DNA of 64,000 bases from Parvularcula bermudensis HTCC2503. GTDB taxonomy: Bacteria; Pseudomonadota; Alphaproteobacteria; Caulobacterales; Parvularculaceae. The stretch is taken from assembly GCF_000152825.2 (NCBI RefSeq), contig NC_014414.1:806001-870000 (forward strand). The letters run 5' to 3'. Both the position numbers and the translations under genes were made by a program. This document shows, one piece after another, positions 1 to 64,000 of this stretch (the stretch's first letter is position 1; each line of letters opens with the position of its first letter). The notes below the pieces were generated by a model. The model did no database searches. It worked only from the letters and a program-made list of their open reading frames with translations, and was not told the DNA's origin.

Positions 1-766
1 GGGGTCCGAACCATGCGGCGAAGGCCGGGATGGCCTGATGAACCAGCATTGAGAGCCCATTGGCGACGGGTAGGCCTCGCGCCTCTGCCGCGCGTAACAA
101 GGGGGTTCTCGCCGGCGTGGTCACGATGTCGATGACCGTGGCTGTTTTGGGCAGACTGTCGACCTCGATATCGAGGGGCGGTTGCCCCTTCATGCCCGCA
201 GCCGTGCTATTCACCAGAAGATCGACCGCCTCCAGCGAGGAGCGCGCTGCCCAATCGATTATTTCTATATCGAACCGATCTGCAATAAGTCGGGCCTTCT
301 CCGGGGATCTATTTGTGATCTCCACCCGCTTATAGCCGAGGCTCTTGAGCGCCCATACTATAGCGGGCGCCGCCCCTCCCGCGCCGATCACGCGGGCACA
401 TTGCCGGCTTGTCCCAAGCGGCAGTGCCGCAGCGGCGGCGGCAAACCCAACCCCATCGGTGTTATCCGCAAGCAAGCCCGTCGGCGTCCGGACAAGAAGG
501 TTCGCAGCCCCGATGGCCATCGCCGCCTCACTCCGTCGATCGGCAATGGCCAGGGCCTCTCCCTTGAAGGGGATCGTCACCGAACAGCCGACAAAGTCAT
601 GATCGGCCATACCGGCAACCCATGCCCGAAACCCCTCAGGGGACTGGCCATCCACAGCCTCGAACGTTGCCTCGATCCCATAATTGGCGATCCACCGTCG
701 ATGAAGACGCGGCGACAGACTTTGCTGGATCGGATGGCCGATGACCGCGGCCCGCAGCGTCACCAT
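1..766 (-). CDS. aroE: Shikimate dehydrogenase, C-terminus cut by window edge
   Basis: NADP-dependent reduction of 3-dehydroshikimate to shikimate in the cytosol, in the pathway to aromatic amino acids. About 255 codons are visible. Near the N-terminus is the substrate loop GHPIQQSLSP. The stretch SVTIPFK carries the catalytic lysine (about K68), and DNTDG holds the catalytic aspartate (about D104). A glycine-rich nucleotide loop (GAGGAAPA) follows, and near the edge is NGLSMLVHQA, a typical AroE C-terminal segment. The family is about 275 residues long, so only about 20 residues lie outside the window. The ATG overlaps the end of maf by 7 bp, so it is probably translated with maf and ppsR from one transcript. 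In other alphaproteobacteria coaE and dnaQ often come next, but they would be off the window. Confidence 0.95.
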   Translation of the reverse strand, partial: MVTLRAAVIGHPIQQSLSPRLHRRWIANYGIEATFEAVDGQSPEGFRAWVAGMADHDFVGCSVTIPFKGEALAIADRRSEAAMAIGAANLLVRTPTGLLADNTDGVGFAAAAAALPLGTSRQCARVIGAGGAAPAIVWALKSLGYKRVEITNRSPEKARLIADRFDIEIIDWAARSSLEAVDLLVNSTAAGMKGQPPLDIEVDSLPKTATVIDIVTTPARTPLLRAAEARGLPVANGLSMLVHQAIPAFAAWFGP

Positions 767-1353
767 GGCAGGATCTCCCGCTCTCTCAGAAAGGCCATCA
801 GAGGAAAGAGCGACAGCCCCAGGATGGTGAAGTAATCCCCCTCGACACTGTCAAATAGACGGACGCCTTCGGCCTCTAATTCATAGCCGCCAACGGTGTT
901 GAGGATACGCGGACCGACACAGTCGAGATAGGCCTCCACCCCCGCCACGGTCACGGGGCGCATGGTGAGCCGGGCGACATCGCGGTACCGCCAGATGATG
1001 CCCCCCCCCTGCGCGACCACCAAACCACTGCGCAGATAATGGGTGTGACCGGCCATCCTTAATAGGCGGGCCTTCGCCTCCGGCATATCCACCGGTTTAT
1101 CGTATAAATGCCCTTCAAATTCGAGCACCTGATCGCAGCCGATGACGATCTTTTGTTCCGGCACGGACAGGGCCAACGCCTTAGCTTCGGCGAGGATCAG
1201 CGCAATCTCCCCCGGGCTTTGCCCTGCCGCCCGTTCACGCGACTTGATCGCCCCCTCATCGACATCGCTGGGCTGAGCAATGAACGGGATACCGGCGCCC
1301 CGAAGGATCGCTTGGCGGGAGGCACTTTTGGACGCAAGGATAAGGTCGGTCAT
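760..1353 (-). CDS. maf: Maf-like nucleotide pyrophosphatase
   Basis: Maf/YhdE/YceF family hydrolase of nucleoside triphosphates, thought to clear non-canonical or modified nucleotides in the cytosol. The protein has 197 aa, the usual length. It opens with LILASKSASRQAIL, the family N-terminal signature, and has the later metal-binding region IGCDQVLEFEG. The open frame extends 33 codons further upstream, but that extension lies inside ppsR and matches nothing in the family. The ATG at 1353 gives an ATGA overlap with the ppsR stop and is the better start. It is the middle gene of ppsR-maf-aroE. Sequence alone does not separate the Maf subfamilies (dTTP/UTP versus m7GTP). Confidence 0.93.
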   Translation of the reverse strand: MTDLILASKSASRQAILRGAGIPFIAQPSDVDEGAIKSRERAAGQSPGEIALILAEAKALALSVPEQKIVIGCDQVLEFEGHLYDKPVDMPEAKARLLRMAGHTHYLRSGLVVAQGGGIIWRYRDVARLTMRPVTVAGVEAYLDCVGPRILNTVGGYELEAEGVRLFDSVEGDYFTILGLSLFPLMAFLREREILPW

Positions 1354-2219
1354 CCTTGTGTTACATCGCCCCCGCGGCGGGCAGACAAGAGGGTAAGAAC
1401 CTTGGCCGCGGTTTCTTCGACGGACCGTCGCGTCACGTCGATGATCGGCCATCCCTGTTTGGCGAACATGCGCTTTGCCTTGGTGATCTCGTCCCGCACT
1501 CGATCCTCTTCGTAATAGGCATCCGCCGATTCTTCAGCCGTCAGATTATTGAGCCGGGTCTTGCGGATCTGGGACAATCGCAAGGGACTGGCGGTCAGCC
1601 CGACGATCAAGGGCTTGCGCAGCGTAAACAATTCCGGCGGCGGATCGCTTGTCGGCACAAGCGGGATATTCGCCGCCTTTACCCCGCGATGGGCGAGATA
1701 CATGCAGGTCGGCGTTTTCGAGGTTCGACTGACCCCCACCAGGACGACATCGGCATTATCAAGGTCCCATGTCGATTGGCCGTCATCATGGGCGAGGGTG
1801 TAGTCCATCGCCGCAATACGCCGAAAATAATCGGCATCCAAACGGTGTTGAGCGCCGGTTTCCGTGGTCTGCTTGAGGTCGAGATAGTCTGTGAATGCGT
1901 TAAGGAGGGGGTCGAGCACCGGAATGGCCGGCACCTGCAATTCAGCACATTTCACTTCGAGCCGGCGTCGCAATTGACGATCAACGATCGTGTACATGAC
2001 GAGGCCCGGCGCCTGTTCGATCCGGGTGAGAACCTTATCCAATTGGGCATTACTCCGCACCAGGGCGGCTACATGCTCCAGTGGTCGCGCGGTTTCGAAC
2101 TGGGCCGATGTCGACTTCAGAAGCGTGCTGAGGGTTTCGCCGGTGGAGTCGGAGACAAGGTGGACGTGAAACCACGTTGTGGTGGGGTGGGGGAGGACGG
2201 GGTCAGGCCGCGCAGTCAT
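1350..2219 (-). CDS. ppsR: Pyruvate,phosphate dikinase regulatory protein (DUF299)
   Basis: Bifunctional ADP-dependent kinase and phosphate-dependent phosphorylase of the DUF299 family, which controls PPDK or PEP synthase. It has 289 aa. The N-terminal region HLVSDSTGETL is typical, and the P-loop GVSRTSKT is at residues 162-169. The homologue in Rickettsia is RP001, the gene that faces hemE across the replication origin in Rickettsia and Caulobacter; the same divergent pairing is seen here. It is the first gene of ppsR-maf-aroE. The target dikinase is not in this window, so I cannot say whether PPDK or PEP synthase is regulated. Confidence 0.95.
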   Translation of the reverse strand: MTARPDPVLPHPTTTWFHVHLVSDSTGETLSTLLKSTSAQFETARPLEHVAALVRSNAQLDKVLTRIEQAPGLVMYTIVDRQLRRRLEVKCAELQVPAIPVLDPLLNAFTDYLDLKQTTETGAQHRLDADYFRRIAAMDYTLAHDDGQSTWDLDNADVVLVGVSRTSKTPTCMYLAHRGVKAANIPLVPTSDPPPELFTLRKPLIVGLTASPLRLSQIRKTRLNNLTAEESADAYYEEDRVRDEITKAKRMFAKQGWPIIDVTRRSVEETAAKVLTLLSARRGGDVTQG

Positions 2220-2571
2220 ACCCTGCTCCGTTGGTCAAGCCGCAATCGGCCATGAGTGAATAACACGTCCGCCCTCGCCATTGAGGGCGACGCTATAAAC
2301 ACATCCCCCCTTTTTTGCCAGCACGAGGCCGGTAATACCGCTGAGATTGCGATGTTCTGGAAAACCGGGAATCTCTTGCTGTGACGACTTTCGGCAGCGC
2401 CTGGTATGGCTGGCCGTCAAGGTTAACAAAAGATGAACGGGAAAAATTCTCAGATGTTGAAAAGAGGGCCGAAAAAGGCGGGGGAAACCCGCTTTTCCCC
2501 ATATCCCCCATGCCTATGACTCCCTATCCCTTAATAGACTCTACGCATAATTATGAACGGGGAGCTGCAGG
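2220..2571. other. oriC: Candidate chromosomal replication origin (oriC) region
   Basis: A 352-bp gap without a convincing gene, between divergent ppsR and hemE. Established knowledge: Caulobacter Cori and the Rickettsia origin lie between these two genes. Seen here: a DnaA-box-like TTATTCACT on the minus strand at 2255-2263 (8 of 9 to TTATNCACA); a weaker ATAAACACA at 2295-2303; TCCCCA (W-box-like) at 2496-2501 followed by TCCCCCA at 2504-2510; an AT-richer stretch about 2418-2475; a near CtrA site TTAA-N7-TGAA at 2423-2437; ATGAACGGG repeated directly at 2433-2441 and 2553-2561; and a hairpin at 2473-2496. The nearest genes on both sides run outward, and parAB and parS-like sites lie within 12 kb. 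The motif evidence is thin, so the call rests mainly on synteny and gene polarity. Confidence 0.6.
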
Positions 2572-3594
2572 ATGACCTTACTGACATCGGTTTTGCGAGG
2601 AACGGTTCAGGAGATTCCGCCCATCTGGTTCATGCGCCAGGCAGGCCGTTATCTTCCGGAATATCGTGACCTCAGGGCCAATGCCGGAGGGTTCCTCGAT
2701 CTTTGTTATACGCCTGAAAAGGCGGCCAGGGTGACGCTTCAGCCGATTGATCGGTACGACCTCGATGCAGCCATTCTTTTCGCGGATATATTGTTGGTTC
2801 CGCAAGCCCTTGGGATGGACCTGTGGTTTGAACCGGGGGAGGGGCCGCGTCTGGCGCCAGCCCTTGCCGAAGGCGATGCCGCAGTTTTGTTCGAGCAACG
2901 CGATATTCACGACCGTCTTGGGCCGATCTATGAAACGGTCTCCCGCGTGCGGGCAGCCTTACCTCAGGAAAAAGCGCTCATCGGCTTTGCTGGCGCGCCC
3001 TGGACCGTGGCAACCTATATGCTGGCGGGGGGAAGTGTGAAAGATCCCGCCGGATTGAGAGCGGTCGTTTATGACGACAGAGAGCGATTTGCGGCGATCA
3101 TCGATGTGCTGACCGACGCAACCATCGACTATCTGAAAAAGCAGGTCGATGCCGGCGCTGAGGTCATCCAACTCTTCGACAGCTGGGCCGGGGGTCTGCC
3201 TGAGGCGCTGTTCGATCAGTTTTGCGTGGCACCGGTGGCGCGTATTGCGGCGGCGTTGCGCGCACATGCCGATATCCCTGTCATTGGCTTTCCCCGCGGC
3301 AGTGGCCCACTCTACCGTAAGATTGCAGCCCTTCCCGACATTGCGGCGGTGTCGATTGATACCGGTATGCCTGCGGATTGGGCGGCGGAGGCCCTCTCAC
3401 CCCTTGCCGTCGTGCAGGGGGGGCTTGATCCCCTGCTGATCGTCAAGGGCGGGACGGAGATGCTAAAAGCGGCCGATCAGTTAAGAGCGTCTTTTGAGGG
3501 ACGGCCTTTCGTGTTCAATGTCGGTCATGGGCTTGTGCCGCAGACACCGCCTGAAAATGTGGCGGCGCTGGTCAACCATGTCCGCGGCCGCTAG
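2572..3594 (+). CDS. hemE: Uroporphyrinogen decarboxylase
   Basis: Cytosolic enzyme that removes four acetate carboxyls from uroporphyrinogen III to give coproporphyrinogen III in haem synthesis. It has 340 aa, full length. The first family signature PIWFMRQAGRYLPEYR is at residues 17-32, with FAGAPWTVATYMLAGG in the middle and FNVGHGLVPQTPPENV near the end. The ATG follows GGAG about 8 bases upstream. It leads hemE-hemJ-rho, with 9 bp between hemE and hemJ, and stands immediately to the right of the candidate origin, as in Caulobacter. Confidence 0.97.
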   Translation: MTLLTSVLRGTVQEIPPIWFMRQAGRYLPEYRDLRANAGGFLDLCYTPEKAARVTLQPIDRYDLDAAILFADILLVPQALGMDLWFEPGEGPRLAPALAEGDAAVLFEQRDIHDRLGPIYETVSRVRAALPQEKALIGFAGAPWTVATYMLAGGSVKDPAGLRAVVYDDRERFAAIIDVLTDATIDYLKKQVDAGAEVIQLFDSWAGGLPEALFDQFCVAPVARIAAALRAHADIPVIGFPRGSGPLYRKIAALPDIAAVSIDTGMPADWAAEALSPLAVVQGGLDPLLIVKGGTEMLKAADQLRASFEGRPFVFNVGHGLVPQTPPENVAALVNHVRGR

Positions 3595-3603
3595 CGGGGG
3601 CTT

Positions 3604-4044
3604 ATGACCTCGTCCCTCTATCTGTGGATCAAAGTCCTCCACATTCTGAGCGTCGTCGCCTGGATGGCGGCCATGCTCTATCTGCCTCGTTTGTTCGTCT
3701 ATCATCACCAAGCCGAAGCTGGGGGAGAGGCAGAGGGGTTTTTCGTCACGATGGAGCGTCGCCTTCTGAAAGGCATCATGACGCCGGCCATGATCGCCAC
3801 CTGGCTTTTCGGCCTGGCGCTGATTGCCCTCGTGCCGTCCCTTGCCGCCACTGTTTGGTTCACGATCAAATTCATCGCGGTGCTGGCGATGTCGGGCCTT
3901 CATGGCTTCTACAGTGTCAGTCAGAGGGCATTTGAGGGCGGGCAGCGGCCCCGGTCGGAACGGTTCTGGCGGATCATCAACGAAGTGCCCTTTGCCCTGC
4001 TGGCGGTTATTGTGATCATGGTCATCGTCAAACCTTTTTTATGA
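3604..4044 (+). CDS. hemJ: Protoporphyrinogen IX oxidase HemJ
   Basis: Membrane protein of the HemJ (formerly UPF0093) family, which oxidises protoporphyrinogen IX to protoporphyrin IX in bacteria lacking HemG or HemY. It has 146 aa with about four hydrophobic segments. Histidine 13 (in IKVLHILSVVAWMA) and lysine 89 (in FTIKFIAVLAMSGLHG) correspond to conserved positions. It is probably co-transcribed with hemE. Together with hemE here and hemH at 16.6 kb, three late haem steps lie within 15 kb. A perfect TGATCCACA (minus strand, 3623-3631) lies inside this gene and is noted in the findings. Confidence 0.92.
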   Translation: MTSSLYLWIKVLHILSVVAWMAAMLYLPRLFVYHHQAEAGGEAEGFFVTMERRLLKGIMTPAMIATWLFGLALIALVPSLAATVWFTIKFIAVLAMSGLHGFYSVSQRAFEGGQRPRSERFWRIINEVPFALLAVIVIMVIVKPFL

Positions 4045-4074
4045 GGAGTGGGGGAGGCGCCTTGTCTTGCCGGA

Positions 4075-4104
4075 TTGACGCGAGGGCAAAGAAAAGGGCA
4101 TAAT
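4075..4104 (+). promoter_or_regulatory. Putative housekeeping-sigma promoter of rho
   Basis: TTGACG (4075-4080) and CATAAT (4099-4104) are separated by 18 bp. Each matches the sigma-70-type consensus at 5 of 6 positions. A transcript would start near 4111 and give a leader of about 90 nt before the rho ATG. Rho leaders are often sites of autoregulation, which I cannot judge from sequence here. Confidence 0.55.
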
Positions 4105-4198
4105 ATTAGGACGGCGTTTCTGCCGACCCCTTCCTTTCCCCCTTTGCGGTGTACGGTGGCCTTGGTTTCCGTATCGGTCCGCTTCCCACGGGTTCTCT

Positions 4199-5518
4199 AT
4201 GCTGCCAGATCAAATCACCCTTGATGAAATCAAGGAAAAATCCCCTCAGGATCTTGTTTCCTTTGCTGAAGAGGTCGGCGTGGAGAATGCCTCCGCCCTC
4301 CGAAAGCAAGACCTCCTCTTTGCGATTCTCAAGGAATTGGCTGATGAGGATGTCGAAATCATCGGTTCTGGCGTGCTCGAAATCCTTGCCGATGGATTTG
4401 GCTTTCTGCGCTCCGCCGATGCCAATTATCTTGCTGGCCCGGATGACATTTATTGTTCCCCGCAGCAGATCCGCAAATTCACCCTTAAGACCGGGGATAC
4501 GGTGACGGGGGAGATCCGAAGCCCAAAGGATGGTGAGCGGTATTTTGCACTGACTAAGGTCAACACGGTCAATTTCGAAACGCCGGAAAAAGCCCGGCAT
4601 AAGGTCCATTTCGACAACCTTACACCGCTTTATCCCGAAGAGCGGCTGAAGATGGAGGTTGTGACCGATGAAGAACCCGGATCCCGTGGGCCGAATGGCC
4701 GCCTGAAAAAAGGGGAGAGTGGTCGAGATCTCTCCACCCGGGTGATCGATATCGTCGCGCCGCTCGGCAAGGGACAACGGGCCTTGATCGTTGCGCCGCC
4801 GCGTACCGGGAAGACCGTTCTTCTACAGAACATTGCCCATGCGATTACCTCTAATCATCCTGAATGTTATCTGATCGTCTTGCTTATCGACGAACGCCCA
4901 GAAGAGGTGACGGACATGCAGCGGTCGGTGAAGGGGGAGGTCGTCTCATCGACTTTCGATGAGCCTGCGTCACGCCATGTGGCCGTATCCGAAATGGTGA
5001 TCGAAAAGGCCAAGCGGCTGGTGGAGCATGGACGGGATGTGGTGATCCTGCTCGATTCGATCACGCGCCTTGGCCGCGCCTATAATACCGTTGTTCCCAG
5101 TTCCGGCAAAGTGCTGACCGGCGGGGTCGATGCGAACGCCTTGCAACGACCCAAGCGATTTTTTGGTGCCGCGCGGAATATCGAAGAAGGCGGATCCCTG
5201 ACGATCATTGCCACCGCCCTCATCGACACTGGCTCCCGCATGGACGAGGTGGTGTTCGAAGAATTCAAGGGCACAGGGAACAGTGAGATCGTGCTCGATC
5301 GCAAGGTCGCCGATAAACGTGTCTTCCCGGCCATCGATGTCGCCAAATCGGGGACACGGAAGGAAGATCTTCTGATTGAGAAAGGCGAGCTGGCCAAAAT
5401 CTTTGTGCTGCGCCGCATTCTGTCGCCCATGAATGCAATGGATTCGATTGAGTTCCTGTTGGAGAAACTCCGGCAGGTGAAATCGAATCAGGATTTCTTC
5501 GATTCGATGAATACTTAA
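4199..5518 (+). CDS. rho: Transcription termination factor Rho
   Basis: Hexameric RNA-dependent ATPase that unwinds nascent RNA and terminates transcription. It has 439 aa, slightly longer than E. coli Rho (419). Order: N-terminal Rho domain ([18 protein letters not shown]), the RNA-binding cold-shock-like domain containing DGFGFLRS, then the ATPase with Walker A APPRTGKT at residues 199-206, [29 protein letters not shown] and [21 protein letters not shown] small charged insertion lies before the ATPase domain (about residues 158-180). No strong ribosome binding site precedes the ATG. It is separated from hemJ by 154 bp with its own likely promoter. Confidence 0.97.
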
Positions 5519-5664
5519 CTGGACGACGGAAAAATCTGTCATGGCAAGCCATAGAGGCGCAGCACTCTTCGTGTGCGCTTTCTGACTTGTTTTGGCTAGA
5601 TCCTTGCTGTACCCATTATCGAAATAAATGTCGGCAAAAAGTCGGCTAGATAAAGGGGAGTCCC

Positions 5665-7053
5665 ATGCGTCTTTATATTCAATCTATAGGTGTGGCTGCA
5701 GCTTTCTTGACAGCGCAAGCCTGTGCGACCGGGGAGCCTCCGGTGCTGCCCGTCAAGACGAAGATTATCGGCGCAGGAGGATACATATATGGTTTCCCTG
5801 GCCTATTGATGGAAGAGACGGCGGTCAGAGCGACGACGGCGCCTTATCCTTGCGGCCTCGGCGCACCGATGAATACTTTCAAACAACTTTATGACCGTCC
5901 TGGCCCGGACTTCAGAGCTGTGGTTCGGCCGAATGTGGACACACTCTATTCCTCCGCCTTCCTTGATCTGTCCGAAGGGCCGGTCGTGCTTGACATCCCC
6001 AAGATCAAGGATCGCTTTTACCTCTTTGCGATGCTGGATGCCTGGTCGAATAATTTCGCAGGACCGGGCTCGGCAAGCACAGGCGGTAAAGCGGCGAAAT
6101 ACGTCATTGTCGGTCCGGATTGGGAGGGCGAGCTTCCAGCTAGAATGGAGCCGGTCTATGCCCCCACCAACCTTGTTTGGATCATCGGGCGGACGGAAGT
6201 CCGGGGCGGAAACGACATCAAAAAGGTCAATGCCCTGCAGCGGCGCTATCGGTTGACGCCCCTTACTGGGCATAAGTCACACGAGGATATTGGGGAATGT
6301 CAGCCGATTGAAGGGCAAACGTCCCCAGAAGACGTGATTAGGTCGCTCGATGCGACCACGTTTTTCAGCCGACTTGACAAGTATATTGAAGAGAATCCTC
6401 CGCAGACCGACGACGAAGATCGGTTGAAGAGTTTGATGCGGTTGGGCGTAGGAGATGGCGACGGCGCGCTTCATCCCAATTTGCGTCGGCGAGACCTAAA
6501 GGCTCTGAATGCGGGGATGGATCAAGCACAAGACTTCTTGGATTTCTCGTTCAAACTGCTCGGACGGACGAGCGTGTGGTCACCTGATCCGACAATGGTT
6601 AGCCTCGGCGAGTACGATACCAATTATCTCGTTCGCGCCGTGGTTTCACAGATCGGCTTTGGGGCCAACAAGAACATCTACGCGCTTTATCAAAATGCTC
6701 AGCGGGATGATGATGGCGATCCCTTGTCTGGCGACACATCGTATAAAATGGTGTACGAGAACGGGAATACCCCACCGGTGGAGGCATTCTGGTCCCTGAC
6801 GGTTTATAACGACCAGGGGTTCCTGGTTGAGAATCCGCTGAATAAATATGCTGTTGGCAGCAATACAGGACTGGTCGCGGACGAAAATGGCACGATCACG
6901 GTCCATTTTGCAACGAAACAGCCTGAGGGCGTGCCGGAAGCGAATTGGCTCCCCGTTCCGGATGGACCGTTCGAAGTGACATTGAGAATGTATGAGCCCG
7001 ATCAAGAGATCATAGATGCGGAGTGGACCGCTCCGCCGATCGTCAAAGAGTGA
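5665..7053 (+). CDS. Exported DUF1254/DUF1214 domain protein
   Basis: A 462-aa protein with a hydrophobic N-terminal signal ending near ATG-start residues 17-20 (LTAQAC, a weak lipobox), so exported or lipid-anchored. The body has the DUF1254 hallmarks: YGFPGLLMEE, RPNVDTLYSSAFLDLSEGPV, and PKIKDRFYLFAMLDAWSNN. It also has the C-terminal DUF1214 pattern (SLTVYNDQGFLVENPLNKYAVGS is the region around residues 378-400). The function of these domains is unknown. The gene stands alone, faces a TetR gene, and is visibly less GC-rich than its core neighbours, which suggests lateral acquisition. Confidence 0.85.
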   Translation: MRLYIQSIGVAAAFLTAQACATGEPPVLPVKTKIIGAGGYIYGFPGLLMEETAVRATTAPYPCGLGAPMNTFKQLYDRPGPDFRAVVRPNVDTLYSSAFLDLSEGPVVLDIPKIKDRFYLFAMLDAWSNNFAGPGSASTGGKAAKYVIVGPDWEGELPARMEPVYAPTNLVWIIGRTEVRGGNDIKKVNALQRRYRLTPLTGHKSHEDIGECQPIEGQTSPEDVIRSLDATTFFSRLDKYIEENPPQTDDEDRLKSLMRLGVGDGDGALHPNLRRRDLKALNAGMDQAQDFLDFSFKLLGRTSVWSPDPTMVSLGEYDTNYLVRAVVSQIGFGANKNIYALYQNAQRDDDGDPLSGDTSYKMVYENGNTPPVEAFWSLTVYNDQGFLVENPLNKYAVGSNTGLVADENGTITVHFATKQPEGVPEANWLPVPDGPFEVTLRMYEPDQEIIDAEWTAPPIVKE

Positions 7054-7072
7054 TGATAAAGCGACGGCTAGA

Positions 7073-7105
7073 GACGTTCCAGGTCAATCAGCACCGTGGA
7101 ACGTC
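7073..7105 (+). terminator. Hairpin after the DUF1254 gene
   Basis: GACGTTCCA (7073-7081) pairs with TGGAACGTC (7097-7105), with extra GG/CC pairing inside the 15-nt loop. The downstream run (GTCTTTGTCTT) is only moderately T-rich. It lies between convergent genes and could serve both directions. Confidence 0.5.
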
Positions 7106-7169
7106 CCTAGGTCTTTGTCTTATCGGATATTCTTTTCGCGAGGCCGGACTTACTTCGCGTGAAACTCCA

Positions 7170-7814
7170 CTAAGATTTCATCCGTGAACTGAAATATTGG
7201 TCGATGAGCATTTCATGCAACCATCGGCCAATATCGAACGCAGGATCATCCTCGAACAATTGATTCTCGATCGGATTGAGCAGCCCGTTGCCGATCGCAG
7301 TGGCGAGCAATAGATGGATGCCGCGGCGCGCGAGAATGGTGGCCTCCTTCTCGTCATAGTCAAAGGCGACAATCTGAGAAGAGATGAGCTCTATAGTCCG
7401 GGCAAGTTGATTGCGAAGCGTTGCCGTCGGAATCGTCCTGTTCGACAAGATCGCCCAAGCAAATAGCTTTGAATACTGGCCCTCAGCGTAAAGAGAAAAG
7501 AGCTTTTTTGTCACCGAGTCCTGGTGCGGTCGGGGAAAGCTCTGATTCACGAGGGAGGCCACTTCATCGGTCAGCTTTTCGGCAATGTGGACGATCAGTG
7601 CCTCGTGCAGCGCATCGACCGTATTGAAGTGATGGAGAACGCTCGAATGTCCCATGCCGGCAGCTTTTGCGATCTCGACAAGCTTAAGAGCGTGGACACC
7701 GCGCTCTTTTAACAGGGATGTCGCGGAATCGAGAATTATCTCCCGTGCTTCTGCCGCAGGGAGGCGCCGACGCTTTTGCGGAGAGCTGGAGGGTTGAGAC
7801 ATAACTATTGACAT
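7170..7814 (-). CDS. TetR/AcrR family transcriptional regulator
   Basis: A 214-aa DNA-binding regulator. A TetR-type helix-turn-helix occupies about residues 20-68: AREIILDSATSLLKERG leads in, then LVEIAKAAGMGHSSVLHHFN is the recognition part, followed by VDALHEAL. The C-terminal ligand domain is not recognisable. It lies 11 bp downstream of the glycerophosphodiester phosphodiesterase gene on the same strand and is convergent with the DUF1254 gene. It probably regulates one of these, but no operator palindrome stands out. An alternative start at the second methionine (residue 5) is equally possible. Confidence 0.88.
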   Translation of the reverse strand: MSIVMSQPSSSPQKRRRLPAAEAREIILDSATSLLKERGVHALKLVEIAKAAGMGHSSVLHHFNTVDALHEALIVHIAEKLTDEVASLVNQSFPRPHQDSVTKKLFSLYAEGQYSKLFAWAILSNRTIPTATLRNQLARTIELISSQIVAFDYDEKEATILARRGIHLLLATAIGNGLLNPIENQLFEDDPAFDIGRWLHEMLIDQYFSSRMKS

Positions 7815-7825
7815 TACTGTTGCTG

Positions 7826-8773
7826 TTACGGGCCCGAAACAGAATACCTACAGGGATGGGACGTTCCTGCAAGCCCTGCTGAAGTGAGAATTTCAAAGGC
7901 GGCTTCTGGCCTGTCAGTGGCAAGCAATTCAATGCCGCCTTCGGCCAATTCGGCGTATTTGTGATCGCTGCCAGATGCTGCCCATTGTCGGTCTAGAGAT
8001 TGAGATCCCCCCAATGTGCCGAACACGGTTTCTATGCCACGATCGGCGAGGGCAGCATCGAGCGCGAATTGCGGCTCTTCTGTTCCCAGCCATATAAGGG
8101 TCCGATCTGGTCGGATCCCGGCAGTATGGACCTCATCTAATTCTTGTACGGAGGAAACAGGAACGGATATAACGCTGTTGGGAAGGCGTTGCGACATGGC
8201 CGCAGCAGCGTTGAGTGAATAGGCGATAAGGATGATCCTCTCTTCCGCATCGGCGTCTTTGACCACTCGCGCTACATCGTCATAGTCCGTACTTCTTTTT
8301 ATATCGAGTTCCAGAACGGTTTTTCCCTCGGCCCATGCGAGGGCGTCGGTAAGCTTCACTAAGCCATGCGCAGTGACACCGCCCGAAGGGTCCTTGGTCG
8401 ATAGGGTGCGAAGAGTGGACCAGGGTGTCTGTGCAGCAATACCGCGTCCCGTTGTCGTCCGTTCGAGCCGGTCATCATGGTGGAGAAATAGAACCCCATC
8501 TTCGCTAGTCGCAATATCGACTTCGAGAAAGGCGCCAGTCTTGTCATAGCTGTGCTGCATGGCGGCGAGCGTGTTTTCGGGACGGCCCGGGCCTGGCCCC
8601 GCGCGATGGGCGGCGAGATGCATGCGTCCTTCGGTTCTTAGACAATCGAGATAGGCAGGCAGGGAGAGCGGGGCGGCGGTGTGCTGGTCTTCCTCAACAA
8701 AAGTCTGCGGCGTTCTTTCTTCAGCATTACACGCAAAAAGGGCAAAAAGCCCGAGAAAAGCCAGAATGCGCAT
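7826..8773 (-). CDS. Glycerophosphodiester phosphodiesterase family lipoprotein
   Basis: A 315-aa TIM-barrel phosphodiesterase that would cleave glycerophosphodiesters to glycerol-3-phosphate and an alcohol. A short signal peptide ends in ALFAC with a lipobox cysteine at residue 15, so it is probably a lipoprotein. Catalytic and metal residues appear in order: H56-R57 (AAHRAGPGPGR), E66-N67, E84 and D86 (LEVDIATSEDG) and the H98-H99 pair. Later the LELDIK and LIAYSLNAAAAM regions are typical. It runs into the TetR gene. Substrate is unknown. It is part of the accessory-looking 5.6-8.8 kb patch. Confidence 0.85.
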   Translation of the reverse strand: MRILAFLGLFALFACNAEERTPQTFVEEDQHTAAPLSLPAYLDCLRTEGRMHLAAHRAGPGPGRPENTLAAMQHSYDKTGAFLEVDIATSEDGVLFLHHDDRLERTTTGRGIAAQTPWSTLRTLSTKDPSGGVTAHGLVKLTDALAWAEGKTVLELDIKRSTDYDDVARVVKDADAEERIILIAYSLNAAAAMSQRLPNSVISVPVSSVQELDEVHTAGIRPDRTLIWLGTEEPQFALDAALADRGIETVFGTLGGSQSLDRQWAASGSDHKYAELAEGGIELLATDRPEAAFEILTSAGLAGTSHPCRYSVSGP

Positions 8774-8824
8774 TGGAGTCCCCCCTTGGTCCTGTGATAG
8801 AGCGTTACAGGAGAAGGATTTATC

Positions 8825-9085
8825 ATGAAACTGACGATCAATGTCGATTGCACGCCGGAGGAGGCGAGGACCTTTTTTGGTCTCCCCGATGTGGCGCCGG
8901 TGAATGAGATGATCGTCACCGCGATGCTGGAGCGAACCCAGGACAATATCGATACGCTGAGTGACCCTAAAATATTTTGGGAGCGGGCGATGGCGGCCAG
9001 CGGTTCAAGCGTCGAAGCGTTTCAGAAGCTCTTTGCGGCTGGGCTTGCAGCGGCGAATCAGACCGGCGGATCCAATAAGGGGTGA
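8825..9085 (+). CDS. DUF6489 family small protein
   Basis: An 86-aa acidic protein without a signal or membrane segment. It begins MKLTINVDCTPEEARTFFG and resembles the small DUF6489 proteins found in front of mnmE in alphaproteobacteria. Its function is unknown. A strong ribosome binding site (GGAGAAGG) lies about 8 bases upstream. The stop overlaps the mnmE start (GTGA), so the two genes are translationally coupled. Confidence 0.8.
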   Translation: MKLTINVDCTPEEARTFFGLPDVAPVNEMIVTAMLERTQDNIDTLSDPKIFWERAMAASGSSVEAFQKLFAAGLAAANQTGGSNKG

Positions 9086-10380
9086 GCGAGACCATCTTCG
9101 CCCTCTCATCGGGTATGGGGAAAGCGGGGATTGCTGTTTGGCGGCTTTCGGGTCCGGCAAGTGGTGAGATCCTGGATCGGCTCTCAGGGGGAAGGCCACG
9201 TCCTCAAGCGCGGCGTGCAACCCATCGCTATCTTGTGACCCCGGAGGGAGCGCTGTTGGATGATGGACTGGTCCTGTGGTTTCCGGGTCCAGCATCAGCC
9301 ACTGGCGAGGATATGGTTGAGCTGCATTTGCATGGCAGTCTCGCCGTCGCCCGCGCCCTGCCACCTATATTGTCGAATTTGGGTGCGCGTGCGGCCATGC
9401 CCGGCGAATTCACGCTTCGGGGATTTCACCATGGAAAAATGAGCTTGTTGGCGGTCGAGGGTCTGGCGGCCCTGCTGGATAGCGAGACGGAAGCGCAACG
9501 GCGGCAAGCGATGCGCACCCTTTCCGGTGAAGGGAGCGCTCAGGTGGCGCGCTGGCGGGCACATTTGCTACGCGCGCGGGCTGTCCTCGAATCGGCGATC
9601 GATTTCCCGGACGAGGAGGATATTCCAGCGCAAATTGCCGAGGAGGTGCGACCCGCCTTGGTCGCCCTATATGGGGAATTGCAGACGGCCCTTGCTGAGG
9701 CGAAGGATGCTCGGCGGCTGCGCGAAGGAATCGAAGTGGCCATTATCGGTCCGCCAAATGCCGGGAAATCGACTCTCCTGAACGCGCTGTTGAAGGAAGA
9801 CCGGGCGTTGGTCTCTTCTCTGCCGGGAACCACCCGTGACATTGTCTCTGCGCGGCTAGAGATTGGGGGGCGTGTTGTCGAGATTCTCGATACGGCGGGG
9901 ATCAGGGAGGCAACGACCGACGACATCGAACGCGCGGGGGTAGAGCGCAGTCGAGACGCGGCCGCGCGGGCGGATTTGGTGATTGCGTGTTCGCCGGCGG
10001 GCGCACCGCCTCCAGCCATCGATACAGACGCACAAATCCTGGCCGTCGCCACAAAAGCGGACGAGGGCCGCGCGGCTTCAGATCCTCGCCTTGCCATTTC
10101 CGTGCATAGCGGGGCCAATTGGGATCGCTTTTTGACGGCATTTACGGAGGCTGTTCTCGCCTTGGGGGGAGGGGGTCTCTTCGCCTATGAGCGGCAGCGC
10201 CTTCTTATCGGGGAGGCGGCGACCGCCGTTGAGCGCATCTTGGCGGCTGACCTCGCTGACCCGGAACTCCTGGCCGAACAGGTTCGGGCTATAGGGCACA
10301 CGCTGGATGCCTTGACGGGGAAGATCGGCACCGAAGACATTTTGGGCGAGATTTTTTCCGCCTTCTGCATCGGTAAATAG
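9082..10380 (+). CDS. mnmE: tRNA modification GTPase MnmE
   Basis: With MnmG it installs the cmnm5 or nm5 group on wobble uridine 34 of certain tRNAs, using a folate donor. It has 432 aa, somewhat short for the family (about 450). Order: N-terminal folate-binding domain (IFALSSGMGKAGIAVWRLSG), helical domain, then an inserted G domain with P-loop GPPNAGKST starting at residue 223, LPGTTRDIVSA, and DTAG at 270-273. It ends FCIGK with the essential cysteine at 429. The start is GTG at 9082, overlapping the preceding stop. mnmG follows after 52 bp. Confidence 0.97.
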   Translation: MSETIFALSSGMGKAGIAVWRLSGPASGEILDRLSGGRPRPQARRATHRYLVTPEGALLDDGLVLWFPGPASATGEDMVELHLHGSLAVARALPPILSNLGARAAMPGEFTLRGFHHGKMSLLAVEGLAALLDSETEAQRRQAMRTLSGEGSAQVARWRAHLLRARAVLESAIDFPDEEDIPAQIAEEVRPALVALYGELQTALAEAKDARRLREGIEVAIIGPPNAGKSTLLNALLKEDRALVSSLPGTTRDIVSARLEIGGRVVEILDTAGIREATTDDIERAGVERSRDAAARADLVIACSPAGAPPPAIDTDAQILAVATKADEGRAASDPRLAISVHSGANWDRFLTAFTEAVLALGGGGLFAYERQRLLIGEAATAVERILAADLADPELLAEQVRAIGHTLDALTGKIGTEDILGEIFSAFCIGK

Positions 10381-10394
10381 TTCCACGTGAAACA
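10379..10394. promoter_or_regulatory. parS: parS-like site between mnmE and mnmG
   Basis: AGTTCCACGTGAAACA matches the bacterial parS consensus TGTTTCACGTGAAACA at 14 of 16 positions; the core CCACGTGAAAC is nearly intact. It overlaps the mnmE stop and lies 2.5 kb upstream of parA, a usual place for parS. It is probably bound by ParB and needed for segregation of the origin region. Confidence 0.65.
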
Positions 10395-10432
10395 GGGATA
10401 GCAAAGCGCTGCTTTTTCGCTATCTGAGGCCC

Positions 10433-12304
10433 ATGAAATCCTGCGTAGATTATGACGTCATCGTCGTTGGCGGCGGCCATGCCGGCACGGAAGCGGCCGC
10501 AGCCGCGGCGCGCTCTGGCGCCCAAACAGCGCTCATCACCCATAAGGCCGCCTCGATTGGCGAGATGTCCTGCAATCCCGCCATAGGCGGTCTTGGGAAA
10601 GGCCATTTGGTGCGGGAGATCGACGCCCTCGATGGGCTTATGGGCCGGGCGGCGGACCGGGGGGGCATTCAGTTTCGCATGCTCAATCGGTCGAAGGGTC
10701 CAGCGGTTCGTGGACCCCGCACCCAAGCGGATCGGTTTCATTATCGTACCGCGGTGCAAGACCTGCTGGCTGAACTTGAGGACATCTCCCTCATTGAGGC
10801 TGAAGTGGCCGACCTTATCGTGTCGAATGGGCACGTCATGGGGGTGGTGCTGAGCGACGGTCGGGAGGTCAGCGCGACCAGCGTTGTCTTGACCACGGGC
10901 ACGTTCTTGCGGGGCGTTATTCATCGGGGGACCGAGCGTATTCCGGCGGGGCGATACGGCGATCAGGCGGCAACGGCCCTGGGTGAACGACTTGAGGCAC
11001 TGGCGCTGCCCCTCGGCCGGTTGAAGACGGGGACGCCGGCGCGCCTGGTCAAAACCTCAATCGACTGGTCAAGGCTTGAGACGCAAGAGGCCGATGAGGC
11101 CCCTGTCCCCTTTTCCTTTCTGACGGAGACGCTCCCCCTGCCGCAGATTGCGTGTGGGATCACCGCGACTACAGCGGAAACACACCGGATCATTGCCGAT
11201 AATCTGCACCAATCGGCGGTCTATAGCGGGGCGATTGGATCGAAGGGGCCACGATATTGCCCCTCGATCGAAGACAAGATTGTCCGCTTTCCCGATCGAT
11301 CGAGCCATCAGATCTTTTTGGAACCCGAAGGTCTGGACGAGCCATGGGTGTATCCGAATGGCATTTCGACCTCTCTCCCCGACCAGGTGCAGGAGGCGCT
11401 GATCAGGAGCATCCCTGGCCTTGAGGGGGCGGAGATCGCCCGTTACGGCTATGCCATTGAATATGATTATGTCGACCCGCGGGCTCTTTCCCATTCCCTC
11501 GAACTTCGGGCGCTTCCTGGTCTCTTTCTGGCTGGGCAAATTAACGGCACGACCGGCTATGAAGAGGCGGGGGCTCAAGGGTTGATCGCGGGGCTCAATG
11601 CGAGTCGGCGGGCGCGGGGATTGTCGCCGGTCTGGCTGGAGCGTCGGGAGGCCTATATCGGTGTCCTGATCGACGATCTTGTGACGCATGGGGTGACCGA
11701 ACCCTATCGGATGTTTACCTCGCGGGCTGAATATCGCTTGAGTTTGCGGGCCGATAACGCCGATCTGCGTCTGACACCTCGGGGGCAGACTTGGGATCTT
11801 GTCGGCCCAGCGCGTCGTGAGATGTTTCACATGAAACAGGAGCGGGTCGCCAGGGCGCGCTCAATCCTGACGGAGACGAGCGTCACGCCCCAGGAAGCCG
11901 AAGAAGCGGGCATTTCGGTCAATAAAGATGGACGCCGACGTCGTCTCCTGGATCTATTGGCGCTGCCAATTGTTGAGTTTGAACAGCTCTCGTCTCTTCA
12001 CCCCGATATTCCGTCGATTGGCGCCGACCTCAGGCCCATTTTGGAAGCTGACGCGCTTTATTCCGGCTATCTCGATCGACAGGAAGCGGAGATTGTAGCG
12101 CTCAAAAAGGAAGAGGACACGGTGATCCCCGCCGATTTCCGCTATGACCTCGTGCCTGGGCTGTCAGCAGAATTACGGGAAAAGCTCGACCGGATCCGGC
12201 CGCATCATCTTGGTCAAGCCGCGCGCATTGAGGGGGTCACCCCCGCGGCGCTCGCGCTCTTATTGGTCACTCTCAAGGGGCGTCCCGCCACGCGCTATGG
12301 ATAA
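10433..12304 (+). CDS. mnmG: tRNA uridine-5-carboxymethylaminomethyl modification enzyme MnmG (GidA)
   Basis: FAD- and NADH-dependent partner of MnmE in wobble-uridine modification. It has 623 aa, full length. The FAD dinucleotide loop [12 protein letters not shown] starts at residue 12. It is followed by [20 protein letters not shown], the family signature, [21 protein letters not shown], and the C-terminal helical MnmE/tRNA-binding domain. The gene carries an internal near-perfect parS palindrome at 11823-11838. Its end overlaps the rsmG start by 8 bp. Confidence 0.97.
11823..11838. promoter_or_regulatory. parS: parS-like site inside mnmG
   Basis: TGTTTCACATGAAACA differs from the parS consensus TGTTTCACGTGAAACA by a single central base (15 of 16). 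It is embedded in mnmG, where it encodes the segment MFHMKQ. It is 1.1 kb from the parA start and about 9 kb from the candidate origin, which fits an origin-proximal ParB nucleation site. Confidence 0.75.
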
Positions 12305-12944
12305 ACCGCTCCTCTGTCCGGCGGGGCTTGAGGACCTCGTCGACGCCTTTGATCTCGATGACGCGACGGCGGCGCTGATTGCCGCGTATGATTCGCATCT
12401 TCTTGAAGTCTCCGCGCATACGAATTTGCTCGCCAGAAGCTCCCTCGCCGATCGATGGGCGCGGCATTATGCGGACTCGCTGCAATTGGCGCGGTTCATC
12501 CCGGATCATGCGTCGAGCTATCTCGATCTTGGCAGTGGTGCAGGGTTCCCAGGGCTCCTCCTCGCCATTGTGCATCGTCACCGCCCATGCCGGGTGACCT
12601 TGTGCGACAGCGTCGGCAAAAAAGCGCGATTTCTGAAAGAAACCGCGGAGGCGCTTGGCCTTGATATCACCGTTGAGGCGCGCCGCGCGGAAGCCCTAGC
12701 GGCGGCAGGCGACCGATTTGAGGTCATTACCGCCCGGGCCGTGACCGCCCTTGATAAGCTATTGGGCCTATGCGCGCCGCTTCTCCCCAAAGACGGAATT
12801 TTGATTGCTCCAAAGGGCGAACGCGCCGAAAAGGAGCGTGATGAAGCAGAGAAGCGTTGGACGTTTTCTGCTGATCTCCACGCCAGCCAAACCCACCCTG
12901 GCGCTCGGATTTTTGTTATTCGCCAAGTAAGGCCGCGCCCGTGA
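12297..12944 (+). CDS. rsmG: 16S rRNA (guanine-N7)-methyltransferase RsmG (GidB)
   Basis: SAM-dependent methylation of G527 (E. coli numbering) of 16S rRNA. It has 215 aa. The SAM-binding loop [12 protein letters not shown] lies at residues 76-87, followed by [14 protein letters not shown] and [14 protein letters not shown]. The open frame extends 51 codons further upstream inside mnmG, but the ATG at 12297 gives the usual family N-terminus and an 8-bp overlap with mnmG. The stop overlaps the parA GTG by 4 bp. Confidence 0.95.
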
Positions 12945-13732
12945 CACGACGTGCTCCCCGTATTCTCGCCATTGCCAATCAAAAGGGTGGGGTGGGAAAA
13001 ACGACGACGACCATCAATCTGGGAACCGCCCTGGCGGCTGTCGGAGAGAAGGTCTTGCTCATCGATCTTGACCCCCAGGGGAACGCCTCCACGGGGCTCG
13101 GGATTGGGCCGGCGCTGCGCGAGCAGACCACCTATGATGTGCTGATGGAGCGGGTGGACCTCGCACAGATCGCGCATAAGAGCATTGTGCCCAATCTCAC
13201 CGTTGCTCCGGCGGGTATGGATCTTGCCGGCGCTGAGGTCGAGCTGATCGAAACGCCGCGTCGCCATTATCGGCTGGCGAATGCGATCGAGAAGGCCGTA
13301 GAGCAAGATCCCGCCCTCACTTACATCCTGGTGGATTGCCCCCCGTCCCTAGGCCTGTTGACGGTGAACGCGATGGCGGCCGCCCATGCCGTGATGATCC
13401 CGCTTCAATGTGAGTTCTTCGCGCTTGAGGGCTTGGCGCAGATCATGCGGACTATCAGCCAGGTGCGGACCCGCCTCAATCCGCACCTTGAGCTGCAAGG
13501 GGTGATCCTGACCATGTATGACAAGCGCAACAATCTCTCTCGCGAGGTTGAGGCGAATGTGCGCGAAAATCTGGGAGAGAAAGTCTACAAGACCGCGATT
13601 CCCCGGAATGTCCGGATTTCCGAGGCGCCGTCCCACGGCAAGCCCGCCCTTCTCTACGATCTCAAATGCCCTGGCAGTCAGGCCTATGTTCGCCTGGCGA
13701 CCGAAGTGATCCACCGCGAAAGGGCCGCATAA
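12941..13732 (+). CDS. parA: Chromosome partitioning ATPase ParA
   Basis: Deviant-Walker ATPase that moves ParB-bound origin regions. It has 263 aa. The deviant Walker A motif KGGVGKTT is at residues 15-22, followed by LLIDLDPQGNASTGLG and Walker B ILVDCPPSLGLLTVNAM. The GTG start at 12941 overlaps the rsmG stop (GTGA). It is a single-domain chromosomal type without an N-terminal DNA-binding extension. parB follows with a one-base overlap, and two parS-like sites lie just upstream. Confidence 0.97.
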   Translation: MTRRAPRILAIANQKGGVGKTTTTINLGTALAAVGEKVLLIDLDPQGNASTGLGIGPALREQTTYDVLMERVDLAQIAHKSIVPNLTVAPAGMDLAGAEVELIETPRRHYRLANAIEKAVEQDPALTYILVDCPPSLGLLTVNAMAAAHAVMIPLQCEFFALEGLAQIMRTISQVRTRLNPHLELQGVILTMYDKRNNLSREVEANVRENLGEKVYKTAIPRNVRISEAPSHGKPALLYDLKCPGSQAYVRLATEVIHRERAA

Positions 13733-14631
13733 TGGCACGTAAAGGACTGGGCCGTGGCCTTGAAACCATTCTTGGTGATGAGCGGCAAGAGTCTACGGGT
13801 CCGGGTGAGGGCGGGGTCGCCCTGATCCCAGTCACCGATATTGCGCCTGACCCCTATCAGCCGCGAAAGCGCTTCGATGACGAGGCGCTAGAGGAATTGG
13901 CCGCGTCGATCCGAACGCGCGGTGTCCTCCAACCCATCCTCGTTCGGCCGACACCGGGGGAGAAGGGCTATACCCTCATTGCGGGGGAACGTCGTTGGCG
14001 GGCCGCAGGGCGCGCGGGGCTCCATGAGATCCCGGCGCTCATCCGGGAACCGGCAGAGGGCGATGTCGCCGAGATGGCGCTGATCGAGAATGTTCAGCGG
14101 CAGGATTTGAACCCCATCGAAGAAGCCGATGCCTATGCCCGCTTGCGTGACAGCTATGGGCGAACGGCCAAGGATATTGCCGAGTCGATCGGGAAGAGCC
14201 GTCCTCATGTCGCCAATATGCTGCGCCTTACGGGCCTGCCCGACGATATAAAGGGGCTGGTCAGCGCAGGAGAGCTGACCATGGGGCACGCACGCGCGCT
14301 CCTATCGGCGGCGGCCCCGGCTGAGTTGGCAAAGCAGATCATCGAAGAGGGGTTGAGCGTGCGGGAGGCGGAGCGCCGTGCCGCAGGCAAGACGGCGTCG
14401 GGCGCGTCGTCCCACGCTCAACGCGGTGAGGGCGAGAATGGAAAAAAGGCGGCAAAGGCCTCGGGGCGGAAAGACGCGGACACGCGTTCCCTCGAAGAGG
14501 ACCTGGCCGCAACGCTCGGGCTTGAGGTTTCGATCGACCACCACGGAAAAGGGGGTACACTGACGGTTAGCTACGGCGATCTCGACCAGCTCGATGATTT
14601 GTGCCGTCGACTTACCGGCAGTCGTGTCTAA
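13732..14631 (+). CDS. parB: Chromosome partitioning protein ParB
   Basis: CTP-dependent DNA clamp that loads at parS and spreads. It has 299 aa. The N-terminus (MARKGLGRGLETILGD) is the ParA-interacting box. The CTP-binding region has GERRWRA at residues 85-91 and ENVQRQDLNPIEEA at 119-132. The helix-turn-helix follows (DIAESIGKSRPHVANMLRL). A charged linker (about 230-265) leads to a C-terminal dimerisation domain. The ATG overlaps the parA TAA by one base. holA, which in many relatives lies next to parB, is here about 45 kb away. Confidence 0.97.
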   Translation: MARKGLGRGLETILGDERQESTGPGEGGVALIPVTDIAPDPYQPRKRFDDEALEELAASIRTRGVLQPILVRPTPGEKGYTLIAGERRWRAAGRAGLHEIPALIREPAEGDVAEMALIENVQRQDLNPIEEADAYARLRDSYGRTAKDIAESIGKSRPHVANMLRLTGLPDDIKGLVSAGELTMGHARALLSAAAPAELAKQIIEEGLSVREAERRAAGKTASGASSHAQRGEGENGKKAAKASGRKDADTRSLEEDLAATLGLEVSIDHHGKGGTLTVSYGDLDQLDDLCRRLTGSRV

Positions 14632-14637
14632 TCCGCC

Positions 14638-15690
14638 ATGCTGTTCACATCGGACAATTGGTCTGCCGTCCATCCGCGAGTCATGGAAGCACTGGTCAAG
14701 GAGAACCGGGGGCCTGCCCCGGCCGGCGGCGCGGACGCTACCTCTCTTAGGCTAAAGCAAAAGTGGAAAGAGGTTTTTGGTCCGCAAGCTGAGGGCTTCC
14801 TCGTCACGTCCGGCACCGCCGCCAACGGCCTTGCACTGTCTGCCGTGACGCCGCCATGGGGGGGAATTTTTGCCCATCATGCGAGCCATATTCACCTTGA
14901 TGAATGTGCGGGCCCTGAGTTTTTCACCGGCGGGGCAAAGATCATCCCGGTAGAGGGCGAGGCAGGTAAGATCACACCGCAGACATTGAACGAGGCCTAC
15001 GCCTTTTATGGCCAGGATATTCTGAACCGAGTCCCCCCTGCGGTATTGTCCCTGACCCAGGGAACGGAATCGGGCACCTATTACCGAGCCGATGAGGTCC
15101 GGGCGCTGACGGATGAAGCAAAGCGCCTTGGGTTGAAGGTTCATATGGACGGCTCGCGCCTTGCCAATGTTCTTGCGGCGACGGGTCAGACGCCGCTGGA
15201 AGCGACAACCGCGCTGGGGGTCGATATCCTTGCCCTTGGCGGCACCAAGACCGGGGGGATGATGGCGGACGCGATCATTGCGTTGACCGAGGAGTCGGCG
15301 GGATCGCTTCACCGGCGGATAAAGCGCGCCGGTCACCAGTTCGCCAAGCAGCGATATCTTGCGGTGCAATGGCTGGCGCTGCTCGAAGGAGATTTGTGGT
15401 GCAAGACGGCGGCCCATGCCAATCGGATGGCGGTGCGCCTGGCCGACGGCTTGCGTGCTCGTTTGATCGATCTGCCCTGGCCGTGTGAGATCAACGAGGT
15501 TTTCCCGCTACTCCCCGACGATCTTTCCGAAACCTTGCTGAAACGCGGCGCGCAATTTTATCCCTGGGTCCTGCCGAACGATCCGTATGCAGGGAAAATG
15601 AAACGCTTTGTGACGAGCTTTGAAACGCAACCGGCGGAGGTCGATCGTCTTTTAGCGTTGATCGATGATACCCGGCTGGGTCGCGCTTAA
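14638..15690 (+). CDS. ltaE: Low-specificity threonine aldolase family PLP enzyme
   Basis: Fold-type I PLP enzyme of the beta-eliminating lyase/threonine aldolase family; the expected reaction is threonine to glycine plus acetaldehyde. It has 350 aa. The N-terminus LFTSDNWSAVHPRVMEAL and the segments GTAANGLAL, VHMDGSRLANVL and LGGTKTGGM are typical, and K204 in GGTKTG is the expected PLP lysine. It starts 6 bp after parB, so it probably rides on the par operon. Its end overlaps the convergent deacetylase-like gene by 4 bp. Substrate stereochemistry cannot be read from sequence. Confidence 0.88.
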   Translation: MLFTSDNWSAVHPRVMEALVKENRGPAPAGGADATSLRLKQKWKEVFGPQAEGFLVTSGTAANGLALSAVTPPWGGIFAHHASHIHLDECAGPEFFTGGAKIIPVEGEAGKITPQTLNEAYAFYGQDILNRVPPAVLSLTQGTESGTYYRADEVRALTDEAKRLGLKVHMDGSRLANVLAATGQTPLEATTALGVDILALGGTKTGGMMADAIIALTEESAGSLHRRIKRAGHQFAKQRYLAVQWLALLEGDLWCKTAAHANRMAVRLADGLRARLIDLPWPCEINEVFPLLPDDLSETLLKRGAQFYPWVLPNDPYAGKMKRFVTSFETQPAEVDRLLALIDDTRLGRA

Positions 15691-16586
15691 AATCCGTAGA
15701 TGTCTTTCGCCACTTTATAGGTATTGGCATAGGCTCTTACGGAATCGCCAATCGGATCGGCATAGCCGCCGCCGATGGCCATCGAGACGGGGATGCCGCG
15801 TTGCCACGCCCCGCCAAGCACCATTCGATCACGGTCCATGAGCCCGGCAAAGGAGATATCGAGCCGCCCCAATTTGTCGGAGGCCAGGGGATCGACCCCC
15901 GCTTGATAGAGCAGGAGGTCCGGTTCGAAGGCCCAGACCTGGGGCAGGTGCGCCTCAATCGCTGCAAGAAAGGCCCCGTCCTCGGTCCGATCCGGCAAGG
16001 GCACATCGAGGGTCGCTGGCACCTTTCGGAAGGGGAAGTTCTTCTCACCGAAGACATCGAGGATATAGACACCGGGATGATCGGTCAGCATCGCCGCATT
16101 GCCATCCCCCTGATGGACGTCAAGATCGACGATGGCGATACGATCGACGACCCCTTCATTCAGCAATGTGCGGGCGACGACGGCAAAGTCGTTGTAAATG
16201 CAATAGCCCGACCCCGCCTCTGCATGGGCATGATGGGTTCCCCCCGCCAATTGGCCGCTCAGCCCCTCTTTAAGGGCGCGGCGGGCGGCGGCGAGGGCTC
16301 CCCCCACGGTGCGCTGTCCGCGACGATGAATATGCGGTGACCAGGGAAAGCCAATTCTGCGCATCGCACGCGGATCGATGGTTCCCTCTCTCAGGCTGGC
16401 AATATAGCTCTCGGTGTGCGCGACCTTAATCTCTCCCTCCCTCGCGGCGGGGGAAGGGGCCAAGCGCTCCGCCGGGAGCAGCCGCTCTTCGATCAAAGCG
16501 GTTTTCAGCAATTGGTATTTGATGGCGGGAAAACGGTGGCCCGCCGGCAGCGCGATCGTGAAGTCACTCGAATAATAAGCGTACAT
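15687..16586 (-). CDS. Histone deacetylase superfamily hydrolase
   Basis: Zinc-dependent arginase/deacetylase-fold amidohydrolase of 299 aa. The active-site features are present in order: GGTHHAHAEAGSGYCIYND with the paired histidines, IVDLDVHQGDGN with the zinc-binding aspartate and histidine, and the late glycine-rich GGGYAD with the candidate catalytic tyrosine. Bacterial members act on acetylated lysine, polyamines, acetoin-related or other amides, so the substrate is open. It starts one base after the hemH stop and is likely co-transcribed with hemH. Confidence 0.88.
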   Translation of the reverse strand: MYAYYSSDFTIALPAGHRFPAIKYQLLKTALIEERLLPAERLAPSPAAREGEIKVAHTESYIASLREGTIDPRAMRRIGFPWSPHIHRRGQRTVGGALAAARRALKEGLSGQLAGGTHHAHAEAGSGYCIYNDFAVVARTLLNEGVVDRIAIVDLDVHQGDGNAAMLTDHPGVYILDVFGEKNFPFRKVPATLDVPLPDRTEDGAFLAAIEAHLPQVWAFEPDLLLYQAGVDPLASDKLGRLDISFAGLMDRDRMVLGGAWQRGIPVSMAIGGGYADPIGDSVRAYANTYKVAKDIYGF

Positions 16587-16587
16587 A

Positions 16588-17628
16588 TCAAGACGTGGCG
16601 GCGGGTTCCCAGCCGCCTAGCTCACGCTCAATCATTTGGGCGAGGCTGTCGAGGAATTGAGGGTCGTCATTCAGGCACGGAATCGCGGTCAGGACCTCCC
16701 CGCCGTGCTCCTCGAAGGTTTCGGCCAACCCGATCGCCACCTCTTCTAAGGTTTCAAGACAATCGGAGACAAAGGCCGGCGCGATGACCGCCAGACGTTT
16801 GATCCCGTCCTTGGCGGCGCGGATGACGAGGCTCTCGGTGGAGGGGTCGAGCCATTTCTCCGGCCCGAATTTCGATTGAAAACCGATCGGCGCGAAATTG
16901 GGGGACCAGCCCATCCGCTCCCGCAGCAGACGAGAGGTCTTCTGGCAATGACAGTGATAGGGGTCGCCTTGGGCGAAATATCGTTCTGGAATTCCGTGAT
17001 AGGAGAGAATGATCCGTTCAGCCCCCTCCGGTAGGGCACGGCGGACTGACCCTTCTAACGCATCGAGATAGCTGGGGTCGTCGTAGAATGGCGGCAAAGA
17101 GCGCAGGGCCGGCTGCCAGGCCATTTCGCTCATGCACGCACTGACTTTGTCCATGACGGTCGCCGTCGTGGTTGCGGAATATTGCGGATAAAGGGGAACG
17201 ATCAGGATCCGGTCGCACCCCTCGGCGGTCATTTCTCTTAACCGGTCATCGATCGAGGGGGAGCCGTAGCGCATGGCGTGGCGCACGATCAGCGCCGGGC
17301 TCAACCGGGCTTTCACCCCTTCCGCCTGCCGTTCGGTGAAATAGGCGAGGGGGCTCTTGCCGCTCTCCCGGTGCCAAATCTTGGCATAGAGGGCCGCGGT
17401 CTTTCTGGGGCGCACATTCAGAATAATCCCATGCAGGACCGGTAACCAGACAAGGCGGGGGTAATCCACCACGCGCTTGTCGGAGAGGAACTCCCGCAAA
17501 TAGCGTTTCACGGCCTTCGCCTCTGGGGCATCGGGTGTTCCCAGATTGACGAGCATCACGCCGACCTTGCCGAACGCGGTCGCTGGGTGATCAGATGGGG
17601 CTGAGGCATCTAGAGTTGGGTGTATCAT
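16588..17628 (-). CDS. hemH: Ferrochelatase
   Basis: Inserts Fe2+ into protoporphyrin IX, the last step of protohaem synthesis, at the inner face of the membrane. It has 346 aa. Typical segments are VGVMLVNLGTPDAPEAKAV near the start, ILIVPLYPQYSATTTATVMD, ILSYHGIPERY with the catalytic histidine, and GFQSKFGPEKWLDPST. It is divergent from the lipoprotein gene at 17732 and is followed directly by the deacetylase-like gene. It completes the haem branch with hemE and hemJ in this window. Confidence 0.96.
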   Translation of the reverse strand: MIHPTLDASAPSDHPATAFGKVGVMLVNLGTPDAPEAKAVKRYLREFLSDKRVVDYPRLVWLPVLHGIILNVRPRKTAALYAKIWHRESGKSPLAYFTERQAEGVKARLSPALIVRHAMRYGSPSIDDRLREMTAEGCDRILIVPLYPQYSATTTATVMDKVSACMSEMAWQPALRSLPPFYDDPSYLDALEGSVRRALPEGAERIILSYHGIPERYFAQGDPYHCHCQKTSRLLRERMGWSPNFAPIGFQSKFGPEKWLDPSTESLVIRAAKDGIKRLAVIAPAFVSDCLETLEEVAIGLAETFEEHGGEVLTAIPCLNDDPQFLDSLAQMIERELGGWEPAATS

Positions 17629-17731
17629 TCCGCCGGACGCAAATGGCTGCTAAGGATGATGTAGCGCTGTATGGCCCGATGCCGACGGTCCTGAAAGAGT
17701 TGTAGTGCCGCAAGCGGCGAAGGAGACCCCC

Positions 17732-18268
17732 ATGACCCGATCCACTTTGCTTTTTATGGGGCTGATGGCCGTGATCCTCGGCGCATGCGCCACGTCCACG
17801 CCTTACTCACCGGCCGCGAGCGAGGGGGAGTACGGCTTCTCCGATCAGCAAATTGAGGAGAACCGGTTTCGGATCACGTTCCGCGGCAATTCCCTGACCG
17901 ATCGGACGACGGTTGAGGATTATCTGCTCTATCGCGCCGCCGAACTGACCCTTGAGAAAGGGTATGACCATTTCGTGGTGGTGAAGGACGCGACAGAGGA
18001 GGAGACCCGGTACATCCAAACGAGTCCCCGCGCGGAATTATACTATTATTACGGCTATGGTCGCCCCTTCCCCTATTACGGCTCTGGGTATCCATGGGCC
18101 GTTGCCGGTCCTGACTATACGCTCCAGGAAAGAAGCCGGTACACGGCGATCGCCTACATCCTGCTTGGGAAAGGACCCAAGCCGGCGTCCGAGCCCACGG
18201 CCTATGACGCCCGATCGGTGATCGACAATCTTGGCCCCACCATTGTCAGACCGGAGCCGGTTTCTTGA
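17732..18268 (+). CDS. CC0125/CC1285-type lipoprotein
   Basis: A 178-aa putative lipoprotein. The signal peptide (MTRSTLLFMGLMAVILGAC) ends in a clear LGAC lipobox. The mature part begins with YGFSDQQIEENRFRITFRG and contains DYLLYRAAELTLEKGYDHF, resembling the CC0125/CC1285 family of Caulobacter-type lipoproteins, whose function is unknown. A tyrosine-rich stretch (ELYYYYGYGRPFPYYGSGY) lies near residue 105. The ATG at 17732 is preceded by GAAGGAG; a start 9 codons upstream is possible but would disrupt the signal peptide. It overlaps the S9 peptidase gene by 4 bp. Confidence 0.8.
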   Translation: MTRSTLLFMGLMAVILGACATSTPYSPAASEGEYGFSDQQIEENRFRITFRGNSLTDRTTVEDYLLYRAAELTLEKGYDHFVVVKDATEEETRYIQTSPRAELYYYYGYGRPFPYYGSGYPWAVAGPDYTLQERSRYTAIAYILLGKGPKPASEPTAYDARSVIDNLGPTIVRPEPVS

Positions 18269-20415
18269 TCGGGCCCCTCGGCAATTCCTCGATCAGGCCC
18301 CTCTCTCTTCTTCTGGTGATCGCGGGCCTGTCCCTTGGGGCCTGTGGCGGCCGCAGCGACACCCCGGAAGACAATGATAGTGACCAGATGAGGCAAGCCA
18401 TGGCGGACGGCACCGACCCCAATCTTTGGCTCGAAGAGGTCGAGGGCGAGCGGGCCCTTGACTGGGTGCGAGCCGAAAACGCCCGAAGCCTTGAAGAGCT
18501 TCAATCCCATGCGGCCTATGCGCCCATGCTGGCGGAGGCGCGGGAAATCCTCACCTCCCAGGACCGAATCCCTGAGGTCAGCCTCCGAGACGGGTTCGCC
18601 TATAATTTCTGGCAGGATGACACCCATGTCCGGGGGCTTTGGCGGCGAATGCCCACGGCTGCCTATGTGACGGGCGGAACAGAGTGGGAGACGCTGCTCG
18701 ATATCGATGCCTTGGCGGAAGCCGAAGGCGAGAATTGGGTCTTCGAAGGGGCGCTGTGCGTGGCGCCGGACTATCGCCGTTGCATGGTGACGCTGTCGCG
18801 CGGCGGATCGGACGCGGCGGTAAAGCGAGAATACGACATTGCCGAGAAGGCTTTCGTCGAAGACGGGTTCTTTCTTGATGAGGCGAAAAGCGGGGTGGCC
18901 TGGGCAGGCGAAGATACGCTCCTCATCGCTACCGATTTTGGGGACAATAGCCTGACCGAGAGTGGCTATCCGCGGATCGTCAAACGCTGGCAGCGCGGAA
19001 CAGCTTTCGCCGAGGCGGAAACCCTCTTTGAGGGAGAAGCTGAGGATGTCGGGGTCTGGCCGTTTTCGAGTTGGACGGGGGATGCCTATCAGGCAGGGGT
19101 CGTCCGGGCCGAGACCTTTTATGACAGCGTCCATTATCTCATCACGGATAAGGGTCTGTCGGCCTTGCCGTTTCCGCCGAAGACGGACCTCGCTGGCATC
19201 ACCCAGGGGCTCGCCATCGCAAGCCTCAACCAAGACTGGACCTATGAGGGGGTCGATTATCCCCTCGGCGCGGTAATCGGTCTCGATCTGGCCGACGGGG
19301 GCATTCAGACGATCTATGCGCCGGCCGATCGGACGGCGGTGCAAGCGGTCGTGCCCTTTAAGGGCGGCCTCTATCTCACCCTCCTCGACAATATTCGCGG
19401 TCGGCTCTTAATGGCGCAGCCGCGCAGTCTCGGGTGGCAGACCAATACGATCGATCTGCCGGATAATGGGGTCGTGTCCATCGGCGCGGTCGACGAGATG
19501 ACCGGTGACCTTCTCGTCTCCTATGAAAATCCCAGCCAGCCCGAGACGCTGTATTATCAAAAGGCCGGGGGCGTCCCCACGGCCATTAAATCCCAGCCGG
19601 TTTTCTATGCCGCCGAGGGGGTCGTCACTCGCCAGTTCGAGGCGATCAGCCGCGACGGCACCGTCATTCCCTATTTTGTGACGGCGAAGGAGAGCGTTCT
19701 TGAGGCCGGGCCGGCGCCGACCATCCAATATGGCTATGGGGGGTTTCAGGTTTCGATCCTGCCGACTTATTCCGGCACCACAGGTCGGCTTTGGCTGGAG
19801 CGAGGCGGCGTCTATGTCATCGCCAATATAAGGGGCGGTGGCGAGTTCGGGCCGGCCTGGCACCAAGCGGGCCTGAAGACCGAGCGGCAGAAGATTTACG
19901 ACGATTTCTTCGCGGTCTCGGAAAGCCTGATCGAAAAAGGCATAACGACGCCCGCGCAATTGGGCATTTTAGGCGGCTCGAACGGGGGGCTGCTGATGGG
20001 GGTTTCCTTGACCCAGCGCCCCGACCTTTATGGTGCTGTGGGCATTGGCGTGCCGTTGCTCGACATGTTGCGCTTCGACCAGCTTTTGGCCGGTGCGTCC
20101 TGGGTGGGGGAGTATGGGAGCCCAGACATTGCCGAGGAGCGTGCGTTCCTTGAGACGATCAGCCCCTATCACAACCTCGATCCCGAGGCGGACTATCCGC
20201 GTCCTTACTTCTTCACCTCCACCAAGGACGATCGCGTGCATCCTGGTCACGCCCGCAAGATGGCGCGGCTGATGCAGGCCTATGGCCACCCTTTCCTCTA
20301 TTATGAAAATATCGAGGGCGGGCATGGCGCCGCCGCGAATCTCGATCAACAAGCGATCCGTCTCGCTCTCCAATTTACCTATTTCGGCGCAGAGCTCGGC
20401 CTGTTGGCCGACTGA
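18265..20415 (+). CDS. Lipoprotein prolyl oligopeptidase-family serine peptidase (S9A)
   Basis: Exported serine peptidase of 716 aa that would cut short peptides, often after proline. A TTG start at 18265 overlaps the previous stop (TTGA). A signal peptide with lipobox LSLGAC follows. A beta-propeller N-terminal half (WLEEVEGERALDWVRAEN) precedes the alpha/beta-hydrolase domain. The nucleophile is S572 in GGSNGGLLMG, the acidic residue lies in KDDRVHPGHA (D655-D656), and the histidine is H687 in GGHGAA. No closer start fits the signal peptide. It is probably periplasmic or outer-membrane anchored. Confidence 0.9.
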   Translation: MIGPLGNSSIRPLSLLLVIAGLSLGACGGRSDTPEDNDSDQMRQAMADGTDPNLWLEEVEGERALDWVRAENARSLEELQSHAAYAPMLAEAREILTSQDRIPEVSLRDGFAYNFWQDDTHVRGLWRRMPTAAYVTGGTEWETLLDIDALAEAEGENWVFEGALCVAPDYRRCMVTLSRGGSDAAVKREYDIAEKAFVEDGFFLDEAKSGVAWAGEDTLLIATDFGDNSLTESGYPRIVKRWQRGTAFAEAETLFEGEAEDVGVWPFSSWTGDAYQAGVVRAETFYDSVHYLITDKGLSALPFPPKTDLAGITQGLAIASLNQDWTYEGVDYPLGAVIGLDLADGGIQTIYAPADRTAVQAVVPFKGGLYLTLLDNIRGRLLMAQPRSLGWQTNTIDLPDNGVVSIGAVDEMTGDLLVSYENPSQPETLYYQKAGGVPTAIKSQPVFYAAEGVVTRQFEAISRDGTVIPYFVTAKESVLEAGPAPTIQYGYGGFQVSILPTYSGTTGRLWLERGGVYVIANIRGGGEFGPAWHQAGLKTERQKIYDDFFAVSESLIEKGITTPAQLGILGGSNGGLLMGVSLTQRPDLYGAVGIGVPLLDMLRFDQLLAGASWVGEYGSPDIAEERAFLETISPYHNLDPEADYPRPYFFTSTKDDRVHPGHARKMARLMQAYGHPFLYYENIEGGHGAAANLDQQAIRLALQFTYFGAELGLLAD

Positions 20416-20438
20416 TCGAACAGCTTGAGGACATAAAG

Positions 20439-21836
20439 ATGAGCGGTCAATTGTCTGCCCTCGGACCCATTGCCTTTTACGGGCTGTCGCTTGGCGCCTT
20501 TGTGTTTCTCTATGCGCTGGGCAAAACCGGCCTGCCTTTGTGGGTCAGGGTCTTAATCGGCCTTGGGCTTGGGGGGCTCGCCGGGTTTTTCTTTGGGGAG
20601 ATTGCGGCGGGGATCAAGCCCATCGGCGATGGGTTCATCCGGCTGATCCGCATGCTTATCGTGCCATTGGTGTTCACGACGATTGTCGCGGGTGTCATTG
20701 CAATGGGCGACCCAAAGCGCCTCGGCACCCTTGGTATTCGAACCATCCTTCTTTATCTTGGTACGACCTTATTTGCCGTAACCATCGGTCTTGTCAGCGG
20801 CACGATTTTCAAGCCGGGCGTTGGGGTCGATTACCGAAACGGGGCGATGGAGTCCCAGGCCAGTGTCGTTGATCGCCTCGAGGCTGCGGCCGGGGCCGAG
20901 CGCAGCGTTGTCGACCAGATCCTTGAGATCATCCCCGAGAACATTTTCCAGTCCATGGTCGACGGGGATATCCTGCCCATCATCTTTTTCTCACTTGTCT
21001 TCGGCGTTGCCATCATTGCCGCGGGGCAGGGGGCCGGCGCCCTGGGGCGCGGGATGGAAAGTGCCGCCGAAGCGATCCTTAAGCTGACGGCGTTCATCAT
21101 GGATCTGGCGCCCTATGGCGTTTACGCCCTGATGGCTTGGGTGTTGGGCACCCAAGGCCTCGATATTCTCGGCAGCCTCGCGAAATTGGCGCTCGCCCTC
21201 TATGTGGCGTGCTTTGTCCATATGATCATCATCTACGGCGGTCTTATCCGCTTTGTCGTGGGCTTGCCGGTCCGCCAATTTTTCGGCGGTATCCTTGACG
21301 CGATGAGTACGTCCTATTCCACCGCCAGCTCTTCGGCCACATTGCCGGTGACCATTGCCAACGTCACTCAGAATTTAGGCGTTGAGCGGTCCGTGGCGGG
21401 ATCGGTTCTTCCCCTTGGCGCCACAATCAATATGGATGGGACATCGATCTATCTTGGCTTGGTTGCCCTCTTCGGCGCGCAGGCCGTAGGGGTCGATCTG
21501 ACCATCGTTCAGATGGTCTCGGTGGCCGTCACCGCCACGGCGTTGAGTGTCGGGACCGCCGGTATTCCCTCCGCCTCACTTTTCCTCGCTATCTCCCTTT
21601 TGACGGGCATCACTGCTGGGGGGCAAAGTCTCATCAACCAGGAAACCGCGATCCTGATCATCGCGCTGATCTTTCCCTTTGATCGGGTCCTCGACATGAT
21701 GCGAACCATGACCAATGTGACGGGGGATGCCGCCGTGGCGACGACGGTCGCCCATTGGGAAGGGGCTCTTAACCGATCGGCTTTTAAGAAACCTGGGCAT
21801 CATACCGAGGTGAAGCCCGATCCGGTACCGCACTAG
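20439..21836 (+). CDS. Dicarboxylate/amino acid:cation symporter (DAACS family)
   Basis: Inner-membrane transporter of 465 aa with about eight hydrophobic segments and two re-entrant loops. The serine-rich loop STSYSTASSSATLPVTIAN and the following GATINMDGTSIY are the family signatures for Na+ or H+ and substrate binding. A late segment VSVGTAGIPSASL corresponds to the second hairpin. The substrate could be C4-dicarboxylate, glutamate or aspartate. A GAGG ribosome binding site lies upstream. It is 23 bp after the S9 peptidase gene, so peptide cleavage and uptake of products could be linked, but that is inference. Confidence 0.9.
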   Translation: MSGQLSALGPIAFYGLSLGAFVFLYALGKTGLPLWVRVLIGLGLGGLAGFFFGEIAAGIKPIGDGFIRLIRMLIVPLVFTTIVAGVIAMGDPKRLGTLGIRTILLYLGTTLFAVTIGLVSGTIFKPGVGVDYRNGAMESQASVVDRLEAAAGAERSVVDQILEIIPENIFQSMVDGDILPIIFFSLVFGVAIIAAGQGAGALGRGMESAAEAILKLTAFIMDLAPYGVYALMAWVLGTQGLDILGSLAKLALALYVACFVHMIIIYGGLIRFVVGLPVRQFFGGILDAMSTSYSTASSSATLPVTIANVTQNLGVERSVAGSVLPLGATINMDGTSIYLGLVALFGAQAVGVDLTIVQMVSVAVTATALSVGTAGIPSASLFLAISLLTGITAGGQSLINQETAILIIALIFPFDRVLDMMRTMTNVTGDAAVATTVAHWEGALNRSAFKKPGHHTEVKPDPVPH

Positions 21837-21911
21837 ACGCATTGGCCGTGAGGTTCCTTATTCGATGCATATCGGCGTCTGTCGCGAGGAGACGCATGAA
21901 GGAGAACGATC

Positions 21912-22373
21912 ATGGAGGCTCTCGAACGGCGCTTACCCCCGCCGATATGGTTCTTGGTGATGTTTGGGCTGATGACCGTGACGGCGCTTGCGCCGCCGGA
22001 CTGGGTCCTTGATTGGCCGGGCCAGCGGGTGATCGCCATCGTGATCGCCGGTTTTGCTATCGCGGTGGGGGCCGCGGGACTGGTCGAGATTTATCGACAC
22101 AAGACGACCACCAGTCCAACGGATATCGAAGATGTCAGCCAATTGGTCGTGACGGGTATTTATCGGTTTACCCGCAATCCGATGTATTTGGGCCTTGCCC
22201 TGTTGCTGGTCGCCTATGCCGTTGCGCTTGGGGATATTTGGACGATCCTGTTCGTGCCGGTCTTTGTCGTGATCATCACCTATGGCCAGATCAAGCCTGA
22301 GGAGAGGGTGCTGGCTGAGCGGTTCGGCGGCGCCTATCGCGACTATACCGAAAAGGTCCGTCGCTGGGTGTGA
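21912..22373 (+). CDS. Isoprenylcysteine carboxyl methyltransferase-like membrane protein
   Basis: A 153-aa membrane protein with about four hydrophobic segments. The C-terminal half has the ICMT/PEMT-type SAM-binding pattern: VTGIYRFTRNPMYLGLALLL, then IKPEERVLAERFGGAYRDY. It is a member of the broad bacterial methyltransferase group whose substrates are mostly unknown. AAGGAGA stands about 9 bases before the ATG. It stands alone between the symporter and ffh. Confidence 0.85.
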   Translation: MEALERRLPPPIWFLVMFGLMTVTALAPPDWVLDWPGQRVIAIVIAGFAIAVGAAGLVEIYRHKTTTSPTDIEDVSQLVVTGIYRFTRNPMYLGLALLLVAYAVALGDIWTILFVPVFVVIITYGQIKPEERVLAERFGGAYRDYTEKVRRWV

Positions 22374-22519
22374 TCGCTGCCCTTGCGGCTCAGTTGACCC
22401 TTCCCCCTCGATCGCTTAAGCGTCCGACCTTATTTTCGGTCAAGCGTCACGCATGACGCGTCTACCGTCACGATCCCTCCCCGCCATTGCGCGGACGGAG
22501 GATGGGGCCGGGGATGTCC

Positions 22520-22549
22520 CGCCGCCGGGGTAACGCCCTCGCGGCGGCG
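22520..22549 (+). other. GC-rich hairpin in the ffh leader
   Basis: CGCCGCC (22520-22526) can pair with GGCGGCG (22543-22549), followed by TTTGGCGTTT. It lies in the 205-bp gap before ffh (22374-22578) and could be a weak terminator for the upstream gene or part of the ffh leader. Nothing else was recognised in this gap; it does not look like 4.5S RNA. Confidence 0.3.
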
Positions 22550-22578
22550 TTTGGCGTTTGAGCGACGGGATTGGAACG

Positions 22579-24069
22579 ATGTTCGACACACTCAGTGATC
22601 GCCTTTCGGGGGTATTTGAGAAGCTTCGCGGCCGCGGCGCGCTGACTGAAAAGGATGTGTCGGAGGCGCTGAGAGAGGTCCGGGTCGCGCTTCTTGAGGC
22701 GGATGTCGCCCTGCCGGTCGCTCGCGACTTTGTCGGCAAGGTGAAAGAGCGGGCGATCGGACAAGAGGTCCTGCGCTCTGTGACCCCTGGTCAGCAAGTG
22801 GTGAAGATCGTTCACGATGTGCTGGTCGATACCCTTGGCGGCGGGGACAATGCCCACGAACTCGACCTGACCAAGGCACCGCCCTCGGCGATCTTGATGG
22901 TGGGCCTCCAGGGCTCAGGGAAGACCACCACCTCTGCGAAACTTGCCAAACGCCTCAAGGAAAAAGACCGTAAGCGGGTCCTGATGGCGTCCCTCGACAC
23001 GCGACGCCCCGCGGCGATGGAACAGCTGAAGGTGCTGGGGGAGCAAGCCGATGTGCCGACCCTGCCCATCGTCCCCGGCCAAAGTGCCGTGCAGATCGCC
23101 GGGCGCGCCATGGAAGCGGCGCGGCTCGGCGGTCACGATATCGTCATCCTCGATACGGCGGGCCGGCTGTCCATCGATGAAGAGCTGATGGCCGAGGTCA
23201 AGCAGATCCACACCAAGACCAGTCCTGTTGAAACCCTGCTCGTTCTCGACAGCTTGACCGGTCAGGATGCTGTGCAGACCGCAGAGAGGTTCAAGGCCCG
23301 TGTGCCGGTCAGCGGTGTCGTTCTGACGCGCCTTGATGGTGACGGTCGCGGTGGTGCAGCCCTCTCCATGCGGAGCGTTACGGGCGCGCCGATAAAATTC
23401 GCTGGGGTCGGAGAAAAGCTCGACGCGCTCGATGTTTTCGATCCAGAACGAATGGCTGGCCGGATCCTCGGCATGGGGGATATCGTTTCCCTGGTCGAAA
23501 AGGCGAGTCAGGACTTTGACGAGGCCAAGGCAAAGCAAACCGCCCAAAAATTAGCCAAGGGTGAATTCGACCTCGACGATCTGCGCGAACAGCTCGCGCA
23601 GATGCGGAAAATGGGCGGCATGGGAACGATCCTTGGGCTTATGCCCGGAATGGGAAAGATCAAGGACGCGGAGTCTGCTGCCGGTGGTTTCGACGATGGC
23701 GAAATCAAGCGTCAGGAGGCGATCATCAGCTCCATGACGAAAAAGGAACGACGTAAGCCCGATCTGATGAATGCCTCACGCAAGCGGCGCGTAGCGAAGG
23801 GGGCCGGCGTTCAGGTACAAGATGTCAATAAGCTGCTCAAAGCGCATCGCGGCATGGCCGATATGATGAAAAAGATGGGCAAAGGCGGAAAGCGCGGTAT
23901 GGCCGGCCAGATGGCAAAAATGCTCGGCGGCGGCATGCCAGGCGGCGGCATGCCTCCTGGGCTCACGGGACCAGGGGCGGGGGGATTGCCCGGTCTTGGG
24001 GGCGGAATGCCGCCGGACCTTTCTCAACTTCCCGGTCTGCCCGGGACGGCGGGAAAGAAGAAGAAATGA
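22579..24069 (+). CDS. ffh: Signal recognition particle protein Ffh
   Basis: GTPase that binds 4.5S RNA and signal sequences and targets ribosomes to the membrane with FtsY. It has 496 aa. Order: N domain (MFDTLSDRLSGVFEKLRGRG), G domain with GLQGSGKTTT from residue 109, DTRRPAAMEQL, ILDTAGRLSIDEELM and LTRLDGDGRGGAALS, then the M domain (MGGMGTILGLMPGMGKIK) with the conserved SMTKKERRKP. The C-terminal tail is unusually glycine/methionine/proline rich. The ATG at 22579 is chosen over an upstream TTG (22558) because it gives the standard N-terminus. Confidence 0.97.
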   Translation: MFDTLSDRLSGVFEKLRGRGALTEKDVSEALREVRVALLEADVALPVARDFVGKVKERAIGQEVLRSVTPGQQVVKIVHDVLVDTLGGGDNAHELDLTKAPPSAILMVGLQGSGKTTTSAKLAKRLKEKDRKRVLMASLDTRRPAAMEQLKVLGEQADVPTLPIVPGQSAVQIAGRAMEAARLGGHDIVILDTAGRLSIDEELMAEVKQIHTKTSPVETLLVLDSLTGQDAVQTAERFKARVPVSGVVLTRLDGDGRGGAALSMRSVTGAPIKFAGVGEKLDALDVFDPERMAGRILGMGDIVSLVEKASQDFDEAKAKQTAQKLAKGEFDLDDLREQLAQMRKMGGMGTILGLMPGMGKIKDAESAAGGFDDGEIKRQEAIISSMTKKERRKPDLMNASRKRRVAKGAGVQVQDVNKLLKAHRGMADMMKKMGKGGKRGMAGQMAKMLGGGMPGGGMPPGLTGPGAGGLPGLGGGMPPDLSQLPGLPGTAGKKKK

Positions 24070-24491
24070 CACGTTATATCATCAGTGCCATGATAGGGGC
24101 GCTTAGCGCTGGATGTATGAGCGGATCGGACCGGGTCGTCAGCTCAATGAATTTTCTCCAGGCACCTGTCGACCCTTCCTGCGCTCTCGCGGCCCTTCGC
24201 GATGAGGAGGGCTTTGCCGTTCTCACCCCTTATTATCGTGATCAGGGCGCTTATCGTATCGACGCCCGTTTTAACGAGGACCTTCCCGTCACGGTTCTCA
24301 TTCGCCGTTATGACGACGGCTCGGCCGAGGTTAGCAGCTTTTCGAAATTGCCTGCCGACGCCACCCCTCTGACAGAGCGCAAGGCTGGTTTTGCCATCCG
24401 CGCTGCCGATGAGGTTATTTATCGTCAGTGTACAGCTGACGGACAAATCGAACCCGGCGGCGCTGCCGTCGTCATTGATCCTCAAGAATGA
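24066..24491 (+). CDS. Small putative lipoprotein between ffh and rpsP
   Basis: A 141-aa protein that I do not recognise. The N-terminus is a short signal with a lipobox-like ALSAGC (cysteine 17), so it is probably a lipoprotein. The mature part has two further cysteines (DPSCALAAL and IYRQCTADG), which could form a disulfide. The start overlaps the ffh stop (ATGA), which argues for a real, coupled gene. Its place inside a translation and secretion operon is odd. Function unknown. Confidence 0.7.
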
Positions 24492-24501
24492 AAGAAAAGC
24501 T

Positions 24502-24921
24502 ATGTCCTTGAAAATTCGTCTCGCCCGTGGTGGCGCAAAGAAACGTCCCTACTACTTTATCGTTGTCGCCGATGCGCGGATGCCGCGTGACGGCCGCTTC
24601 ATCGAAAAGATCGGCGCCTATAATCCGCTCCTCGCCAAGGATAATGAAATGCGCGTGCAGGTCGATGCCGAGCGGGCGCAATATTGGCTTGAAAAAGGCG
24701 CTCAGCCCACAGAGCGTGTCGCGCGTTTCCTGTCAGCCCTCGATCTCGTGAAATGGCAGCCGAGTAACAATCCTCAAAAGGCACAGCCCGGCAAAAAAGC
24801 GCAAGAGCGCAAAGAGGAGCGCAAGGCCAAGGAAGAGGCAGCACGCGAAGCCGCTGCGGCGGCTGAGGCGGAACCCGCTGCCGAAGCCGAGGCTCCGGCC
24901 GAAGAAGAGGCCGAGGCGTAA
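24502..24921 (+). CDS. rpsP: 30S ribosomal protein bS16
   Basis: Small-subunit ribosomal protein of 139 aa. The conserved core is residues 1-80, from [20 protein letters not shown] to [14 protein letters not shown]. It is followed by a low-complexity tail of lysine/glutamate and then alanine/glutamate repeats (about residues 95-139), long even for alphaproteobacteria. The open frame runs further upstream, but the ATG at 24502 gives the family N-terminus. It is followed by rimM after 15 bp. Confidence 0.96.
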
Positions 24922-24936
24922 GCCACGGAGGGGGGC

Positions 24937-25500
24937 ATGGGCAAATCGCCTCAGGATCGGATGGTGGTCGTGGGGCAATTTGCGGGTCCCCACGGTGTTC
25001 GCGGTGAGTTCAAGTTGCGCAGCTTCACTGAGCGAGCTGAGGATATCGTCGCCTATGGCCCTCTTTATACGGAGGAAGGGCGAATCCTCACCGCATCTCT
25101 CCTGCGGGAGGTGAAGCCCGGCCTTTTTTTGGCAAGAGCCCCCGAGGTCAAGACACCCGAAGAGGCGGCTGCGTTCAAGGGCGCAAAGCTCAGTGTGCCG
25201 CGGCGAGCGCTGCCTGCGCCCGACGAGGATGAGTATTACATCGAGGATCTGATCGGCCTTACCGCGCTCACCCCCTCCGGTGAGGTGGTCGGCCGGGTTC
25301 GCCAGGTGGCGGATTACGGGGCGGGGCCGATCATTGAATTGGCCCCGGTCAGCGGAAAGGGCGCGCTTTTGCTCCCTTTTGATCGCACCCACGTTCCTAC
25401 TGTCGACTTCGGCGCGTCTCGACTGATTGTTGATCCGCCGGTTGACGAAGGGACCGAGCGAGAAGACGATCTTGATCGAAATAAGTCGGGAGATACCTGA
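24937..25500 (+). CDS. rimM: Ribosome maturation factor RimM
   Basis: Binds uS19 and assists 30S head maturation. It has 187 aa. The N-terminal RimM domain begins VVVGQFAGPHGVRGEFKLRSF, and the PRC-barrel domain follows with EYYIEDLIGL and LPFDRTHVPTVDF. In most relatives trmD and rplS come next; here a 66-aa membrane protein follows and trmD-rplS are 30 kb away on the other strand. Confidence 0.95.
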   Translation: MGKSPQDRMVVVGQFAGPHGVRGEFKLRSFTERAEDIVAYGPLYTEEGRILTASLLREVKPGLFLARAPEVKTPEEAAAFKGAKLSVPRRALPAPDEDEYYIEDLIGLTALTPSGEVVGRVRQVADYGAGPIIELAPVSGKGALLLPFDRTHVPTVDFGASRLIVDPPVDEGTEREDDLDRNKSGDT

Positions 25501-25700
25501 TGGGCAGTGTGGGCTTTCTCCTGGTGATCGCCATCTATGCCGTGGTTTTCGGCTGGTATGCGTGGTCGGTTGAAATGGGGCAGACCGGAACGGGCGGCGT
25601 CCTTGGTCTCGATCTTTCCGATGACGAGACACGGGAGCCGCGCGATGCGCGCCCGACCGCCGAGACCGCCCTTGATCGGGTCAGGGCGAGAAGCCGCTGA
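25500..25700 (+). CDS. Small single-span membrane protein, unknown
   Basis: A 66-aa protein with one hydrophobic segment at residues 4-23 (VGFLLVIAIYAVVFGWYAW) and a hydrophilic, charged tail. The ATG overlaps the rimM stop by one base, a coupling typical of true operon genes. I do not recognise a family. It occupies the place where trmD is found in related genomes. The end is convergent with pheT, 15 bp away. Confidence 0.6.
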   Translation: MGSVGFLLVIAIYAVVFGWYAWSVEMGQTGTGGVLGLDLSDDETREPRDARPTAETALDRVRARSR

Positions 25701-25715
25701 TTGCACCGAAGAGCG

Positions 25716-28091
25716 TTAGCCGCGCAAGGTCGCGCCGACCGCCTTTTCAGCCTGCGCAACGATTTTTGCGCTGAGGGCGTTGATCGCTGCCTCGTCGAGA
25801 GACGCCTCTTTCGGCTGGATCGTCACGGTCACGGCGAGGGATTTTCGATCGGCCGGTAGTCCGTCCCCCTCATAGATATCGAAGAGATGAACTTCGCTGA
25901 TCAAGGCTTTGTCCGCCCCCCGCACAGCTTTCAACAAGGTATCGGCGGCGATGGCCTTATCGACGACAAAGGCGAAATCACGCCGTAAGGGCATAAGCTT
26001 TGAGGTTTGCCGTGCAGGTCGGCTCGGCCCCTTTGCTTTCGACGGGGGCAGGGCGTGGGGATAGAGTTCGACGGCGATGACCGGACCGCTCACATCCAGC
26101 GCCTTCAATACCGTCGGATGCAGCTCGCCGAAATGGGCGAGAGTCGTTTTGGGCCCGAGGGACAATCGCCCCTTGCGTCCGGGGTGATAATGGGGGGGAC
26201 CCTCGGCAAAGGTCATCAGATTGTCGACGGGGGCGCCAAGCCGTCCGAGGATCTCAAGGGCAAGGGCTTTTGCGTCGAAGACGGACGGCTCGCGGGGGGG
26301 GCGCTGCCAGGTCTTGGCCCCTGCGCCCCATTGTACCGCCGCAGCGATCAGCATCTGATCCTCCGGCGCATCGCCAGGATAACCCGCCCCGACCTCGAAC
26401 AGACGAACTTCCCTTGCGCCATAGGCCGCGTTGCGTTGCACCGCGGCAAGCAGACCGGGCAATGGACTGGGGCGCATCCGGCCTAGATCGCTGGAGATGG
26501 GATTGCTGAGCTTTGGGGCGGTCTCGCCGCCGAACAGGCGCGCGGCTTGGTCCTCACAGAACGCCCAACTGATGGTCTCCAGATAGCCAGCCTCGGCAAA
26601 GCCTGCGCGCGCCATAGTCTCAAGCCACCGCGGGCGGTCAAGCTGTCTCTTGCTGGGCATCGGGGGCAGCGGCAGGGTGGGCAGATCGTCAAAGCCGTGG
26701 ATCCGGGCAATCTCCTCGACAAGATCGGCCTTTCCCATGATATCGGGCCGCCAGGTCGGCGGGGTCACTTCCCAGGTGCCGCCCCGCGACACCTCGAACC
26801 CAAGGGCGAGAAGAATGTCTTCCTTCTCCCCCTCGGTCACATCGAGGCCGGTCAGGCGCTCAACCTCATTGGGCGGAAAGGTGATGGCTTCGCGCGCTGT
26901 CTCCAAACTTCCGGCCAATAGGGGGTCACTGACCTCGCCGCCGCATATCTCAAGGATCATCTGGACCGCCAGATCCATCCCGCTTTCGACCCCGGCGGGA
27001 TCGACACCCCGCTCGAACCGGTAACGCGCATCCGAGACGATGCCTGTCCGACGCCCTGTTCGGGCCGTGATCAGCGGATCGAACAGCGCGCTTTCGATCA
27101 GGACAGAGGTCGTCTCCTCAGTGCAGCCGCTCGCCTCGCCCCCCATCACGCCGCCAAGACCCAAGACCTTTTCGTCATCGGCAATGACGGTCATATCGGC
27201 ATCAACCGAATAGGTCTTGCCATCCAGCGCGAGGAAGCTTTCTCCCTCTCGTCCGCGTCGGGCACGGACGGTCCCCATGAGTGCCGAGGTGTCATAAACA
27301 TGGAGCGGTCGGGCCCGATCGTAGGACAGAAAATTCGTCACATCGACAAGGGCATTGATGGGCCGAAGTCCAATCGCTTTCAGTTGCGCCTGCAACCAGG
27401 CGGGAGAGGGCCCGTTTTTCACATTACGGATGACCCGCCCAAGAAAGGCCGGGCACGCCTCTTCATCATCGATCTCGATGGCGATGGGACAGGGGAAGTG
27501 TCCATCCGTGGGCACAGGGGTGGGGGTGATCAGTTTTCCAAGCCCCGCCGCGGCCAGATCCCGCGCAACCCCGTCAACACCATTCGTGTCCGGACGGTTT
27601 GGCGTCACTTCGAAATCAATGACTGGATCGTCGATGTCCAAGAGATCGGCCAGGGGGGTGCCGACAGCCGCCGCCGCCGGTAGCTCCATGATCCCCGCAT
27701 GCTCGTCGCTGATCTCAAGCTCCGATGCAGAGCACAGCATCCCAAAGCTTTCCACGCCGCGGATCTTCGCCTTGGTAAGGGTCACATCGATCCCAGGCAC
27801 ATAGGCGCCAACGGGGGCATAGGCGACCTTGAGATCAGCGCGCGCATTCGGGGCGCCGCAGACGATCTGTTTCTCGCCATCCTTTGTCGCCACGGTACAC
27901 ACTTGGAGCTTATCCGCATCGGGATGACGCTCGGCGCGAAGGATATGACCAACGGACATGGCCGAAAGGGCGTCGGCCGGATTGGAGATATCCTCCACCT
28001 CAAGCCCTATACGGACCATCATGTCGGCAATCTCGTCAATCGAGGCGTCGGTTTCGAGATGGCGCTTGAGCCAGGAGAGCGTGAACTTCAT
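25716..28091 (-). CDS. pheT: Phenylalanine-tRNA ligase beta subunit
   Basis: Large subunit of the alpha2-beta2 phenylalanyl-tRNA synthetase. It has 791 aa, the usual length. An N-terminal tRNA-binding EMAP-like domain contains VCTVATKDGEKQIVCGAPNA. The B3/B4 editing domain, B5 domain (EVTPPTWRPDIMGKADLVEE) and a catalytic-like core follow, ending in the ferredoxin-fold anticodon-binding domain (MPLRRDFAFVVDKAI). It follows pheS after 9 bp. Confidence 0.97.
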   Translation of the reverse strand: MKFTLSWLKRHLETDASIDEIADMMVRIGLEVEDISNPADALSAMSVGHILRAERHPDADKLQVCTVATKDGEKQIVCGAPNARADLKVAYAPVGAYVPGIDVTLTKAKIRGVESFGMLCSASELEISDEHAGIMELPAAAAVGTPLADLLDIDDPVIDFEVTPNRPDTNGVDGVARDLAAAGLGKLITPTPVPTDGHFPCPIAIEIDDEEACPAFLGRVIRNVKNGPSPAWLQAQLKAIGLRPINALVDVTNFLSYDRARPLHVYDTSALMGTVRARRGREGESFLALDGKTYSVDADMTVIADDEKVLGLGGVMGGEASGCTEETTSVLIESALFDPLITARTGRRTGIVSDARYRFERGVDPAGVESGMDLAVQMILEICGGEVSDPLLAGSLETAREAITFPPNEVERLTGLDVTEGEKEDILLALGFEVSRGGTWEVTPPTWRPDIMGKADLVEEIARIHGFDDLPTLPLPPMPSKRQLDRPRWLETMARAGFAEAGYLETISWAFCEDQAARLFGGETAPKLSNPISSDLGRMRPSPLPGLLAAVQRNAAYGAREVRLFEVGAGYPGDAPEDQMLIAAAVQWGAGAKTWQRPPREPSVFDAKALALEILGRLGAPVDNLMTFAEGPPHYHPGRKGRLSLGPKTTLAHFGELHPTVLKALDVSGPVIAVELYPHALPPSKAKGPSRPARQTSKLMPLRRDFAFVVDKAIAADTLLKAVRGADKALISEVHLFDIYEGDGLPADRKSLAVTVTIQPKEASLDEAAINALSAKIVAQAEKAVGATLRG

Positions 28092-28100
28092 GACCCCTCC

Positions 28101-29168
28101 TCAGAATGAGCCGGTGCCCGCATCGGGGGCGAAGCCGTAATGGTTGAGCCAGTCAGTGTCCCCGGCGAAAAATTCCCTAAGATCGGGGATGCCGTATTTT
28201 AACATGGCGAGCCGATCGACCCCCATGCCGAAGGCAAAGCCCTGATAGATGTCCGGATCGATGCCGCAATTGCGTAACACATTGGGGTGAACCATGCCGC
28301 AGCCCAATATTTCCATCCATTTGTCGCCTTTGCCAAAGGTGATTTTCCCGCCCTGCCGTTCATAGGCGACATCCATTTCGGCTGAAGGCTCAGTAAACGG
28401 AAAGAAATGCGGTCGGAACCGCGTTGCCACATCGTCAATCTCAAAGAAAGCCCGAACAAAGGCTTCGAGTGTCCCTTTCAGGTGGCCAAGGTGGGTTTCC
28501 TTGTCGATGACCAGCCCCTCCACCTGATGGAACATCGGTGTATGCGTCTGATCTGAATCGCATCGAAAGGTTCGACCCGGGGCAATGATACGGATGGGCG
28601 GGGTTTCCGTCATCATCGTGCGCACTTGTACCGGAGAGGTGTGGGTGCGCAGAACCTTTTGCTCCCCCGTCTCATTCGCTTCGAGGAAGAAGGTGTCGTG
28701 CATTTCCCTCGCGGGGTGTCCTTGCGGAAAATTGAGGGCGGTGAAATTGTGAAAATCATCCTCGATGTCGGGTCCGGTTCGGACCGTGAACCCCATCTCC
28801 GCAAAGATCGCCTCGATCTCCGCAAAGACATGGGAGACGGGGTGGATCTTTCCGACCGGGCGCTGGGTGACCGGCAAGGTGACGTCCACCGTCTCCTGGC
28901 TTAGCCGTGCTTCGAGGGCGGCGTGCTCCAGAATCTCCTTGCGCGCCGCGATGGCGACCGAGAGTCGTTCCTTAAGCTGATTGAGGAGGGGGCCCGCCAG
29001 TTTTCGCTCGTCGGGGGTCATCTTGCCCAGGGTTTTGAGACGGTCGGACACCGCGCCCTTTTTGCCGAGGGCCGCTACTCTGACTGCTTCGAGGGCGGCT
29101 TCGTCAGGGGCGGCATCAATGTCCGCCATCAGGCGGTGTTCAAGGGCATCGAGATCGTCGGAGGGCAT
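28101..29168 (-). CDS. pheS: Phenylalanine-tRNA ligase alpha subunit
   Basis: Catalytic class II subunit that forms Phe-AMP and charges tRNA-Phe. It has 355 aa. An N-terminal coiled coil is followed by motif 2 ([20 protein letters not shown]), the [10 protein letters not shown] segment, and motif 3 near the end ([18 protein letters not shown]). It is upstream of pheT on the minus strand, and downstream of rpmI-rplT with a terminator between them, so pheST probably has its own promoter in 29169-29244. Confidence 0.97.
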
Positions 29169-29244
29169 AGGATCGGCTCGGCTATCGCGAGGCGTCTCAA
29201 TGCCTCAGGGGATCTCCCCTCGCAAGTCTCCCCCGGTCGCCGCC

Positions 29245-29280
29245 AATAAAAAGCGCCCCGCGATCATGATCGGGGGCGCC
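29245..29280 (-). terminator. Rho-independent terminator after rplT
   Basis: Read on the minus strand, a GC-rich stem (GCGCCCC against GGGGCGC, plus strand 29253-29259 and 29273-29279) encloses the perfect palindrome CGATCATGATCG (29261-29272) and is followed by TTTTTATT. This is a textbook intrinsic terminator for rpmI-rplT and separates it from pheST. Confidence 0.85.
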
Positions 29281-29333
29281 TATGGGGGAAGAGGGATGCG
29301 CACCGGGCTACGCCCAGGGGGCAACGCACCTAT

Positions 29334-29693
29334 TTAGGCGGCGAGAGCGCCTTTGGCCTTTTCGACGATGGCGGCAAAGCTCTCAGGCTCGCGCGCCGCA
29401 AGGTCGGCCAGCATCTTGCGGTCGACTTCGATCCCGGCCTTGGCGAGGCCGTTCATGAAGACCGAATAGGTCAGCCCGTGTTCACGGACCGCCGCGTTGA
29501 TCCGCTGGATCCACAGACGGCGGAACTCCCGCTTGCGCGCCTTGCGGTCGCGATAGGCATACTGGCCGGCTTTTTCGACGGCCTGGTTGGCGGTACGGAA
29601 CAGGCGATGGCGGGCCCCGTAATAGCCCTTTGCCTGGCCGATAATTTTCTTATGGCGAGCTTTCCGGACGGTGCCGGTCTTAACGCGTGACAT
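29334..29693 (-). CDS. rplT: 50S ribosomal protein bL20
   Basis: Large-subunit assembly protein of 119 aa. Typical segments are [20 protein letters not shown] at the start, [39 protein letters not shown], and [19 protein letters not shown]. It is preceded by rpmI on the same strand with 19 bp between them. infC, often the first gene of this operon, is absent here. Confidence 0.97.
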
Positions 29694-29712
29694 GGCTTAA
29701 TTCCTCCAGCGC

Positions 29713-29913
29713 TCAGCGATCGTAGGGCATGTATTTTTTAGCGATCCGCTGATCCGGTTCGGACAGCGGTTCCATGCCGCGCTTTTGGCGAATTTGCTTG
29801 GGGGTCCGTTTGATCATGCCATGGCGCTTGCCTGTGCTAAGCGCCATGATTTTCCCGGTTCCCGTCACCTTAAAGCGCTTTTTCGCGCCGGATTTGGTCT
29901 TCATTTTCGGCAT
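29713..29913 (-). CDS. rpmI: 50S ribosomal protein bL35
   Basis: Large-subunit protein of 66 aa, starting [20 protein letters not shown] and ending in the conserved KKYMPY region. The open frame continues 18 codons upstream, but the ATG at 29913 gives the family N-terminus and has GGAGA about 8 bases upstream. It forms a two-gene unit with rplT. The 128-bp leader before it may hold the promoter. Confidence 0.96.
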
Positions 29914-30041
29914 TTGGGTCTCCATCAGATCGGCGGGAGGGGTCCCGCTGAGCCGTCGCCGAGGCATGCCTGTCGCCAGACGACGTCAAAACAGACGAGG
30001 CGCTTAGCGGAAAGGGCGCTCTATGCAAGCCCCTTGGGCGC

Positions 30042-31433
30042 TTATCCGAGCATTGCCGCCAATTGGGTGACGGTAAGGAAGCCGGAAACACCCACCGCGA
30101 TCAGCATGACGACGGAGGCGGCAATGCGCTTGCCGCGATATTCAGGGTGCTCCTCCGGCTTGGAGAAGGCGAACCAAATGATGGGGATCAGCAAGCCATT
30201 GGCAGCAATCACCGAATAGAGCCCGGCGGGGGAGAGCAGCTGATCGAAGGCGTATTGCTGGCCGGCGAAACTCGCGGCAATCCAGGGGAGGCCGAGGGCG
30301 AGATCGACGGAGATCACGATCCCGATAAAGGCCTTGGCGACGTCTTCGCCGGTGTCGACCAGGGCTTCGACGAAATTGGTCGCACTGTGCACAAGGGCGA
30401 AGCCATATTCCCGTCCCGCAATCAGGCCAAGGAACACCCAGGTGGTGGACATCGGAATGTCGCTCAGCTCCTTGAAGAAGAAGAGGAGCGTTGCGTAGAT
30501 GAAGTCGATGATACTGGCCGAGCGAATGTCCGTGACATTCGACTTGGTCCGCAAGATCCGCTGCACCGGTCCCCCGGCATTGGCAAAGGTCACCGCCAGC
30601 AAGACGATAATGACCATCATCGCGGTAAAGCCCTGCACAGCGGTCAGCTCCCGCGGGAGGAAGACGAAGATGTTCGCGAAATCCTGGATGAGCCAAACCG
30701 ACCACAAATAGCCGGTGGAGACCCATTGCATGGTCACCCAGTAGAGGGCCTTGTTCCGACCGGCGAGGATGTTGGCGAGGACCTCGATCACAAGCACCAA
30801 GCCGATCAAACTGACGAGAACGGTGTTGTCCGTGAAAAGGCCAATCAAGATTTCCGCTGCGGGGGCGCCGTCCGACGCCTGGAGAGCGAGGAGGAATTGC
30901 GAAATGGTCAGATAGAGCGTGCCGACAATCGCGATCAGGCCCCGAGGCACAAAGCTGTCGAGGCTCGACCGTTCAAACCAGCGTTCGATCGTTGGTGTGA
31001 TCAGGACATAGATCCCCGCGCCGACGAAAAAGGCGAGACCATAGCCGATCAACGACTTTTCGATCATCGAGGTGAGCCCGCCGAGCGTGGCGAAGATCGT
31101 CAGCACCATGAACGACGTCGAGACCGGGATCCCAAGGCGGGTAATCAACAACAGCACCGCCGGGGGCAGCGCGTGATACCACTGGATGTCGATAACGGGA
31201 TATTTGGCCTCGTTCGCGAGGCGGCCATAGGAGGGGTCGCCATCATTCATGACCCACCCGAAGGTGAAGGTGAGCACCAAGATCGCGGCGGCAAACAGGA
31301 AGAGTATGGTCCAGTGAACGCCGCGGTTTGAGTTGATGAATGTGCCTAGGGTCTGAAGGGCGTCATTGCCGACCACGGCATAAGCGGCGAGGGCGAAGCC
31401 GAGAGCTGCCCAAAGTTCGACCCCGAAAAACAT
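30042..31433 (-). CDS. PiT-like (PHO4-type) integral membrane transporter
   Basis: A 463-aa protein with about eleven hydrophobic segments. It resembles the inorganic phosphate transporter superfamily by internal duplication: near the N-terminus GNDALQTLGTFI matches the GxNDxxxxxGT pattern, and ISTT-like motifs occur twice (GIPVSTSFMVLT early, DIPMSTTWVFLGLIAGREYG late). It diverges from standard PitA in both halves: the second ND motif is not obvious. Phosphate is the default substrate, but another anion is possible. It stands between rpmI and smr, with no PhoU-like or pit accessory gene adjacent. Confidence 0.65.
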   Translation of the reverse strand: MFFGVELWAALGFALAAYAVVGNDALQTLGTFINSNRGVHWTILFLFAAAILVLTFTFGWVMNDGDPSYGRLANEAKYPVIDIQWYHALPPAVLLLITRLGIPVSTSFMVLTIFATLGGLTSMIEKSLIGYGLAFFVGAGIYVLITPTIERWFERSSLDSFVPRGLIAIVGTLYLTISQFLLALQASDGAPAAEILIGLFTDNTVLVSLIGLVLVIEVLANILAGRNKALYWVTMQWVSTGYLWSVWLIQDFANIFVFLPRELTAVQGFTAMMVIIVLLAVTFANAGGPVQRILRTKSNVTDIRSASIIDFIYATLLFFFKELSDIPMSTTWVFLGLIAGREYGFALVHSATNFVEALVDTGEDVAKAFIGIVISVDLALGLPWIAASFAGQQYAFDQLLSPAGLYSVIAANGLLIPIIWFAFSKPEEHPEYRGKRIAASVVMLIAVGVSGFLTVTQLAAMLG

Positions 31434-31468
31434 AACCGCCCCCTACTGCCTAGGCTTCGGCTACATTC

Positions 31469-32086
31469 TTAACGCGACGGTTTCGTGACAGCCCCGCCTC
31501 GCGGGCTCCCTAAGGGACGAAGAAAGAGATAAAAGGCGCCGCCGCCGCCGTGCTTTTGGTGGGCGGGCTCAACGGCACTGAGATGTTCGCGAAGGCCGCG
31601 TTGATCGATCCACTCCAAAAATCGGCGTCGCAGGATCCCCCGAACGGCGAAGGGACCTTCCTCCGGTTTCGAAAGGGAGGAGGGCCGCCCCTTTCCCGTA
31701 ATGATCAGGACCACCCTGTCTCCCCTGTGCCGGCGCGTGTGAATGAACCGATGCAGCGCGGCTTCTGCTTCCTCTTGGCGGAGGCCGTGAAGATCTAAGG
31801 TGGCATCGATCGTCAATCTTCCTCGGCTGACCCGCCGCACCATGCCTTTGTCGCCCCGGCCAAGGACGGAAGGGGGCGATAGGGGACCGCGCGAGGGGCC
31901 GCTGAGCGTTGGCGGCGCGGGGGGGCGTGTTGCCCGTGTCGGGGATTCGCGCGTCAGGCCAGATGGTGAGGGATCGGGCCGTGACGGCCGGGGGGTCCCC
32001 GGCAGGGGGGTCACGGTATCCGCCACCCGGGCCCACAAGGCGGCCTCCCCCGGCTGAAGGCGGCGGGATTTACGGGATTTGGGCAT
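31469..32086 (-). CDS. Smr/MutS2 domain protein
   Basis: A 205-aa protein with a proline-rich N-terminal half (about residues 30-75) and a C-terminal Smr domain: LDLHGL at residues 97-102, then RVVLIITGKG with TGKG at 130-133, and a basic C-terminus. Smr domains are nucleic-acid nucleases or binders; the cellular role of stand-alone alphaproteobacterial members is not settled. The start overlaps the end of mltA by 17 bp. It is the last gene of timA-mltA-smr. Confidence 0.88.
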   Translation of the reverse strand: MPKSRKSRRLQPGEAALWARVADTVTPLPGTPRPSRPDPSPSGLTRESPTRATRPPAPPTLSGPSRGPLSPPSVLGRGDKGMVRRVSRGRLTIDATLDLHGLRQEEAEAALHRFIHTRRHRGDRVVLIITGKGRPSSLSKPEEGPFAVRGILRRRFLEWIDQRGLREHLSAVEPAHQKHGGGGAFYLFLRPLGSPRGGAVTKPSR

Positions 32087-33329
32087 GGCCCGCCTCCTCT
32101 GAGGGGATCTCGGACGCCAAGGCTGGCACGGACGGTAAGGGGGCCGGCAGGGGGACAGGGAGCAGCGCGATCAATCGCAAGGGCGCATTGAGGGGACCGG
32201 CCTCCTCGGCCGCCGCGTCCCCCGATCCGGTATAAAGATCTGCGCGTTGGGCGCCGCGGATCGCCCCGCCGGTATCCTGCGCGACGGCGAGGCGATGAAG
32301 AGGCGCGTCTGCGGTCTCTGCCTCAAGCCAGAAGGGCAGACCATAGCCATAGATCTCGTCGTCCACGGCGATCGAATGGGCAGCCGTCAGCTGCACGCCC
32401 TGGGCGCCGATCGGTCCCGCCCCATCGTCGAGATCGGTCAACGGGCGGAAGAAGATATAGGAGCGGTTGAGCTGCCGCAGCGCTATGGCGGCGTCGGCCG
32501 GGGCCGCGTTCAGCCAGGTGCGGATCGCCTGCATCGACATGCGCTCCCGGGGTATCTCTCCCCGTTCGATCAATTGCCGGCCGATGGCATAATAGGGTCG
32601 ACCATTCTGCCCCGCATAGCCCAGGCGAAGACTCTCGCCGGAGGGAAATTGAATGCGGCCCGATCCTTGGATCTGCATGAAGAACAGGTCGGTGGGATGC
32701 ATATAGGCATGGATCGTGGCATCCGGCGGCAGGGTTGTTTCGATCTCTGCCCGGTCTGGATAGGGCACGAATGTCCCCCGCTCGACGCGGCCGCGAATGC
32801 TGCGGCCCGCCAGATCGGGCGCAAACGCGCCAAGATCAAGGACCTTCAGATCAGAGGGCAGGCCGAGGGCGGGGGCGGTGAAGGGCGGCGCGGCAGCGAG
32901 GCGCGCGGGGTAGACGGGCTCGAAATACCCTGTGAGCCGACCTTCCTCCCCCGGGACCTGTACCAAAGTCGGGGCCAGCAGAAATTCGAGGGTGAACCGA
33001 AGGGGGGCAGGACGCCAGGGCGCGGTCGTCTGGTTCTGCGCCCACTGGCAGAGGGCCCGATAGGTTGTCAGCGCCGCCGGGGGGAGCGGATCGGCAAGCA
33101 GCCCCTCAGGCGGTCTCTTAACGGCGCAGGAGCGATTGAGGGCGGCAAGCGCGGGAAGCGGGTCGGTGTCCTGCCATCCAGCCAGTCGGCTGAAAGGGAG
33201 CTGCGTGCGGCTCTGTAACGCCACAGCGTCGGAGCCCTCTGCCCCGACAGGGGGGGAATGAGGGCGCAGATTAAAAAGCGCCAAGCCGGTCAGTAGGATC
33301 GCAACGATAAAAGCGGACCGCATCGACAT
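32070..33329 (-). CDS. mltA: Membrane-bound lytic murein transglycosylase A
   Basis: Cleaves the MurNAc-GlcNAc bond of peptidoglycan with formation of 1,6-anhydro-MurNAc in the periplasm. It has 419 aa. An N-terminal hydrophobic segment (residues 4-20) anchors or exports it; no lipobox cysteine is seen. The MltA domain contains LTGYFEPVYPARL and MQIQGSGRIQFPSG. The C-terminal 3D domain has VAQDTGGAIRGAQRADLYTG with the catalytic aspartate expected there. It lies between timA and smr in the usual alphaproteobacterial order. Confidence 0.93.
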   Translation of the reverse strand: MSMRSAFIVAILLTGLALFNLRPHSPPVGAEGSDAVALQSRTQLPFSRLAGWQDTDPLPALAALNRSCAVKRPPEGLLADPLPPAALTTYRALCQWAQNQTTAPWRPAPLRFTLEFLLAPTLVQVPGEEGRLTGYFEPVYPARLAAAPPFTAPALGLPSDLKVLDLGAFAPDLAGRSIRGRVERGTFVPYPDRAEIETTLPPDATIHAYMHPTDLFFMQIQGSGRIQFPSGESLRLGYAGQNGRPYYAIGRQLIERGEIPRERMSMQAIRTWLNAAPADAAIALRQLNRSYIFFRPLTDLDDGAGPIGAQGVQLTAAHSIAVDDEIYGYGLPFWLEAETADAPLHRLAVAQDTGGAIRGAQRADLYTGSGDAAAEEAGPLNAPLRLIALLPVPLPAPLPSVPALASEIPSEEAGHAQIP

Positions 33330-33383
33330 CGGACATCGCCTCTTTCGGGGGCTCCCCCAGGGGTGGGTTGGCCAATGGCGCCT

Positions 33384-34052
33384 TTAGGCAGCGCCGGGGG
33401 GCTCTGCCTCGGTGGCTGTGAGGGTCCAGTTTGGATCGGTGGACGACAAGGGCCGGGAGAATGTCCAGCGGTCGATGACCAGATCTATCCGGTTGGGATC
33501 GCCCTCGATGACGTCACCCTCGGCGTTACGGGTCACTCTGATTTGATCGGAGCGGAATTTCACGGTGACATCGAGATGCGCGGACTGGCGCTTGGCCTCC
33601 ACAACTTCGGCCCGCTCGATCCCGACCAAGGTGACCTCCATCGTCTGTTGGGCGTTGTCGCGGCCCCGAACGGCGATTTCGAAGGTCCGCATCACATCGG
33701 GGTCGACATAGGCGCGCACGTCATCGAGCCGACCATTGGCAAAGGCCTCGATGATCATTTCGTAAGCCGCCTTGGCACCGGTGACGAATTCATCCGGATC
33801 AAAGTCCGCATAATCGGCCCTGACCGTCTCTGCCCAGGCGGGGAGCGGCTTGGCATCGGATCGTGGGGCGACGACGGCCTCGTCTTCCTGCGTCCCCTGT
33901 CCATCGCGCTCTGGTCGGCCGGTGGGCAGGCCGATCCGCTCGCGTTCAGCGTCGGTGGGCTCGTGCCCGCCCTTGGAGCCCAAAAGGGTATAGAGCCGAT
34001 AGCTCAGAAACGCGGCGATCACGACGAAGAATATGAGGACTGGATCATTCAT
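33384..34052 (-). CDS. timA: Tim44/TimA domain membrane protein
   Basis: A 222-aa protein with an N-terminal membrane segment (MNDPVLIFFVVIAAFLSYRL) and a C-terminal Tim44-like domain (about 85-215). Typical parts are FVTGAKAAYEMIIEAFANG, LRAYVDPDVM-like VRAYVDPDVMRTFE, and DRWTFSR. Bacterial members are related to the mitochondrial import motor subunit Tim44. The ATG at 34052 is chosen because it gives the usual short N-terminus; the frame runs 14 codons further. It heads the operon with mltA and smr and is divergent from fxsA. Confidence 0.88.
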   Translation of the reverse strand: MNDPVLIFFVVIAAFLSYRLYTLLGSKGGHEPTDAERERIGLPTGRPERDGQGTQEDEAVVAPRSDAKPLPAWAETVRADYADFDPDEFVTGAKAAYEMIIEAFANGRLDDVRAYVDPDVMRTFEIAVRGRDNAQQTMEVTLVGIERAEVVEAKRQSAHLDVTVKFRSDQIRVTRNAEGDVIEGDPNRIDLVIDRWTFSRPLSSTDPNWTLTATEAEPPGAA

Positions 34053-34189
34053 AAAATCACTATCGTTGCTAACGGCATGAGCGCGGGGAGGCAATCACGT
34101 TCCACTCTCCCATATAGGACGGGTCTAACCTTTTCCTAACGCTCCCCGACGCCCATGGGCTGACGGGAGGGGGGAGTTACGGAGCCATT

Positions 34190-34582
34190 GTGATTATTGT
34201 CTTATTCCTCCTTCTCTTGTCGATGCCAATTATCGAGATCGTACTTTTCGTTCAGATTGCCCAAGGCATTGGCTGGTTGAGCGTGATCGCCTTGGCGTTT
34301 CTGACCGCGATCATCGGCACCGCTATTATCCGCGTGCAGGGATTCCGAGCCCTCGGTCAGTTCCGCGACTCGATGCGCCACGGCGATGTGCCTGTGGAAC
34401 CGGCGGTGGATGGGGTCTTCTTGCTGATCGCTGCGCCGCTTCTGATGACCCCGGGGTTTGTGACGGACGGCTTGGGTTTTGCGCTGCTGGTCCCCCCGGT
34501 CCGCCATATGCTCGCCCGGATCGCCTTGAAACGCTTAAAGCGGGCGATCGATAGCGGCGCCATCCAGGTACGGCGATATTAG
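34190..34582 (+). CDS. fxsA: FxsA family membrane protein
   Basis: A 130-aa inner-membrane protein of the FxsA family, named for suppression of F exclusion of phage T7. It has about four hydrophobic segments with MPIIEIVLFVQIAQGIGWL, GTAIIRVQGFRALGQ and LMTPGFVTDGLGFALLVPPV. A GTG start at 34190 is preceded by GGAGGGGGGAG. The gene is divergent from timA and upstream of secB, the standard alphaproteobacterial arrangement. Biochemical role is unknown. Confidence 0.9.
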   Translation: MIIVLFLLLLSMPIIEIVLFVQIAQGIGWLSVIALAFLTAIIGTAIIRVQGFRALGQFRDSMRHGDVPVEPAVDGVFLLIAAPLLMTPGFVTDGLGFALLVPPVRHMLARIALKRLKRAIDSGAIQVRRY

Positions 34583-34650
34583 TGCACCCGCTTGCTCAGA
34601 TCTATTTCCCCGTGATAGCGCCCGGACCTCGTTAACAATGCGTGGAATCT

Positions 34651-35148
34651 ATGTCCGAGACGCCTCCCAACCCCGCTTCCCCCGACGCTGCCGCCGATCA
34701 GCCAATGATGCGGGTCCTCAGCCAGTATCTGAAAGATCTGTCCTTCGAAAATCCCGGCTCCCCAACCTCCCTTCGGGCCGATCTCGCCGCGCCGTCGCTT
34801 GAGGTTTCGGTGGATGTCAACGCCAAGCGCCTTGGCGAGGGCCAGTTCGAAGTCGAATTGGCGTGTCGCGGGACGGCGACGCGGGAGTCAGAGACGGTCT
34901 TTGTGGTCGAGTGCAATTATGCCGGTCTGTTCCTTTTGCAGAATATCCCCGAGGGCCAGATCGAGGCGGTGTTATTGGTCGAGGCGCCGCGTCTTCTCTT
35001 CCCGTTTGCGCGGCAGATCGTGGCCGGCGCGACCCGCGATGGCGGCTTCCCCCCCCTCACTCTCGAACCCTTGGATTTCGCCTCTATGTACCGCGCCCAG
35101 GCGGAGCGCCGCGCCGCGGCGGGGAGCGATACGGTCGGTACCGCCTGA
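34651..35148 (+). CDS. secB: Protein-export chaperone SecB
   Basis: Tetrameric cytosolic chaperone that keeps preproteins unfolded for SecA. It has 165 aa from the ATG at 34651; a GTG at 34642 would add three residues. Typical parts are QYLKDLSFENPGSP, VECNYAGLFLLQNIPEG, LLFPFARQIVAGATRDGGFP and LTLEPLDFASMY. It follows fxsA after 68 bp. dnaQ and coaE, which are often nearby in relatives, are not seen. Confidence 0.95.
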   Translation: MSETPPNPASPDAAADQPMMRVLSQYLKDLSFENPGSPTSLRADLAAPSLEVSVDVNAKRLGEGQFEVELACRGTATRESETVFVVECNYAGLFLLQNIPEGQIEAVLLVEAPRLLFPFARQIVAGATRDGGFPPLTLEPLDFASMYRAQAERRAAAGSDTVGTA

Positions 35149-35180
35149 AGCGGCCTGATCGCGCGTCGCCACGCGCCGCG

Positions 35181-35206
35181 GGAACGATTGGGGCGATAGC
35201 GGTGTT
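35181..35206 (+). promoter_or_regulatory. Putative EcfG-type stress promoter before the PhyR-like gene
   Basis: GGAAC (35181-35185), 17 bp, then TGTT (35203-35206). The alphaproteobacterial general stress sigma factor EcfG recognises GGAAC-N16/17-CGTT, so only the first base of the -10 element differs. It lies 47 bp upstream of the GTG start. phyR genes are commonly under EcfG control. Confidence 0.55.
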
Positions 35207-35252
35207 GGGGCCATTATGGGAGCGGAGATATAATGGGCCGAGGGAGGCGAAG

Positions 35253-36047
35253 GTGACGATATCGCAAACGCCAAGCGATGAGAAGGAGCGCGAGAGTCTC
35301 GGCCTCCGGAACCTGACCATGGTTCGCGCTTTTCTGAGGGCGGCGACCGGCGATCAGATTGTCGGCGACATGATTGCCTCTGCGGTTTCTCGAACCATTG
35401 ATCTGGCCGACCATGATCTGAAAGACATCCTCGCGCGTACGATTGCCGAAACGCGGAAGATCACCCAAACCCCTGCGCCGCCGTTCAGCGCGACGGCGGT
35501 GGTGAGTGTCCTTAGCGATCACGAGGTTTGCCTCCGTAAAGCCGGCATCCTTTTCGATATTTTCGGGTTCGATCAGACCGACATTGCTGAAATCCTCGGC
35601 GTTGATCTAGAGACCGCTGGCCAGCGTATTCAGGATGCCAAGGCCCTTGTTGAGAATGCGCTGTCCGGTCCGGTTCTGATCGTAGAGGATGATGCCCTGA
35701 TTGCGGCCAGCCTGCAGGAGGTTGCCAGAGCGGCCGGCGCAAGCTCTGTCGTCATTACCCGCTCCTATGACGAGGCGATCGCAGCCGCCGCGCAATATAA
35801 TCCCGTTTTGGCGGTTGCGGACTACGATCTTGGCAAAGGCCAAAAGACCGGGATCGACGTGGTCCGAACGCTGTCGGCGGAATTCGGTATCCTCAGCATT
35901 TTTGTCACGGCGTTCCCTCGCATGGTTCTCACCGGGTCGGAGGATGAGCCGGTTTTCGTGCTCGCAAAGCCCTATCGCCGGGAACAAATCATCGCCGCGC
36001 TTCGCTTCGCCGTCAGCGCGCGGCGACCAGAGGTTCTCGCCGCGTAA
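35253..36047 (+). CDS. phyR: PhyR-like general stress response regulator (sigma-like domain plus receiver)
   Basis: A 264-aa cytosolic regulator. Residues 15-135 look like the PhyR ECF-sigma-like domain: VRAFLRAATGDQIVGDM as a region-2-like part and DQTDIAEILGVDLETAGQRI as a region-4-like part. Residues 138-264 are a receiver: E145-D146-D147, phospho-acceptor D190 (AVADYDLG), T219 (FVTAFPRMVLTG) and K239 (AKPYR). In this family the phosphorylated receiver frees the sigma-like domain to bind the anti-sigma NepR and release EcfG. The GTG at 35253, with GAGGGAGG about 6 bases upstream, is chosen; the frame runs far upstream into secB. A NepR-like gene is 5 kb away; no EcfG or sensor kinase is adjacent. 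Confidence 0.8.
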   Translation: MTISQTPSDEKERESLGLRNLTMVRAFLRAATGDQIVGDMIASAVSRTIDLADHDLKDILARTIAETRKITQTPAPPFSATAVVSVLSDHEVCLRKAGILFDIFGFDQTDIAEILGVDLETAGQRIQDAKALVENALSGPVLIVEDDALIAASLQEVARAAGASSVVITRSYDEAIAAAAQYNPVLAVADYDLGKGQKTGIDVVRTLSAEFGILSIFVTAFPRMVLTGSEDEPVFVLAKPYRREQIIAALRFAVSARRPEVLAA

Positions 36048-36049
36048 GG

Positions 36050-36808
36050 TCAGCTGATGGCCGGGGCCCCGCAATCGGGGCAGGCGGGGTCCGCGCGCAA
36101 TCGCGCCCGGCGCGTCACGCCCCCTAATGTATCAAGGATGAGAAGCTCATCGATCAGCTCCCCCCTCAGGGAGAGCAGGTGCTTGATCGCTTCAAGGGCG
36201 GTCAGCGTGCCGACCACGCCCGCCGTTACCCCTAGCACCCCTTGGGTCTCGCAGAGCGCTTCATCCTCCGGGGGTCGAGGAACGAGACAGCGGTAGCAGG
36301 GCCCCTCAGGAGCGGATCGCAGGGAGAGGATCTGCCCGTCGAACCGGCCAAGGGCGGCGGAGAGAAGGGGGATGCGCGCGCGGCGGGCGGCCCGGTTGAC
36401 GAGATAGCGCGGGGCAAAGCGGTCGAGCCCTTCAATGATGAGATCACTTTGCGACAGGAGGCGATCGGCGGTCGCCTCGGTCAGCATAATCGGATGCGGC
36501 TCGATGGAGATCTCTGGGTTCAGCGCGCGCAGACGGCGTGCCGCCGCGTCGACCTTTAACTGCCCTAAGTCACCGATCTCGAAGAGGATTTGTCGTTGAA
36601 GATTGGACAGTTCAACGTGATCACCATCGATCAGGCGGAGGGTCCCCACCCCGGCGGCGGCAAGATAGGCGAGGATCGGACAGCCGAGCCCTCCAACGCC
36701 CACCATGGTGACCCGGGCAGCCTTCAGTTTCTGTTGTCCCTGGCCGCCGATTTCAGGCAGCAAAAGGTGCCGCTTATATCGCTCCCGTTCCTCGGCGCTA
36801 AAGCTCAC
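36050..36808 (-). CDS. moeB: MoeB/ThiF-family adenylyltransferase
   Basis: E1-like enzyme that adenylates the C-terminus of MoaD- or ThiS-type sulfur carriers with ATP. It has 252 aa. The N-terminal [19 protein letters not shown] is typical, with the nucleotide loop [10 protein letters not shown] from residue 35 and [18 protein letters not shown]. Zinc cysteines are present as CYRC and CPDC. There is no rhodanese domain. The name moeB is chosen on similarity; a role in thiamine or thiolation pathways (ThiF) is possible. The start overlaps dut by 4 bp. Confidence 0.85.
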
Positions 36809-37266
36809 CGCCCGGTCGATCCAAACCCGCCGGTGCCCCGCGCGCTGTCCGGCAAATCGCTGTCAACAAGATGAAAGGCGCCGCGGGTCACAGGGGCGAT
36901 CACCAATTGCGCAATGCGCTCCCCCCGCTGAACGGTAAAAGGGGCGTCGCCGTGATTGATCAGCAAGACCTTGATCTCGCCGCGATAATCGCTGTCGATC
37001 GTGCCGGGGGCGTTGAGGCATGTTACCCCGAACTTTGCCGCTAGGCCGGAGCGGGGCCGCACCTGGGCCTCATATCCGTTCGGGAGAGCCATGCTAAGGC
37101 CGGTGGGAATCAACGCCCGCGCCCCGGGGGCCAGTTCGATCGCGGCGTCGTCGGCGACCGCCGCCCGCAGATCGGCCCCCGCGGCCTCTTCGGTCTCGTA
37201 GCGCGGAAGCGGCAGCCCTTCGGCATGGGGCAGGTGGCGGAGGGCGATTTCAATCGTTTCGCTCAT
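36805..37266 (-). CDS. dut: Deoxyuridine 5'-triphosphate nucleotidohydrolase
   Basis: Hydrolyses dUTP to dUMP and PPi, keeping uracil out of DNA and feeding dTMP synthesis. It has 153 aa, the normal trimeric type. The motifs are AGADLRAA (I), [11 protein letters not shown] (II), [19 protein letters not shown] (III), [13 protein letters not shown] (IV) and [11 protein letters not shown] (V) at the C-terminus. It overlaps both folC and the moeB-like gene by 4 bp, so the three are translationally linked. Confidence 0.96.
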
Positions 37267-38594
37267 GAATTTTCCTCGAGAACATGTCCGGCAAGATAGA
37301 GGCTGCCGCAGATCAGAATACGGGGCATTCCCTCGCCCGAGCGGCCTGTCTCCTCGACCGCCTGGTCGATGCCCGCCGCGATGTTCTCGACGGGGACGGC
37401 GGGCAATCCGGCCTTTTGCGCCATTTCCGCGAGGCGGGATTTCACCACCGGTGTGCCGCTCTTCGCTTCGACGGTAAAGACAGCCGATGCCAAGCCTTCA
37501 AAGGCGGCAAAGAACCCCTCTGCATCCTTATTCTCTTGCATCCCGACAATCAAAATCACCGGCCTTGGGGTGTGGTCGTCAAGATCGGCGAGGGCACGGG
37601 CCAGGGCGCGGGCGGCATGGGGGTTGTGCCCCCCATCGAGCCATAATTCAGCGTGCTCGCCGGCATGGCGCTGGGCGCGGTCGACCAATGGTCCCCGGGT
37701 CAGGCGCTGGAGCCGGGCCGGCCAGAACGCCGTTTCGATGCCATAAGATGCGGTTTGGTCATCGGGCAACAGCCCCCCCGCCTTGAGGGCCGCAACGGCG
37801 AGCGCCGCGTTCTCCACTTGATGACTGCCCGCCAGCCGGGGCAATCCGAGGTCGCGAAGGCCGTCTTCGTCTTCATAGACGAGACGCCCGGCTTCTTGCC
37901 GAAAGCTCCAATCCTCTCCGTAGACATGGGGGTGAGCCCCGATGGCAAGAGCCCGTGATTTGAGGACAGGCAACGCCTCGTGGCGCTGGGCGCCGGTCAC
38001 GAAGGCGGCGCCCGCTTTAAGAATCCCCGCCTTTTCAAAGGCGATATCGGCGAGTTCGGTGCCCAGGAAACGCTGATGGTCGAGGGCAATGGGCGTAATG
38101 ATTGCGGCCCTGGGATGATCGATCACATTTGTGGCATCGAGCCGTCCCCCAAGCCCGGTTTCGAGGATGACCACATCGCCGGCGGTCTCGGCAAAGGCCA
38201 AAAAGGCCGAGGCGGTGACCGCTTCGAAATAGCTGAGCGGCAGATCGCCGGCGGCGGCTTCGCAGCGGCCGAGAGTCGCGGCGAGAAGGTCGTCGGATAT
38301 TGGCTCCCCCGCCAGCGTGATACGCTCGTTGAACCGGACCAAATGGGGCGAGGTGAAGATATGGACCTTGAGGCCGGCAGCCTTAAGGATGCTCCCCAGA
38401 AACGCACAGGTCGAGCCTTTGCCGTTCGTTCCCGCGACATGGAGGACGGGGGGAAGGCGATGATGGGGATTGCCCAGCCGGGCCAGGGCTTCTTCGATCC
38501 GATCCAGGCCAAGGGTGATCTCAGCGAGGCTACGGGCGGCGAAGCCGTCCAGGATCGCATTGATCTCGGCTTGGGCCGCAGTTTGTGGGATCAT
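37263..38594 (-). CDS. folC: Bifunctional folylpolyglutamate/dihydrofolate synthase
   Basis: Adds glutamate to dihydropteroate and folates. It has 443 aa. The P-loop GTNGKGST is at residues 55-62, followed by [33 protein letters not shown] and LDHQRFLG. The C-terminal ligase domain has [15 protein letters not shown]. It overlaps the accD stop by one base. The operon trpA-accD-folC is the usual alphaproteobacterial order. Confidence 0.95.
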
Positions 38595-39574
38595 TACTCC
38601 GCCGCTTTCGGCAGCTCTTCCGTGGGTTGCGCGTCGCTATTGGCGGCATTGTCAATCGCTGGCGGCGCATCGGGGGCGGGCAGCAATTCAGTGGCCGGGG
38701 CCTGGGTATGGGATCGCCCGCCGCGCTTCATCAGCACATGGAGGAGTGAGGACAGGCTGTCCCGCATCTCGTGGCGATGCACCACCTGATCCACCATCCC
38801 TTTTTCATGGAGATATTCGGAGCGCTGAAAGCCCTCGGGGAGTTTTTCCCGAATGGTCTGTTCGATCACCCGCGGACCGGCAAAGCCGATCAACGCGCCG
38901 GGCTCGGCGAAGTGAACATCCCCCAGCATGGCAAAGGAGGCGGTGACCCCGCCCGTGGTCGGATGGGTCAGGACCACGATGTAGGGCAGGCCGGCATCGC
39001 GCAGCATTTGCACGGCGATCGTTGACCGGGGCATTTGCATGAGGGACAGAATCCCTTCTTGCATCCTGGCGCCGCCGGACGCGGTGAAAAGGATAAGCGG
39101 GGCTTTGGCGACCAGCGCTTCTTCGGCCGCTTTCACGAGACCCTCGCCCAGGGCCATGCCCATGGAGCCCCCCATAAAGGCGAAATTCTGGACCCCGGCT
39201 ATGGTCGGCAGACCGTGCAGGCTGCCCTTGCCGACGATCAGCGCATCGGGCTCGCCCGTCTTGCGGCGGCTATCGCGCAAGCGATCGGCGTAGCGTTTGG
39301 TATCCTTGAAGCGGAGCGGATCGTCGGTGACGCCCGGCAGCTTCACTTTTTCCCATTTCCCGTTGTCGAACAGGCTTTCCAGACGCGCGGCCGGGGAGAT
39401 CCGGCCGTGGTGGTTACAATTGGGACAGACCTGGAGGGCAGCCTCGAGATCTTTGTTAAACGTCATCTCGCCGCAGGACGGACAGCTCGACCACAGCGAG
39501 GCGTTTCCGTCGTCCTCGCGATGACGGAAGATCTTCTTGATACCGGGAGGGGTAATGTCGGACAGCCAGTTCAT
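38594..39574 (-). CDS. accD: Acetyl-CoA carboxylase carboxyltransferase beta subunit
   Basis: Transfers CO2 from carboxybiotin to acetyl-CoA as part of the AccA2-AccD2 carboxyltransferase for fatty-acid synthesis. It has 326 aa. A zinc ribbon at the N-terminus has cysteines at 31, 34, 50 and 53. The crotonase-fold domain has [19 protein letters not shown] and [15 protein letters not shown]. The C-terminus is a variable tail rich in alanine and proline. Its start overlaps the trpA stop by 4 bp. Confidence 0.97.
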
Positions 39575-40398
39575 CGGGATACCCTTTCAGACCGCGCGGT
39601 CTTAATAGAGTCGGCGAGACGCCGGGTAAATGCAATCGTTTCGTCCATAACACGGCAAGGATCATGCCGATGGGCTTCGATGATCTCCACCAGGGCGGAG
39701 CCCACCACGACGGCGTCGGCGGTTTGGGCGATGGTCGCGGCGCGTTCGGGGGTCCTTACCCCAAATCCTACGGCGACAGGCAGACCTGAGCGCGCTTTAA
39801 GGCGGCTCACCGCCCTCTCGACACTCGCTTCTTCCCCCGTCTTGCCGCCCGTAACCCCGGCGACGGACACATAATAGACAAAGCCCGATGCGTGGGAGAG
39901 GACGGCGGGTAAGCGCGCATCGTCGGTGGTCGGGGTCGCCAACCGTATGAAGTCGAGACCGGCTTCTTTCGCCGGCTTGCAGAACTCTTCATCTTCTTCG
40001 GGGGGCAGATCGACGATGATCAGACCGTCGACCCCCGCTTCGGTCGCCGCGGTGAGAAAGCGATCGATTCCGAAGCGATAAAAGGGATTGTAATACCCCA
40101 TCAACACCAAGGGGGTCCGATCATCCTTCAGGCGAAACGACCTTACTAATTCAAGGGTCTTGCTGAGAGTCTGGCCGCCGGCAAGGGCGCGTTGACCGGC
40201 CCGTTGGATCGCCGGTCCGTCCGCCATCGGGTCCGTGAAGGGGACGCCGATCTCGATGATATCGGCCCCCGCTGCGGGCAGGGCGTCGAGCAATTGTCGA
40301 CAGGTATCAAAATCGGGGTCTCCCCCCATGATGAAGGGGATGAAAGCGGCCCGACCCTCGCGGGAGAGCGCATCGAACGTGTCGGACAAACGAGACAT
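39571..40398 (-). CDS. trpA: Tryptophan synthase alpha chain
   Basis: Retro-aldol cleavage of indole-3-glycerol phosphate to indole, channelled to TrpB. It has 275 aa. E49 and D60 lie in [13 protein letters not shown]. Other marks are [25 protein letters not shown] and [11 protein letters not shown]. It is separated from trpB by about 365 bp, in which a NepR-like small gene lies on the same strand; in relatives trpB and trpA are usually adjacent. Confidence 0.96.
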
Positions 40399-40448
40399 CG
40401 CCGCTGTTTGGCGTTTCGGCGAAAGCGGTTCAACAGGATTCGTTGTGA

Positions 40449-40628
40449 TCAGCGCTTCGCGCGCTTTGAGGCCAGGGTCAGAAGCTCGGTAAATTCGTCG
40501 GGGACGGGCATCTGGTCGACCTCGCCCAAATCTCCCCGCAACCGCCCACCGATCGACTCGCGAAGCCGACGATCCGCCCGGCGATCCCGCGGGGCGTCAT
40601 TCCTCGTTTGGCCGTTATGAGCTTTCAT
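40449..40628 (-). CDS. nepR: NepR-like anti-sigma factor (small protein between trpB and trpA)
   Basis: A 59-aa protein from the ATG at 40628 (a TTG at 40643 is an alternative start). The C-terminal half has the NepR pattern: [20 protein letters not shown] spans residues 26-45, then FTELL at 46-50. NepR proteins carry a conserved IGxxLR...PVPDxFxxLL core that binds the stress sigma factor EcfG and is titrated by phosphorylated PhyR. The N-terminus is short and charged, as in the family. An EcfG-like promoter stands 29 bp upstream. No ribosome binding site is obvious. The identification rests on a short motif, context and promoter. Confidence 0.6.
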
Positions 40629-40657
40629 CAAAATTGCATCCAACCTTTCAGCTCTAC

Positions 40658-40683
40658 AACGCCGTCACGCCTGAGGCGGTTGC
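40658..40683 (-). promoter_or_regulatory. Putative EcfG-type promoter before the NepR-like gene
   Basis: On the minus strand GCAAC, 17 bp, then CGTT. This matches the EcfG consensus GGAAC-N16/17-CGTT with one mismatch in the -35 element. It starts in the trpB-nepR gap, so it would transcribe nepR and perhaps trpA, accD and folC. The rest of the gap 40684-40762 shows no further feature. Confidence 0.5.
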
Positions 40684-40762
40684 ATAGCTGCCCCAGAACA
40701 TAGAGCGCGAATGCAAAAGTCTCCTTAACCCGGCGGGGTCAGAGAGGCATGTCGATGGGACC

Positions 40763-42025
40763 CTAGTGACCGGGGGGGTCGATATCGACCCCCAGATGGG
40801 CCGCCACGGAGAAGATATCCTTGTCGCCGCGCCCACAGAGATTGAGCAATAGCAGCGCCGATTGGGGCAATTGGGCCGCTTTATCAACGGCACGAGCGAG
40901 GGCGTGCGCAGGCTCCAGCGCAGGGATAATGCCCTCAAGGCGCGAGAGCAGGGCGAACATGTCGAGGGCCTCCCTGTCGGTGGCATTCTGATAGGTCACC
41001 CGTCCGGTGGTGTGGAGCCAGGCATGTTCAGGCCCAATTCCTGGATAATCGAGCCCCGCAGAAATCGAATGGCCTTCGGCAATCTGCCCGTCCTCATCCT
41101 GGAGGAGGAAGGTACGGTTGCCGTGCAGCACCCCCGGCGCTCCCCCGGCGAGTGATGCGGCGTGATCGCTCGTTTCCAGCCCGCGCCCCGCCGCCTCGAC
41201 CCCGATGATCTCAACATCTTGGTCGTCGAGAAAGGGGTGGAAGAGGCCGATCGCGTTCGACCCGCCGCCGATACAGGCCATAATCGTATCCGGCAGCCGC
41301 CCCTCCCGCTCAAGGATCTGGGCCCGCGCCTCCCGGCCGATCACCGATTGAAAGTCGCGGACCATGGCGGGGTAGGGGTGGGGGCCGGCTGCGGTGCCGA
41401 TCACGTAGAAGGTGTTGTCGACATTCGTCACCCAGTCGCGCAACGCCTCGTTCATCGCATCTTTTAGGGTGCCGCGCCCGCTCGTCACCGGCACAATCTC
41501 CGCGCCGAGCAACTTCATCCTGAAGACATTCGGCTTTTGCCGTTCGACATCCGTCGCGCCCATAAACACGGTGCAGGGAAGCCCAAAAAGGGCGCAGACG
41601 GTGGCGGTGGCCACCCCATGCTGGCCCGCCCCGGTTTCCGCGATGATGCGCGTTTTGCCCATGCGATGGGCAAGCAAGACCTGGCCGAGGCAATTATTGA
41701 TCTTGTGAGCGCCCGTGTGGTTCAGCTCATCGCGCTTGAAGAAAATGCGCGCGCCCTTTCCCGTCGGGGCTGTTTCACGGACATGGGCCGTCAGGCGCTC
41801 CGCTTCGAAGAGTGGGGAGGGGCGACCAACATAGTCGCGGGCATAGCGATCGATCGTGGCTTGAAAATCGGGATCGGCCTTTGCCTCTTCATAGGCGCGC
41901 TCCACCGAAAGGATGAGAGGCATCAAGGTTTCCGCTACGAAACGACCTCCGAAAATACCGAACCTTCCCCGCTGATCGGGGCCGTTGCGGAAGCTGTTCG
42001 GGGGCAGGGTGTCGGTGGCGGTCAT
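40763..42025 (-). CDS. trpB: Tryptophan synthase beta chain
   Basis: PLP enzyme that joins indole and serine to tryptophan. It has 420 aa. The PLP lysine is K108 in [15 protein letters not shown]. Other marks are [20 protein letters not shown] and the phosphate loop [12 protein letters not shown]. It is of the ordinary TrpB1 type that works with TrpA. It lies 15 bp downstream of trpF. The C-terminus is followed by the nepR-like gene. Confidence 0.97.
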
Positions 42026-42040
42026 GAAGAGCTCATGGGG

Positions 42041-42757
42041 TCAGAGAGGGCGAGCATCGCGCATAGCAGCGCGGGCGCGTTCGACAAAGGCGACAATCTT
42101 TGCCGGGTCCTTCTGCCCTTTCTCGGCTTCGACCCCACTCGAAACGTCGACCCCTGCAAATTGGGGGTGGCTCGCCGCCACCCTAATTGCCTGAGTGACA
42201 TTCTCGGGGGTCAAGCCGCCGGCCAGCAGAAAGGGGAGGCTCCCTCGATAGGCGGCCAGGACCGACCAGTCGAAGGGCGTGCCATGCCCCCCCTGATATC
42301 GCGCGCCCTCCGGCGGTTTGGCATCGAATAGCAGACCGTCGGCGCGGGGCAGGACGTCATCGCCAATATCCCTAGCGGTGCTGACGGCGCGGGCCGCCAG
42401 GATCGGGATGTGGACGGCGGCGCCGATGGCCTCGACCAGGGCGGGCTCCTCCGCGCCATGGAGCTGCAGGGCATCGAGGGGCAGGGCTTGTGCGAGGGAC
42501 GCGAGGGCGTCAGGGCCTTGCCCAGCGACGAGGGCGACGGCTCGAAGGCCCAGGGCCTTTGCCGCATCGACCAGTGGCTTGGCCTCAGCAAGGCTGCCGA
42601 CATAGCGAGGTGACGCGGGGACGAAGACAAAGCCCGCAAGGCTGGCCCCCGCTTGCGCTGCGGTTTCGATCATGTCGATCGAGCGAAGCCCGCAAATCTT
42701 GATCTCGCCGGAAAGGACGAGCCGATTAGGATCGGAGGGCGGGGAGCTTTGAGCCAC
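42041..42757 (-). CDS. trpF: Phosphoribosylanthranilate isomerase
   Basis: Amadori isomerisation of PRA to CdRP in tryptophan synthesis. About 238 aa. The core starts EIKICGLRSIDMIETAAQ with the catalytic cysteine, followed by FVFVPASPRYV, ALQLHGAEEPALV and LAGGLTPENV. No ATG fits; the GTG at 42757 lies inside the end of lapA (overlap 32 bp) and is the best start, leaving about 16 non-conserved residues before the core. The frame itself is open further upstream into lapA. Confidence 0.9.
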   Translation of the reverse strand: MAQSSPPSDPNRLVLSGEIKICGLRSIDMIETAAQAGASLAGFVFVPASPRYVGSLAEAKPLVDAAKALGLRAVALVAGQGPDALASLAQALPLDALQLHGAEEPALVEAIGAAVHIPILAARAVSTARDIGDDVLPRADGLLFDAKPPEGARYQGGHGTPFDWSVLAAYRGSLPFLLAGGLTPENVTQAIRVAASHPQFAGVDVSSGVEAEKGQKDPAKIVAFVERARAAMRDARPL

Positions 42758-43067
42758 GGGCGCCGATGGGAGAATTGGTTGCGAGCTGCAATTCCTGCTC
42801 GAGCCGCTTGATCTCTTTTTTGCGTTTCTGTGCCTTATCCCTGACCCCGCGGCTTGAGAGCCACATGCCGAAAGCACCGAGGCAAAAGCCAATCACGAGG
42901 GTGAACATAAGGGCGGCCCAAAGCGGCATAGGCCCAAGGAAAAAGGCGGGGTCATCCGTGCTGATGGGATCCATGCTGATCAGTACGGGACGACGATTGG
43001 CGACAAGGAACAGCAATAACGCAAGCCCCAAGACCAAAAACAGAGCGTAGGAAATATAACGGCGCAT
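42726..43067 (-). CDS. lapA: LapA domain membrane protein
   Basis: A 113-aa inner-membrane protein with two hydrophobic segments (residues 7-23 and 49-70) and a charged C-terminal coil (KKEIKRLEQELQLA). LapA with LapB tunes LpxC turnover in enterobacteria; the role in alphaproteobacteria is inferred. It sits between ihfB and trpF as usual in this class. Confidence 0.85.
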   Translation of the reverse strand: MRRYISYALFLVLGLALLLFLVANRRPVLISMDPISTDDPAFFLGPMPLWAALMFTLVIGFCLGAFGMWLSSRGVRDKAQKRKKEIKRLEQELQLATNSPIGARGSKLPALRS

Positions 43068-43076
43068 GGGCGCCGA

Positions 43077-43418
43077 TTACCGACTTTCTGCGTGGCGCGC
43101 CACATCTTGCTGCGCCATCATTGGCGCGACGAGGTCGGTTTTTTTATTCAGCCGCTCCCGCATCTCTTTACCGGCCTTGAAAAACGGTACCCATTTCTCC
43201 TCGACCTCGACACTCTCGCCGGTGCGGGGATTCCGACCGGTCCGTGCCTCCCGATATTTGACGGAGAATGTACCAAAGCCGCGCAGTTCGACCCGGTCCC
43301 CCTGCTCCAACGCGGTCGAGATATGGTCGAATATCGCCGAGACGAGTTTTTCCACATCCTTCATGAAGAGATGCGGGTTCTCCGCCGCGAGCTGCTGAAC
43401 CAATTCCGATTTGATCAT
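43077..43418 (-). CDS. ihfB: Integration host factor beta subunit
   Basis: DNA-bending protein of the HU/IHF family, 113 aa. The core [20 protein letters not shown] to [15 protein letters not shown] is standard, with the DNA-binding beta arm [10 protein letters not shown]. The tail after residue 94 is an extension. The ATG at 43418 gives the family N-terminus. It leads ihfB-lapA-trpF-trpB. Its promoter should lie in the 187-bp gap 43419-43605, shared with divergent ubiE. Confidence 0.95.
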
Positions 43419-43605
43419 TAAAGGCGTCCTTCTCCCCAGCCGACTGTACGCCAACCCCCTCGTTGAACTCCCCGGAGGGGGAAATGCCGATCATGAACCT
43501 ATGTTATAGAGATAGGTCGCAAGCCATGACAATCCTGTGAGAACACGGGTTTGCCACTCGCGCTGCGAAAAGCCATGTATGAGGCGTAAAAAAGGGCTGC
43601 CTCCC

Positions 43606-44388
43606 ATGAACACCGTCAGTTTCGGTCGCCGTCAGGTTGAAGAGCAAGAAAAAGAACACCTTGTTCGGGCGGTATTCGACTCCGTCGCGCCGCAATATGA
43701 TTTGATGAATGACCTGATGTCCGCCGGCATTCACCGAATCTGGAAATCGGTGCTTCTCGACCGGCTTGCCCCCCAGCCTGGCCAGACCCTCCTCGATGTG
43801 GCGGGCGGTACGGGGGACATTGCCGAGGGGTTCCTGGCCCGTGCGGCGGCCCGCAACCCCCGCGGGCGTTCGCCGGCGACAGCCATCGTGATGGACATCA
43901 ATCACAGCATGTTGGTGGCGGGGGCCGAACGCACCAAGCGTCCCGAGGACAAGACGCTGGTGGCCGAGGACGGCTCCCCCCTCCTGCGGGTCTGCGGGAA
44001 TGCCGAAGAGCTTCCCTTTCCGGATCGTTCCGTCGATAAAGTGACGATTGCGTTCGGTATTCGCAATGTTACGCGCCGCGCCGCGGCGCTTGCGGAGTTC
44101 CATCGGGTACTGAAGACCGGCGGGCAGTTCATCTGCCTTGAGTTTTCCCGCCCTATCACCGCGACAATGGAAAAGCTCTACTATCTGTATGCAGAGAACA
44201 TGATCCCCCGTCTGGGGGCGTGGGTGGCCAAGGACCGAGACAGCTACGATTATCTCGTCGAAAGCATTAAGCGCTTTCCGCCGCAGGACGCCTTTGCCCT
44301 TGAGGTGCAGGGGGCGGGCTTCCAGCGGGTCAAGGTCGAGAACATGTCCGCAGGGGTCGCCTCGCTTCATTCGGGGTGGAAATACTAA
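43606..44388 (+). CDS. ubiE: Demethylmenaquinone/ubiquinone C-methyltransferase
   Basis: SAM-dependent C-methylation in ubiquinone synthesis. It has 260 aa. The start region RAVFDSVAPQYDLMNDLMS, the SAM loop DVAGGTGD at residues 64-71, CGNAEELPFPD, IAFGIRNVTRRAAAL and the final SGWKY are all typical. The ATG at 43606 is chosen over upstream starts that lack similarity. ubiB and coaBC follow at once. Confidence 0.95.
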   Translation: MNTVSFGRRQVEEQEKEHLVRAVFDSVAPQYDLMNDLMSAGIHRIWKSVLLDRLAPQPGQTLLDVAGGTGDIAEGFLARAAARNPRGRSPATAIVMDINHSMLVAGAERTKRPEDKTLVAEDGSPLLRVCGNAEELPFPDRSVDKVTIAFGIRNVTRRAAALAEFHRVLKTGGQFICLEFSRPITATMEKLYYLYAENMIPRLGAWVAKDRDSYDYLVESIKRFPPQDAFALEVQGAGFQRVKVENMSAGVASLHSGWKY

Positions 44389-44389
44389 C

Positions 44390-45910
44390 GTGGTGCTGCG
44401 CCGGATAGCGGATCTTATGCGGCTGGCGAGGGCCGGGTGGGTATTGTCCCGCCACGATGCGCTGGTGCCGAAGGAATACGCCGATCAGGTGCCGATGCCT
44501 GTCCGCCTATTTGGCAGCCTCTCCCGTATTGGGGCAGAGGGCCGTGGTCTGCGTCCCGGTCAGCGTCTTGCCAAGGCGCTGGCGGGTCAAGGCCCTGCTT
44601 ATGTAAAGCTCGGACAACTCCTTGCGACGCGCCCCGACATTGTCGGGTTTGAGGTCGCCAACGATCTCACGGCCCTTCAGGACCGGATGGAGGCCGTGCC
44701 CCACGCCGTTGCGATCGCCGAAGTCGAAAAAGCGCTCGGCGCGCCGATCGACACCTTGTTTTCGACGTTCTCGGAGGCCGTCGCGGCGGCCTCCGTGGCC
44801 CAGGTTCACAAAGCGCGCCTTCCCTCCGGCGAGGAGGTTGCCGTCAAATTGCTCCGTCCCGGTATCGAGAAACGGGCCGCGCAGGATTTTCGCGCCTTTT
44901 TGATGGGGGCCAAGATTGTCCAGCGTCTGGTTCCCCCCGCCCGGCGGATGGAGCCGGTCAAGTTTGTCCGGACCCTGCAAAGTGCGGCTGAGATTGAACT
45001 CGATTTGCGGATCGAGGCAGGGGCAGCCTCTGAATTGAAGGAAAACCTACAGGAGACTGAAGGTGTCCGTATCCCCGATATTGTCTGGGATCGGACGGCT
45101 CGCCGTGTACTCACCCTTGAGTGGGTAGAGGGGGTCTCCGTCAGCAATCAAGAGGCGATCATGGCGCGCGGCGTCGATCCATCGGCCCTGGCGCGCCTCG
45201 TGATGCGGTGTTTCCTGACCCAGGCCCTCAATTTCGGGTTTTTTCACGCCGACATGCACCAGGGCAATATGTTCGTCGACGAACAAGGGCGTCTGGTATT
45301 GATCGATTTCGGCATTATGGGTCGTCTCGACGAAGAGGCGCGATCGGTGTTTGCCGAAATCCTCTACGGCTTCATCCGACGAGACTATCGCGCGGCGGCC
45401 CAAGCGCATTTCGATGCGGGCTATGTCCCCTCACACTACAGCGTAGCGGCTTTTTCGACGGCTCTTCGGTCCGTGGGCGAGCCGATTTTTGGCCGCAATG
45501 CGGAGGCCGTCGACATGTCGCGCGTCCTTCAGCAATTGTTCGATGTGACCGAAGTTTTTGACATGCACCTTAGGCCAGAACTCGTCCTATTGCAGCGAAC
45601 GATGGTGGTGGTTGAAGGTGTGGCGCGGATTATCGACCCACGGATCAATCTTTGGGAAACGGCAGAGCCCGTGGTGAGAGACTATGTGGCCGAACGTGTG
45701 GGCCCGCGCTCTTTGTTGAAAAGTGCCAAGCGGAATGGCGAGGCTGCCCGCCGTCTTTTTGAGGCGTTCCCCGATTTTGCCGCGGCGGCGGAGCGTGCGG
45801 CGGAACAAATCCTCGATAGTGGGGTCGAGTTGTCCGACGATACCGTCGATCGTCTGGCCGCTGCCTTAAAAGGCCGAAAACGGACGAAAAGAGAGGTGAA
45901 TGCCGCATGA
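44390..45910 (+). CDS. ubiB: UbiB/ADCK family protein for ubiquinone biosynthesis
   Basis: Atypical kinase-like membrane-associated ATPase that supports ubiquinone synthesis. It has 506 aa from the GTG at 44390 (a second GTG follows at 44393). The KxGQ motif AYVKLGQLLATRPD, EEVAVKLLRPGIEK, FHADMHQGNMFV and VLIDFGIMGRLDEEAR mark the kinase-like core. A C-terminal hydrophobic segment is not clear. Two bases separate it from ubiE, and it overlaps coaBC by 4 bp. Confidence 0.94.
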   Translation: MVLRRIADLMRLARAGWVLSRHDALVPKEYADQVPMPVRLFGSLSRIGAEGRGLRPGQRLAKALAGQGPAYVKLGQLLATRPDIVGFEVANDLTALQDRMEAVPHAVAIAEVEKALGAPIDTLFSTFSEAVAAASVAQVHKARLPSGEEVAVKLLRPGIEKRAAQDFRAFLMGAKIVQRLVPPARRMEPVKFVRTLQSAAEIELDLRIEAGAASELKENLQETEGVRIPDIVWDRTARRVLTLEWVEGVSVSNQEAIMARGVDPSALARLVMRCFLTQALNFGFFHADMHQGNMFVDEQGRLVLIDFGIMGRLDEEARSVFAEILYGFIRRDYRAAAQAHFDAGYVPSHYSVAAFSTALRSVGEPIFGRNAEAVDMSRVLQQLFDVTEVFDMHLRPELVLLQRTMVVVEGVARIIDPRINLWETAEPVVRDYVAERVGPRSLLKSAKRNGEAARRLFEAFPDFAAAAERAAEQILDSGVELSDDTVDRLAAALKGRKRTKREVNAA

Positions 45911-47181
45911 CAGCCGACATGACGGGGAAACGAATTCTATTGATTATTGGTGGGGGCATTGCGGCCTATAAGGCTCTCTATCTGATTCGGCTGCTCAAAT
46001 CGCGCGGCGCGGCCGTTACGGGGGTTCTGACCCAAGGCGGAGAGGCGTTTGTCACGCCCCTTTCCGTGGGGGGGCTGACCGGAAAAATATGCTATACGGA
46101 CTTGTTCGATTTGACCGCAGAAGCTGAGATGGGGCACATCGAACTCAGTCGCGCGGCGGATCTCATCGTTGTTGCGCCGGCCACCGCGGATCTGCTCGCG
46201 AAAGCGGCGCATGGCCATGCCAGCGACCTTGCCTCGACGATCATGTCGGCGACCGACAAACCCATTCTTTTCGCGCCTGCGATGAATGTCCGAATGTGGA
46301 CGAATGCCGCAACCCAGCGAAATGTCTCACTGCTTTCAGGCGATGGTGCCTTTTTCGTCGGTCCCGAAGAAGGAGATATGGCGTGCGGTGAATATGGTCC
46401 CGGCCGCATGGCCGAGCCGGAGGACATCGCGGCGGCGATTGAGGGACTTCTTGGGGGCGGCGATCAGGCGCCGGATACGCGCCGCGCCCTCACAGCGCCC
46501 GACGGCCACGCGCACCTGCCGGGGGGGGACCTGTCCGGACGGACGATCCTCATCACTGCGGGGCCAACCCATGAACCCCTCGATCCGGTGCGCTATCTCG
46601 CCAATCGGTCCTCGGGTAAACAGGGCTACGCGCTAGCCTGTGCGTGTCGCGATGCCGGTGCGCGCGTCACCCTCGTAAGCGGGCCCACAGCCTTATCTCC
46701 CCCGAGCGGTGTCCGGTTCATCGGGGTCGAGACGGCCCGTGAGATGGAGGCGGCATGCCTTGAGGCCCTGCCCGTCGATGTCGGTATTTTTTGTGCCGCC
46801 GTTGCGGATTATCGGCCTGAGATCGAGACGGCCCATAAGATCAAGAAAGAGCGTGGCGGTTTGAGTAGCATTCCGTTGACGGAGAACCCCGATATTCTCA
46901 AATCCGTGTCAAGAATGTCTGGGGAGCATCGGCCGACCTTGGTTATCGGCTTTGCGGCTGAAACCGATGATGTGATCGGTCATGCCGAAGCCAAGCGCCT
47001 GCGTAAGGGCTGTGACTGGATTGTGGCAAATGATGTCAGTCCCGGGACCGATACAATGGGGGGCGACAACAATACCATCACGATCCTTACGGATAATGGG
47101 GAAGAGACCCTGCCGCAAATGTCAAAGGACGACGTGGCGCGCGCGCTGGTGAGCCGGATCGTTGCTGCGTTCGATGACTGA
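45907..47181 (+). CDS. coaBC: Bifunctional phosphopantothenoylcysteine decarboxylase/synthetase
   Basis: Two steps of coenzyme A synthesis in one polypeptide of 424 aa. The N-terminal CoaC flavoprotein domain has IGGGIAAYKALYLIRLL, LIVVAPATADLLAKAAHG, LFAPAMNVRMW and MACGEYGPGRMAEP. The C-terminal CoaB domain has ILITAGPTHEPLDPVRYLAN, RSSGKQGYALA and AAVADYRPE. It ends in a transcription unit with ubiE and ubiB. dut, its frequent neighbour, lies with folC instead. Confidence 0.96.
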   Translation: MTADMTGKRILLIIGGGIAAYKALYLIRLLKSRGAAVTGVLTQGGEAFVTPLSVGGLTGKICYTDLFDLTAEAEMGHIELSRAADLIVVAPATADLLAKAAHGHASDLASTIMSATDKPILFAPAMNVRMWTNAATQRNVSLLSGDGAFFVGPEEGDMACGEYGPGRMAEPEDIAAAIEGLLGGGDQAPDTRRALTAPDGHAHLPGGDLSGRTILITAGPTHEPLDPVRYLANRSSGKQGYALACACRDAGARVTLVSGPTALSPPSGVRFIGVETAREMEAACLEALPVDVGIFCAAVADYRPEIETAHKIKKERGGLSSIPLTENPDILKSVSRMSGEHRPTLVIGFAAETDDVIGHAEAKRLRKGCDWIVANDVSPGTDTMGGDNNTITILTDNGEETLPQMSKDDVARALVSRIVAAFDD

Positions 47182-47235
47182 CGCCATGGCTTGGCAGGCC
47201 GGTGGGGGCGCTCGCCCTCGCCCATAGATATCGAG

Positions 47236-47262
47236 ATGCCGGTGTGCGGGTCCGGCATTTTT
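47236..47262 (+). terminator. Rho-independent terminator after coaBC
   Basis: ATGCCGG (47236-47242) pairs with CCGGCAT (47252-47258), followed by TTTT. It closes the ubiE-ubiB-coaBC unit 55 bp after the coaBC stop and stands between convergent genes. Confidence 0.7.
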
Positions 47263-47285
47263 GCGCGTCCAGCATTAGGGGCGGG

Positions 47286-48206
47286 TCAGTTCGGCACCCG
47301 TTCGACGGCATAGCCTTCTGCCTCCAGCACCTCTTGGAGAGAGCCCTCCCCCCCCAAATGCCCAGCGCCGACCGCAACGAGAAAGACCCCTTCCTCCTCC
47401 TCGATCAATTGCGAAAGCGTCTCGGCCCAGGCAATATTTCGGTCATCGAGCAGGCGCTCTTTTAGAATAGGTGTCGCCTCCCACGCTTCCGTCATGACTG
47501 CGCCTAGTGCTTCGGCATCGCCAGACCACCATAGGCCTACGAGTTCGGCGAAATAATGCTCTGTGTCTTGAAGTTCATCGATCCCTTCAATCATGGAGTC
47601 GGCCCAGGCTTCGTCGGGAATGCCGATCAACACCTCCAATTGCTCGGGGAGAGTTTCGAAATATCGCCGCTCTTTTCCCTCTGCCTTGGCCCGCTCGATC
47701 AGCATCATGTCGACCCCAGCCGTCGGGTCGCCGCCTAGATTCATCAGGGCACGCTGTGCAATCTGGATGCTGGCCAACCAGGGCCGGATATTGGCAAAGA
47801 CCGATAAGGTCAGGCCCAACTCGTCCAAGGCATCGTTGAGGGAGGCTTTCTCCGCCGATGAAAAGAAGCTTGAGAGGGTCCGCCCATCGGTGAGAATACC
47901 CTCACGCATCACGATGGCAGAGGCTGCCTGGCTGGCCTCGGGGGAGGTCACGTCGGCTTCGAAATAAACGGCATCCGCCGAGCCCCATGCCCGCTGAAAG
48001 GCGGGGGTTTCCCAGTCGAGGCCCGGCTGGAGGATGTGCACCGTGCCCATCATGTAGATCGTGGTGTCTTCGTCCCCGGTCTGAAAGATGGCGATAGACG
48101 ATGGTCCGGCAGTCGCGGCCTCAAGGGTATTGCTCGGCTCAGAGAGGCTAGGCAAGGCCTGGAGGGCAACCAAGGACGCAGAGAGGGAAAGGACAAAGGG
48201 CAGCAT
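47286..48206 (-). CDS. TraB/GumN family exported protein
   Basis: A 306-aa protein with an N-terminal signal-like segment (MLPFVLSLSASLVALQA). The TraB/GumN hallmark GTVH is at residues 54-57, and the late conserved GAGHLGG is near residue 284, with several acidic metal-type positions between (YFEADV). Related folds include peptidases (EreA/ChaN/TIKI group), but the substrate is unknown. It is on the minus strand after the ABC ATPase with a 113-bp gap. Confidence 0.82.
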   Translation of the reverse strand: MLPFVLSLSASLVALQALPSLSEPSNTLEAATAGPSSIAIFQTGDEDTTIYMMGTVHILQPGLDWETPAFQRAWGSADAVYFEADVTSPEASQAASAIVMREGILTDGRTLSSFFSSAEKASLNDALDELGLTLSVFANIRPWLASIQIAQRALMNLGGDPTAGVDMMLIERAKAEGKERRYFETLPEQLEVLIGIPDEAWADSMIEGIDELQDTEHYFAELVGLWWSGDAEALGAVMTEAWEATPILKERLLDDRNIAWAETLSQLIEEEEGVFLVAVGAGHLGGEGSLQEVLEAEGYAVERVPN

Positions 48207-48319
48207 AGAAAAGCTTCTTTCAAACTATTGGGGGAGGGATCGCCCCCCCGAATCGTACCCTATCATTCTACCATAACTCAGATCGCAGTTGGGATTACCG
48301 TTAGGTGGGTTCACCGATC

Positions 48320-49306
48320 TCAGGCGCCGACAGGCCGCTTGTCGCTGTGATAGGTCATTTCCAGAAACACGTCTTCGAGATCGGCTTCGAGGACGGACAG
48401 ATCCTTCACCTGGACATCGGCGGCATTGAGACCGGACAGGATATCGGCGATACGCACGCGACTCGGCGCGTAATGGATATAGATCGCGCCGGCGCGCAGC
48501 TCGACATCACAGGCGCCACCTAGGGCCGGCGCGGTCTCGACCGGGCGTTCAGGGACGACCATCAGGGTCTTGCGATCGAGGCTTGCGATCAGTTCGGTCT
48601 TCGGCTTGACGGTCTTGACTTCGCCCTCGTGGATAATGCCGATCGTGTCGCACAATTCCTGGGCTTCCTCCAGATAATGCGTGGTCAGAATGATGGTCAC
48701 ACCCCGGGCGTGCATCTCTTGAACCTGGTCCCATAATTGTTTGCGCAGTTCGATATCGACCCCAGCGGTGGGTTCGTCGAGGATGAGGACAGGGGGGTTG
48801 TGCACGATGGCTTTTCCGACAAGGAGCCGGCGTTTCATCCCTCCAGAGAGCATCCGGACATAGGCATCGGCCTTGTCCTCAAGGCCAAGGGCGCGAAGGA
48901 TCTCCATCGTGCGGCGTTCCGATTTCGGGACGCCGTAGAGCCCGGCTTGAATTTCAAGCCCTTCCTTAGGGGTGAAAAAAACGTCGGTCGCGATTTCTTG
49001 CGGGACGACACCGATCGAGGCCCGGGATTGCCGCGGATTCTTGTCGATATCGAAGCCCCAGATCGACACGTCCCCACTGGTTTTCGTGACGAGCCCCGCG
49101 AGAATGTTGATGAAGGTCGATTTGCCAGCACCGTTCGGCCCGAGCAGGCCAAAGATAGACCCCCGGGGAATAGCGAGGTCGATGCCTTTCAACGCCTCCT
49201 TCGGGGGGGATTTTTTCGTTCCCGCATAAACCTTCCTGAGACCCCTTGCCACGATCGCAGCGGGCAGGTCGGGGCGTAGGGGGGGAGGGCGGTGATCGTC
49301 GGCCAT
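48320..49306 (-). CDS. ABC transporter ATP-binding protein (orphan)
   Basis: A 328-aa ATPase of the ABC-2 exporter type. Walker A is GPNGAGKST, the Q-loop lies in IGVVPQEIATD, the signature is LSGGMKRRLLVGKAI, Walker B is VLILDEPTAGVD, and the H-loop is TTHYLEEAQELC. The C-terminal part (about residues 235-310) is an extra regulatory domain. No permease gene is next to it; the partner must be elsewhere. The ATG at 49306 has GGAGA upstream; the frame runs 12 codons further. The exported substrate is unknown. Confidence 0.88.
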   Translation of the reverse strand: MADDHRPPPLRPDLPAAIVARGLRKVYAGTKKSPPKEALKGIDLAIPRGSIFGLLGPNGAGKSTFINILAGLVTKTSGDVSIWGFDIDKNPRQSRASIGVVPQEIATDVFFTPKEGLEIQAGLYGVPKSERRTMEILRALGLEDKADAYVRMLSGGMKRRLLVGKAIVHNPPVLILDEPTAGVDIELRKQLWDQVQEMHARGVTIILTTHYLEEAQELCDTIGIIHEGEVKTVKPKTELIASLDRKTLMVVPERPVETAPALGGACDVELRAGAIYIHYAPSRVRIADILSGLNAADVQVKDLSVLEADLEDVFLEMTYHSDKRPVGA

Positions 49307-49461
49307 AGGCTGGGGTCTCCTCTCCCCAGCCCCCCTCGTCAAGCAGCGGCGCGCCCATGGGATCGACTTCTGCGGACAGATGAAAATTGTCCTTACTTTT
49401 CTTAGGGTTTCTCAAGCTGCCTCTCATAAAAGGCCTATTGGGGGGAGGAGCGTAGGGCATC

Positions 49462-49836
49462 ATGGGTGCGGTGGAGACGAGGGCGGATGAACAACGGACG
49501 GCATTAGGGCTGTCACCGCGTCAGCTGTTTCTTTGGGGCGGCTTACTTCTGCTCTTAGGATTTCAGGCAGGACGGGCACAGATTTCGCCGTCACATTTAA
49601 TGATGCCTGTTGTGCTCTTTCTTATCCACGTGGCGCTGTCGCTTCGTCACCTTGATCGGGACCGGCGGCGCGAGGAACCGATCCAGCGCCTCAAACTTAC
49701 CCGGCACCTTGCGCGACGCCTGACGGCGGAGGAGCAAAAGTGCTTTCTGTCTCTCTCCGTGGAGCGGCAGCGGACGGTTATGAAATGGCCACCGAAAAAG
49801 CTGAAGGCGTATCTGGCCGCTCGCCGAGAGGAGTGA
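49462..49836 (+). CDS. Small membrane protein, unknown
   Basis: A 124-aa protein that I do not recognise. Two hydrophobic segments (about residues 21-38 and 46-61) are followed by a strongly basic C-terminal half (RHLARRLTAEEQKCFLSLSV). GGGAGGAG lies upstream of the ATG. It is divergent from the ABC ATPase gene (119-bp gap) and precedes the zinc-ribbon gene by 81 bp. Confidence 0.6.
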   Translation: MGAVETRADEQRTALGLSPRQLFLWGGLLLLLGFQAGRAQISPSHLMMPVVLFLIHVALSLRHLDRDRRREEPIQRLKLTRHLARRLTAEEQKCFLSLSVERQRTVMKWPPKKLKAYLAARREE

Positions 49837-49917
49837 CGCGCCACCGCGAAACCCCCTTGCCCCGCGGGGACGAAAACAGCAGGACGGTTCGCGACGTTTT
49901 TCCTCGAGGACCTCGCC

Positions 49918-50268
49918 ATGACCGACTCGATTGCCGACCAGATCACCGTTCCTCTCGACCGGATACTCGACAAAGTGGCCCACCGGCCCGAGAGCCTAGA
50001 AGTGGTTTTCACCGATCAACGCCGCGTGGTGTGCGATGGGCCCGGCGGCGGGCTTGGACATCCGCGTGTCTTCTACACGATCGGGACTGCGGGCTATGCC
50101 GAGTGTGGCTATTGCGACCGGGTCTTTGTTTTCGATCCCAGCCGGAAGGGCGAACGGCTCGAAGGGCGCGCGGCTATTCCGGCGTCGCATCCACAGGCGG
50201 GGCTGTCCGAGCGCGCCGTACCGCCGCCCGGAGAGATCCTGAAGACCGGCGGTGATAGCGACGCATAA
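49918..50268 (+). CDS. Zinc-ribbon protein of the CHCC (NDUFS6-like) family
   Basis: A 116-aa protein. The core has C39, H48, C63 and C66 in VCDGPGGGLGHPRVFYTIG and AECGYCDRVFVF, the CHCC zinc-finger pattern shared with the mitochondrial complex I subunit NDUFS6. Alphaproteobacterial members are thought to be related to complex I assembly, but no nuo gene is in this window. The C-terminal about 45 residues are a variable tail. Its last 95 bp overlap the convergent membrane-protein gene. Confidence 0.85.
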   Translation: MTDSIADQITVPLDRILDKVAHRPESLEVVFTDQRRVVCDGPGGGLGHPRVFYTIGTAGYAECGYCDRVFVFDPSRKGERLEGRAAIPASHPQAGLSERAVPPPGEILKTGGDSDA

Positions 50269-50743
50269 GAAGAGCCGAAAGCGCGATCCAATAGGCCAAG
50301 AGGCCGAAGAAATAATAAAAGCCCGACCATCCCTGGACGATATATGCGAGGGTGTCGGGGCTGAACCGCCGAACCAGGGACGCCCCTTGGGCGTTCAGGT
50401 GAAGGTCCATCGCGACATCCCCCGGCTGGGGCACCATGCCCGTCGCGGCGGCAAGGGCCGCAAGGCCGGCGAGGGTACCAAGCACGAGAGGACTCCCCAG
50501 CACGAACAATACCGTGATGGCGAGAATGTACCCCGGCAGACGTGGCTCCAGCGCATGACAATAGATATCGGCGAACCGGGCCTCTGTGATGCCGGACAAA
50601 AAGTCCGGCTCGCTCGACAAATAGCGCTGATAGGTGCTGGCAGCGCCTATCTCCAACTCCCGGTGGACGCGCCGCCGCCACCACCGATAGGCGGCGAAGG
50701 CCAATCCGAGCAGCAGCACGGCCGTGGCGAAAACTCCGATCAT
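50174..50743 (-). CDS. Membrane protein, unknown
   Basis: A 189-aa protein that I do not recognise, with about three to four hydrophobic segments: GVFATAVLLLGLAFAAYRWW at the N-terminus, YILAITVLFVLGSPLVLGTL and, near residue 145, YYFFGLLAYWIALSALLM. The tail is basic. The ATG at 50743 starts cleanly before the first segment. It follows the DUF2244 gene by 42 bp. Its end overlaps the zinc-ribbon gene on the other strand by 95 bp. Confidence 0.6.
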   Translation of the reverse strand: MIGVFATAVLLLGLAFAAYRWWRRRVHRELEIGAASTYQRYLSSEPDFLSGITEARFADIYCHALEPRLPGYILAITVLFVLGSPLVLGTLAGLAALAAATGMVPQPGDVAMDLHLNAQGASLVRRFSPDTLAYIVQGWSGFYYFFGLLAYWIALSALLMRRYHRRSSGSLRAAVRRARTAPPVDATPE

Positions 50744-50785
50744 CCCTCCCCTCTGCCTCAAGGGCTGAAGGCCCGGCAAGGGGAT

Positions 50786-51334
50786 TTACGCAAGCCGACG
50801 GGGGGCGAGGACGCGCTCCAGGGCCTCGGCCACTTCACCGCGTTCCTTGGGGGCAAGGAAGCTGCCGATCACAAGGGTCTTGCCGCATTCCCTCAGACAG
50901 AGCTGACTGTCATGCTCGATGGGGCGCGCGATATCGATGCGGACGAAAGCCGGGGTCAACTTCCATCGAGTCTCATGGCCCGAGGGAAGGACACGGATCA
51001 CCCACAGCGCGTCATCGGTCAGGATGAGCCGTTCATGCCGCCGACCCTGTGCGTAGGACAGGCGAAAGGCCAGCCAGACGATCACGATATCGATGCCGCA
51101 GAAAATCACGACAGGCCAGGCGCCCACCACGAAATAAATCAACGCATTGATGAGATTAACGGAAATCACGATGGCCATGACGGTGCGAAACCCTGCCCCG
51201 CTCAAGGAGCGATTGGGGACCAACAGCGCGTTGAAGGCCAGATCCTCATCCGCCGTCACCGGCGATAAGGGGGCGGATTGATGTCGACCGGCAAGGGTCG
51301 GGGGCATGGTCTCAAGGCTGCGGGAATGGGCCAT
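50786..51334 (-). CDS. DUF2244 domain membrane protein
   Basis: A 182-aa protein with two hydrophobic segments close together (about residues 52-69 and 72-91). It shows the DUF2244 features: FNALLVPNRSLSGAGFRTVM at the start of the domain and a later part with RWKLTPAFVRIDI. The function is unknown. A GC-rich hydrophilic N-terminus of about 30 residues precedes the domain; a start at methionine 10 is possible. Confidence 0.8.
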   Translation of the reverse strand: MAHSRSLETMPPTLAGRHQSAPLSPVTADEDLAFNALLVPNRSLSGAGFRTVMAIVISVNLINALIYFVVGAWPVVIFCGIDIVIVWLAFRLSYAQGRRHERLILTDDALWVIRVLPSGHETRWKLTPAFVRIDIARPIEHDSQLCLRECGKTLVIGSFLAPKERGEVAEALERVLAPRRLA

Positions 51335-51391
51335 GAGCTAAGGATAGAGCCAGCGTGGGAACGGGAAAAGGGCAGTGATCGTCGCGGGGCC

Positions 51392-53080
51392 CTAGCGCTG
51401 GGCGAGTGCACTGTCGGCGGAGATATAGATCTCCAACAGCAATTGGTCGCCCTTGGCCATATTCAGGCCGGTGACGGTGCCAACCTTTTCCACGGCGAGG
51501 TCACTGTCGGCGAGGGCAGTAAAGAACCCGACCTGTTCGGTAATATCGATGATGGCGAGACTGCATTCCGGCGCTGCCACGAGAGCGGCGGCCGCCTGTT
51601 CTCCCGTATTGGCCAACAGGGTCTCCGTGCCGAGATGGAAGACGGTCGACGGTTCACGATAGCCGGCGGTGATCGCGCGGCGGGTGGGGCATCCCTCCAG
51701 TGAATTAACGATCTTTGCCACTTGAGCAGATGGCCAGAGGGGATCGAGACGCGGAAGTACCCCGCCAAACACCGTGCCATAGAGGCCGATGGCGCCAAGG
51801 ATGACCGCGGGCAGGGCGCGCCCCCCCATGTCTCCCCGCCGCATGGCGACAAGCCCCCCCGCAACGATCACGGCAAAGACGAGGGCGAGCCCAGTGAACC
51901 CCAGGAGGATGTCCGTCCCGACCATTTTTGCGATGATGACCGGCAGGCTGGCGATCACCCCGGTGGCGAGAAGCGCCAGGATCAAGGCGGCACTGTGCAA
52001 AATCCGCCCCGCGCGGCCGGCCGCATAGGCGACGCCGTCGCGGGCGCCGAGGGCCGCGAGGAGGGCAAGGGCTGGAAAGGCGGGGAAGATGTAATGGGGC
52101 AGCTTGGTGGCGATCAGCTCGAATAACAGCAGCGTCGGGACAAACCACGAGATGAGGAATTGGTGCGCCCGGTCGTCTCGATTCTGCCAGGCTGCGACCC
52201 CGGCCAGTCCAAGAAGGGCCGTCCCCGGCCAAAAGGTCAGGGCGAGGAGCAGGGTATGGTAGCCGGGGGGGCCGGCATGGCTGTCATCGCTTTCTGCCAC
52301 CTTGCCCAAAAGGGCGTGCCCCACCGACTCCATGAAAAAGCCGCCGTCAGTCTGGACGTTGATCGCGACCAACCAGGGGGCGGCAATCGCGACAGCAAGC
52401 GCCAGCCCCGGCAAGGGGCGTAATTTCGGCACGACCCGCCAGCCGTCCTTGGTCCACAAGGCAAAGGTCAAAAGGGTGAAGAGGGTTACGAGGCTGACGA
52501 TCGGTCCCTTGATCATCAAGGCGGCACCGGTGGCCGCCCAGAACAAAGCTGGCCAGCCCCAAAATCGGGGACGGACGGGGCCTGCGGGCACGATCAATCG
52601 GAACAGCGCGATCTGCGCCGCCGTGCCCGCCGCCAGCAGCATGGCATCGGTTTTGGCGGTACGCGCCTCGACGGCGGCCATCAGGGTGAGGCCCAGCAGA
52701 AGCCCGGCAATGATCCCCGTCATGGCCCCCCCCATGCGGGCGCCGAGCCAGGCGGTCATCGCTGCGGCCGCCAGCACGCCGAGGAGAGAGGGGAGACGGA
52801 AGGCCCATATGGGGGCGTCGGGACCGCCAAAGGGCGTCGCGGTCGCCACCTGCATCCAGTAAATCCCGGCGGGCTTGACCCATCTTGGTTGATCCTGAAA
52901 CCGGATATCGACGTAATCCCCGGTTTCCATCATCTGGATAGAGGCTTGGCTGTAGCGCGCCTCGTCCCGATCGGTGGGGGGGAGGGTGAAAAACCCCGGC
53001 AAGAGCGCGACCAGCAGGGTGCCGATCAGCATGAACCAATGGCGCGGGGTCATCGGGTCGTCGGCGGGGGAAGGCCTCAC
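51392..53080 (-). CDS. ArnT-type (GT83) membrane glycosyltransferase
   Basis: A 562-aa polytopic membrane protein with about eleven hydrophobic segments. The N-terminal periplasmic loop has PPTDRDEARYSQASIQMMET with the acidic pair typical of GT-C enzymes, and KPAGIYWMQVA follows. Family members transfer a sugar from a polyprenyl phosphate to lipid A or other acceptors. The next gene upstream on the same strand is a polyprenyl-phosphate sugar synthase-like GT2, 4 bp away, which fits donor synthesis plus transfer. Acceptor and sugar are unknown. Confidence 0.85.
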   Translation of the reverse strand: MRPSPADDPMTPRHWFMLIGTLLVALLPGFFTLPPTDRDEARYSQASIQMMETGDYVDIRFQDQPRWVKPAGIYWMQVATATPFGGPDAPIWAFRLPSLLGVLAAAAMTAWLGARMGGAMTGIIAGLLLGLTLMAAVEARTAKTDAMLLAAGTAAQIALFRLIVPAGPVRPRFWGWPALFWAATGAALMIKGPIVSLVTLFTLLTFALWTKDGWRVVPKLRPLPGLALAVAIAAPWLVAINVQTDGGFFMESVGHALLGKVAESDDSHAGPPGYHTLLLALTFWPGTALLGLAGVAAWQNRDDRAHQFLISWFVPTLLLFELIATKLPHYIFPAFPALALLAALGARDGVAYAAGRAGRILHSAALILALLATGVIASLPVIIAKMVGTDILLGFTGLALVFAVIVAGGLVAMRRGDMGGRALPAVILGAIGLYGTVFGGVLPRLDPLWPSAQVAKIVNSLEGCPTRRAITAGYREPSTVFHLGTETLLANTGEQAAAALVAAPECSLAIIDITEQVGFFTALADSDLAVEKVGTVTGLNMAKGDQLLLEIYISADSALAQR

Positions 53081-53084
53081 GGTC

Positions 53085-53861
53085 TTAAATCTTCTCGCTG
53101 ACGGCGGTAGGGGGGGCCGGTTGATCGGGGCGCTGGAGCTGGGCCACCGACGGGAAGTGGGTCCGGCGCATGAGCCAAAGGACCCCCATCAGATCGCCGA
53201 TCCCCGCGGCGGCGCGCCCCAGATTGGTGTATTTCGACTCGCCGTGTTGGCGCGGCCGATTGGTCACCGGCACATAGACGGCCTGCTTCTCATAATGCCG
53301 GGTAAAGGCCGGCAGATAGCGGTGGAGGGCGTCGAAGAAAGGGAAGGCCAAGAAAAGATCCCGCGGGATGACCTTCAATCCACAGGCCGTATCCGGGCAA
53401 TCGTCTTTCAAGAGGCGTCGTCGCAGGCCATTGGCGAATTTCGAGGCGTATTTTCGGTCGTCGCCATCGGTCCGCTGCTGCCGGACGCCGCCGACAAGGC
53501 CGATGGGCCCGATGGTGCCGAGGTCGATCTCCGCAGCCATCCGCAACAGGTCCTTTGGGTCATCCTGGCCGTCACCGTCCATCGTGCCGATCCACAGGCC
53601 CCGGGCTGCCAGGGCACCGGTTCTGAGGGCGGCGCTTTTGCCGCTGCGCCTTGCGTGATGGATGACCCGCAGGGCCTCATGCCGCGCGGCGAGCGTATCG
53701 AGCACCGCCTGGGTGCCATCGGTGGAGCCGTCGTCTATCACGATCAGGTCGAGGGGCACCTGTGAGGGGGCCACGTCCAGCACTTCTTCGATCACCGGTC
53801 CGATATTCTCCCGCTCGTTGAAGACCGGGATCAGGATGGAAAAAGGAGGCTGCTTGACCAT
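53085..53861 (-). CDS. Polyprenyl-phosphate glycosyltransferase (GT2, DPM1-like)
   Basis: A 258-aa family 2 glycosyltransferase without clear membrane anchor. The nucleotide-sugar part has SILIPVFNERENIGPVIEEV, IDDGSTDGT and the metal-binding MDGDGQDDP. RPRQHGESKYTNLGRA is typical of the ArnC/DPM1 type. It would load a sugar onto a polyprenyl phosphate carrier. It is paired with the ArnT-type gene. Confidence 0.87.
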   Translation of the reverse strand: MVKQPPFSILIPVFNERENIGPVIEEVLDVAPSQVPLDLIVIDDGSTDGTQAVLDTLAARHEALRVIHHARRSGKSAALRTGALAARGLWIGTMDGDGQDDPKDLLRMAAEIDLGTIGPIGLVGGVRQQRTDGDDRKYASKFANGLRRRLLKDDCPDTACGLKVIPRDLFLAFPFFDALHRYLPAFTRHYEKQAVYVPVTNRPRQHGESKYTNLGRAAAGIGDLMGVLWLMRRTHFPSVAQLQRPDQPAPPTAVSEKI

Positions 53862-53897
53862 GGGTCCCCCAGAAGCACGAAATCCGCCGCAGCGAAA

Positions 53898-54869
53898 CTA
53901 GAACTTCGAGTCATCGGCGCGGCTTGGTGGGCGACGGCCGAAATCGGCGGCGGCGGCATCCTGACCGGCCTCGATAATTTCTCGACGAATCGCGCGGGTT
54001 CGCGAGAACAAGTCGTGGAGGGTGGCGCCGTCCCCGTCGCGGATCGCGCGCTGGAGGACGGAGAGATCCTCGGAAAAGCGCCCGAGCATTTCCAGCACGG
54101 CGTCCTTGTTCGAAAGAAAGATGTCGCGCCACATGTCGGGATCCGAGGCAGCAATGCGCGTGAAGTCGCGGAAGCCCCCGGCGGAGAATTTGATCACCTC
54201 GCTCTTGGTGACGGTTTCGAGGTCGGCGGCGGTGCCGACAATATTATAGGCGATGAGGTGCGGAATATGGCTGGTAATTGCGAGAACGAGATCATGATGC
54301 GCCGCGGTCATGATCTCGACGGTCGCGCCGAGCTGCTCCCAAAAGGCCGTCAGGCGGGAGAGCGCGTCGGGGTCGCTGCCCTCGGGCGGGGTCAGGATCG
54401 ACCAGCGCCCGTCGAACAAGCTGGCAAAGCCGGCCTCCGGCCCTGAATTTTCCGTCCCCGCCACCGGGTGGGCGGGCAGCAGGTGTATATGGGCCGGCAG
54501 ATGCGGGGTCAGCACGTCAAGCGCGACCCCTTTGACCGAGCCGACATCGGAGACGATGGCCCCAGGGCTGAGATGCGGCCCAATCGCCTTCCCGATGGCG
54601 TCAAAGGCCCCGACGGGGGTTGCGAGAATAACGAGATCGGCGCCCGTAACGGCGGTCTCCAGATCGGGGGCCAGCGTGTCGATGAACCCGATTTCGAGCG
54701 CCTTTTGCCCATTCGGTTGATGACGGTCGACGCCGATGATTTCCCGGGCAGCCCCGGCACGGCGGGTGGCATGGCCGAGGGACGATCCGATGAGCCCAAG
54801 GCCGATCAGGCACAGCCGCTCAAAAGGGACGAATGAGGGGGGAGAAAAGGAAGGATCATCGGTCGTCAT
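53898..54869 (-). CDS. tyrC: Prephenate/arogenate dehydrogenase
   Basis: NAD(P)-dependent enzyme of tyrosine synthesis, 323 aa. The dinucleotide loop LIGLGLIGSS is at residues 21-30, followed by LVILATPVGAFD, LLPAHPVAGTENSGPEAGF and the helical C-terminal domain. In relatives it usually lies next to an aromatic aminotransferase (hisC), which is missing here. The exact substrate (prephenate or arogenate) cannot be told. No ACT domain is visible. Confidence 0.92.
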   Translation of the reverse strand: MTTDDPSFSPPSFVPFERLCLIGLGLIGSSLGHATRRAGAAREIIGVDRHQPNGQKALEIGFIDTLAPDLETAVTGADLVILATPVGAFDAIGKAIGPHLSPGAIVSDVGSVKGVALDVLTPHLPAHIHLLPAHPVAGTENSGPEAGFASLFDGRWSILTPPEGSDPDALSRLTAFWEQLGATVEIMTAAHHDLVLAITSHIPHLIAYNIVGTAADLETVTKSEVIKFSAGGFRDFTRIAASDPDMWRDIFLSNKDAVLEMLGRFSEDLSVLQRAIRDGDGATLHDLFSRTRAIRREIIEAGQDAAAADFGRRPPSRADDSKF

Positions 54870-54923
54870 TGATCACATACTCCCGCCGGTTTCACCGCGC
54901 AGATCGCGGTGTCGGACCGTAAA

Positions 54924-54951
54924 GGGCGGCGGCGGGGTCGCCAAGCCGCCC
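54924..54951 (-). terminator. Candidate terminator after rplS
   Basis: GGGCGGC (54924-54930) pairs with GCCGCCC (54945-54951); on the minus strand the stem is followed by TTTAC. A second hairpin GCCTCCAT/ATGGAGGC (54965-54985) lies closer to the rplS stop but has no T run. Confidence 0.5.
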
Positions 54952-55000
54952 GGCCCACGCCCTGGCCTCCATCATCGATGGAGGCGCGTAGTGGAGAGGA

Positions 55001-55417
55001 TCAGGCCTTGGACGCTTTGCCCTTGGCTTTGCCTTTGCCCTTTTTGCCCTCGGCTTTGGCGCGGTGATCGACCTTTTCGGTGATCCGCGCAGATTTACCG
55101 CGGCGGGAGCGGAGATAGTACAGCTTCGCCCGGCGCACCTTACCGCGGCGGACCACCTCGATCGCCTCGACCAGGGGGGAATAGACGGGGAAAACCCGCT
55201 CGACCCCTTCTCCGAAGGAAATCTTCCGAACCGTGAAGCTCTCATTGAGGCCCCGGCCATTCCGCGCGATGCAGACGCCTTCATAGGCCTGCAACCGCTC
55301 ACGGGTCCCTTCGCGGACACGGACCTGAACGCGGACGGTGTCGCCGGGGGCGAAGGCGGGAATTTCGGCTTTCAACTCGGCAGCGTGCTCGGCTTCGAGC
55401 TGCTCAATGATGTTCAT
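55001..55417 (-). CDS. rplS: 50S ribosomal protein bL19
   Basis: Large-subunit protein at the 30S interface, 138 aa. The core starts [20 protein letters not shown] and has [20 protein letters not shown] and [20 protein letters not shown]. The C-terminus is a lysine/glycine/alanine-rich tail. It follows trmD by 6 bp on the minus strand, the normal trmD-rplS pair, but apart from rpsP-rimM. Confidence 0.97.
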
Positions 55418-55423
55418 GGCGGT

Positions 55424-56134
55424 CTAGCCCTTGTCATTATCGCCGGATTGGACCCCGCCAAGCAGCAAGTCGGGTCGTCGCGTGCGCGTCAATTTCAGCG
55501 ATTGATCCCGCCGCCATTCCGCAACCTTTTTGTGGTTGCCCGAAAGCAAAATCTCAGGGATCGACCGCCCTTCAAAGTCCCGTGGCCGTGTATACTGGGG
55601 ATATTCGAGCAAACCCCGCTCGAAACTCTCCTCGGCCTTGGACGAAGGCGCGCCCAATACACCGGGGACAAGCCGGACGCAAGCCTCGATCATGGCTTGC
55701 GCCGCCACTTCGCCGCCGGCGAGCACGAAGTCGCCAAGAGAGATTTCCTCAAGGTCGCGGGCCTCGATGAGGCGCTCGTCGACCCCTTCGAACCGGCCGC
55801 AGAGGAACACGGCGCCGGGCCCGCCCGCCAAATGGTGGGCGCGGGCTTGCGTAAACGGTGCCCCCCGGGGGGAGAGGAGAAAGCGCGGCCGAGGATCGTT
55901 GGTCCCAAGGCTGTCGAGGGCACGGGCGAGAATGTCGGCACGCATGACCAGCCCCGGCCCTCCCCCCGCCGGGGTGTCGTCCACCGTGTGGTGTTTGTCC
56001 GTGGCGAAATCGCGGGGGTTTGCGACATCGAGGGTCCAATGGCCGTCCCGCAGCCCGCGTCCGAGGACGCCGACCCCAAGGACGCCCGGAAAGGCATCGG
56101 GATAAAGAGAGATGACGCTTGCGTGCCAGGCCAT
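55424..56134 (-). CDS. trmD: tRNA (guanine-N1)-methyltransferase TrmD
   Basis: Methylates G37 of tRNA with SAM. It has 236 aa from the ATG at 56134; the frame runs 24 codons further without similarity. Trefoil-knot motifs are present: VDDTPAGGGPGLVMRADIL, FLCGRFEGVDERLIE, and EISLGDFVLAGGEVAA. The C-terminal domain has YPQYTRPRDFEGRSIPEILL and SGNHKKVAEWRR. It is divergent from the M16 peptidase gene across 152 bp. Confidence 0.96.
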   Translation of the reverse strand: MAWHASVISLYPDAFPGVLGVGVLGRGLRDGHWTLDVANPRDFATDKHHTVDDTPAGGGPGLVMRADILARALDSLGTNDPRPRFLLSPRGAPFTQARAHHLAGGPGAVFLCGRFEGVDERLIEARDLEEISLGDFVLAGGEVAAQAMIEACVRLVPGVLGAPSSKAEESFERGLLEYPQYTRPRDFEGRSIPEILLSGNHKKVAEWRRDQSLKLTRTRRPDLLLGGVQSGDNDKG

Positions 56135-56286
56135 GGCCCCTTCTGACCTGACCTTACGGCTTCGACAATATCGGTGCTGACGCGCGGTGCGGATCGGGGG
56201 CCGCATTGAACGCCCTGCAAAGGGGGCGTAGCCTGTGGCCTGATCGGCGTGCCGACGATCGCGGCGCGTCTCTGAAAGGATTGACC

Positions 56287-59214
56287 ATGGCCCCTCATCG
56301 TCTTGGACCCGCTATTTTGTTGATGCTCCTTGCCCTTACGGGGTGCGCAGCGACGGATGGCGGACAAGGGGGGATCGCGTCGGCCTTTGCGCCCTTTGCG
56401 CAAAAGGGGGCGGCGGAAGCCGGTCCGATCACTTTGCCAGACGGCGTTGAATGGGTTGAGACCGTCACGGACACCCAAAAGGGGATCGTCATCCCCTACA
56501 GCAAATATCGCCTCGATAACGGCTTAACGATCATTCTTCATGAGGATCATTCCGACCCCCTGGTCCATGTCGATGTGACGTATCATGTCGGCTCCGCGCG
56601 GGAGCGGCCGGGCCGCTCGGGCTTCGCCCACTTTTTCGAGCATATGATGTTCCAGGGGTCGGTGAACGTCGCCGATGAGGAACACTTCAAGATCGTGTCC
56701 GAAGCCGGGGGGACCTTGAACGGTACCACCAATGCCGACCGGACGAATTACTATCAGACGGTGCCGGCCAATCAGCTAGAGAAGATGTTATGGCTTGAAT
56801 CCGACCGCATGGGCTATCTCCTCCCGGCGGTGACGCGGCAAAAGTTCGAGGTCCAGCGCGCGACGGTCAAGAACGAGCGGGCGCAGCGCTATGACAATGC
56901 GCCCTATGGCCTTGTCGGAGAACGGGTGGGCGAGGCCTTCTATCCGGCGGATCATCCCTATCATTGGCCCGTGATCGGGTATACGGAGGATTTGAATGAG
57001 GCAACTCTCGCGGATCTTCAGCATTTCTTTCTGCGGTGGTATGGGCCGAATAATGCCGTCCTGACCATTGGCGGCGATCTTGACCCGGAACAGACCCTCG
57101 CTTGGGTCAAGAAATATTTCGGCGGCATCCCAAGAGGACCTAAGGTGCAGACGGTCGCCCCTGAGCCGATTGCCTTGGATCAAGACCGCTACATTACGCT
57201 GGACGACGATGTCGCCTTGCCGCTGATTTATATCGCAATGCCCACGGTGCATGCGCGCCATCCCGATGAGCCGGCGCTTGATGTGCTGGCGTCTATCCTT
57301 GGCGATGGTCGAACGTCACTTTTCTACAAGAACCTCGTTCGCGACGGTCTCGCGGTCCAAGCGGAGACGGGCCATCCGTGCCGAGAGCTTGCGTGCCAAT
57401 TTACCCTTTATGCGCTCCCCAATCCTGCCGCGGGCGTCAGTCTGGCGGACCTTGAGCAGCGCATCCGAGCGAGCTTCGATGAATTCGAAGAACGCGGCGT
57501 CTTGCCGGACGATTTGGCCAGGGTGAAGGCGCAGATCAGGTCGCGGTTGATCTTTGGTCTGGAGAGTGTTTCCGGCAAGGTCAGCCAACTCGCTTTCTTC
57601 GAGACCTTTGCGGGCACCCCGAATTATATCGCGCAGGAATTGGCGCGGTATGAGGCCGTCACGGAAGAGGACGTCATGGCCGCCTATCGTCGCTATCTGA
57701 AAGATCAGTCAGCGGTTATTTTGTCCGTCCTGCCGGAGGGGCAGGACATTGCCCCCGCCTCCGCCGCAAATTGGCAACGCCCAGCGCCACCGCAGGCGTC
57801 AGCACCGACGGCCAGCCTCGATTATCGGGCGCCGGTGGATGACTTTGATCGTCGCAAGGCTCCTCCCGCCAGCCAGTCCGTATCCGTTATTCCGCCCATG
57901 ATCTGGCGGGATAGTTTGGACAACGGTATTCCGGTTATCGGTGCGATCAATGACGAAGTGCCGACCACGGCCCTGACCCTGCGCCTGAATGTCGGTCAAC
58001 TTGACGAGCCCCTGACCAAGCTGGGCTTGGCTGCGTTGACCGCCTCAATGCTGAATGAGTCGACCGAAGGATCGAGTAACGAAGCATTGTCCAATCGGCT
58101 CGATAAGCTGGGGTCGCAGATTTCGGTATCCTCCGGTAATCGCTATTCAAGCTTGACGGTCAGGAGTCTGACGGAAAATTTGGATGAGACCTTGGACATT
58201 GCATGGGAGCGTTTGTTCACCCCCGGCTTTGACGAGGCGGATTTTGAGCGGGTGAAGTCCCAGACCATTGAGGGTATCCGCGCCGCGAAAAAAGACCCAA
58301 GCAGCGTTGCCGATCAGGTCTTCAGCCTCACCCTTTACGGGCAGGACAACGCCTTTTCCTGGTCGGATGCGGGGCTGGAGGAGACAGTGGCGTCCCTGAC
58401 GCTCGACGATGTGAGGGCGTTCTACGCTGAATTTTATCGCGCAGGGGCGGCCAGTGTGGCGGTCGTCTCCGATCTTCCGCGGGGGGAGGTGATGGCGTTG
58501 CTTTCCCCGCTTGAGGATTGGCAGGGCGATCGTCCGCCCCCCACCCCAATGGCGGCATTTCCGCGTCTCGAAACCGGCAAGATCTATCTCGTCGACAAGC
58601 CGGGGGCGACGCAGTCGGAAATCAGGATCGGGCGACGGGCCATGCCCTTTGACGCGACGGGGAGATATTATCGGGCGGGTCTTGTAAACTATCCTCTCGG
58701 GGGCGCATTTAACAGTCGGATCAATCTCAATCTGCGTGAGGATAAAGGGTACACTTACGGTGCGCGGACCGGTTTTTCCGGCGAGCGAGAGTTCGGCCGG
58801 TTTGTGGCGCGCGCTGGTGTCAGGACGGATGTCACGGGCCCCTCGATCCGTGAGTTTTTGGATGAAATCCATCTCTATGCCGATCAGGGTCCGACCGCTG
58901 AAGAAGTCTCGTTCACAAGGCAGGCCATTGGTCAGTCGACGGCGCGAGATTACGAGACTCCTCGACAAAAACTCGGGTTTCTTTCTTTGCTTCAAACCTA
59001 CGACCTCAAGCCCAGCTTCGTTGAGGCGCAGAAACGTATTCTCGACACCCTTACGGAGGCGGAGGCCGATCAATTAGCCACGGATCTTTTCTCCGAAGAG
59101 GTGACGATTGTCGTCGTCGGGGATCGGGAGGCGATCGCCGATCAACTCTCCGTGTTCGAGCGGGAGATCGTGCTGCTCGACGAGAATGGGCGCCGCGTGG
59201 ACGAAGGGTCCTAA
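56287..59214 (+). CDS. Double-domain M16 family zinc peptidase, lipoprotein
   Basis: A 975-aa exported peptidase. The signal peptide ends in ALTGC (cysteine 20), so it is probably a periplasmic or outer-membrane lipoprotein. The N-terminal M16 unit has the inverted zinc motif HFFEH at residues 115-119 and the distal glutamate near E197 (VKNER). The C-terminal M16 unit lacks HxxEH but has the R/Y-type pocket (NLREDKGYTYGARTGFSG). This is one long chain where many relatives have two genes. The ATG at 56287 has GAAAGGA upstream. Substrates are unknown. Confidence 0.92.
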   Translation: MAPHRLGPAILLMLLALTGCAATDGGQGGIASAFAPFAQKGAAEAGPITLPDGVEWVETVTDTQKGIVIPYSKYRLDNGLTIILHEDHSDPLVHVDVTYHVGSARERPGRSGFAHFFEHMMFQGSVNVADEEHFKIVSEAGGTLNGTTNADRTNYYQTVPANQLEKMLWLESDRMGYLLPAVTRQKFEVQRATVKNERAQRYDNAPYGLVGERVGEAFYPADHPYHWPVIGYTEDLNEATLADLQHFFLRWYGPNNAVLTIGGDLDPEQTLAWVKKYFGGIPRGPKVQTVAPEPIALDQDRYITLDDDVALPLIYIAMPTVHARHPDEPALDVLASILGDGRTSLFYKNLVRDGLAVQAETGHPCRELACQFTLYALPNPAAGVSLADLEQRIRASFDEFEERGVLPDDLARVKAQIRSRLIFGLESVSGKVSQLAFFETFAGTPNYIAQELARYEAVTEEDVMAAYRRYLKDQSAVILSVLPEGQDIAPASAANWQRPAPPQASAPTASLDYRAPVDDFDRRKAPPASQSVSVIPPMIWRDSLDNGIPVIGAINDEVPTTALTLRLNVGQLDEPLTKLGLAALTASMLNESTEGSSNEALSNRLDKLGSQISVSSGNRYSSLTVRSLTENLDETLDIAWERLFTPGFDEADFERVKSQTIEGIRAAKKDPSSVADQVFSLTLYGQDNAFSWSDAGLEETVASLTLDDVRAFYAEFYRAGAASVAVVSDLPRGEVMALLSPLEDWQGDRPPPTPMAAFPRLETGKIYLVDKPGATQSEIRIGRRAMPFDATGRYYRAGLVNYPLGGAFNSRINLNLREDKGYTYGARTGFSGEREFGRFVARAGVRTDVTGPSIREFLDEIHLYADQGPTAEEVSFTRQAIGQSTARDYETPRQKLGFLSLLQTYDLKPSFVEAQKRILDTLTEAEADQLATDLFSEEVTIVVVGDREAIADQLSVFEREIVLLDENGRRVDEGS

Positions 59215-59312
59215 AGCCTTTTCAAGCGAAGGCGGCACCGGCTCGCCTAAAGAAAATGCGATGACCAAAGATGTGAGAGGCGCTTCACGACTGAGGTCGA
59301 CCTGAAACGGCC

Positions 59313-60368
59313 CTAGCCTGGCCGCTGGGCCAGGCGGGCGAGACGAAAGAGGGTGCGCTCGATGACTTCCGTCGCGGGCACCCCTGTCTGTTTTGCCGCC
59401 AGATCCGCCTCAAGCAATGTCATCGCCGCACGCTCCAGGTCGCGTAAGGACCATTTCTCCAAGAGGGCGGTAAAGGCGCGTTGCTCGCCATAGAAAATAG
59501 GGGGGCGGACGGATTTCATCGCGTCTGCGCGGGGGCGGCCCGCCGCTTCGGCTTCCTTGACCGTCATCAGGCGGGCAAGGCGCCCCTGAAGAATGCGCAA
59601 AACCCCTAGCAACGATACGCCAGCGCCGCGGGCGCGGAACAACGCCTCCGACAGGGTGGGGCTATCCCCGCGCAAGGTCAGATCGGCGATTTCAAAGGTG
59701 GCGTCCGCTGTGCTCTGCGCCAGGGCCTGGGCGATATCGGTTTCCGTTACCTCCGCCGTTCCCGCCCTGAGGCTCTGAGGGCCCATATAGAGGATCAGTT
59801 TTTCGAGTTCGCTGGACAGGACGCCATGATCGTCCCCCATCAAGGTGACGAGGCGCAGGAGGGCGGCATCGTCGATTGACAAGGATTCCTGTTTCAGGCG
59901 GGTACGGATCGTTTCGGCAAGATCCTTTCCCTCCTGCGGGTAACAGCCGATCGCCGCCGCAAAGCGACTCTTCTCGCAGGCTTTTCTGAGGGCGCTGGTT
60001 TTCTTGAGATCCCCGGCCTCAATGACCACAAGGGCATTCGGGGCCGCCCCTGCTTCGATACGGGTAAGGAGGTGTGTCACCCCCTTTGCCGCCTTTTCCC
60101 CCGGCGTCCTGAGACGGATCAGCCGTTCTCCCCCCATGAAGGACAATGCCATCGCCTCATCCGCGAGTTGACCGACACTTTCGATATCGCCTTCACTCAA
60201 CGAGATCGCGTTGAAGGGGTCGTTCACATCCTCGACAATGTAGTGGCTCAACCGTCGGGCTCTCTCCTGAACAAGGCCCCCATCGGGGCCGTAGAACAAT
60301 GCCACGGCAACGCCCTTGGGGCGGGCGGTCAACCAGGAACCAATCTCGCCGGTCTTGATCGCGACCAT
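59313..60368 (-). CDS. holA: DNA polymerase III delta subunit
   Basis: Clamp-loader wrench subunit, 351 aa. The AAA-like domains are divergent: ALFYGPDGGLVQERARRLS replaces a P-loop, then LSFMGGERLIRLRTPGEKA and LVVIEAGDLKKTSALRKACE. The C-terminal collar domain follows. It overlaps lptE by one base. In many alphaproteobacteria leuS-lptE-holA abuts parB; here it is 45 kb from it. Confidence 0.93.
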   Translation of the reverse strand: MVAIKTGEIGSWLTARPKGVAVALFYGPDGGLVQERARRLSHYIVEDVNDPFNAISLSEGDIESVGQLADEAMALSFMGGERLIRLRTPGEKAAKGVTHLLTRIEAGAAPNALVVIEAGDLKKTSALRKACEKSRFAAAIGCYPQEGKDLAETIRTRLKQESLSIDDAALLRLVTLMGDDHGVLSSELEKLILYMGPQSLRAGTAEVTETDIAQALAQSTADATFEIADLTLRGDSPTLSEALFRARGAGVSLLGVLRILQGRLARLMTVKEAEAAGRPRADAMKSVRPPIFYGEQRAFTALLEKWSLRDLERAAMTLLEADLAAKQTGVPATEVIERTLFRLARLAQRPG

Positions 60369-60970
60369 TAGTTCTCGCCAGTCTCGCGGTTGAGTTCATC
60401 GGAAAGATTTCCCGGCAGACCACGATCTTGGTCGATCAGATCGGGGACGGGCACGCCCCTCGGCGCTGCGGGTCGACCGGCGAAATATAAGGCCAAGTCA
60501 CGCTCGATCTTCCCCGCCATCTCCACCGCGGTTCGCCGGACGGCGTCTTCCCTCGCGACATAGGAGGCATACTGACTGGCAACAACGCCATAACTGCTGC
60601 GCGCCTGAATAGCGTTCTCATAGACCATCTCGCCGCTGGTCGTGTCGACGAGGCGATAGCGCGCGGTCAAAAGGTAGTCGAAGCGTGTTGTGGCGGCGGC
60701 CCGGCTGGTCGCCACGGCGCGCCGACGATCCTCAACGGCGAGGGATAGCTGATAATTTGTGGCGGCCATATCGGAGGGGGGGAGGGTCCGGCCGAGTTCG
60801 TCGCGCAAAAGACGGGTGACGTCCGGCGCGCCGTCGATCGAGGCAAGGGAAACGGAGCGTAGGCCGATGGCGCTGCTGCCCTCCCCGTATAGGGGTTTGA
60901 AGCCACAGGCCGAGGCGAGGAGCGTAAGGCCAAGGGTCAGGATCAGGGGAAGAGGGGATCGGCGCATCAT
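60368..60970 (-). CDS. lptE: LPS assembly lipoprotein LptE
   Basis: Outer-membrane lipoprotein that plugs and assists LptD. It has 200 aa. The signal ends in LLASAC with a lipobox cysteine at residue 22, and the next residues GFKPLYGEG are typical of alphaproteobacterial LptE. A charged tail closes the protein. It sits between leuS and holA, overlapping both by 1-4 bp, the standard context. Confidence 0.9.
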
Positions 60971-63561
60971 CCGACCACCACATTGACGATTTTCTTTGGC
61001 ACAACGATGATCTTCCGTACGGTCTTGCCCGCGGTGAATTTTTCAACTTCGGGCATGCTGAGCGCGGCGGTCTCGATCGTTGATTTTTCGGCATCGAGGG
61101 GGACCGTCAGTTCTCCCCGTTTTTTGCCATTGACCTGCACCATCAGCGTTTGTTGGTCGTCGACCAGTAAGCCTCTATCGGCCTCCGGCCAGGGGGCCAG
61201 GGCGACAAGCCCCTCGCCGCCGATCAACGACCAGCATTCCTCCGCCAGATGCGGCATGAAGGGGGCCAATAGCCGGCTAAAGACGGAGAGGGCTTCCGCC
61301 GCCGTGGCGAGATTTTCCGGCGAGGCCGCCGTGAGGGATTTGAGTGCGCCAAGCAGCTCGTAAAGCCGGGCGATCGCCTTATTGAAGCGGAAATGATCGA
61401 TATCGTCACTCACGCCGACAATGGCGCTATGGACGGCGCGGCGGAGGGGCGCCTCCCCCGCCGAAGGCTGTTCGGTCGCCCTTAGGAGGACACCCTCATA
61501 GCGGCTTGCCAGATCGTAGACGCGCCCGGCAAAGCGGGCCGCGCCCTCAACACCGGATTCGGTCCATTCGACATCCCGCTCGGGGGGGGAGTCACTCAGG
61601 ACAAAGAACTTTGTGGCATCCGCGCCGTAGGAATCGGCCATGCCCATCGGGTCCACGACATTCTTTTTGGACTTCGACATTTTTTCGATGGAGCCGATCG
61701 TAATCGGCTCACCGGTTTTGCGATGCCGCGCCATGTCCCCCTGTTTATCGACATCCTCCGGCGCGACCCAGCCGCCATCGACATCTCGATAGGTTTCATG
61801 GGTGACCATGCCCTGGGTGAAGAGGTTCCGAAACGGCTCATCCGTATCAAGATAGCCAAGGTCCTTCATATTACGCGCAAAATAACGGGCGTAGAGGAGG
61901 TGGAGAATCGCGTGCTCAATGCCGCCAATATAGTGATCGACAGGCAGCCATGCCGCCGCCTCTTCGGGGGCGACGGGCCGGTCATCCGGTTGCGAGGCAA
62001 ATCGCGCGAAATACCAGGACGAATCGACGAAAGTGTCCATCGTATCCGTTTCCCGCTGCGCCGCCGTGCCGCATTCGGGGCAGGCGACTTCTCGCCATTC
62101 AGCGCAGACATCCTTGTCGAGAGGATTGCCAGGTTCGGCAAATATCGCCGCCGGAACGTCCGGCAGGCGAACCGGTAATTGCGCTTTGGGGACGGGCACG
62201 AGGCCGCAGCTGGGGCAGTGGATGACCGGGATTGGACATCCCCAATATCGTTGACGGGACAGTCCCCAATTGCGCAGGCGGTAGACGATGGTGCCTTTGC
62301 CCCATCCCATCTCTTCGAGGCGGTCGATGACCTCGCGTCGCGCCGCCTCGATGGTCTTGCCGTCGAGGAAGTCTGAATTGATCAGTGTCCCCGGTCCCGT
62401 ATAGGCCTCTTGCCGTCCGTCATCCCCTGTCGGGGCATGATCGCGATCGGGGGCGATGACCGGACGGACCGGCAGATCGTATTTACGGGCAAAGTCGAGA
62501 TCGCGCTGGTCATGGGCCGGACAGGCGAAAATGGCCCCTGTCCCATATTGCATGAGGATGAAATTCGCGACGAAGACAGGGAGTTCCCGGCCGTCAAAGG
62601 GGTGCTTGCCGGTAATCGGCAGGCGATAACCCCGCTTTTCGGCGGTCTCGATTGCCTCCTCCGAGGTGCCTGCGGCCTGGCATTCTGCAATGAAGGCGGC
62701 AAGGGCGCCGTCGGTTTCGGCAAAATGCGCCGCTAGGGGATGATCCGGCGCAACACCCAGAAAGCTGGCCCCGAACAGCGTGTCCGGCCGCGTCGTATAG
62801 ACGGTCAGCCCGGCAAAGGGCATATCGTCGTCCCCGCCGGCCGGGGGGCTCAACGGGAAGGTCATTTCCAGCCCTTCCGACCGACCGATCCAGTTCCGCT
62901 GCATTTCCTTGACATGGGCGGGCCAGCCATCGAGCCGTCCGTCATCAAGGGCCTCAAGCAGGTCGTCGGCACGGTGGGTGATCTTGAAGACCCACTGGTT
63001 CAGCGTCCGGCGTTCCACCGGCGCCCCCGACCGCCACCCCTTACCATCGATGACCTGTTCGTTCGCCAGGACGGTCTGATCGACCGGGTCCCAGTTCACC
63101 TGCGCCTCCTGCCGATCGAGGAACCCCGCCGCCAAAAATTCCAGAAACAGCTGCTGTTGATGGCCGTAATAATCGACATCGCAGGTGGCGAAGGAGCGAT
63201 CCCAATCGAGGCCAAGCCCCATTCGCTTCAATTGATCCGTCATCACCGCGATGTTGGCATAGGTCCATTCGGCCGGATGCTTGCCGGTGGCCATGGCGGC
63301 ATTTTCCGCCGGCATGCCAAAGGCGTCAAAGCCCATCGGGTGAAGGACGTCATAGCCTTTGGCCCGCTTGTACCGGGCAAGGACATCCCCCATGGCATAG
63401 TTCCGTACATGGCCGATATGGATTTTCCCCGAAGGATAGGGGAACATTTCGAGGATATAGCTCTTGGGGCGATCCCCGCTTAGTGAGGCGGCAAATACAT
63501 TGCTCTTGGCCCACGCGGCCTGCCATTTCGCTTCGATCGTGCGTGGGTCATACTGCGCCAT
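60967..63561 (-). CDS. leuS: Leucine-tRNA ligase
   Basis: Class I synthetase that charges tRNA-Leu, 864 aa from the ATG at 63561 (the frame continues 19 codons upstream). HIGH lies at residues 48-51 in [12 protein letters not shown]. The CP1 editing domain has [25 protein letters not shown] is in [16 protein letters not shown]. The C-terminal anticodon domain ends with the typical [22 protein letters not shown] stands about 11 bases upstream of the ATG. It is the first gene of leuS-lptE-holA. Confidence 0.97.
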
Positions 63562-63662
63562 CGTGGGAGTGCCTCCATTCATTCGCGCGGTTGTGGCCTC
63601 CTTGGCCCGCCTCGGCAAGGCGCCCGTTGGCCGGGTCGCCCCGACGCCCTATGATCTGTTGG

Positions 63663-64000
63663 ATGAGACCAACGATCGATTTGAATGCCGATGTGGGGGA
63701 GGGAATGGGCGATGACCGCGCGCTGATCCCCCTCGTTTCCAGCGTCAATATCGCCTGTGGCGGCCATGCGGGCACACCGGAGACGATGCGGCGGGCGGTC
63801 GATCTGGCCGACCGCTCTGGGGTGGGGATCGGGGCGCATCCGGCCTATCCCGATCGTGAGGGATTTGGCCGCAGATCCATGGATCTTTCACCGACGGCGC
63901 TCCGCGAGGCGCTGATCTCGCAGATCGAGGCGCTCGTCGATGTCACGACACGGGAGGCTGTCGGTCACGTCAAGCCGCATGGCGCCCTCTATAATGATGC
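63663..64000 (+). CDS. pxpA: 5-oxoprolinase subunit A (LamB/YcsF family), cut by window edge
   Basis: N-terminal 112 codons are visible. The signature DLNADVGEGMG begins at residue 6, then SVNIACGGHAGTPETMRRAV, GAHPAYPDREGFGRRSMDL and VGHVKPHGALYND. In the PxpABC complex it takes part in ATP-dependent cleavage of 5-oxoproline to glutamate. pxpB and pxpC are expected off the window. The ATG at 63663 was placed by reading the sequence; it is divergent from leuS across 101 bp. Confidence 0.9.
   Translation, partial: MRPTIDLNADVGEGMGDDRALIPLVSSVNIACGGHAGTPETMRRAVDLADRSGVGIGAHPAYPDREGFGRRSMDLSPTALREALISQIEALVDVTTREAVGHVKPHGALYND

What the first reader, a model, noticed from the sequence alone, without database searches (positions are those of the whole stretch)
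2220..2571. Candidate replication origin between ppsR (RP001 homologue) and hemE
The same gene pair flanks the origin in Caulobacter and Rickettsia. The nearest genes on both sides run outward. The gap holds a near-consensus DnaA box (2255-2263), W-box-like TCCCCA (2496-2501), a near CtrA site TTAA-N7-TGAA (2423-2437) and a 9-bp direct repeat ATGAACGGG (2433, 2553). parS-like sites and parAB are within 12 kb. If right, control of initiation may resemble the CtrA/DnaA scheme of Caulobacter, but with few recognisable boxes.
Basis: partly seen in the sequence, partly recalled or inferred. Interest (0 to 1): 0.75.

Follow-up and report, generated by a model that had tools for sequence, protein, structure and literature searches.

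The report
Parvularcula chromosome origin with new motif
The gap is very probably where this marine bacterium starts copying its chromosome, an origin of the type known from Caulobacter, and comparison with its relatives turned up an unrecognised short DNA word that marks this origin and the chromosome around it.

Summary
The window is 806,001-870,000 of a 2,902,643-bp chromosome. Of 40 sampled stretches, 36 have the GC-skew sign expected for an origin here and a terminus near 2.2 Mb; dnaA, 595 kb away, shows no switch. The local skew minimum, 1266-1304, is about 1 kb from the gap. Of 50 Parvularculaceae loci read, 50 keep the divergent ppsR-gap-hemE order; skew switches there in 5 of 5 relatives tested. 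In the 9 Parvularcula gaps a core is conserved: tandem weak DnaA boxes, a GC step and GANTC, 2493-2541 here. The CtrA-like site is probably real; the 9-bp repeat is chance-level. New: RGTATGRCY, at 2403 and 2214, lies in 36 of 50 family gaps. It clusters around the origin in 4 of 4 genomes compared: outside the gaps 55 sites against 18.3 expected, z 9.9; the best of 150 permuted patterns reached 3.6. Most sites lie inside genes. I infer an unidentified origin-domain binding protein. The origin is a new variant of a known kind; the motif is the new part.

The parts
2220..2571 (.). Intergenic gap between ppsR and hemE: predicted chromosomal origin (oriC)
   Evidence: GC-skew switch; synteny in 50 of 50 family loci read; conserved core
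2493..2501 (+). DnaA box 1 of the tandem core, TTTTCCCCA (weak, 2 mismatches)
   Evidence: aligns with TTATCCACA in relative L046
2502..2510 (+). DnaA box 2 of the tandem core, TATCCCCCA (very weak, 4 mismatches by eye), followed by GC step TGCC 2511-2514
   Evidence: position in the 9-gap genus alignment
2518..2522 (.). GANTC (GACTC), predicted CcrM methylation site; column invariant in the 9 genus gaps
2537..2541 (.). Second GANTC (GACTC), 19 bases on; 5 of 9 genus gaps have one 6 bases on
2369..2373 (.). Third GANTC (GAATC)
   Evidence: 3 sites in the gap; position read
2423..2438 (+). CtrA-like site TTAA-N7-TGAAC, 8 of 9 letters
   Evidence: 5% in shuffles
2403..2413 (+). RGTATGRCYGG motif, GGTATGGCTGG
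   Evidence: motif found by unbiased k-mer scan
2214..2222 (-). RGTATGRCY motif, GGTATGACT, across the ppsR start codon
605..613 (-). RGTATGRCY motif inside a predicted gene
17961..17969 (+). RGTATGRCY motif inside a predicted gene
23896..23906 (+). RGTATGRCYGG motif inside a predicted gene
63546..63554 (-). RGTATGRCY motif inside a predicted gene
2455..2463 (-). DnaA-like box TTTTCAACA (2 mismatches)
2356..2364 (-). DnaA-like box TTTTCCAGA (2 mismatches)
2255..2263 (-). DnaA-like box TTATTCACT (2 mismatches); TTATTCACC occurs near the ppsR end in L044 and L048
1350..2219 (-). ppsR, PEP synthase / pyruvate phosphate dikinase regulator
   Evidence: NF003742
2572..3594 (+). hemE, uroporphyrinogen decarboxylase
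   Evidence: TIGR01464
10379..10394 (+). parS-like site, 1 mismatch
11823..11838 (+). parS-like site, 1 mismatch
12941..13732 (+). parA
   Evidence: ParA-type matches, none of those shown above its curated cut-off; identity inferred with parB next door
13729..14631 (+). parB (the listed ORF starts at 13666)
   Evidence: TIGR00180 over cut-off

Best explanation
The gap 2220-2571 is the chromosomal origin of replication of this Parvularcula genome, of the Caulobacter/Rickettsia ppsR(RP001)-hemE type. Inferred mechanism: DnaA binds a set of weak boxes, above all the tandem pair at 2493-2510, and opens less GC-rich DNA beside it, most likely the hemE side (2511-2560, 42% GC; the lowest stretch, 2420-2479 at 40%, lies on the other side). 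CcrM methylation of the GANTC sites at 2518 and 2537 and CtrA binding at 2423-2438 are likely regulatory inputs. Parting is served by parABS 8-12 kb away. A lineage-specific 9-bp word, RGTATGRCY, present in the gap and scattered over roughly 100-200 kb around it, is probably the binding site of an unidentified protein that marks or organises the origin domain. Shown: skew switch, synteny, core conservation, motif clustering. Inferred: every protein-DNA interaction and every function.
For: Skew sign fits an origin here in 36 of 40 stretches (13 of 14 before the gap, 17 of 19 after it, 6 of 7 beyond the terminus). KOPS-like GGGNAGGG words turn with it: 24 forward / 75 reverse, then 105 / 34, then 10 / 50. 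The cumulative minimum is at 1266 (GC) and 1304 (keto). The skew turns back between 2.195 and 2.2475 Mb, giving nearly equal arms. dnaA at 213.7 kb has no switch beside it. Five of 5 relatives switch sign at the same gap. Synteny holds in 50 of 50 family loci and 26 of 29 class loci. DnaA-type, CtrA-type and GANTC words are enriched over shuffles in the genus gaps. The tandem-box/GANTC core is conserved across 9 genus gaps. The own gap has 4 weak boxes against 0.76 expected. A CtrA homologue of 84% identity is present. The only two parS-like places in the genome lie 8-9 kb away. RGTATGRCY enrichment near the origin.
Against: No replication data exist here. The skew minimum lies in the maf gene (name recalled from gene order, not tested), about 1 kb from the gap, although the curve is nearly flat over 1092-2080. 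Four of 40 stretches have the wrong sign (L026, L030, L011, L040), perhaps islands or inversions; L028, counted as fitting, spans the gap. No perfect DnaA box and no perfect CtrA site occur in this gap. The DnaA-trio rule as I applied it is not met. The conserved core could in part be the hemE promoter. In class control genome G180 the skew did not change sign at hemE. Three of 29 class loci lack ppsR in the 1.5 kb held.
Confidence: 0.88

Rival explanations
1. The gap is only the divergent promoter region of ppsR and hemE; the true origin lies elsewhere in the same few kb or beside dnaA.
For: The skew minimum is about 1 kb to the left, and the core sits just upstream of hemE as a promoter would.
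Against: dnaA shows no skew change. The gap is enriched in DnaA-type words across the family. The same gap is at the switch in 5 of 5 relatives. No sigma-70-like promoter was found in 2100-2700, although that scan does not cover all promoter types.
Confidence: 0.08
2. RGTATGRCY is the site of a transcription regulator whose target genes happen to lie near the origin.
For: It occurs in intergenic gaps such as this one, and some sites lie within 250 bp upstream of a gene. Among 57 genes that hold or follow a site, 7 pairs are homologous between genomes, among them ppsR, hemE, mnmE-like, parA-like and leuS-like genes (the last three named by me from their sequence starts).
Against: In the near blocks of 4 genomes only 5 of 58 sites are intergenic (own 1 of 13, G030 2 of 15, G029 0 of 14, G015 2 of 16; rough gene caller). 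Most genes holding a site have no counterpart holding one in another genome. Of 50 sites wholly inside genes, 27 are on the gene's strand and 23 on the other.
Confidence: 0.15
3. RGTATGRCY clustering is a by-product of codon usage or base composition near the origin.
For: Origin-near genes are often highly expressed and differ in codon use (established knowledge). In-gene sites are uneven over frames (same strand 12, 15, 0; other strand 5, 3, 15) and in the own genome 9 of 10 are on the gene's strand. The reversed pattern, which shares the core RGTATGR, is itself 1.1 to 2.5 times denser near the origin.
Against: 150 permuted patterns of the same letters reach z 3.6 at most against 9.9 for the motif without gap sites. 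GTATGGCC heads the ranking of all 8-mers pooled over four genomes, ahead of parS pieces. Sites lie on both strands of genes in the relatives.
Confidence: 0.06

Closest known systems
Caulobacter crescentus Cori (between RP001-type gene and hemE)
   Same: Gene pair (recalled), weak W-box-like DnaA sites, a CtrA-like site, parABS nearby.
   Different: Cori has five high-affinity CtrA sites and two G-boxes (review passages). Here there is one imperfect CtrA-like site and no word within 2 mismatches of the recalled G-box TGATCCACA in the gap. The GANTC-bearing tandem-box core and RGTATGRCY are lineage features. The Caulobacter sequence itself was not compared.
Rickettsia prowazekii origin (Brassinga et al. 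2002; not held; seen only as a citation)
   Same: Same flanking gene pair (recalled) and CtrA-type sites, according to the cited title.
   Different: Not compared at sequence level here.
BUS / DnaA-trio origin unwinding module (PMC8287927, passages read)
   Same: Tandem DnaA boxes, then a GC step, then a less GC-rich stretch.
   Different: No run of three trios within 16 bp of a box of up to 2 mismatches in this gap; 1 of 9 genus gaps passes, as in shuffles (0.9), but 21 of 41 other family gaps pass against 9.8 (maximum 15). The published program was not run.
Origin- or terminus-domain marks: parS/ParB, Noc and SlmA sites (recalled), matS/MatP (recalled), ZapT sites in Caulobacter (PMC7188993, passages read)
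   Same: Short sites scattered over one chromosome domain, largely inside genes.
   Different: RGTATGRCY matches none of the words I recall. ZapT sites are near the terminus and the paper reports no consensus motif. The binder is unknown.

Membership tests
Alphaproteobacterial ppsR-hemE type chromosomal origin | Gap lies between a divergent ppsR (RP001 type) and hemE | tested here: met
   50 of 50 family loci read, 26 of 29 class loci
Alphaproteobacterial ppsR-hemE type chromosomal origin | GC-skew switch at the gap | tested here: met
Alphaproteobacterial ppsR-hemE type chromosomal origin | DnaA boxes more than by chance | tested here: met
   4 boxes with up to 2 mismatches vs 0.76, P 0.002; all are weak
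Alphaproteobacterial ppsR-hemE type chromosomal origin | Replication starts there in cells / autonomous replication | not testable with these tools
   needs marker-frequency sequencing or an ARS test
CtrA-controlled origin (Caulobacter type) | CtrA sites TTAA-N7-TTAA(C) in the origin | tested here: inconclusive
   own gap 8 of 9 letters, 5% in shuffles; 6 of 9 genus and 35 of 50 family gaps have a site of at least 8 of 9; perfect 8-letter sites in 1 of 9 genus and 27 of 50 family gaps
CtrA-controlled origin (Caulobacter type) | CtrA protein present | tested here: met
   84% identity over 202 aa to recalled Caulobacter CtrA, place 1801319-1801924; next best match 33%
CtrA-controlled origin (Caulobacter type) | CtrA binds the origin and represses initiation | not testable with these tools
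BUS (DnaA box + at least three DnaA-trios within 16 bp) | Rule of PMC8287927 as read in passages, re-implemented in part | tested here: not met
   none in the own gap; 1 of 9 genus gaps, shuffles 0.9
CcrM/GANTC-regulated origin | GANTC sites enriched and positioned in the origin | tested here: met
   genus gaps 30 vs 13.7 in shuffles (max 22); GACTC column invariant in 9 of 9. Outside the genus the enrichment is weak: 98 vs 81 (max 96)
CcrM/GANTC-regulated origin | CcrM present and the sites methylated | not tested
   -

The most novel reading that the evidence does not exclude
RGTATGRCY is the recognition word of an unknown, Parvularculaceae-specific protein that binds the origin itself and dozens of sites, mostly inside genes, in a domain of roughly 100-200 kb around it. 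It would be an origin-domain organiser, anchor or division-site marker comparable in kind to Noc, SlmA or MatP but with an unrelated site, and it would link initiation at the origin with domain architecture because the same word sits in the origin.
Probability: 0.5. Interest if true: 0.78.

Novelty: new variant of a known kind. Interest (0 to 1): 0.6.

Why it matters
A predicted origin in a free-living marine alphaproteobacterial lineage now has a testable core of about 50 bp and named regulatory sites. It adds a case in which CtrA-like sites occur at the origin in a family outside Caulobacter and Rickettsia and appear to be remodelled between genera: hemE-proximal CtrA sites in most g2 gaps, a GANTC-bearing core in Parvularcula. 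The RGTATGRCY word gives a direct way to fish for an unknown origin-domain protein, and origin-domain organisers outside the parS/ParB system are known in few bacteria (general knowledge).

Tried and rejected
The 9-bp direct repeat was rejected as a signal (19% of shuffles). The DnaA-trio module was rejected for this gap by the rule read. An RNA family in or near the gap: none at gathering threshold in 1-13000. A sigma-70 promoter in 2100-2700: none. The genome-wide one-mismatch scan of GGTATGACCGG (its list was cut) was too loose to show clustering by its counts, so exact degenerate patterns were used instead. Exact RGTATGRCYGG is rarer than, or about as common as, its reversed control in 4 of 5 genomes (own 14 vs 14, G017 8 vs 23, G015 11 vs 17, G029 18 vs 31; G030 13 vs 10), so the signal is in the places and not in the totals; G015 alone is weak with it (3 of 11 within 300 kb of the origin). 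The width of 130 kb was chosen after seeing the own list; other widths give P 0.017 (50 kb), 6e-5 (100 kb), 5e-4 (200 kb) and 0.0024 (300 kb). G017 and G011 have only near counts (6 in 79 kb and 4 in 80 kb), lower than in the other relatives, and no far comparison. TGGGCGCC (22 of 41 non-genus gaps) was not followed up because it is absent from the 9 genus gaps. Class controls G180 and G087 showed no RGTATGRCY enrichment (7 vs 7 and 1 vs 2 per 100 kb); they are imperfect because skew in G180 did not change sign at hemE.

Literature: no paper on this origin or motif was seen in the searches, which cover only open-licence PMC text; of the 467 papers only 20 were listed. The two papers name Parvularcula only in lists. 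Of the five papers, two were opened in passages and three were not. Brilli 2010 was seen in 12 passages; its main text does not name Parvularcula. DoriC (listing only) may hold a prediction for this genome; I could not check.

Full report
Where it is. The window is G000:C1:806001-870000 of a single contig of 2,902,643 bases. I recall this size as that of Parvularcula bermudensis HTCC2503; no tool named it. Contig G027:C1 (same genus) has the same length, 696,830, as a Parvularcula maris contig, which fits the genus assignment.

The observation. ppsR (1350-2219, -) and hemE (2572-3594, +) diverge around the gap. Four DnaA-like boxes with up to two mismatches are in the gap against 0.76 in shuffles (P 0.002). 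The CtrA-like site matches 8 of 9 letters, which 5% of shuffles also reach. The 9-bp repeat is chance-level (19% of shuffles).

Chromosome-wide skew. I sampled 40 stretches plus the window. Of the 40, 36 have the sign expected for an origin near 808 kb and a terminus between 2.195 and 2.2475 Mb (recount; one of the 40, L028, spans the gap). The exceptions are L026 at 652 kb, L030 and L011 at 1.09-1.18 Mb, and L040 at 2.54 Mb. The cumulative minimum over 760-890 kb lies at window 1266 (GC) and 1304 (keto), and the places within 20 counts of the GC minimum lie between 1092 and 2080. dnaA is at 213.7 kb; the sampled stretches on both sides of it, from 1 to 600 kb, are all negative. The only two places with parS-like sites within one mismatch of the pattern used are 10379 and 11823.

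Conservation. hemE was found in 58 of 60 family genomes, this one included. I read 50 loci from 50 genomes (30, 20; 8 genomes with a match were not read). In 50 of 50, ppsR is divergent next to hemE. In the class sample hemE was found in 110 of 142 genomes. Of the 29 best non-own loci returned, 26 have divergent ppsR and 3 have none within the 1.5 kb held. In 5 of 5 relatives with long contigs the skew changes sign at the gap, though the far ppsR-side stretch of G029 is slightly positive.

Anatomy of the gap. The 9 genus gaps align in one clear core. Its parts are DnaA box 1 (TTTTCCCCA here, TTATCCACA in L046), DnaA box 2 (TATCCCCCA here, TTATCAACA in L046), a GC step, then GACTC in 9 of 9. 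A second GACTC follows six bases on in 5 of 9 and 19 bases on here. GACTC is a GANTC, the recalled CcrM site. GANTC is enriched in the genus gaps (30 vs 13.7, shuffle maximum 22) but little outside the genus (98 vs 81, maximum 96). The stretch after the boxes is 42% GC (2511-2560), and the lowest stretch, 40%, lies before them at 2420-2479, so which of them opens is inference. In many g2 gaps similar boxes are followed by sites such as TTAATCCTTTCTTAAG, a perfect TTAA-N7-TTAA, and often a second near-site. CtrA-like sites of at least 8 of 9 letters occur in 6 of 9 genus gaps, 19 of 20 g2 gaps, 0 of 3 g3 gaps and 35 of 50 in all. Perfect 8-letter sites occur in 1 of 9 genus and 26 of 41 other gaps, and in 3 of 26 class gaps. 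A review seen in passages (PMC4468827) says that outside Caulobacter and possibly Rickettsia CtrA sites are not seen in alphaproteobacterial origins, so this family adds a case. A CtrA homologue of 84% identity to a recalled Caulobacter sequence is in this genome. By the DnaA-trio rule from PMC8287927 (passages), 8 of 9 genus gaps fail, this one included; 21 of 41 other family gaps pass against 9.8 in shuffles.

The unexpected motif. An unbiased k-mer scan ranked GGTATGAC first among 8-mers of the non-genus gaps (19 of 41 gaps vs 0.2 in shuffles). Collected sites give RGTATGRCY. GTATGRC occurs in 39 of 50 family gaps (6 of 9 in the genus), RGTATGRCY in 36 of 50 (5 of 9), and GTATGRC in 2 of 26 class gaps. 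The own gap has it at 2403-2411, with another across the ppsR start at 2214-2222.

The motif also marks the surroundings. In the own genome 79 RGTATGRCY sites exist. With the two at the gap removed, 21 of 77 lie within 130 kb of the origin against 6.9 expected (P 2.7e-6; the width was chosen after seeing the list, other widths give P 0.017 to 6e-5). In G030, 12 of 52 GGTATGRCY sites lie within 100 kb against 3.0 (P 3e-5). In sequence held near and far from the origin, gaps left out, the counts are own 11 in 150 kb vs 10 in 700 kb; G030 15 in 100 kb vs 6 in 380 kb; G029 14 in 80 kb vs 1 in 200 kb; G015 15 in 79 kb vs 6 in 200 kb. Pooled, 55 sites against 18.3, z 9.86; with gap sites 58 against 19.0, z 10.3. 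For 150 permuted patterns the mean is -0.03, s.d. 1.04, maximum 3.62. The reversed pattern YCRGTATGR, which shares the core and often overlaps the motif, is also denser near the origin but far less so: own 7 in 150 kb vs 21 in 700 kb, G030 8 vs 14, G029 12 vs 12, G015 8 vs 18, for the same lengths. Ranking all 8-mers near against far over the four genomes puts GTATGGCC first (z 5.8), with parS pieces next and GGTATGAC, GTATGACC and GGTATGGC within the top six. parS thus serves as a positive control. The clusters are not centred exactly on the origin: the densest 260-kb windows centre at 745 kb in the own genome (origin 808 kb) and at 1335 kb in G030 (origin 1257 kb). Sites tend to come in pairs: 18 spacings of 1 kb or less against about 8.3 expected (summed).

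What the motif is not. In the near blocks only 5 of 58 sites are intergenic by a rough gene caller that-95% of these blocks coding, so intergenic sequence is not preferred. Of 50 sites wholly inside genes, 27 are on the gene's strand and 23 on the other; frames are uneven, and in the own genome 9 of 10 are on the gene's strand. Among 57 genes that hold or follow a site, 7 pairs are homologous between genomes. On balance this argues against a promoter regulon and a protein-sequence motif, and for a DNA word with a domain-scale role. Two class genomes used as controls showed no enrichment, so the motif appears lineage-limited.

Verdict. The gap is very probably oriC: a known kind of origin in a new lineage with its own site composition. 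The RGTATGRCY word is well supported as an origin-domain mark; its binder and function are unknown.

Noticed in passing
genome 652-672 kb (L026), 1.0875-1.18 Mb (L030, L011), 2.5375-2.5575 Mb (L040): Sampled stretches with the wrong GC-skew sign; L026, L030 and L011 also have no KOPS-like GGGNAGGG in either direction. Candidate genomic islands or inversions.
   Followed up: no
origin gaps of non-Parvularcula genera (e.g. L061, L062, L075): A second enriched word, TGGGCGCC, in 22 of 41 gaps (0.7 expected in shuffles); its core GGCGCC lies within 12 bases upstream of 11 of 58 GTATGRC sites; absent from the 9 genus gaps.
   Followed up: partly
window 2478-2500 (-) and 2269-2290 (-): Terminator-like hairpins on the minus strand, one overlapping DnaA box 1: 4 hits, 3 of them overlapping, against 0.8 in shuffles. 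The 2478-2500 one lies partly in an insert almost unique to this gap in the 9-gap alignment.
   Followed up: no
whole genome G000: Perfect TTAA-N7-TTAA occurs at only 7 places against 13 for the reversed control, so CtrA sites in this genome may be mostly imperfect or the word is avoided.
   Followed up: no
G045, G053: Two full-length hemE matches in each of these relatives; only one of each was read for the gap.
   Followed up: no
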